Shown: one piece after another, positions 1 through 23,771 of the stretch | Numbering within the stretch: the first letter of the stretch is position 1 | Layout: each line of letters starts with the position of its first letter | Source of the DNA: a virus | IMG/VR virus record: IMGVR_UViG_3300030099_005981 | Coordinates: 2,985 to 26,755 of that record | Direction: 5' to 3' (one strand) | Length of the DNA stretch: 23,771 nt | The notes under the pieces: model-generated | What the model was told of the DNA's origin: nothing | The model's input: only the letters and a program-made list of their open reading frames with translations | The model's database searches: none | Made by a program: the position numbers and the translations under genes

Positions 1-464
1 GTGCCTTATCTGAACTTAATCACCCAGAATCATCTTTAGTAGATTTAGAAAGAAGTTCTCACCGAGTATTAGAAACTTGGTGGGATGGAAACATACTAAT
101 GGGTAAACTAGAAATTCTCACATCTCCAGCATACCACCAAACAGGTGTAATTTCTTGTGTAGGAGATATAGCAGCTAATTTATTAAGACACGATGTAACA
201 CTAGGAATCTCCTCAAGAGGGGTAGGTTCATTAGAAAGAGAAAATGGACAAAATATGGTACAAGACGATTTTGAATTAATTTGTTTTGACCTAGTATCTT
301 CACCATCAACGCCAGGAGCTTACTTATTTAAAAATATTGAGGACAAAGAACTTTATGATGAAGCTTTAAGTCATGACAAGTCACAAGAACAGATAACAAG
401 TCAAGCTTTAAGTGGGTCATTAAAATTAATGGATAAACTAGATAATTTTTTATCTGGTTATTAA
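1..464 (+). CDS. 21: Prohead core protease, gp21-like (partial, 5' end outside window)
   Basis: This is the C-terminal part of a T4 gp21-type prohead protease, the serine protease that cleaves scaffold and capsid proteins during head maturation. The frame is open from base 3 to the window edge, so the ATG at 99 is internal. Two active-site neighbourhoods of the family are visible: E-L-N-H-P (bases 12-26), carrying the expected catalytic His, and G-I-S-S-R-G (204-221), carrying the expected nucleophilic Ser. The D-F-E-L-I-C-F-D-L-V-S-S-P-S stretch that follows is also typical of the family. It is followed by a scaffold-like and a capsid gene, the same order as T4 genes 21-22-23. The family assignment is recognised from motifs and gene order. 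The N-terminus cannot be judged. Confidence 0.88.
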   Translation, partial: ALSELNHPESSLVDLERSSHRVLETWWDGNILMGKLEILTSPAYHQTGVISCVGDIAANLLRHDVTLGISSRGVGSLERENGQNMVQDDFELICFDLVSSPSTPGAYLFKNIEDKELYDEALSHDKSQEQITSQALSGSLKLMDKLDNFLSGY

Positions 465-568
465 AAATAATATTTTATAGGTTATTTATCTTACGTGGGA
501 GGGTTTTTCCACTATTGATAATATTTATAAAACAAATAAAACTTTAAAAAGCGCTTAATAAAAAGGAT

Positions 569-2164
569 ATGGCAGATAATAAATCAGTCTTAGAACAAGC
601 CCTACTAGAGGCACAACAGCTAGAAGAAGCTGTTAAATCTAATGCAAAGGAAATACTTGCATCAACTATGAAGCAAGAAATTGAAGAGTTAGTTAAAGAA
701 TCATTAAATGAAGAAGAAGAAGATGACTTTGTCGATATGGAAGACGAGGAGAAAGTTTCTATGGATTTTGATGATGATGACGAAGAATATGAAGACCAAG
801 AAGAAGAGGAGTTTATGATGGCTCCTGGAGAAGAAGAAGCAATGGTGTCCATGGAAATGGGTACGGATGAACCAGCACTCGACCTAACACAAGCATCTGA
901 CGACGAAGTATTAAAAGTTTTCAAATCAATGGGAGCTGAAGATGGTATCGTTGTTACACAGGATGGTGATACAATTGATATTGAGGACCAGGAAGCTGGT
1001 ACTGAGTATAAAATTGAGTTAGCAGAGAGCAAACTTAGAAATAATCTTCTAATTAGAGAAGGTTATGATAAAAAAGATTCAATGGATGAAACATTCGTTG
1101 ATGATGTAGAAGAAATGAACGAAATGGATAAAGAAACCAAAGAAGGTCACTACGGTAAAAAACACATGGGTGAAATGGACCATATGGAAGATGAAACTAA
1201 CGAAGGTTATGGTAAAAAGTACATGGATGAAATGGACCATATGGATAAAGAGTCTAACGAAGGTTATGGTAAAAAACATATGGGTGAAATGGACCACATG
1301 GATAAAGAAGCCAAAGAAGGTTATGGTGAAAAGTACATGAACGAAATGGGTATGATGAAAGACGAACCAGTTTATGAAATTTCATTGGACGATGAAATGG
1401 GATTAGATGAGATGGAAGACATGGACGTTGAAGAGTTAAATGAAATGGGTTATGACTCACGTTTAGACTCTAGTCTTGGTATGACTGACGGTAAGGAATC
1501 GTCTAAAACCCAGAGTTACACTAGTAGAAGACGAGAAAGTGAAGGTATGGAAAAATACTTCCACAGACCAAAATTTTCAAGTAACAAACATAGTGAACAA
1601 CACATGGGTGAAATGAAGTCTGACGAAGAAATAGGAGAAGCTTCAAGAACTTATGGTTTTGGTTCTAAATCTGGAAGAGGTTTGAGAAAAGCTATTTCAA
1701 ACAATAGGAATTATGAATATCCTATGAATGAATCTTCTAGAAGTTCAATTCAGAAAATCATCGCAACAGCGAAACAGTTACAAACAGAGAATCGTCAATT
1801 CAGAGAAAAAAATAAGGAATATAGACAAGCTCTTAAAGTATTCAGAAACAAATTAAATGAAGTAGCAGTATTTAACGCTAACTTGGCGTACTCTACTAAG
1901 TTATTTACTGAACACACAACAACTAAAAAAGAGAAGGTTAACATCCTTAGACGTTTTGATGGCGTCACAACTTTGAATGAAAGTAAAAACTTGTTTAAGT
2001 CTCTATCTTCAGAATTAAATTCTAAAGTTAATAAGTTAAATGAGTCGGTTCAAAAAACCATTACTAAAACCCCTTCTGGTGGTTCTTCAGTCAATTTGAT
2101 TGAAAGTAAAACTTATGAAAGTCCTCAAATCACTAGGATGAGAGAGATTATGGGTAAGTTATAA
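569..2164 (+). CDS. 22: Prohead scaffold protein, gp22-like, with tandem acidic peptide repeats
   Basis: Likely the internal scaffold (core) protein around which the prohead assembles and which the gp21-like protease later degrades. The assignment rests mainly on position between protease and capsid genes and on composition. Residues 1-160 are extremely acidic, with runs of Glu and Asp. Residues 185-258 form four tandem 17-19-residue units of the type E-M-D-H-M-D-K-E-x-x-E-G-Y-G-K-K. Residues about 391-500 are charged and helical, probably coiled coil, as expected for an elongated core protein. Many L/I-x-E tripeptides (for example L-I-R-E at 161-164 and L-N-E near 469-471) could be protease sites. 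At 531 aa it is roughly twice the length of T4 gp22; the acidic and repeat regions account for the excess. No Shine-Dalgarno is seen; the leader is A-rich. Primary similarity to T4 gp22 is not evident by eye. Confidence 0.7.
   Translation: MADNKSVLEQALLEAQQLEEAVKSNAKEILASTMKQEIEELVKESLNEEEEDDFVDMEDEEKVSMDFDDDDEEYEDQEEEEFMMAPGEEEAMVSMEMGTDEPALDLTQASDDEVLKVFKSMGAEDGIVVTQDGDTIDIEDQEAGTEYKIELAESKLRNNLLIREGYDKKDSMDETFVDDVEEMNEMDKETKEGHYGKKHMGEMDHMEDETNEGYGKKYMDEMDHMDKESNEGYGKKHMGEMDHMDKEAKEGYGEKYMNEMGMMKDEPVYEISLDDEMGLDEMEDMDVEELNEMGYDSRLDSSLGMTDGKESSKTQSYTSRRRESEGMEKYFHRPKFSSNKHSEQHMGEMKSDEEIGEASRTYGFGSKSGRGLRKAISNNRNYEYPMNESSRSSIQKIIATAKQLQTENRQFREKNKEYRQALKVFRNKLNEVAVFNANLAYSTKLFTEHTTTKKEKVNILRRFDGVTTLNESKNLFKSLSSELNSKVNKLNESVQKTITKTPSGGSSVNLIESKTYESPQITRMREIMGKL
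1121..1342 (+). repeat. In-frame tandem repeat in the scaffold gene
   Basis: Four consecutive units of 51, 57, 57 and 57 bases each begin with GAAATGGA and encode E-M-D-(H-M)-(D/E)-(K/D)-E-x-x-E-G-(H)Y-G-(K/E)-K-(H/Y)-M-(G/D/N). Unit lengths are multiples of three, so copy number can change without a frameshift. The units differ at synonymous and non-synonymous sites, so they are not freshly duplicated. A degenerate piece, H-M-G-E-M, recurs near base 1600. Confidence 0.9.
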
Positions 2165-2201
2165 TAATTAAATAAACGCTAACTAAAAAAATAAATTAAA
2201 A

Positions 2202-4022
2202 ATGGGAGCATTATTAGAATCTGGTATGGTCGGAAACATTGGTTTAAAACACCTTAAAGTTATCCGCGAAGATACTATTGGAAAATGGAACAAGCTTGGG
2301 TTCCTTAACGGATTAAATGGGCACACAAAAGAAAACGTTGCTCAATTATACGAAAATCAAGCTACACACTTAATTAACGAGGCTACGTCATCTGACGCTT
2401 CAGGTTCGTTTGAAACAGTTGTTTTCCCAATCATTAGAAGAGTATTCTCTAAATTATTGGCAAACGATATCGTTTCTGTACAAGCTATGAACTTACCAAT
2501 TGGTAAATTGTTCTACTTTGTACCTAAAATTTCTGAAAGAACTACAAACGCTGCTGGTAAAGGTGGTGACCCTGCTACAGGTATGGCTGGTCATACTAAC
2601 CCAATCGGTTCAGGTTTAGGTAATGATACTACAACTTTTGACCCAGTTGACCTTTATGACGCTTACTATGAAAATGGTAGAGATGGTTTATTTGACCGTT
2701 CAAAAGGAGCTTTTTCAGCTGTAACTAGACCAACAACAGTTCAACAATGGAACACAGCGGGTACAGCATTCCAAGATGCAGCAACTATTGCAGCAGCATA
2801 TCCTGGATTAACTGCTTGTACTGACGGTGGTGTTAGAAGTGTAATTGTTAAATTAGAAGGGTTCTCTACTGCAGGTGCTGGTAAATTAATCGGACCTAAC
2901 GGTAATGAAATGGACACTGAAGAGTTTTTATCTTCATTAGAGTTTTTCTCTGATTCAGATATAGCATGTTGTGCAAACACAGGTAAGACTTACATTACAT
3001 CAACTACTAAAATACCATTTAGAGTAGTAACTCAAAAATATGGTAAAGCTATTGTACAGTATGGTTCTACTAAAGATACAACATTCCCAGGTGGTTCATA
3101 TGAAGATATCTGTGATGTTGACGGAGCAATCTGGATTGGTTTAGATTTATCATGTCCAGCATGTATTGACTGTAACTCAGTTGATGGTTATATGGGAGCT
3201 TTCATTGATGGTTCAGGTATACAACCTACCTTCCAAGCTCAGTACAGAATTTACCAAGATTTGGAATTCGAAACTGAATTAGCTGAAGTTTCTTTTGACC
3301 TTGACGCAGTTACTGTATCGGTTACAGAAAGAAAACTAAGAGCTCAATGGTCACCAGAATTAGCACAAGACGTTAGTGCATTCCATAACATTGATGCTGA
3401 AGCTGAATTAACAGCTTTATTATCTGAAGAGATAGCAGCTGAAATCGATAGAGAAATCTTGAGAGACCTTAGAAAAGGTGCAGCATGGCAACTAAGATGG
3501 GATTACAACGGATGGAAGAGATTCTCAGCTGGTCAAGCACCATACACTCAAAAAGATTGGAATCAAACATTGATTACTGCGATTAACCAAATCTCAGCTC
3601 AGATTCACAAGTCTACATTGAGAGGTGGAGCTAACTGGATTGTATGTTCTTCTGAAGTTTCTGCAATTTTTGACGATTTAGAATACTTCCACGTATCTAA
3701 CGCGTCTCCAGAGCAAGACCAATATAACATGGGTATCGAGAAAGTAGGTTCACTTTCTGGTCGTTACACAGTATACAGAGACCCTTACTTCCCAGCAAAC
3801 AAATGTTTGTTAGGTCACAAAGGAACATCTCTACTTGATACTGGTTATGTATACGCACCATACGTACCATTACAACTTACACCAACAATGTATAACCCAT
3901 TCAACTTCGCACCAATCAAAGGTATTATGACCAGATACGCGAAGAAGATGGTAAACAACAGATTCTATGGTCTTATCACTATAGATGGAGTAAGAACTTT
4001 CGATATCAGAGAGTTAAGATAA
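2202..4022 (+). CDS. 23: Major capsid protein, gp23-like
   Basis: Hexamer-forming major capsid protein of a T4-type head. Visible family hallmarks are the N-terminal propeptide ending L-I-N-E|A at residues 57-61 (T4 gp23 is cut at an equivalent L-T-E|A site), followed by an F-x-x-x-V-F-P-I-I-R-R-V-F region and the V-Q-A-M-N-L-P-I-G-K segment. Around residues 380-430 there is a strongly conserved R-A-Q-W-S-P-E-L-A-Q-D and N-I-D-A-E-A-E-L block. The length of 606 aa exceeds T4 gp23 (521 aa); the extra sequence seems to lie between about residues 200 and 340, where nine-cysteine content is concentrated and includes C318-P-A-C321-I-D-C324. The start lacks a Shine-Dalgarno and follows an A-rich leader. 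A strong terminator lies immediately downstream. Confidence 0.93.
   Translation: MGALLESGMVGNIGLKHLKVIREDTIGKWNKLGFLNGLNGHTKENVAQLYENQATHLINEATSSDASGSFETVVFPIIRRVFSKLLANDIVSVQAMNLPIGKLFYFVPKISERTTNAAGKGGDPATGMAGHTNPIGSGLGNDTTTFDPVDLYDAYYENGRDGLFDRSKGAFSAVTRPTTVQQWNTAGTAFQDAATIAAAYPGLTACTDGGVRSVIVKLEGFSTAGAGKLIGPNGNEMDTEEFLSSLEFFSDSDIACCANTGKTYITSTTKIPFRVVTQKYGKAIVQYGSTKDTTFPGGSYEDICDVDGAIWIGLDLSCPACIDCNSVDGYMGAFIDGSGIQPTFQAQYRIYQDLEFETELAEVSFDLDAVTVSVTERKLRAQWSPELAQDVSAFHNIDAEAELTALLSEEIAAEIDREILRDLRKGAAWQLRWDYNGWKRFSAGQAPYTQKDWNQTLITAINQISAQIHKSTLRGGANWIVCSSEVSAIFDDLEYFHVSNASPEQDQYNMGIEKVGSLSGRYTVYRDPYFPANKCLLGHKGTSLLDTGYVYAPYVPLQLTPTMYNPFNFAPIKGIMTRYAKKMVNNRFYGLITIDGVRTFDIRELR
2370..2384 (+). 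other. Predicted gp21-type propeptide cleavage site in the capsid protein
   Basis: Codons 57-61 encode L-I-N-E|A. T4-type prohead proteases cut after the Glu of (L/I)-x-E, and T4 gp23 is processed at a matching place about 65 residues from its start. Here the cut would remove residues 1-60. The site is read from sequence; processing itself is inferred. Confidence 0.7.
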
Positions 4023-4047
4023 TAAGTATTATATACTTTATCATAAT

Positions 4048-4078
4048 AAAAACCCCTCTAATGAGGGGTTTTTTTTTG
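4048..4078. terminator. Bidirectional intrinsic terminator between convergent modules
   Basis: Perfect 8-bp stem AACCCCTC (4051-4058) and GAGGGGTT (4063-4070) with loop TAAT, extendable by A-T pairs, followed on the + strand by a run of T to 4077. On the - strand the same hairpin is followed by TTTTTATT. It lies 29 bases after the capsid stop and 13 bases beyond the stop of the convergent CAP gene, so it can end transcription from both sides. Confidence 0.93.
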
Positions 4079-4090
4079 TCCAATAATTTA

Positions 4091-4594
4091 TTAAGAATAT
4101 ACATTTAATGTGGAATAGGTCCACCATGCACCTATTGACCATTGAAATTTAGCCGTATGGGTGGTAGATACCGCACCATATTTTGTATTAGGACATAATA
4201 AAGTTCTGTGATGACCTGGTGAGTTAATCCATTGCTGAAGAATTTTTTCACTTTGTTCTTCATCTGTTTCATAGTTATACCTGTCTGTTACTGCACAATT
4301 TTCTTTAGTTAAACCCCACAAAACATTTTCTAATAAAAGTCTGTCACCTCCCGAATATGTAGAATCACTACCTACTTGAAAATGTGTACAGTCTCCCAGT
4401 TCCATTAAATACTCATTATGGCCTTTAGAAGCTTTCCACACATTTTGGTCCCATATCCAAGAATCCAAACCATTAGAATTTCTATAATCGTTTATTTTTT
4501 TAAATAAAAGAAAATCTAAACTAGTTTGAGCAAAAAGACCAAAGCTAAATAAAATAAATGTTATTAAGGTTAAAATATTTTTCATATGTATCAT
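4091..4594 (-). CDS. Secreted CAP-domain (SCP/YkwD-like) protein
   Basis: A small exported protein of the CAP superfamily, whose bacterial members are secreted and mostly of unknown biochemical role. Residues 1-22 form a signal peptide (short basic start, hydrophobic core, end F-A|Q), a style typical of Bacteroidota. The mature part shows CAP hallmarks: G-H-N-E-Y (H59, E61), C-T-H-F (H71), L-E-N-V (E89), then W122-I-N-S-P-G-H-H-R, which is the classic W-x-x-S-P-G-H signature. The four cavity-type His/Glu residues seem present. Met4 (start at 4585) is an equally good or better start, giving M-K-N-I-L and a longer leader after the promoter. The gene stands alone between a terminator and its own host-type promoter, so it looks like a cargo gene expressed from the host polymerase. 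Function during infection is unknown; cell-envelope or surface modification is possible. Confidence 0.85.
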   Translation of the reverse strand: MIHMKNILTLITFILFSFGLFAQTSLDFLLFKKINDYRNSNGLDSWIWDQNVWKASKGHNEYLMELGDCTHFQVGSDSTYSGGDRLLLENVLWGLTKENCAVTDRYNYETDEEQSEKILQQWINSPGHHRTLLCPNTKYGAVSTTHTAKFQWSIGAWWTYSTLNVYS

Positions 4595-4615
4595 AGTGTT
4601 TTAATTATTATAGTA

Positions 4616-4647
4616 CAAATATAATGAAAAAATATTAAACTACCAAA
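4616..4647 (-). promoter_or_regulatory. Bacteroidota-type housekeeping promoter for the CAP gene
   Basis: On the - strand TTTG (4647-4644) is followed after 20 bp by TATATTTG (4623-4616). This matches the Bacteroides/Flavobacterium primary sigma consensus TTTG-(19-21 bp)-TAnnTTTG. Transcription would start near 4609, giving a leader of about 15-24 bases before either candidate start codon of the CAP gene. The region 4595-4660 otherwise shows nothing but AT-rich spacer. Confidence 0.7.
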
Positions 4648-4660
4648 TTAAAATAAAAGA

Positions 4661-6232
4661 TTATTGTCTATAATCTGCGGGTGGATTACCAAAGTAATTA
4701 GCTTGATTGACCACTTGAAATTTAAGTGTTTGAGAATACGTATTGATTTCTAAGTCCGATATTGCTTGTATATCTAAATAATATTCGTTAGGTACCATAT
4801 CACCAGTGTCTATTAAAAAATAATTTTGATTGTTAGCTCTGTTAACTTTGGTCCATGGGTGAGTCTCTACTTCTGTTGTCCCTTGTTTTACGTACATTCT
4901 ATAACGTATGTTAGATATGGGTTGGGGTACTTCTGTCGAGTATTCTTTTCTAGCCGAAACAATTACTTTTCTAATATCACCGTTAACTACCTTCTCATCT
5001 CTCTTTATTCCAGAAACTGAGTAACCGTAGTGTTTAGGTAAACCTACATGTGTCCCGATTTCAAAATACTGAGAATTAGCTTTTAAAGTAAACTTGTTAT
5101 TAATGTCAGTTTGACAATTACCATCAATAGATAATCCAGACCACCTATCTGTAAAAATACATGGTGTAGAGTAGGTGTCACACGGTATTGAAAAACAAAT
5201 ACAATAAACTCCTTTAGTGACTTGAGAAGCCTCTAATGTGTACAATAAATCACCTGAACTATTATAGATTGTTACTGTAGGAAGTGTATCTAAATTAACG
5301 GGTACACCACCAGCATTAACATACAAGTACAAACAATTAGTTTTACCTTCATAAAAGAAATTTCGAGCATCGTCTATATAGTCATGATAATTAGTTTCTA
5401 AATAAGGTTCGTAGAACGTTTGAGTATACATAGTAAAAAATCCAGTAGAGTAACTTTCAGTTAATCCAGTTAAAGCTTCTATTTCTTTCACATAACCTAT
5501 AGCGTAACCAACACTAGTGTAACCAGTTCCCCCAGTTAAAATAGCGTTTATCTCATTAGTCATATCGAATTCTATGTTCTCATTACCATTATCAAAAGAT
5601 TGTGTTGCGATAACAGTAGGTGTACATGAACTAAAACTATACCAATCATAAGCACCGTTAGTACACCACGCGTTAATGGTACTTTCGTAGTACCAATTAC
5701 TGGGTCTAGTAGAAAATGACTTATCGTCTAAACCAGACCATTCACTTCCAGTATCTACATAGTCGTAACCTACACCTTCTGACCAGGTACTTGCACTAGT
5801 AACACCACTTAATTTAATTAAAACTAAATCAAAAGATGTTGCTCTTTTATTACCTTTAGCAGTTGTGGTGTTTAATAATTCTTTATCAAAAGTTGAGGTG
5901 TTAACCATTCTTAAAGTATGTGTGGCTGCACTGTTTAGACACCCACCTTCTAGATTAATTGTTTGGTCTTGGTATTTCTCTTTTAAGTCATTTAAATTTA
6001 AGTCAAATATGAACCTACTAAAACTGTTATTTATACGTTGTCTAGTATAACCAGTTATAGAAACTCCATTGTCGTCTATACAACTATCGGTTGGGTTCTG
6101 TGTCTCTACACAAACAAATCTGGAAACCCCACCCCCGTAAAAAATTTCAGTAACTGGATTTTTAGCTGTATTAACCTCACTATTAGATATTAGTGTGTTG
6201 TTCTTACTAAAATATGACTTATGAGTACTCAT
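4661..6232 (-). CDS. Cys-rich beta-structured protein, probably virion (tail/fibre-associated)
   Basis: Not recognised as a named family. The sequence is rich in Ser, Thr, Tyr and Asn with alternating hydrophobic residues, consistent with beta-sandwich domains, and carries no signal peptide or membrane segment. An S-R-F-I-F-D-L-N-L-N-D-L stretch near residues 72-83 recalls the first half of DNRLRE-like carbohydrate-associated domains, but the match is weak. It contains eleven cysteines, four of them within V-Y-C-I-C-F-S-I-P-C-D-T-Y-S-T-P-C, unusual for a cytoplasmic virion protein. The last 100 residues look like a separate beta domain. It lies directly downstream, on the same strand, of the gp5-like hub gene (22-base gap), which suggests a tail or fibre component. 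Function is inferred from context only. Confidence 0.5.
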   Translation of the reverse strand: MSTHKSYFSKNNTLISNSEVNTAKNPVTEIFYGGGVSRFVCVETQNPTDSCIDDNGVSITGYTRQRINNSFSRFIFDLNLNDLKEKYQDQTINLEGGCLNSAATHTLRMVNTSTFDKELLNTTTAKGNKRATSFDLVLIKLSGVTSASTWSEGVGYDYVDTGSEWSGLDDKSFSTRPSNWYYESTINAWCTNGAYDWYSFSSCTPTVIATQSFDNGNENIEFDMTNEINAILTGGTGYTSVGYAIGYVKEIEALTGLTESYSTGFFTMYTQTFYEPYLETNYHDYIDDARNFFYEGKTNCLYLYVNAGGVPVNLDTLPTVTIYNSSGDLLYTLEASQVTKGVYCICFSIPCDTYSTPCIFTDRWSGLSIDGNCQTDINNKFTLKANSQYFEIGTHVGLPKHYGYSVSGIKRDEKVVNGDIRKVIVSARKEYSTEVPQPISNIRYRMYVKQGTTEVETHPWTKVNRANNQNYFLIDTGDMVPNEYYLDIQAISDLEINTYSQTLKFQVVNQANYFGNPPADYRQ

Positions 6233-6254
6233 TATTCTCTTTACTAATAAATAT

Positions 6255-7949
6255 CTAGTTAATTCTTATATTCTCATTCAAAAAAGTCTTACTATTAAAG
6301 AGGGTTCTAATTTCACTTATAAGGTCTGGATTCTTTGCGGCGGTACCCGCATTTCCATGTTCGTGAGTTGCTAAAAAGTCTACAATTTTAGATAAAAGTT
6401 TAACTAGTTGTTCACCTCTAACTAAAGGTTCTGTTTCATTAACATCCATTTTAACTAAATTTTCTTGGTCAATTCCTACATTCTGACCTGTTTCAGGTCT
6501 ATTTAAATTTACGTTATTAGGATTGTTAGAATTTTTACCTGGAATTGTACTATCATAAGAGTATAATAATATTTTATTACTCATAGCATTAATTATACCT
6601 TGTCTTTTTTTCTCATTTTCACTAGTACTTATGATATCGATATCAGTTTTTTTAGGGTCTGGTTGCGGGTCTTCTTTATTTATTAGACACGCTGACCCTA
6701 CGGTAATATCAATACCACTAATATTAACACCATTAATAACGTTTGTACTAATTCTTTTTTTCTCATCCTCACCTCTAGTATAATAATTATATAATTTGTA
6801 CGATGGTCTAAAATAAAAAGGGTATAAATCTAATGTTTGATTAGTGGGTGAGGGTTCACCTACTTCACCCGTAGTAACTAACTGACCACTTTTAACGTAC
6901 CAGGGTTGGAGAAGACTGGGTAATCCTTCTTCAGAAGGAGGAGACTCTATACTTTGATTTTCCATTCCAGCAGTTTCTATTAAAAATCTATTAATCAATG
7001 AAGTTACCCCACTAATTGGTTGGTTACCGAATTTAATAGTCGCAGATATCTTATCTGGTGTGGGGTTACCGTTAGGATTAAACGGTGTGCCAACTCCAAC
7101 ATCCAAATTAGTAGGCCCTTTATCACCTACCCACTCCGTACCATCTGGTGCCACTTGGTACAAGTTTATTTCACCAGTCAAATTTTCTTCCGACCAAACA
7201 GTATCTTCACCATAAACATCATACTCTACCAACCATTTTACTTTTTCTTTTACAGCTTCTATTTTTTCTATTGTCTCCTTAACTAAATTTAGTTCTGTTG
7301 AAAAATTAGTAAGTTGTACAGTAGTTACTTCTTTATTGTTTGTGGGAAAATCTGGGTCCTTTTCATTAGGTTCGAATTTTCCTGCTCTTAGAACAATTTC
7401 TCCACTTCTATTTTTTTCACCACTAAATATAATATCACTATTATTTCTACCATCAATAGAAATATGTTGTGGTGAAGCAAAAACTTTGGAGGACGAATCA
7501 GATTGTGTTATATTCTTGGGTCCCTGAACCCTAACTCCTTTGGTAGTACCTTTTCTACCGTTTGCAGAATTTTGATATTCTAAGTCCTGTGGTGCACTAA
7601 TTAAAGGTCCTATATAAAAATTATTAGAGAATTCATTCTCAGGATTCATTAAAATTATTTGTACACTCTCATCAGGTTTTGGTATTTGATTTATAAATAA
7701 AGGTAACATAGGTAAAACAACGTATGGGTCTAACTTAGACCAATAGACTTTACTCTCTAATGCCAATTTTTTTTCATTATCACTAGACCATGTTATGCCT
7801 TCATCTATTAAAATTTTAGTATACTCAGCATCCGCACACACTGAATGATTTTCTTCTGGGCAGTGTGTGTCCATAATAGCACGTATTCTGCCAGCTCTTG
7901 CGGGGTCTTCATTATCTAAACAAACACCAAAATTAAATACTTTACTCAT
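6255..7949 (-). CDS. Baseplate hub/spike protein, gp5-like OB-fold (no lysozyme domain seen)
   Basis: The N-terminus F-G-V-C-L-D-N-E-D-P-A-R-A-G-R-I-R-A resembles the OB-fold start of T4 gp5 and related spike proteins (V-x-D-x-x-D-P-x-x-x-G-R-I-R-V). Residues about 75-125 continue the pattern with L-P-P-x-P-type loops and F-Y-I-G-P. I see no lysozyme domain like that inserted in T4 gp5. The C-terminus (around residue 528) has T-H-E-H-G-N-A; H-x-H motifs coordinate iron at the tip of several phage spikes, but here about 36 residues follow. The start overlaps the preceding 65-aa gene by 8 bases, implying translational coupling. Likely part of the central baseplate hub that punctures the outer membrane. 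The hub assignment is moderate; the precise gp5 equivalence is uncertain. Confidence 0.55.
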   Translation of the reverse strand: MSKVFNFGVCLDNEDPARAGRIRAIMDTHCPEENHSVCADAEYTKILIDEGITWSSDNEKKLALESKVYWSKLDPYVVLPMLPLFINQIPKPDESVQIILMNPENEFSNNFYIGPLISAPQDLEYQNSANGRKGTTKGVRVQGPKNITQSDSSSKVFASPQHISIDGRNNSDIIFSGEKNRSGEIVLRAGKFEPNEKDPDFPTNNKEVTTVQLTNFSTELNLVKETIEKIEAVKEKVKWLVEYDVYGEDTVWSEENLTGEINLYQVAPDGTEWVGDKGPTNLDVGVGTPFNPNGNPTPDKISATIKFGNQPISGVTSLINRFLIETAGMENQSIESPPSEEGLPSLLQPWYVKSGQLVTTGEVGEPSPTNQTLDLYPFYFRPSYKLYNYYTRGEDEKKRISTNVINGVNISGIDITVGSACLINKEDPQPDPKKTDIDIISTSENEKKRQGIINAMSNKILLYSYDSTIPGKNSNNPNNVNLNRPETGQNVGIDQENLVKMDVNETEPLVRGEQLVKLLSKIVDFLATHEHGNAGTAAKNPDLISEIRTLFNSKTFLNENIRIN

Positions 7950-8139
7950 GAGAACCTACTCTTTTTTTATATTCATCATACAATTTATTGTAATCCGCTT
8001 CTAAAGCATCTATCTGGTAAGTTATTTCAATAACTCTAGATTTATCACTTTCGAATCTTTCTTTTAAAAAAGTTAAAGCTTTGTATAAATCTACATTAGA
8101 TGCGTTTTTGTAATCTTCTATTGTCTCTTTTAAATTCAT
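7942..8139 (-). CDS. Small coiled-coil protein, unknown function
   Basis: A 65-aa, highly charged, helical protein. Residues about 15-60 have heptad-like spacing of Leu, Ile and Tyr, consistent with a short coiled coil. It overlaps the start of the gp5-like gene by 8 bases and lies 10 bases downstream of the 634-aa structural gene, so it belongs to the same transcript. The leader before its ATG is A/T-only. It may be an assembly chaperone or a minor baseplate part, but nothing in the sequence proves this. Confidence 0.6.
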   Translation of the reverse strand: MNLKETIEDYKNASNVDLYKALTFLKERFESDKSRVIEITYQIDALEADYNKLYDEYKKRVGSHE

Positions 8140-8149
8140 ATTTTTTTAT

Positions 8150-10054
8150 TTAAAGTGGAATACCTACACCACTTCCTCTTTCAGTAACACCTGGACCTGC
8201 AGCTGTTTGAACGTTTTGTGGGTACGTAACTATTTTAGTTTTACCGTTCTCTAATCTTTCTTTTTCAACACCTTTTATCATACTGAAAGCCATTATAACA
8301 TTTTGATTAGGAGAACCATCAGGGTGTGGTTCCGTACTTATACCTGATTTTTGAAAATTTTCTAAGACATTTTGAAATGCTCTTACATCACTAAAACCTG
8401 GTCTTGCTTCTGCAGCGAATACTAGATTGTTGGGTACGTTGATGGGTGGCACTGGGGGTATCTTTATATACTTTAATAAAGTATCTAATATACTCCTACA
8501 ATCTCCGAGATTATCCAAAGAATCAACAGCAGAAAGTAAGGTTTGAATTAAAGAATTAATTATTGCAAGTTGTTTTTGGTGCTTTTCTTTTATTACCTCT
8601 TGTAAAATGTCTTTAACTAATTTTATTATATATTTTTTAATTTCTTGCCAGATAAACTCTAAAATTATATCTTTTAACCTTTTTACTATTTTCCAAATAA
8701 GTCTAAAAAACTTTTTAATAAAATCCATAATATCAAAGTTTTCTAAAAACTCTCCTATCGCTTTTAAAGCTATAGCAAAACCTAAAATAACTTTAGGTGT
8801 TAAAATTAAACTTATCAAAATTAAGGGTAATTTCTTTAATATATTTAAATCAAAATCTGCTTGTAAAGCTGGTAATCTGAAACTTAGTCCTTTGGAGCCA
8901 TCTACAGTCATTCCTTGTACAGCGGCTTCCATACCAGAGTTTATTTGCATACCTTCTAGACCAAAATTACCTTCACTTAATAACGAATCTATAATTCCGT
9001 TTAATTCATCCACGTCGACACCACCCTCAATATCGTTACATGTTACAAATTTAATTAGTCCTTTAAGTTTTAAATTTGTTTCTTCTTCTATATTTCTTAG
9101 GTCTTGTGGACCAAAATCCCAAAAGTCAGTGTTAGCACCTGGTATATCTTCAGCTAAATGCCCTATACCCGACGAATTAATTGGGGCTCCCGTAGAACCG
9201 TCACCATCATCGTCACACAAAGCCATTAATTTATCTATTACTTTACCAAATTTACCTTTTAACTCTACTTCTCTACCACTTAAATCCGCTTGAATACTTA
9301 AAAATCCAGATAAGGAATCTAGTAAAACACCTAAAAAATTTTGTCCTTCAAATATTTTTATAGAATCATAGTAATCTCTTAAAAATTCTACTAATTTTCT
9401 ATCGTTTTGTGGTAATATGGTATTATCATCAAAAGTATCATTATAACCTACGGGTCTTATTATGTAATTTTCATTACCATCAAACTCTATAGTGAACAGT
9501 CTTTGTCCAGAACCACCTAAATAATCTTGTTGTAGTGTTGGGTTTTCTAGTCTTTGAAATAATTCTTTATTAGTTGAATATGGTATTTGACCAGTACTTG
9601 GGTCTAACTTTTCATATGTAGCTTTACCCACATTACTGGTTGGCGAGTTTTTAAGTAATCTAAATGGGTCTATACTTTTTATAGGTATTTCCATAGCGTT
9701 AGAATCAACACCAGTTGTGGAATTAGAGGAAGGTATTGTAAAGTTAACATTACAATTTATAAATTTGACTAGTTCCTCAAAAACTACTTCCTTACATTCA
9801 TCAGCTAATTGAGGTGTCTCCTTACCAAGTTTTTCTCTTAAATCTGTAATAGCTTCATTACCCCCAGTAGTTTTAATTAAATCCATAAAGTAAGTCAACA
9901 TATTAGCACCTTCCTCCTGAGTACTTTCCATAGAACTCATTAGACTATCTAAATTAACTTGTTCTTTTAATGAATCTATAGCGTCATTAGTATTTTGAAG
10001 GTTTTGAATACCATCTAATCCTTTACGTTTACTATCTGAAATATCTTGTGCCAT
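8150..10054 (-). CDS. Large virion structural protein, possible tape-measure or baseplate hub component
   Basis: No family recognised with certainty. Residues 1-75 are helical and charged. Residues about 90-400 look globular. Residues about 405-430 are strongly hydrophobic (L-P-L-I-L-I-S-L-I-L-T-P and G-F-A-I-A-L-K-A-I-G), followed to about 492 by a long amphipathic, Lys/Ile-rich helix region. The C-terminal 100 residues include P-P-V-P-P-I-N-V-P and end in a Gly-rich tail. Hydrophobic helical segments in a 600-residue phage protein are typical of tape-measure proteins, which can insert in the host membrane; T4 gp29 has a similar length. It is immediately followed by the coiled-coil and gp5-like genes, supporting a baseplate/tail role. 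Assignment is by context. Confidence 0.5.
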   Translation of the reverse strand: MAQDISDSKRKGLDGIQNLQNTNDAIDSLKEQVNLDSLMSSMESTQEEGANMLTYFMDLIKTTGGNEAITDLREKLGKETPQLADECKEVVFEELVKFINCNVNFTIPSSNSTTGVDSNAMEIPIKSIDPFRLLKNSPTSNVGKATYEKLDPSTGQIPYSTNKELFQRLENPTLQQDYLGGSGQRLFTIEFDGNENYIIRPVGYNDTFDDNTILPQNDRKLVEFLRDYYDSIKIFEGQNFLGVLLDSLSGFLSIQADLSGREVELKGKFGKVIDKLMALCDDDGDGSTGAPINSSGIGHLAEDIPGANTDFWDFGPQDLRNIEEETNLKLKGLIKFVTCNDIEGGVDVDELNGIIDSLLSEGNFGLEGMQINSGMEAAVQGMTVDGSKGLSFRLPALQADFDLNILKKLPLILISLILTPKVILGFAIALKAIGEFLENFDIMDFIKKFFRLIWKIVKRLKDIILEFIWQEIKKYIIKLVKDILQEVIKEKHQKQLAIINSLIQTLLSAVDSLDNLGDCRSILDTLLKYIKIPPVPPINVPNNLVFAAEARPGFSDVRAFQNVLENFQKSGISTEPHPDGSPNQNVIMAFSMIKGVEKERLENGKTKIVTYPQNVQTAAGPGVTERGSGVGIPL

Positions 10055-10422
10055 TACATTTTATATTCATCTTTTTTATCATCCTCATCTTTTTTATTTA
10101 AAAGTAGATTTAAAGATTCACGGTCATCTAACGATAAGGTGCCCAGAGAGTCTGCGTCACCTATCTGTTTTTGAGTTAAGGTACTTTGTATTTTAGCTAA
10201 TTGAATTTTTTTCTCTAATGAGGAGTCTATTACTTTTTGTTGTTCTTTTATGACTGGACCTAACTGTTGTAAGTCGTCAGCTCCTTGCATAAAACCTAAC
10301 ATCTTGTTTTGAATACGAATTGCAGTAGTTCTTTGTTCCACACATTCATTATATATTTCTTGTAATAGTGCTAGGACACTTTCATTATTTAATTGTATAT
10401 CTTTTTTTTTGGGTCTAGGCAT
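10054..10422 (-). CDS. Small coiled-coil protein, unknown (virion or assembly)
   Basis: A 122-aa protein with a basic N-terminus M-P-R-P-K-K-K, a helical, Gln/Lys-rich middle (about residues 10-85) suited to a coiled coil, and a strongly charged tail with D-E-D-D-K-K-D-E. It overlaps by one base the start of the 634-aa structural gene downstream (TAATG), which implies co-translation. The N-terminal M-P-R-P-K-x-K motif is shared with the sigma-like protein encoded just upstream. A 44-base gap separates it from that gene. No function recognised. Confidence 0.6.
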   Translation of the reverse strand: MPRPKKKDIQLNNESVLALLQEIYNECVEQRTTAIRIQNKMLGFMQGADDLQQLGPVIKEQQKVIDSSLEKKIQLAKIQSTLTQKQIGDADSLGTLSLDDRESLNLLLNKKDEDDKKDEYKM

Positions 10423-10466
10423 AATACATTGTTTTATATTAAATAAATACCAGTAATGATGAAAGC

Positions 10467-11171
10467 CTATTCTCCCGAGTCATCTATGACACCCTTATAG
10501 ATTACTTTGAACTTTTTTAAAGAGTTACGTATTTCTTTAGTCGAAAGATTTGTCATCTCTCTTAAATTTAAGAGCACTAAATTTTTATTAAACTTATTCC
10601 CCTCACCGTGAATAAATATTTCATCATAATTACTAAAAACTTCTATTAAAGCTGAACCTATCTTTACCTCATTTTCATTTAAATGAGTTGTAGACATAAA
10701 TTCCTCAATACGGTCTATTAAGTCTATAAAAAATTTAGAATGGTCGGTTGGTCCGTCATTATGGATATAGTATATTTGGTCTTCTCTGGTTTCCAAAGAA
10801 GTAGAGATATCTTCATATGAAATGTTTCTATTCTGGTGTTTTTGGTCTTTTATTATTTGACCCATCAAATAGTTTTTACAAATAGTACCAAAATAAGAAT
10901 AAGCTTTTTTACCTTTAGCTGGTTTGAATTTATCTGCTTTAGTTATTAAGAAAGATAAAACATCAGCGTGTATATCTCTAAATTCTTCACCTTTTCTATA
11001 TAATTTATACCTCCTAATGATACTGTCTATCATTTTATTTAAAGGTGAATATAGATGTTTATTATATATTTGATTTTTTTCAGTTAGAGTAGTAGCTGTT
11101 AAAAACATGCGAACCGCAGCTTCCTGTGGTTCACCAAAATACATAGTATTTTTAGATTTAGGCCTTGGCAC
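10467..11171 (-). CDS. 55: Late-transcription sigma factor, gp55-like
   Basis: Likely the phage sigma factor that directs host RNA polymerase to late promoters. Residues about 60-115 look like sigma-70 region 2: F-R-D-I-H-A-D-V-L-S-F-L-I, then K-F-K-P-A-K-G-K-K-A-Y-S-Y-F-G-T-I-C-K-N-Y-L, which is the core-binding/-10 pattern characteristic of T4-type gp55 proteins. The C-terminal part (S-T-K-E-I-R-N-S-L-K-K-F) may be a small DNA-binding or clamp-binding region. The length of 234 aa compares with 185 for T4 gp55. The start is GTG, overlapping the upstream glycosyltransferase stop (TAGTG); it is supported by the M-P-R-P-K-S-K N-terminus, typical of phage gp55 relatives. It lies between structural genes and the glycan block. 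Confidence 0.75.
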   Translation of the reverse strand: MPRPKSKNTMYFGEPQEAAVRMFLTATTLTEKNQIYNKHLYSPLNKMIDSIIRRYKLYRKGEEFRDIHADVLSFLITKADKFKPAKGKKAYSYFGTICKNYLMGQIIKDQKHQNRNISYEDISTSLETREDQIYYIHNDGPTDHSKFFIDLIDRIEEFMSTTHLNENEVKIGSALIEVFSNYDEIFIHGEGNKFNKNLVLLNLREMTNLSTKEIRNSLKKFKVIYKGVIDDSGE

Positions 11172-11968
11172 TACACTGTCTCTGGTTCGTATTTTATTCC
11201 TCTATCGGTAGTAAAAAAGTATTCTTTCTTTGCTGACTCAATCCAAAAATTAGCCTCATCAGAACTAATTTTTTTAGATTCATCATACCTATAGTCCCAA
11301 AATAAAGAACCACTTCTCATATTGGTGTGTTTATAACCTACTTTAGGTATCGTAAATATTTTTACATCATTATAAGTAGCTCTTAAAAGTAATTCATAAA
11401 CAAAGGTTAGTTTCATTGATGGTTTAAAACCACCTATTTCTTCAAATTTTTCTTTATCAATTACAAGACCACTGGTTTGGAAATTAGGATACCTTAGAAG
11501 ACATGCATTATCTAGATAACCCATTTTATCACTAAAATTCATTGCCCAAACAGCTTCATTAGTAAAGTTTATAAATTCTCCTTCGTCTGTCACGTCCACC
11601 ACTAAAGGTAAAAATATGTCTACATCATTATAGTGTGAAGAATATTTTTCTACATTATTAAACCAAATATTTGAATATTCATCATCATATTCTAAAATAG
11701 AAAACCATTTAGTTTTAACTTGGGATGCTCCATAATTAATCTGGGACATATAATCTGTTTCACCTTCATTTTCTACGACTTCCACATTTAATTCTTCAAA
11801 GTTAAAATTATCTAAATAATTTTTTAATTTATCGTCTTTAGACCTTACAATCAAAATGTTTGAAGGTACTGAAGTTTGACTTTTTAGACTTTTTACACAG
11901 TTGATAAAGTAGTTATTAAATTTTTCATCTATCTTATGTAGTGGGATAATTACTGTTATATTTTCCAT
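11171..11968 (-). CDS. GT2-like (GT-A fold) glycosyltransferase
   Basis: The N-terminus I-T-V-I-I-P-L-H-K, the conserved S-L-K-S-Q-T, and a metal/nucleotide-binding acidic motif I-L-E-Y-D-D-E-Y at residues 91-98 (in the usual DxD place) mark a GT-A fold transferase of the GT2 type. Later, G-L-V-I-D-K-E-K-F-E-E-I-G-G-F (about residues 167-181) matches the acceptor-side motif of the family. It probably transfers a sugar from a nucleotide-sugar donor in the cytoplasm; donor and acceptor cannot be read. It overlaps the gp55-like gene by one base and has a one-base gap to the GT4-like gene on the other side, so the three are co-transcribed. Confidence 0.8.
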   Translation of the reverse strand: MENITVIIPLHKIDEKFNNYFINCVKSLKSQTSVPSNILIVRSKDDKLKNYLDNFNFEELNVEVVENEGETDYMSQINYGASQVKTKWFSILEYDDEYSNIWFNNVEKYSSHYNDVDIFLPLVVDVTDEGEFINFTNEAVWAMNFSDKMGYLDNACLLRYPNFQTSGLVIDKEKFEEIGGFKPSMKLTFVYELLLRATYNDVKIFTIPKVGYKHTNMRSGSLFWDYRYDESKKISSDEANFWIESAKKEYFFTTDRGIKYEPETV

Positions 11969-11969
11969 T

Positions 11970-13061
11970 TTATTTTTCTTCTTTTAAAGTAAATTTATTT
12001 AAAGCATTTTCTAATTCTTTTATTTTTTCTTCTTCTACCTTACCAAAAAATTCTAGTAATTGAGCAGTAGTATTTTCTACAGTGTAAGGTTCTATAGTTT
12101 TATCCATTTCTTCCAGTAGTTGTTCTGGTAATGAATCTTCTAACCATGTTTTAATGTAAGCTTGGATAATATCTACAATTTGTGTAGACTCGTAAGTCCA
12201 AAAACCGTTTTCTTCTTTCAGCCAATCTGGTTTTAAGTTAGGAATTTTACCAATTACTGGAACACCAGTTTTCATACATTCTAGAGGGAAAGTACCAAAA
12301 CCTGATATGTCATCCACCCAAACACCAACACACATTTCATTTAAAGTGTTAGCGAAAAATTCTACTGACATTCCTCTCATGTCTCTAAACGTTATCCATT
12401 TAAATTGTGGGTACTTAGCGTAAAAAGTTTTTACAATTTTCATAGTATCTCTAGGGTCTCTAGTATGTATCCCAATTATTGGTTGACCTGGTAATTTTTG
12501 ATTTTTGAATACAGGAGAAATATTTGGTGTTATCACCGAAACATTCATTTGTGGGAAAACACTGTTAATGTACTCTTTTGATGTTTGTGAAGTTGTTATA
12601 GCGTAAGTGTAACCATAGTTTATCCATTGGACTCCAGGTTGTAACATTTCAAATATATAATCATAAGATTGACATAAAACAATTTTTGTACATGCCATAT
12701 CTTTAGTTTGTTCCATTACGTGACCAAACAATTCAGGTACTACAAGTATATCTTCTGGACCCACTTTTAGTTCACCCGTTTCTACACAAGCATGTGGAAG
12801 TTCAGCGAATTCTTCACCTAACCAATCCTCTATAGATAACCACTCTGGATTACCGTCTTTAATTTTATAATCTTTTTTCTCATGTAAGATTATTGCGTCA
12901 TATCCATTTTCTCTTAATGTCTTAACTAACCCATAGATATATGAAATTGAAGCTTTTGGATTACCTTTAGTATCTTGAGTAAGGAAATATAACTTACCTG
13001 TTTTATTTTTTACTAGGTTTAAAGCTTCTTCTATTTTTTTAAAATTTTTGTCGTCTGCCAT
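11970..13061 (-). CDS. GT4-like (GT-B fold) glycosyltransferase
   Basis: A 363-aa protein with a GT-B two-domain layout. The N-terminal half starts with a beta-strand (K-L-Y-F-L-T-Q-D) and an S-x-x-Y-x-x-x-L-V-K-T-L helix as in glycan synthases. The C-terminal half holds I-G-I-H-T-R-D (around residue 196) and the donor-binding signature W-V-D-D-I-S-G-F-G-T-F-P-L-E-C-M-K-T-G-V-P-V-I-G (about 248-271), the E-x7-E-like region of GT4 enzymes. The last 60 residues are helical and charged. It probably adds a sugar to a growing cytoplasmic glycan; specificity is not visible. It follows a 104-aa unknown gene by 6 bases. Confidence 0.78.
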   Translation of the reverse strand: MADDKNFKKIEEALNLVKNKTGKLYFLTQDTKGNPKASISYIYGLVKTLRENGYDAIILHEKKDYKIKDGNPEWLSIEDWLGEEFAELPHACVETGELKVGPEDILVVPELFGHVMEQTKDMACTKIVLCQSYDYIFEMLQPGVQWINYGYTYAITTSQTSKEYINSVFPQMNVSVITPNISPVFKNQKLPGQPIIGIHTRDPRDTMKIVKTFYAKYPQFKWITFRDMRGMSVEFFANTLNEMCVGVWVDDISGFGTFPLECMKTGVPVIGKIPNLKPDWLKEENGFWTYESTQIVDIIQAYIKTWLEDSLPEQLLEEMDKTIEPYTVENTTAQLLEFFGKVEEEKIKELENALNKFTLKEEK

Positions 13062-13067
13062 TTTAGT

Positions 13068-13382
13068 TTAATTAACTTCTTTTATTATTTTATATTCGAT
13101 TAATGTATTTAATGCTAATTTAAAGGGAAATGTAGAATTATCAAGACTTTTATAACCCATTTTATCATCAATTTGTTCGTCCCCTGTAAATATAACATCT
13201 AGTAAGGTTCTTAATGTTTCATATTTTGCTGCGTTTATAGCTAATCCAGAGGACTCCACCTCTTCTTGAGTGGTATCTAAGGTAATCTCCGACATTAGTC
13301 TTTCAACGTCTACAACCATTTTCACACCCATAATATTCACTTGGAAATCTTTAAGCGAGTTCGTTTCTTTCAATATACTCAT
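13068..13382 (-). CDS. Hypothetical protein
   Basis: A 104-aa acidic, probably all-helical protein with no recognised motif, signal peptide or membrane segment. It begins M-S-I-L-K-E-T-N-S-L-K-D and has a T-L-D-T-T-Q-E-E-V-E central segment. Its first 32 bases overlap the 3' end of the HAD-like gene upstream, a long overlap that suggests translational coupling. It is embedded in the same-strand run of genes between the PhoH-like ATPase and the glycosyltransferases. No function can be given. Confidence 0.6.
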   Translation of the reverse strand: MSILKETNSLKDFQVNIMGVKMVVDVERLMSEITLDTTQEEVESSGLAINAAKYETLRTLLDVIFTGDEQIDDKMGYKSLDNSTFPFKLALNTLIEYKIIKEVN

Positions 13383-13926
13383 TTTCTACTAATTCTTTAA
13401 ATGAAGTGACTTTAATTATTTCATTGTTTTTAACGTCACTTTCTTTTTTATTTACTGTAATATATGTACTTTCACCTACATTAATAATGTTTTCGTTGTT
13501 AGTTATGATAATGTCAGCTTCTTTGTTAACATTAATATAATCTTTTAAAGGAAAAAATTTAACGTTATCTATTAACAAACCCATTCTAGCTAAAAACATT
13601 AAAGTAGCTGGTTTGGACTTTTCAATCTCATTAGAAAAAATAGTAAGATTATGTTCGTCCCTATACTTTTTATAAAATTCATTTAACATAAAAGAAATAC
13701 CATCTTCTGTTTCTGAAGCATAACCGAATATTCTCATAGGTGCTTCCACATACATAAACTCTATCAGTTCATCACCATTCTCAACACCCAGGTATTTTTG
13801 TAAGTCTTGACCATCATAATCCTCAGTAAACTCTTTTTCTGGATTATCACTTTTATAGACTTGAATGGTTTTAGTGTTTATATCTCTTATTATATTATTT
13901 AATTCTATGTATATATTTTTTTTCAT
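13351..13926 (-). CDS. HAD-like protein with apparently degenerate active site
   Basis: The layout resembles a small HAD-superfamily phosphatase or nucleotidase, but catalytic positions look altered. The start K-K-N-I-Y-I-E8-L-N10-N-I-I-R-D occupies the place of HAD motif I (D-x-D-x-x-x-R-D). L-T-I-F-S98-N fits motif II. The segment A-D-I-I-I-T-N-N (137-144) fits the place of motif IV, where two Asp are normal. A K-x-x-T-L-x-F-L-A-R-M-G helix lies between. If the alignment is right, the nucleophile Asp is Glu and the second Asp is Asn, so the protein would be inactive as a phosphatase and may bind a ligand or partner. Assignment to HAD is by eye and uncertain. It sits downstream of PhoH with a 38-base gap. 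Confidence 0.45.
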   Translation of the reverse strand: MKKNIYIELNNIIRDINTKTIQVYKSDNPEKEFTEDYDGQDLQKYLGVENGDELIEFMYVEAPMRIFGYASETEDGISFMLNEFYKKYRDEHNLTIFSNEIEKSKPATLMFLARMGLLIDNVKFFPLKDYINVNKEADIIITNNENIINVGESTYITVNKKESDVKNNEIIKVTSFKELVENEYIERNELA

Positions 13927-13964
13927 TAATTACAATTTAGTTAAATTATAGTACTTGTAAACTA

Positions 13965-14627
13965 TTAATAACCTGTTAATAATGTTAATACTTCATCTAT
14001 AGCTTCATGACGATGATTGTCTTCTAAAACAGATTTAAAAACAAATTCAGAATCTTTGATTTTTGGAATTTCATGAATTGCAGAATAATTTTTGTCTTTT
14101 AAATCTATTTGTTGGTTATCACCACAAAATATCATAGTAGAATTTTTTCCTAACCTACCTAAAGCCATGTTTAATTGAGACTTAGTTAGGTTTTGAAATT
14201 CGTCTACTATAACAACACAATTTTCAAATGTCCTTCCTCTAAAATGTGCTAAAGAAACAAGTTCAATACTCTCATCCTCTTCCATTTTTTCTAATATCGT
14301 GGGTTTATTATAAACCTTTCTCATATTACTTCTAATAGGTACCAGCCAAGGCTCCATTTTTTCTTTTTCAGAACCAGGTAAAAAACCATTATCTTCAGTA
14401 GAAACTGTGGGACGAGTTATTATAATTTTATTTACCATTCTTTTAAAAAACATATCTAATGCTGTTTGACAAGCTAATAACGTTTTTCCAGAACCAGCTT
14501 TACCCACAATAAAATTAAAAGGATGGGTTAACATTTCTGCTTTAGATAACTTTTGTTCTTGAGATAAAGTTATAGAAAATCTTACAGGTCCTTTAGGTGG
14601 AACTTTATCAATGTTTTGTTTTGCCAT
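13965..14627 (-). CDS. phoH: PhoH-like P-loop ATPase
   Basis: Cytoplasmic ATPase of the PhoH family. Walker A is G-K-A-G-S-G-K-T (42-49), Walker B is V-V-I-V-D-E-F-Q-N (138-146), and the family-specific T-R-P (71-73), F-R-G-R-T-F (129-134) and C-G-D-N-Q-Q-I-D (168-175) motifs are all present and intact. It is the short form of about 220 residues, without the PIN domain found in PhoH2. PhoH-like genes are very common in marine and other phages; the role is not established, with RNA-related helicase or nucleotide functions suggested. The gene lies 10 bases downstream of gmd, whose leader and its own are A/T-rich without a Shine-Dalgarno. Confidence 0.92.
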   Translation of the reverse strand: MAKQNIDKVPPKGPVRFSITLSQEQKLSKAEMLTHPFNFIVGKAGSGKTLLACQTALDMFFKRMVNKIIITRPTVSTEDNGFLPGSEKEKMEPWLVPIRSNMRKVYNKPTILEKMEEDESIELVSLAHFRGRTFENCVVIVDEFQNLTKSQLNMALGRLGKNSTMIFCGDNQQIDLKDKNYSAIHEIPKIKDSEFVFKSVLEDNHRHEAIDEVLTLLTGY

Positions 14628-14637
14628 TTTTTTTTAT

Positions 14638-15627
14638 TTAATAACTTATTTCTTGTTTTGCACTGTAAACTTTCATCCAGTGGTCCACCATTTCCTCCAT
14701 TAACATCTTAAAACTATATTTAGGTTTCCACCCAAGCTCAGTTCTAATTTTAGTAGAGTCTCCTTTTAAATATGGTAGTTCTTCAGGTCTCATATATTTT
14801 GGGTTTTGAACTACGTAATCTTCATAATTTAAATCTAAATGTTTAAAAACAACGTCACACATTTCTCTGACTGAATGAGTCTCCATTGTAGAAACAACCC
14901 AATCACCAGGTTCATCTTGTTGTAACATAAGATGCATTGCTCTAACATAATCATAAGAGTGACCCCAGTCTCTATAAGAGTCCATATTACCCAGTTCTAG
15001 TTTATCTTGTAATCCTAGTTTAATTCTAACTGCCGCTTTTACCACTTTGTTTGTTACAAAATTTGACCCTCTTCTAGGTGATTCGTGGTTAAATAGTATT
15101 CCATTAGTTGCGTGTAATTTATAAGCTCTTCTGTAATTTCTAACAATATTATAACCAAATACTTTAGAACACCCATAAGGTGATACTGGATTCATTACTG
15201 TAGTTTCTCTTTGAAACCCATCTTCGTCTACAGTTAAACCAAACATTTCCGAAGAACTAGCTTGATAGAACTTAGAGTTTGGACAACTCCTTCTATAGGC
15301 TTCTAAAATATTTAAAACACCTAAGGAATTAGTTTGTACTGTAAATTGTGGTATGTCAAAACTAATTCTAACATGTGATTGTGCAGCAATATTATATATT
15401 TCGTCAGGTTGTATCTTATCCAAAAGCCTCTCTAACCCTCCTTGGTCTAATAGGTCACCATAATAAGTTTTTATTTTACCTTCTAAATGATTTAATCTAG
15501 TATCTTGGTGTTCTGGAGTAGAATTTCTTCTGACAATCCCGTGTACATCATATCCAAGCTCTACTAAGTATTCGGCAAGATAACTTCCATCTTGTCCTCC
15601 TATACCCGTAATAAATGCTTTTTTCAT
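14638..15627 (-). CDS. gmd: GDP-mannose 4,6-dehydratase
   Basis: Converts GDP-D-mannose to GDP-4-keto-6-deoxy-D-mannose, the first step toward GDP-L-fucose and related deoxysugars. It is an extended SDR enzyme: NADP-binding G-I-G-G-Q-D-G (8-14), R-R-N-S-T-P-E-H, the S-S-S-E-M-F-G segment with catalytic Ser/Glu (124-130), Y151-x-x-x-K155, and the diagnostic N-H-E-S-P-R-R-G (180-187). The length of 329 aa is normal for short Gmd forms and all catalytic residues are present, so it should be active. The second enzyme of the pathway, Fcl, is encoded 1.4 kb upstream. The 78-base gap before this gene is among the longest on this strand and contains a possible late promoter. Confidence 0.95.
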   Translation of the reverse strand: MKKAFITGIGGQDGSYLAEYLVELGYDVHGIVRRNSTPEHQDTRLNHLEGKIKTYYGDLLDQGGLERLLDKIQPDEIYNIAAQSHVRISFDIPQFTVQTNSLGVLNILEAYRRSCPNSKFYQASSSEMFGLTVDEDGFQRETTVMNPVSPYGCSKVFGYNIVRNYRRAYKLHATNGILFNHESPRRGSNFVTNKVVKAAVRIKLGLQDKLELGNMDSYRDWGHSYDYVRAMHLMLQQDEPGDWVVSTMETHSVREMCDVVFKHLDLNYEDYVVQNPKYMRPEELPYLKGDSTKIRTELGWKPKYSFKMLMEEMVDHWMKVYSAKQEISY

Positions 15628-15705
15628 ATTTTTAATTTATTTGATTCTCTTTTTATTAATATAATCACCAAAGCTCTTTTCGTAAATAGTTTTAATATTA
15701 TTAGA

Positions 15706-16305
15706 TTATTTATATATTTTTTTAAACACTTCCATTTTTGATAAGTCGGGCCAATCATTTATAACCCATTGTCGGGGTTTAGATTCAATCGCTTTATCTA
15801 ATTTATCTAAACCTTTTTGAGCTGTTTCTGGAGTCATGTAATAGTGGTAACCTAGAGTATCTATGTCTTGGTCTCTCCAAGGAATGTTGGGGATTCTACC
15901 ATCATAAGACATTTTTTTAAGGTGGTCAGTGGCTTCTTTATTGTCTGTTAGAATCATTCCTCCACGACCTAATGATAAATGTTTTTGAAATTGAAAACTT
16001 AAACACATAAATGTCCCTGGAATATAACTGTTTTTTTTCCATAATACAGCAGCATCAATTATATCGTTGGTGAGATAATAATAATCTTTCCATTCTATAT
16101 CTTCCCATATTAAATCTATGCCTAATTTTTCCGCTAAAAAAGGGACTGATATGTAAGTCCTATTTGGTACACGTATAAGTTTATCACCATTTCTTCTTAA
16201 ACACAACTCAATTCCGTGGGTACAACTATCTACAGCTATCCCATAAGGTGCACCAAAAAATTTAGATACCCCTTCCTCAAACTCTTTTACTTTATTAAAA
16301 CTCAT
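15706..16305 (-). CDS. DegT/DnrJ/EryC1-type aminotransferase-like protein, short form
   Basis: A PLP-dependent sugar aminotransferase relative. It keeps the family order F-F-G-A-P-Y-G-I-A-V-D-S-C-T-H-G-I-E (start of the PLP domain), V-P-N-R-T-Y-I-S-V (the usual V-P-x-x-T-F-x-x-T), I-D-A-A (D84), and S-F-Q-F-Q-K108-H-L-S-L-G-R-G-G-M-I-L-T, where K108 is in place of the PLP-binding lysine. The total of 199 aa compares with 370-400 for ordinary enzymes: most of the C-terminal domain is missing, leaving only D-x-x-G-Y-H-Y-Y-M-T-P and two helices. The gene has intact start and stop and tight spacing to neighbours, so it seems a stable compact form rather than a fresh truncation. A role in making an amino sugar is possible, but activity is uncertain. 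Confidence 0.7.
   Translation of the reverse strand: MSFNKVKEFEEGVSKFFGAPYGIAVDSCTHGIELCLRRNGDKLIRVPNRTYISVPFLAEKLGIDLIWEDIEWKDYYYLTNDIIDAAVLWKKNSYIPGTFMCLSFQFQKHLSLGRGGMILTDNKEATDHLKKMSYDGRIPNIPWRDQDIDTLGYHYYMTPETAQKGLDKLDKAIESKPRQWVINDWPDLSKMEVFKKIYK
15707..15714 (-). promoter_or_regulatory. Possible late promoter (TATAAATA) ahead of gmd
   Basis: On the - strand bases 15714-15707 read TATAAATA, the exact T4 late promoter core recognised through gp55. It overlaps the stop of the upstream aminotransferase-like gene and lies about 80 bases before the gmd start, in one of the longest gaps on this strand. In such AT-rich DNA the octamer also occurs by chance (for example inside coding sequence near 6030 and, on the other strand, near 7691), so support is weak. 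Confidence 0.28.
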
Positions 16306-16306
16306 A

Positions 16307-16963
16307 TTATTTAGTTATTGTTTTTTCATTGAAAGACTTATAAAAATTTATATCTTCATTGTATAAATTTTCTATTTTTTCCTTGTATTCGTTATCAGTA
16401 CGTATAAATTGTATTAGTGACTTTTTCAATAATTGATGTTCACTAATATTTAGAGTTTTTAATTTATGACCTAAGAAATTTTCAAGATTAGTTATGTGTT
16501 CTAGTTTAAATATGTTAATATTTTTATAAAAACTTTTAGTCTTTAAATCTCTTATATAATCTACTTGTTGGACTATATGAGGTTCAAAATAACCATATTC
16601 AAAAATATAATCAGTAAATTTTTTAAATTTAACAATCTCATCTTTAACCATAAAAAGATTATTTAACTTACCTTTTAATCCATCAGGTAATGGAATCATA
16701 TGATACCTACCTTTAGGATAATCACTTGTTGATATCATTGACTCTAGGTAACCCGAAACATATCTAATCAAAGGGTCTCTAACTATAGAAATAATTTTTT
16801 TATTATTTATCATAGATTCTGGTAAATTTGTAATGTGTCCTAGTTTTGTTAATCCAAATTGGTTTTTTAACGTAGTAGACATACATTTAGGAATACCCAT
16901 TAAACCTAAATCATACCTACGGTTGTGCCAAACCATACCATTGTGTATTTCGTAAATTTTCAT
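16307..16963 (-). CDS. Sulfotransferase-like protein (first of two)
   Basis: Resembles PAPS-dependent carbohydrate sulfotransferases. The 5'-phosphosulfate loop is M-G-I-P-K-C-M-S-T-T-L-K (22-33) and the 3'-phosphate site I-V-R62-D-P-L-I-R-Y-V-S70-G-Y-L-E follows at the expected distance. Later parts are helical and Lys-rich, ending near N-E-D-I-N-F-Y-K-S-F. There is no signal peptide or membrane anchor, so it would act in the host cytoplasm on a glycan or lipid-linked intermediate using host PAPS. One base separates it from the aminotransferase-like gene. Base composition is visibly more AT-rich than the capsid genes. The substrate cannot be read. Confidence 0.75.
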   Translation of the reverse strand: MKIYEIHNGMVWHNRRYDLGLMGIPKCMSTTLKNQFGLTKLGHITNLPESMINNKKIISIVRDPLIRYVSGYLESMISTSDYPKGRYHMIPLPDGLKGKLNNLFMVKDEIVKFKKFTDYIFEYGYFEPHIVQQVDYIRDLKTKSFYKNINIFKLEHITNLENFLGHKLKTLNISEHQLLKKSLIQFIRTDNEYKEKIENLYNEDINFYKSFNEKTITK

Positions 16964-16985
16964 TTATAATATCCAAATTAATATT

Positions 16986-17906
16986 TTATTTTCTAGCTTT
17001 TTCATAATTTTCAACGAACCATTGTACAGTCTCTTTAATTCCTTCTTTAAATGGTTTAAATTTATAATTAGGAAATAATTTTTTTAACTTTGTGTTATCA
17101 CTGGGTTTACGATATTGCCCGTCTGGTTTATCACTCATCCAAACAACTTGACCTTTAAATTCAAAGGATTCTACTATAGTTTCTACAACTTCTTTTATTG
17201 AGATTTCTTCTGACGTAGAAAGTATGATAGGTTCATCGTCATCATACCCACTCTCTAATATTAATTCAGTAAGTTTTGCGATATCTTCACTATGAATAAA
17301 TTCTCTTAAAGGTGTTCCACTTCCCCACACATAAAAAGGTTTGTTATTTAACTTAGATAAATAACATTTATGAATTAATGATGGTATTACATGCCCATTC
17401 TCTATATTAAAATTATCATTAGGTCCGTAAATATTAGTTGGTATCACACATGTGTACTGGAGCCCGTATTGTTCTTTATATGCTCTAACTTGGATGTCCG
17501 CCATTCTTTTTGCGTAAGCGTATGCATTATTAGAAGTATGTGGAGGACCTAGATGAATTTTAGATTCAGTTAATGGATACTCTACATTATCTGGAAAAAC
17601 ACAGGTAGATAAAAATACAATTAATTTTTTAACATTAAATTTTCTTGCGGATTCTATGACATTTGTATTTATCATAATATTATCATAAAAAAATTCCCCT
17701 TTAAATCTCATATTACTACCTAATCCACCTACTTTAGCTGCACAATGAATTATAGCATCCCATTTTTCTTTAAATACATTTTCAGTATCTTCAGTTTTTC
17801 TTAAATCACAGTCTTTTGAAGATAGATGTGTGTAATTTTTACCCACGAATTGTGTTCCGACCAATCCACGGCCTCCCGTTATTAGTATTTTATCCATAGT
17901 TTTCAT
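16986..17906 (-). CDS. fcl: GDP-L-fucose synthase
   Basis: Epimerase/reductase that turns the Gmd product into GDP-L-fucose using NADPH. Motifs: I-T-G-G-R-G-L-V-G (9-17), H-C-A-A-K-V-G-G-L-G-S-N (54-65, characteristic of Fcl), L-S-T-C-V-F-P (99-105) with the catalytic Ser/Cys, Y129-A-Y-A-K133, and V-I-P-T-N-I-Y-G-P-N-D-N-F-N (154-167). Length 306 aa is normal and the active-site set is complete. The first ATG overlaps the GT10 stop as TAATG; Met4 aligns better with family starts and is a reasonable alternative. The coupling with a GT10 gene immediately upstream suggests the product is used directly by that enzyme. Confidence 0.94.
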   Translation of the reverse strand: MKTMDKILITGGRGLVGTQFVGKNYTHLSSKDCDLRKTEDTENVFKEKWDAIIHCAAKVGGLGSNMRFKGEFFYDNIMINTNVIESARKFNVKKLIVFLSTCVFPDNVEYPLTESKIHLGPPHTSNNAYAYAKRMADIQVRAYKEQYGLQYTCVIPTNIYGPNDNFNIENGHVIPSLIHKCYLSKLNNKPFYVWGSGTPLREFIHSEDIAKLTELILESGYDDDEPIILSTSEEISIKEVVETIVESFEFKGQVVWMSDKPDGQYRKPSDNTKLKKLFPNYKFKPFKEGIKETVQWFVENYEKARK

Positions 17907-18760
17907 TATCTTAAACAGTTTTTAAAAAATTTAAGGAATATATCCCCATCATATAAACTGTGATTTTTTATTTTTTCATAAGACATCATTTCTAGTAGTT
18001 TATCTTTATTATTTAATAACATAGAAATTTGGTCATATATTTCTTCTTTGGTTTGTGTGTGATAATTTAAAAAAGTATTTCCATTAAAATCTTTAGTTAT
18101 TTCGGAATCTCCAAAATAAATGGGTATGGAATTTACTTTAAACGGGTCAATAATTTTTTCTGAAGTATACCCAGGAGAACAGGAATTTTCAATAGCAATA
18201 ACAAAATTATAATTTTTAATAAAACCTAATTTATCTTCTCCTACTGTTACATTTTTATTACGTAAACAGTTGCCGACACAATCTACTCTAAATTTTTTCA
18301 TTAAATCTTTCACCATATCATCTCGGAAAGAAACACAACTACGTTGAAGATAGACAATATCTTTAGGTTTAATGTATTTTTCTCTAGTGTTGTCAATTTC
18401 ATCTTTAACTTTAAATCCATATTTTCTAAGATACTGAGGCATTCGGAAATTTGTTGGGTAATCGACGTTAAATGGGGTGATACTATAATGTGAAAATTCT
18501 ATAACTTTATCCCACCCTTTTACCATATCTAATGCTGGATAAGGACGAAATGGAAAATTTTCAGCAGCATAAAATATTTTAATTACATTTTTTTTAGTAA
18601 AATATTTATGTGAAGTACCAAAAACACTAAATATTACTACGTCTGGATTATTACTATATTCCACATTAAAATGTCTGTTTAAAAATTCCCCAAATAGAGG
18701 GTCAGTAGACGGGTTAAATCCCGGCCAAAAATCAACAAATTTAATTTTAAGTTTATCCAT
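17906..18760 (-). CDS. GT10 alpha-(1,3)-fucosyltransferase-like enzyme
   Basis: Transfers L-fucose from GDP-fucose to a glycan acceptor. The C-terminal donor-binding block is a textbook GT10 signature: F-V-I-A-I-E-N-S-C-S-P-G-Y-T-S-E-K-I-I-D at 186-205, then S-I-P-I-Y-F-G (211-217) and D-F-N-G-N-T-F-L-N (224-232). The N-terminal half has F-Y-A-A-E-N (63-68) and F-R-M-P-Q-Y (105-110), the equivalents of the acceptor-side motifs. The 284-aa size is compact compared with bacterial FucTs, and there are no C-terminal heptad repeats or membrane anchor. It overlaps fcl and a methyltransferase gene by one base each. With gmd and fcl nearby the donor pathway is complete, so alpha-fucosylation is the most confident activity in this block. 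Confidence 0.9.
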   Translation of the reverse strand: MDKLKIKFVDFWPGFNPSTDPLFGEFLNRHFNVEYSNNPDVVIFSVFGTSHKYFTKKNVIKIFYAAENFPFRPYPALDMVKGWDKVIEFSHYSITPFNVDYPTNFRMPQYLRKYGFKVKDEIDNTREKYIKPKDIVYLQRSCVSFRDDMVKDLMKKFRVDCVGNCLRNKNVTVGEDKLGFIKNYNFVIAIENSCSPGYTSEKIIDPFKVNSIPIYFGDSEITKDFNGNTFLNYHTQTKEEIYDQISMLLNNKDKLLEMMSYEKIKNHSLYDGDIFLKFFKNCLR

Positions 18761-19302
18761 TATTTATGTGTCTCTAAATTTAAACTTATTAAAGTGCCAT
18801 TTTCTTTATCCATGTGAGGTTTGTAAGATTGTGAGTGGTCATCATTTTTAATATGAACTGAATAATTTCTCCAGTTATATCTTTTTGGTTCTTTAAAACC
18901 TATTGATTTTAGTTTTGAATGTAAACTCTTAAAATCGTAAGTTGTTTTATGGTATATGTTTTTACCACCCATTTCCATTTTCCCATATAAAGGACCTAAA
19001 AATTCTTTTAGTGGTGTATTTTTATTTAAATATAACCTAGCCATCGCTTCAAAATCTGGAACCGCTAACCGTAAAATTCCTCCAGGTTTTAAAACTCTGT
19101 ACCATTCTTCTAAAACTTCACTCACTTCTTCCCTATCAAAGTACTCCAATACATGAGAAGCGTAAATTAAATCTACAGTATTATCTTCATAATTTAAATG
19201 TGTTATAGAATGACTATCTAAATGGTCGTAATTACCACCATCTATATGTGTCCACTCAGAACCAAAATTCCTCCAACCACAACCCATATTTATTTTTACC
19301 AT
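18760..19302 (-). CDS. SAM-dependent methyltransferase (class I, type 11-like)
   Basis: Short Rossmann methyltransferase. Motif I is I-N-M-G-C-G-W (4-10), with the next acidic residue in H-I-D-G-G. The pattern D-L-I-Y-A-S-H-V-L-E-Y-F (44-55) and V-L-K-P-G-G-I-L-R-L-A-V-P-D (69-82) is typical of the family that methylates small molecules or sugars. The position inside the glycan block, overlapping the GT10 gene by one base, suggests it modifies a sugar or capping residue. The target is unknown; a 4-base gap precedes the next gene. Confidence 0.8.
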   Translation of the reverse strand: MVKINMGCGWRNFGSEWTHIDGGNYDHLDSHSITHLNYEDNTVDLIYASHVLEYFDREEVSEVLEEWYRVLKPGGILRLAVPDFEAMARLYLNKNTPLKEFLGPLYGKMEMGGKNIYHKTTYDFKSLHSKLKSIGFKEPKRYNWRNYSVHIKNDDHSQSYKPHMDKENGTLISLNLETHK

Positions 19303-19306
19303 GATA

Positions 19307-19945
19307 TTATATTTTACTATATATTTTTATCGCTCCTTCATATTCACCTTTTAACGTTAATTCACATCTGTCTATTAAAGAATTTTCAGTGCCTCTACCA
19401 AAATAAAAAGAGTCCATTAAAACACATTTTATATCCATTTTATTGAATGTGGGTGAACTTAACCATATACCTGAAGATGTAATTACATCACCTTTAAAAT
19501 TACCTAATAAATCTATATTATTAGTTACAGGCATAATTTCAACACTTAATCTGTTTTTAACTATTTCATGAAATGTAACATTAGAAATCTGAGAATAATT
19601 ATCGTAATTAAAACACGTTATCCCGAGCTCTTTTAAAAAAATAGATAACAATCCTAATCCAGCACCGTTATCTATAAAATTTAATTTAGAAAATTTATCT
19701 AAATTTTTTAAAATATAATCTAATATTGTTATATTAGGTAAAAATAATAATCTTTCAAAGTAGTCAGAAATTTCTTTATTTATATGTTTATCGTTTCTAT
19801 TTGTATATGTGCCTAGAGTACCGAAGTAATGTTGGTTATCTATAGATTTAGAGGTGGAAAAATAGTCATTATAACAATTTTTTAATTCTTTTATAAACTC
19901 TTTAGAAAAACTTTTTTTAATTAAATTTAAATCTATTTCTTTCAT
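19307..19945 (-). CDS. Probable methyltransferase-like protein
   Basis: A 212-aa protein with a motif I-like segment K-L-N-F-I-D-N-G-A-G-L-G-L-L-S-I-F-L (about 87-104) and an acidic strand end (C-F-N-Y-D-N-Y), consistent with SAM binding. Strands equivalent to motif IV (G-D-V-I-T-S-S-G-I-W) follow. The N-terminal 80 residues are helical and Lys-rich. It overlaps the cupin gene by 4 bases (ATGA). The acceptor is unknown and the call rests on a single good motif. Confidence 0.6.
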   Translation of the reverse strand: MKEIDLNLIKKSFSKEFIKELKNCYNDYFSTSKSIDNQHYFGTLGTYTNRNDKHINKEISDYFERLLFLPNITILDYILKNLDKFSKLNFIDNGAGLGLLSIFLKELGITCFNYDNYSQISNVTFHEIVKNRLSVEIMPVTNNIDLLGNFKGDVITSSGIWLSSPTFNKMDIKCVLMDSFYFGRGTENSLIDRCELTLKGEYEGAIKIYSKI

Positions 19946-20355
19946 TTTATGAACTCTTTATCTAATTTTTGACCTTCATAGGGTCCTGTTTTATATTCAT
20001 ATACTATCGTATCTTCTTCTAATATTTCATATGTGTGACCACCGTAGAGAGTAAAACTCGCATCTCCTGGGCCTAGAATAGGTTCAGCTATTAAACTATC
20101 GTCTAGGTCGTAAAATTTACATTTAACACTACCTTTAATTACAATCCAAGATTCTTGAGCTATTTGATTTGGATAGTGTCTATCTTTTGTGATGTGTTTA
20201 TGGGGTAGAAACGTTTTACCTTTATCCATTTTCATGGTGGCACATTGTATGAAGTTTTCCTGAGGTACTACATCACATCTGCCCTCTATTTCTTCTAAAC
20301 GATTTATTATATGTAATAACTTATTAGGTTCTACTTTTGAATATACCTTTTCCAT
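19942..20355 (-). CDS. Cupin-fold protein with intact metal site
   Basis: A 137-aa single-domain cupin. The first motif is F-L-P-H52-K-H54 ... Q-E68-S-W-I-V-I-K-G, and the second G-P-G-D-A-S-F-T-L-Y-G-G-H107-T-Y, giving the complete three-His/one-Glu metal set. Related small cupins occur in bacterial polysaccharide loci (WbuC-like) and as sugar isomerases, so a sugar-modifying role fits its place among transferases, but the reaction cannot be read. It overlaps the methyltransferase-like gene by four bases and is three bases from the next gene. Confidence 0.75.
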   Translation of the reverse strand: MEKVYSKVEPNKLLHIINRLEEIEGRCDVVPQENFIQCATMKMDKGKTFLPHKHITKDRHYPNQIAQESWIVIKGSVKCKFYDLDDSLIAEPILGPGDASFTLYGGHTYEILEEDTIVYEYKTGPYEGQKLDKEFIK

Positions 20356-20358
20356 CGA

Positions 20359-21099
20359 TTAAACTAGTTTTTCTATATGTTTAGGAAGTATACCTTTCTC
20401 TTCCATTTCTTTTATAACTTTTGGGTCTATGTCGTGTAATCTATATTTAAAAAGTCCACTACTGTTATTAAAGGTCGACACCCCTTCATTTCTAGGTGAT
20501 ATTACCTTTTCTGTATGTTTAGTACCTAATATATCGTACCCATCATTCCTACTAATTATGTTACCATAATTTTCTACATCCCACGGGGTCATATTGGGTT
20601 TTTTTAAAATTCTTAGAAGATAATCCTTATTCCATATAGACAATGGAAAAGACGCTCTCCATTTAGCATTTTGTCCTCTAACATAAATTTTTAACCCATC
20701 AAGGTCTTTATATAAAGAGTGGGGTTGTATTACACCTTCAGACATTCTAGTAAAAACATCTGTTAAGTCTACCCTACCTACTTTATCGTGTAATATATTT
20801 TCTATTTTGTTTATGGATTCTATATCAGTCTTAGAAGTTAAAAAATTATCTTCCATAGTGTATATAAAAAATTTTTCTTCTAATGAATTAAAATATTTTT
20901 TTAAATCATCGGACCAAAATTTTGTGCCCCTATCTTCACCCATACTGTGAAAACTAAAGTTAGATGGTAGTTCAAATGAAGGATGTTTATAACCGATTAC
21001 TTCTACTTCTTGTTTAGAGGACCAAAATTTATTAAAAAGAAAACAGTAAACTTTTAGAACGTCTTCATATTTGTCTGATGTGGATACAATTAGTTTCAT
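20359..21099 (-). CDS. Probable glycosyltransferase-like protein (GT-A type features)
   Basis: A 246-aa cytoplasmic protein starting with a beta strand (K-L-I-V-S-T-S-D-K-Y) and helix as in GT-A transferases. It has K-F-F-I-Y-T-M-E-D-N-F at about residues 76-86, where E-D-N could serve as the metal-binding acidic motif. Later it has R-A-S-F-P-L-S-I-W-N-K-D-Y-L-L and M-T-P-W-D-V-E-N-Y-G, a pattern also seen in phage- and capsule-encoded transferases. No named family is certain. The neighbours are a cupin (three bases away) and a sulfotransferase gene (21-base gap). Confidence 0.55.
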   Translation of the reverse strand: MKLIVSTSDKYEDVLKVYCFLFNKFWSSKQEVEVIGYKHPSFELPSNFSFHSMGEDRGTKFWSDDLKKYFNSLEEKFFIYTMEDNFLTSKTDIESINKIENILHDKVGRVDLTDVFTRMSEGVIQPHSLYKDLDGLKIYVRGQNAKWRASFPLSIWNKDYLLRILKKPNMTPWDVENYGNIISRNDGYDILGTKHTEKVISPRNEGVSTFNNSSGLFKYRLHDIDPKVIKEMEEKGILPKHIEKLV

Positions 21100-21120
21100 T
21101 ATTTATTTTATATTAAGTAA

Positions 21121-21720
21121 TTATAAGTTATTATTATCAAACTCGTAATTAAAGAAATTTATGTCTTTTTGGTATATGTCTTTAATAATTTCTATGGATT
21201 CTTTATCGTAGTAATCCTTATAGTTTCCCCTATTAGATGTGTTAGTTTTAGGAATATTTACATTTTCATTTATACCTAATTTCCTAAATAGGTTATTTAA
21301 TTCAGTATCTAAATTTTCCATTTTTAATACAGAATCGACCACAACTTTATCTTCGTCATTTACGATGTATGTATGTTGGTTTTTCCATCCTGGATGAGTA
21401 AACTTGTTTGGTTTTTCTTGAAGAAGTCTAACACATTCTTTAAACGTTAAAGAGTGACATAAATCATAATCAGGGTGTTTAGTGTGGTCATCTTTAGAAT
21501 GCCAATAACTTTTTTCCATTTTAGCAAATTCATAACAGGAAACAACTCTATCCCATGGATTTCTAACAATACTAAATTTGTGATAAGGTCCATTAAATTT
21601 TGGGTGTGTACGCCAATCATAGTGACCGTGTGGGTAAAGACTTAACTTGTTTATAAGAGAAGTACCCGCATTTTTGGGTATGTGTATAAATAATATTTTA
21701 TATTTTTCCGAAACTGCCAT
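21121..21720 (-). CDS. Sulfotransferase family 2-like protein (second of two)
   Basis: PAPS-dependent sulfotransferase of the carbohydrate/HNK-1 type. The 5'-phosphosulfate loop is I-H-I-P-K-N-A-G-T-S-L (12-22); the 3'-phosphate site is I-V-R53-N-P-W-D-R-V-V-S61-C-Y-E-F. The C-terminus has D-Y-Y-D-K-E-S-I-E-I-I-K-D-I-Y-Q-K-D-I-N-F-F, a recognisable end of Sulfotransfer_2 proteins. It differs clearly from the sulfotransferase at 16307-16963 in its loop (K-N-A-G-T versus K-C-M-S-T), so the two are paralogues at best distantly and probably act on different positions. No membrane anchor is present. The start overlaps the GT7 stop by one base (TAATG). Confidence 0.88.
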   Translation of the reverse strand: MAVSEKYKILFIHIPKNAGTSLINKLSLYPHGHYDWRTHPKFNGPYHKFSIVRNPWDRVVSCYEFAKMEKSYWHSKDDHTKHPDYDLCHSLTFKECVRLLQEKPNKFTHPGWKNQHTYIVNDEDKVVVDSVLKMENLDTELNNLFRKLGINENVNIPKTNTSNRGNYKDYYDKESIEIIKDIYQKDINFFNYEFDNNNL

Positions 21721-22379
21721 TATAAAGTTACTTTTACAATTGTATGGTCTACTTTATTTTCCACACCTACAATTTCATAAATTAAGGTGTTGAGGCCTTC
21801 TTCTTTATGGTAATTATTGCCAGGGGTATCTCTAAAATCTCTCATTTTATTTCTATTATTTTCATAATTATCGTGGTGTGGGCCAGCATATCTATGAGGT
21901 AAAGATTTATATTTATTCATTCTTTTATGTATTTCAAAACCTTCTTTTACACACCTTAATCTTAAGTCGTCATCTTCACCGCCCCAGCCCCAGTACTCAT
22001 TACTAAAACCATTAACCTTTTCAAAATCTTCTTTATTAAACATAGTCACACCACCAAATAATTCTTCATAGTGCACCCTCCAACCTAAATGTTCCAAAAG
22101 TCTAGCCAAGTGTGTTGGGGTTTCCACATAATCATAATTTGCGTTTTCTATTGGTAATAAGTCTATGTCATGAAAACAAAAATAGTCACATTCTTTTTTA
22201 AGAAACTCATAACCCACATTAAGGAGTTTAGCACGATTAAATGGTTTTTCATCGGATTGTTCAACTATGACTATTTTATGATTAATGTTTTTTAAAAACT
22301 GTGTCATGTGAGGTATGAACTCAGCTAAATGAGATTCTCTATCTCTATATGGTACTACAATGCCTAATACTTTTTCCAT
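21720..22379 (-). CDS. GT7 beta-1,4-galactosyltransferase-like enzyme
   Basis: All main hallmarks of the animal-type GT7 family (B4GALT) are present in order: V-V-P-Y-R-D-R-E (8-15), F-N-R-A-K-L-L-N-V-G (47-56), F-H-D-I-D-L-L-P (69-76, DxD metal/donor site), F-G-G-V (108-111), and N-G-F-S-N-E-Y-W-G-W-G-G-E-D-D-D-L-R (123-140), the acceptor/donor loop. It ends with an H-x-H-like P-H-H-D near 167-170. At 219 aa it is a bare catalytic domain with no membrane anchor. It probably transfers galactose or N-acetylgalactosamine in beta-1,4 linkage, most likely to a GlcNAc-type acceptor by family precedent. It is coupled by one-base overlaps to genes on both sides. Confidence 0.88.
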   Translation of the reverse strand: MEKVLGIVVPYRDRESHLAEFIPHMTQFLKNINHKIVIVEQSDEKPFNRAKLLNVGYEFLKKECDYFCFHDIDLLPIENANYDYVETPTHLARLLEHLGWRVHYEELFGGVTMFNKEDFEKVNGFSNEYWGWGGEDDDLRLRCVKEGFEIHKRMNKYKSLPHRYAGPHHDNYENNRNKMRDFRDTPGNNYHKEEGLNTLIYEIVGVENKVDHTIVKVTL

Positions 22380-23515
22380 TATTTTATTATTTTATATGCC
22401 GGACGCAATTGACTGTGTCCTAGATAATTTATTTCTTTGAAGTTAAACGGTTTAAATACGTTATCGTAAAATTCAGGTGTGTCTATTTCAGCAGCTCCAT
22501 TACCTTCGAAGTACATACCCTCTTTAGTGTTTTTTACTATATAAGTAAAACTTTTATTTACATCTATGATTTCTTTAGTTCTATAAATTGCTTGATAAAT
22601 GGTCCAGTCCCATTCCTTAACGGTATCTTCGACATCTTTTTCAAAAGTATCTAAATTAAAGTCTATCGTATTGTTCACAATATCTAAACCTAATATTTCT
22701 GAAATTTTAGCTCCAGTATTAATTACACATTCTTGATAATCAAAATTGTATATTTTCTTAGCTCCGTTAAAGTAGGCCTCAATTGCTGCTTGCCCTAGAT
22801 TACCCCCAAAATCCACAACTACTTTATCTTTTAAATTACTAAAATCATAAATTTCTGTATATCTAGGTTCTTGAACTCTTTGGCCTTTAAGTCCGACTTC
22901 TTTTATTTCTTGGTACCTAGGGAACCATGTACACGTAGACCCAAATGAATTAATAACTTCTTTATCCATAGTTCTTAAGTATTTCTTTAAATCCATACGT
23001 CTTACTATAACATAACAATCTAGTTCTGTTTTACCAGCTTCCAAAGCTGACATTACGCGATGCATACCATCTACTTGATATAAAAATTCTGGGACATCTG
23101 TAAACATATAATCCTTTAAAACTCCAGGGTGAGTAAGGATTATAGGGGTAAAAACATCCCCATTGATAAAGTTATCTTTATATTTAGAGTATTCGGAAAA
23201 TAACGGGTCATTCCTCCAAGAGTCTTTATCTTTAAAAGATATTTTAGCTTTAGTTTTAATCACCGCTAATTTATTTAATTTAATGTCCGGTTTAACTTTT
23301 CTTTTGAATTGCCTTTCTGAAATTATTCTAAATAAATCAAAAATAGATATGTCTTCTTTATTAAAGTAGTCTTCCAGGGTCCCAACAGCTGGTAACACGT
23401 TTCCTTTAATAGTTAAATCACATTCTAAATTAACATATTTTTCTAGGTTATTAAATTGTTGTTGTTTTAAAACTGTTTCTGGTTGTGAAAATAAGGTTTG
23501 ATTAATTTTGTACAT
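22379..23515 (-). CDS. ParB-like domain fused to SAM methyltransferase-like domain
   Basis: A 378-aa two-part protein. Residues about 120-175 look like a ParB/sulfiredoxin-type fold, centred on Q-V-D149-G-M-H-R153-V-M-S-A-L-E-A-G-K, a match to the D-G-x-H-R-x-x-A signature. Residues about 228-350 look like a class I methyltransferase: K-V-V-V-D-F-G-G-N-L-G-Q (231-242) and Y-N-F-D-Y (256-260) for SAM. Residues 1-115 are helical and unassigned. The DGxHR domain can act as a nuclease or a nucleotide-binding/kinase-like module, so the overall role is unclear; within a glycan block it might phosphorylate and methylate a sugar or cap. The start overlaps the partial gene upstream by 14 bases. Confidence 0.65.
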   Translation of the reverse strand: MYKINQTLFSQPETVLKQQQFNNLEKYVNLECDLTIKGNVLPAVGTLEDYFNKEDISIFDLFRIISERQFKRKVKPDIKLNKLAVIKTKAKISFKDKDSWRNDPLFSEYSKYKDNFINGDVFTPIILTHPGVLKDYMFTDVPEFLYQVDGMHRVMSALEAGKTELDCYVIVRRMDLKKYLRTMDKEVINSFGSTCTWFPRYQEIKEVGLKGQRVQEPRYTEIYDFSNLKDKVVVDFGGNLGQAAIEAYFNGAKKIYNFDYQECVINTGAKISEILGLDIVNNTIDFNLDTFEKDVEDTVKEWDWTIYQAIYRTKEIIDVNKSFTYIVKNTKEGMYFEGNGAAEIDTPEFYDNVFKPFNFKEINYLGHSQLRPAYKIIK

Positions 23516-23771
23516 TTAAATTAAATTTTTTTTGTTCTTTTACAATATCGTAAAATTTATCTGGAGCTCCCCCCATTAAAGCTTGTTTCCCATAAGACCA
23601 ATCATTATAATAATTAACTATTTTGTCTATATTTTTAAAATTAGGTGAAGCTGAAGAATTTGTCAACTTTACTTTAATATCTTTTCTAACATAGCTCATG
23701 TGATGCATTTCAACCTCTTCCCTAGTAAAAATTTTACATTTACCAGGTTCCATTCTTCTAGTTGGGTCAAC
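23502..23771 (-). CDS. C-terminal part of a glycan-block protein, possibly a glycosyltransferase (5' end outside window)
   Basis: The frame is open to the right edge (V-D-P-T-R-R before the first internal Met at 23753), so this is the 3' part of a longer gene. The visible tail contains V-E-M-H-H-M-S-Y-V-R-K-D-I-K-V-K-L-T-N-S, which resembles C-terminal segments of some GT-A transferases where His-His and an Arg/Lys-rich strand bind donor or metal. The rest is a short helical end. It overlaps the ParB/methyltransferase fusion by 14 bases. Family assignment is tentative. Confidence 0.5.
   Translation of the reverse strand, partial: VDPTRRMEPGKCKIFTREEVEMHHMSYVRKDIKVKLTNSSASPNFKNIDKIVNYYNDWSYGKQALMGGAPDKFYDIVKEQKKFNLNVQN

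Follow-up and report, generated by a model that had tools for sequence, protein, structure and literature searches.

The segment at positions 16307 to 22379 of the window (the whole 23,771-nt stretch of viral DNA analyzed here) is a variable and exchangeable cassette within a phage glycan island that has conserved flanks. In close-packed genes on the minus strand it encodes a full GT7 glycosyltransferase, a GT10 fucosyltransferase and two PF03567 sulfotransferases, exactly where the initial annotation had placed them, and all Pfam scores of this set exceed their curated cut-offs. We put at about even odds (probability roughly 0.5) the reading that the cassette caps a glycan by means of its GT7, GT10 and sulfotransferases, with GT25 filling the GT7 role in relatives, and that the target is a phage structural protein. 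The phage is T4-like (Gp23, PF07068, 248 bits). There is a weak hint of a Bacteroidota host: phage DnaK is 64 to 66% identical to that of three Bacteroidota genomes (in one, over part of the length) versus 57 to 63% in ten others over long matches, no long DnaK match came from a fourth Bacteroidota genome, and the better Gp23 matches include Flavobacterium phages.

A glycan island with conserved flanks and a variable middle

Synteny is conserved on both sides of the cassette (Table 1). The left flank comprises GT407, an exonuclease, a dUTPase, RmlB, GT519 and GT260, and the right flank PhoH, u191, u104, GT363, GT2_265 and a sigma-factor-like gene; the names exonuclease and dUTPase were assigned from sequence. 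GT519, GT260 and GT363 are glycosyltransferases without an assigned type. GT260, truncated in the window, is complete in L160:8155-8937.

Table 1. Genes of the glycan island in the window
Feature	Position	Strand	Details
Right-flank remainder: u191, u104, GT363, GT2_265, sigma-factor-like	10467..13926	-	
PhoH	13965..14627	-	First gene of conserved right flank, after GMD
GDP-mannose 4,6-dehydratase (GMD)	14638..15627	-	PF16363
DegT/DnrJ-type aminotransferase-like, short	15706..16305	-	199 aa; L006 counterpart 195 aa, 81% identical
Second sulfotransferase	16307..16963	-	PF03567, 29.5 bits; 218 aa
GDP-L-fucose synthase (GMER)	16986..17906	-	PDB match 4e5y
GT10, alpha-3-fucosyltransferase-like	17906..18760	-	PF00852 and PF18025; 284 aa
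Methyltransferase	18760..19302	-	PF08241
212-aa protein without family match (Pfam, PHROG)	19307..19945	-	
WbuC-like cupin	19942..20355	-	34.6 bits, under family cut-off of 42
246-aa protein of no named family	20359..21099	-	L006 counterpart 83% identical
Sulfotransferase	21121..21720	-	PF03567; 199 aa; 1-nt overlap with GT7 gene
GT7, beta-4-Gal/GalNAc-transferase-like	21720..22379	-	219 aa; DID 71-73, WGWGGEDDD 130-138, gate residue Leu107
378-aa protein of no named family	22379..23515	-	Directly upstream of GT7; L006 counterpart 89% identical
GT260, 3' part	23502..23771	-	Record end cuts gene; last gene, conserved left flank

Between these flanks, the GT7 slot is occupied by GT25 in close relatives, with GT10 kept. 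The gene order is GT260-MT378-GT7-ST-GT10 in G005 and GT260-GT25-ST-GT10 in G053, the sulfotransferases of the two are related (41% identity), and a search of G053 with our own GT7 profile found no GT7. GT10 is present in 11 of 24 island records, accompanied by GT25 in eight, by GT7 in two, by neither in one and by both in none, the in-island GT7 search covering the retrieved loci. In-island GT25 occurs in 2 of the 13 records without GT10. The comparison takes in related records, with G053 and G100 as near copies, and in three or more of the 13 (among them G098, G099 and G112) the island runs off the contig end, so that absence there means little. Among 17 distant island loci, GT25 follows GT260 in just 7, and GT11 and sulfotransferases are found in 9 and 4 of the 24 island records, respectively. 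The function of GT25 is a putative one, taken from its family; its best PDB match, to a procollagen galactosyltransferase, is weak (E 5e-4). The GT25-GT10 combination is an apparent stand-in for the GT7-GT10 pair.

GMD and GMER, for GDP-fucose synthesis, are part of the same minus-strand run as the GT7, GT10 and sulfotransferase genes. The proposal that the block forms one transcription unit is plausible: spacing from GT260 to PhoH ranges from -14 to +22 nt with a single exception of 78 nt, but the frequency of promoter-like and terminator-like sites does not exceed that of shuffled sequence.

Enzymes of the cassette

The profile search confirmed the predicted GT7 motif set, with both PF02709 (91.1 bits; cut-off, 23) and PF13733 (73.3 bits; cut-off, 27) present. 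Matches of the same protein to xylose isomerase were dismissed as noise (~20 bits versus cut-offs of 459 and 533). The AlphaFold model (pLDDT 94.9) has the beta4GalT fold, with human beta4GalT1 as a structural match at a Foldseek TMq of 0.90 (4l41_C and 1o0r_A). Metal-binding DxD and catalytic WGWGxEDD motifs are both in place, and Asp71 is invariant in all 179 alignment rows covering that column. The enzyme is like animal beta-1,4-galactosyltransferases and invertebrate beta-4-GalNAc-transferases in both domains, whole fold and motifs; unlike animal GT7 proteins, it is only 219 aa long and without a membrane anchor, and its identity to PDB beta4GalT chains is 28 to 31%.

The initial label of beta-1,4-galactosyltransferase holds for family and fold but is doubtful for plain galactose transfer. 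In alignment with human beta4GalT1, Leu107 falls on the Tyr of 'QYFGG' (Tyr289, the Gal/GalNAc gate). In 162 viral GT7 ORFs, a count that takes in near copies, the gate residue is Tyr in 149, Ile in 5, Trp in 5, Leu in 2 and Asn in 1, the two Leu-gate enzymes being those of the window's population (L001) and of L006. According to the excerpts available, Ile or Leu at the gate, as also found in invertebrate GalNAc-transferases, is key to GalNAc transfer (PMC7943597), and Y289L confers GalNAc-transferase activity on beta4GalT1 (PMC10709319). Leu107 thus disfavors a plain beta-1,4-galactosyltransferase and suggests a GalNAc-tolerant enzyme, for which GalNAc transfer would be likelier than pure Gal transfer. 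The GlcNAc-binding residues of beta4GalT1 presumably correspond to positions near 170 to 180, where loop placement differs between alignments; since they are not securely placed, the acceptor may be something other than GlcNAc.

The GT10 protein scores 49.6 bits to PF00852 (cut-off, 23.9) and 47.5 bits to PF18025 (FucT_N; cut-off, 27.2) and matches alpha-1,3-fucosyltransferase 2nzw in the PDB (E 2.7e-13). GMD matches PF16363 at 389 bits, and the best PDB match of GMER is GDP-L-fucose synthase 4e5y (E 1.5e-93). Judged by gene family, the window has the beta-4-hexosyltransferase, alpha-3-fucosyltransferase and fucose donor pathway of a Lewis-type route; a GlcNAc-transferase to make the acceptor may lie among the glycosyltransferases without an assigned type (GT519, GT260 and GT363). 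The sulfotransferase adjoining GT7 scores 71 bits to PF03567 (cut-off, 22) and 60.2 bits to PHROG 3347 ('Galactose-3-O-sulfotransferase'), although its structure model (ST199) is poor (pLDDT 74), with weak sulfotransferase matches (E 8.6e-3 or worse); the second sulfotransferase has the weakest score of the enzyme set. The earlier suggestion of a sulfated Lewis-like glycan is supported in part: the enzyme set and the GDP-fucose pathway speak for it, and a plain galactosyltransferase is disfavored.

Occurrence in other phages

GT7 had been thought uncommon in phages; instead, of 425 stretches matched in viral contigs from uncultured phages, 402 encode a relative. Two GT7 queries against 50,697 deposited phage records, from which records very near the window were possibly left out, gave no match, and the openly licensed PMC literature contained, among the matches listed, nothing about a phage GT7 or about GT7, GT10 and sulfotransferase as a set in a phage. 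In the GT7 tree that had been proposed as a check, the window's protein groups with those of L006 and L007 (97/97) and away from the only two animal sequences included; both of these have long branches, and the fly one lies in an unresolved part shared with most phages. Recent transfer of GT7 from animals is not supported by this grouping.

Co-occurrence in related phages, also proposed as a check, was borne out in part. The trio of GT7, GT10 and PF03567 is certain in only 2 of 50 GT7-bearing records, namely G001, to whose population the window belongs, and G005 (L006), while in GT7-bearing G011 the PF03567 match is broken and below the cut-off. Elsewhere the pairs GT7-GT10 or GT25-GT10 are found, and in L010, L012, L019 and L022, whose flanks are unlike the window's, the GT7 gene shares 4 nt with the GT10 gene. 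Among records of at least 30 kb, PF03567 occurs in 12 of 38 with GT7 versus 1 of 17 controls (p 0.045); GT10 is not commoner (8 of 38 versus 2 of 17 PhoH controls; p 0.71). An apparent whole-contig enrichment of GT10 with GT7 (17/50 versus 2/45) was rejected: the contigs are of unequal size, and nothing of the enrichment is left at 30 kb and above. It is close GT7-GT10 pairing, not contig-wide enrichment, that carries the argument. PF13733 was detected in 0 of 45 controls, a zero given no weight because the positive control gave no signal either.

Proposed product, target and alternatives

For the sugar, linkage, acceptor, order of steps, target and purpose, we infer the following scheme. GT7 would most likely add GalNAc (or Gal) in beta-1,4 linkage, capping a glycan; GT10 would add alpha-1,3-fucose from GDP-fucose supplied by GMD and GMER, and two PAPS-dependent enzymes would add sulfate, yielding a fucosylated and sulfated LacdiNAc- or LacNAc-like cap. 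GT25 would play the GT7 part in relatives. The flanks stay constant from one related phage to the next and the middle changes, much as in a serotype locus. As the likeliest target we see a structural protein of the phage that would be glycosylated in the cytoplasm. Hydropathy predicts membrane segments in none of the 14 block proteins (GT260 part to PhoH), which favors cytoplasmic glycosylation of a phage protein, and indicates no flippase, polymerase or ligase of Wzx/Wzy-type export among them. In other island loci, a segment is predicted for 5 of the 286 ORFs that lie on the plus strand beyond position 10001; the flank exonuclease has one in G005, G052 and G053. Mycobacteriophage virions carry glycans on capsid and tail proteins (PMC12619734); the portion of that source available mentions no Lewis-type set, and a protein target in the window is a prediction.

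Surface polysaccharide loci typically contain genes of the WbuC-like cupin, FkbM-like and DegT-like kinds. Their presence in the islands makes it a real possibility that the cassette instead remodels the host envelope (O-antigen, capsule or lipid-linked precursor) and so alters adsorption or superinfection, with membrane steps falling to host transporters. However, because membrane proteins are absent from the block and few in other islands, there is no obvious candidate for a flippase, polymerase, ligase or membrane initiating transferase, and the island is surrounded by phage structural genes and the sigma-like gene. Envelope remodeling is the published interpretation of cyanophage sugar genes in the excerpted text of PMC9602691, whose cyanophage S-SCSM1 is likewise T4-like with GMD, GDP-fucose synthase and fucosyltransferases; these, as excerpted, are of O-FucT, alpha-1,2-FucT and NodZ types, unlike the window's GT10, and the words sulfotransferase and galactosyltransferase are absent from the paper's main text.

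That the cassette merely gathers unrelated auxiliary genes, with GT7, GT10 and sulfotransferases each acting on different substrates, is improbable: the restriction of the assured trio to two populations and a variable content that includes methyltransferases and genes of no named family would fit, but the GT7-GT10 overlaps in other phages, the GT7/GT25 exchange with GT10 kept and the GDP-fucose genes adjoining GT10 argue otherwise. Base modification of the phage DNA, comparable to T4 glucosylation, is very improbable, since the GDP-fucose pathway, GT10, sulfotransferases and GT25/GT7 exchange resemble oligosaccharide capping, even though the flank holds a dUTPase and an exonuclease, DNA-hypermodifying viral glycosyltransferases are known (from a cited title) and a role in nucleotide or protein modification has been suspected for phage sulfotransferases and glycosyltransferases (PMC10829341, in excerpt). 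The same excerpt describes underground-estuary viral contigs in which sulfotransferases, glycosyltransferases, nucleotide-sugar dehydratases and phoH also co-occur, interpreted as auxiliary nucleotide or protein modification, with no mention there of GT7, GT10 or an island structure. T4 gp42 and beta-gt queries found nothing convincing in G053 (E 1 and E 10), and at E 10 the T4 positive controls also failed.

The division of labor proposed for phage glycan capping resembles the Helicobacter pylori Lewis pathway, where, in the excerpt of PMC12342981, the beta-1,4-galactosyltransferase HP0826, FutA/B and FutC share the work; relatives of the window add GT11. The phage set differs in using GT7, adding sulfotransferases, lacking evident export genes and being phage encoded. 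Given Lewis-type genes in a phage and sugar genes that differ between relatives, bacterial viruses may build Lewis-like sugars of their own. Animal glycan chemistry and Helicobacter mimicry would then also be carried out by bacterial viruses, phages would alter their coat by swapping sugar cassettes between conserved flanks, the reason for wearing such sugars would become testable, and glycan synthesis would gain GT7, GT10 and sulfotransferase enzymes that are compact and soluble. More speculative, and on the unlikely side, is a general form of this reading: phages of several lineages would hold swappable animal-like kits for glycan caps serving as a serotype-like virion coat, each with a GT7-or-GT25 beta-4-hexosyltransferase slot and an alpha-3-fucosyltransferase, optionally with GT11 (alpha-2-fucose), sulfate and sialic acid (GT29, NeuB), and sulfated fucosylated LacdiNAc/Lewis-type glycans would have evolved in bacterial viruses with animal-homologous enzymes. 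The 484-kb phage LR756508 carries GT25, GT10, PF03567, GMD-like, GMER-like, NeuB and GT29 genes together.

The GT7 enzyme and its gene block

The window is the terminal part of a 26.8-kb virus record (G000), and Gp23 identifies the source virus as a T4-like phage. A 62-kb contig (L001/G001) matches the window at 100% protein identity in the genes of the block, starting with g89p (the 3' portion of GT260 in the window) and ending with the flank gene GT363; because of this identity we assign the contig to the same population and read from it the flank beyond the window. The block runs from GT260 through a 378-amino-acid (aa) unknown, GT7, a sulfotransferase, a 246-aa unknown, a cupin, a 212-aa unknown, a methyltransferase, GT10, GDP-fucose synthase, a second sulfotransferase and a short DegT to GDP-mannose dehydratase, followed by PhoH. 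Adjacent genes overlap or lie at most 22 nt apart, with the single exception of a 78-nt gap. The DegT-type aminotransferase has 199 aa (195 aa and 81% identical in L006, the locus of record G005; full length with 382 aa in G052) and is perhaps a reduced enzyme with a different role. G001 also encodes a full-length DnaK (PF00012, 870 bits). As to the host, the sequence offers a weak hint.

Coordinates of the glycan block and of genes observed beside it or in related loci
Feature	Location	Strand	Content
Glycan block	window 14638-23771	(-)	GT260 to GMD, PhoH next
Short DegT	window 15706-16305		DegT-type aminotransferase
GT29-like gene	L007:10364-11056		directly after GT7
LR756508 stretch	L370:10061-28100		sugar genes within ~18 kb
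GT7 set	L002:8244-14427		
GT7 set	L003:8271-11392		
GT7 gene scanned for further domains	L002:9950-11392		Laminin_G_3 after GT7 domains
DnaK region of G001	L162:4688-6553 and 6752-8791		DnaK adjoining ClpC-like AAA protein gene

The family assignment held up in profile and fold comparisons: both Pfam GT7 domains far exceed the cut-off, and an AlphaFold model built from 28 sequences (pLDDT 94.9) matches beta4GalT1 with a TMq of 0.90. By phmmer, residues 5-209 of the protein match Drosophila beta4GalT7 (E 6.5e-38) and residues 5-213 match human beta4GalT1 (E 4e-36). Plain galactose transfer, the other half of the initial beta-1,4-galactosyltransferase call, is less likely. Residue 107, which precedes the FGG motif and corresponds to the sugar-selecting Tyr289 of beta4GalT1, is Leu. 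Excerpts of published work describe Ile or Leu at this gate as key to GalNAc transfer (PMC7943597) and Y289L as conferring GalNAcT activity on beta4GalT1 (PMC10709319), so we predict that the window enzyme transfers GalNAc and tolerates Gal. In an alignment of our own GT7 profile matches, near copies included, the gate of 162 viral open reading frames (ORFs) is Tyr in 149, Ile in 5 (L008-L012), Trp in 5, Leu in 2 (L001, L006) and Asn in 1 (L007); among 17 ORFs on bacterial contigs, it is Tyr in 8, Phe in 4, Asn in 2, and Cys, Val or Thr in one apiece. Since the phage aliphatic and Asn gates fall in two separate clades of the GT7 tree (L001/L006/L007, support 97/97; L008/L010/L012, 99/99), phages probably acquired the altered gate on more than one occasion.

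GT7 had been thought uncommon in phages. An alignment search instead found 402 relatives among 425 matched stretches of viral contigs (the best 80 were retained, representing 77 loci), although two GT7 queries had no match at E 1e-3 in 50,697 deposited phage records. Genome contigs yielded at least 110 relatives among the 596 matched stretches listed, with E <1e-30 in 15 of the 80 retained; some of these contigs may themselves be phage.

GT10 and sulfotransferases near GT7

For 50 of the 78 viral GT7 loci, several of them near copies, we examined the records. GT10 matched in 17 (over cut-off in 12) and the sulfotransferase family PF03567 in 12 (over cut-off in 11). The proposed GT7-GT10-sulfotransferase neighborhood was found again in L006/G005, besides G001; in G011 the PF03567 match is weak and interrupted by stops, and the other 47 records lack the combination. 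As controls we used 45 of 80 PhoH-relative loci on contigs of at least 10 kb, leaving out G001 and G005: GT10 occurred in 2, PF03567 in 1 and the GT7 N domain in none, the last in a search run without a positive control. The two sets differ in contig size. On contigs of 10 to 30 kb, GT10 occurred in 9/12 GT7 records versus 0/28 controls and PF03567 in 0/12 versus 0/28; at 30 kb or more, the figures were 8/38 versus 2/17 for GT10 (P = 0.71) and 12/38 versus 1/17 for PF03567 (P = 0.045). Gene position is stronger evidence than these counts: the GT7 and GT10 genes overlap by 4 nt in L010, L012, L019 and L022 (GT10 scoring just below cut-off in L010 and L012), and L006 has the order GT7, sulfotransferase, GT10.

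An island with a variable middle

L006/G005, G053 and G052 match G001 on both flanks at 57 to 95% identity, and their middles differ. The common left flank runs from u220 to GT407-exo-dUTPase-RmlB-GT519-GT260 and the right from GMD-PhoH-u191-u104-GT363-GT2_265 to sigma, GMD being GDP-mannose 4,6-dehydratase. Typed by Pfam, with GMD and GDP-L-fucose synthase (GMER) typed by blastp, the middle of G053 (191 kb) holds GT25, a sulfotransferase, GT10, two further sulfotransferases (PF03567, PF00685), GMD and GMER, and that of G052 holds GT25, GT11, GT10, GMER, DegT and GMD. In 17 more distant island loci, whose GT519 is 46 to 70% identical across the aligned part, most lack RmlB and GMD at these places; GT25 (verified for four) immediately follows GT260 in 7, with GT11 after it in all 7 and GT10 also in 5.

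Our island census comprised 24 records: 22 of 80 GT519-relative loci, with five near copies and the weaker GT519 relatives omitted, and 2 of 30 from a second search. GT10 was present in 11, GT25 in 11 (inside the island in 10; ~100 kb off in G111), GT11 in 9, PF03567 in 4 and GT7, sought in the fetched loci, in 2; GT11 and PF03567 shared none of the 24, too few to test. The 11 GT10-bearing records had GT25 in 8, GT7 in 2 and neither in 1 (G113, which encodes a GT7 C domain alone, 33.8 bits), versus an in-island GT25 in 2 of the 13 GT10-less records (Fisher P = 0.0006, unchanged without the near copy G100). This association is only indicative, because the records are not independent by descent and the contig ends before the island does in at least three cases.

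HP0826, the beta-1,4-galactosyltransferase of Helicobacter pylori, is a GT25 member. That GT7 takes the place of GT25 while GT10 is retained fits one step performed by two unrelated enzymes. An excerpt on Helicobacter pylori Lewis x and y describes a beta-1,4-galactosyltransferase with alpha-1,3/4- and alpha-1,2-fucosyltransferases (PMC12342981).

Possible target of the proposed glycan, and related kits

The glycan reading as a whole is drawn from sequence. Our first choice of target would be a virion protein glycosylated in the cytoplasm, favored because export genes are not evident and structural genes lie on both sides. Membrane segments were predicted in 0 of the 14 window block proteins, in 5 of 286 plus-strand ORFs beyond position 10001 of other island loci, and in the exonuclease that G005, G052 and G053 encode in the flank. 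The host envelope comes second. DNA is a distant third; T4 positive controls gave no convincing match in the DNA-modification search.

LR756508, a 484-kb uncultured phage, carries CTP_transf_3, two GT25, GT10, NeuB, two GT29 genes and two PF03567 sulfotransferases, possibly a sialyl/sulfo-Lewis kit; blastp adds a third sulfotransferase and the GMER- and GMD-like genes, and inspection by eye a third GT29. In L007, which the GT7 tree places as sister to the window, GT7 is followed by GT29, CTP_transf_3 and PF03567. Going by these two gene sets, fucosylated, sulfated caps may recur in phages, and perhaps sialylated ones too. The GT29 sialyltransferase-like gene of L007 matches PF00777 over a short stretch (40.8 bits), and the locus also has DHQ-synthase-like and class III aminotransferase genes. 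L002, L003 and many of L016-L079 have two or three GT7 genes (~430 to 570 aa) as a set; those of L002 and L003 adjoin several genes resembling radical-SAM enzymes (CxxxCxxC motifs), and the one GT7 scanned among them carries a Laminin_G_3 domain.
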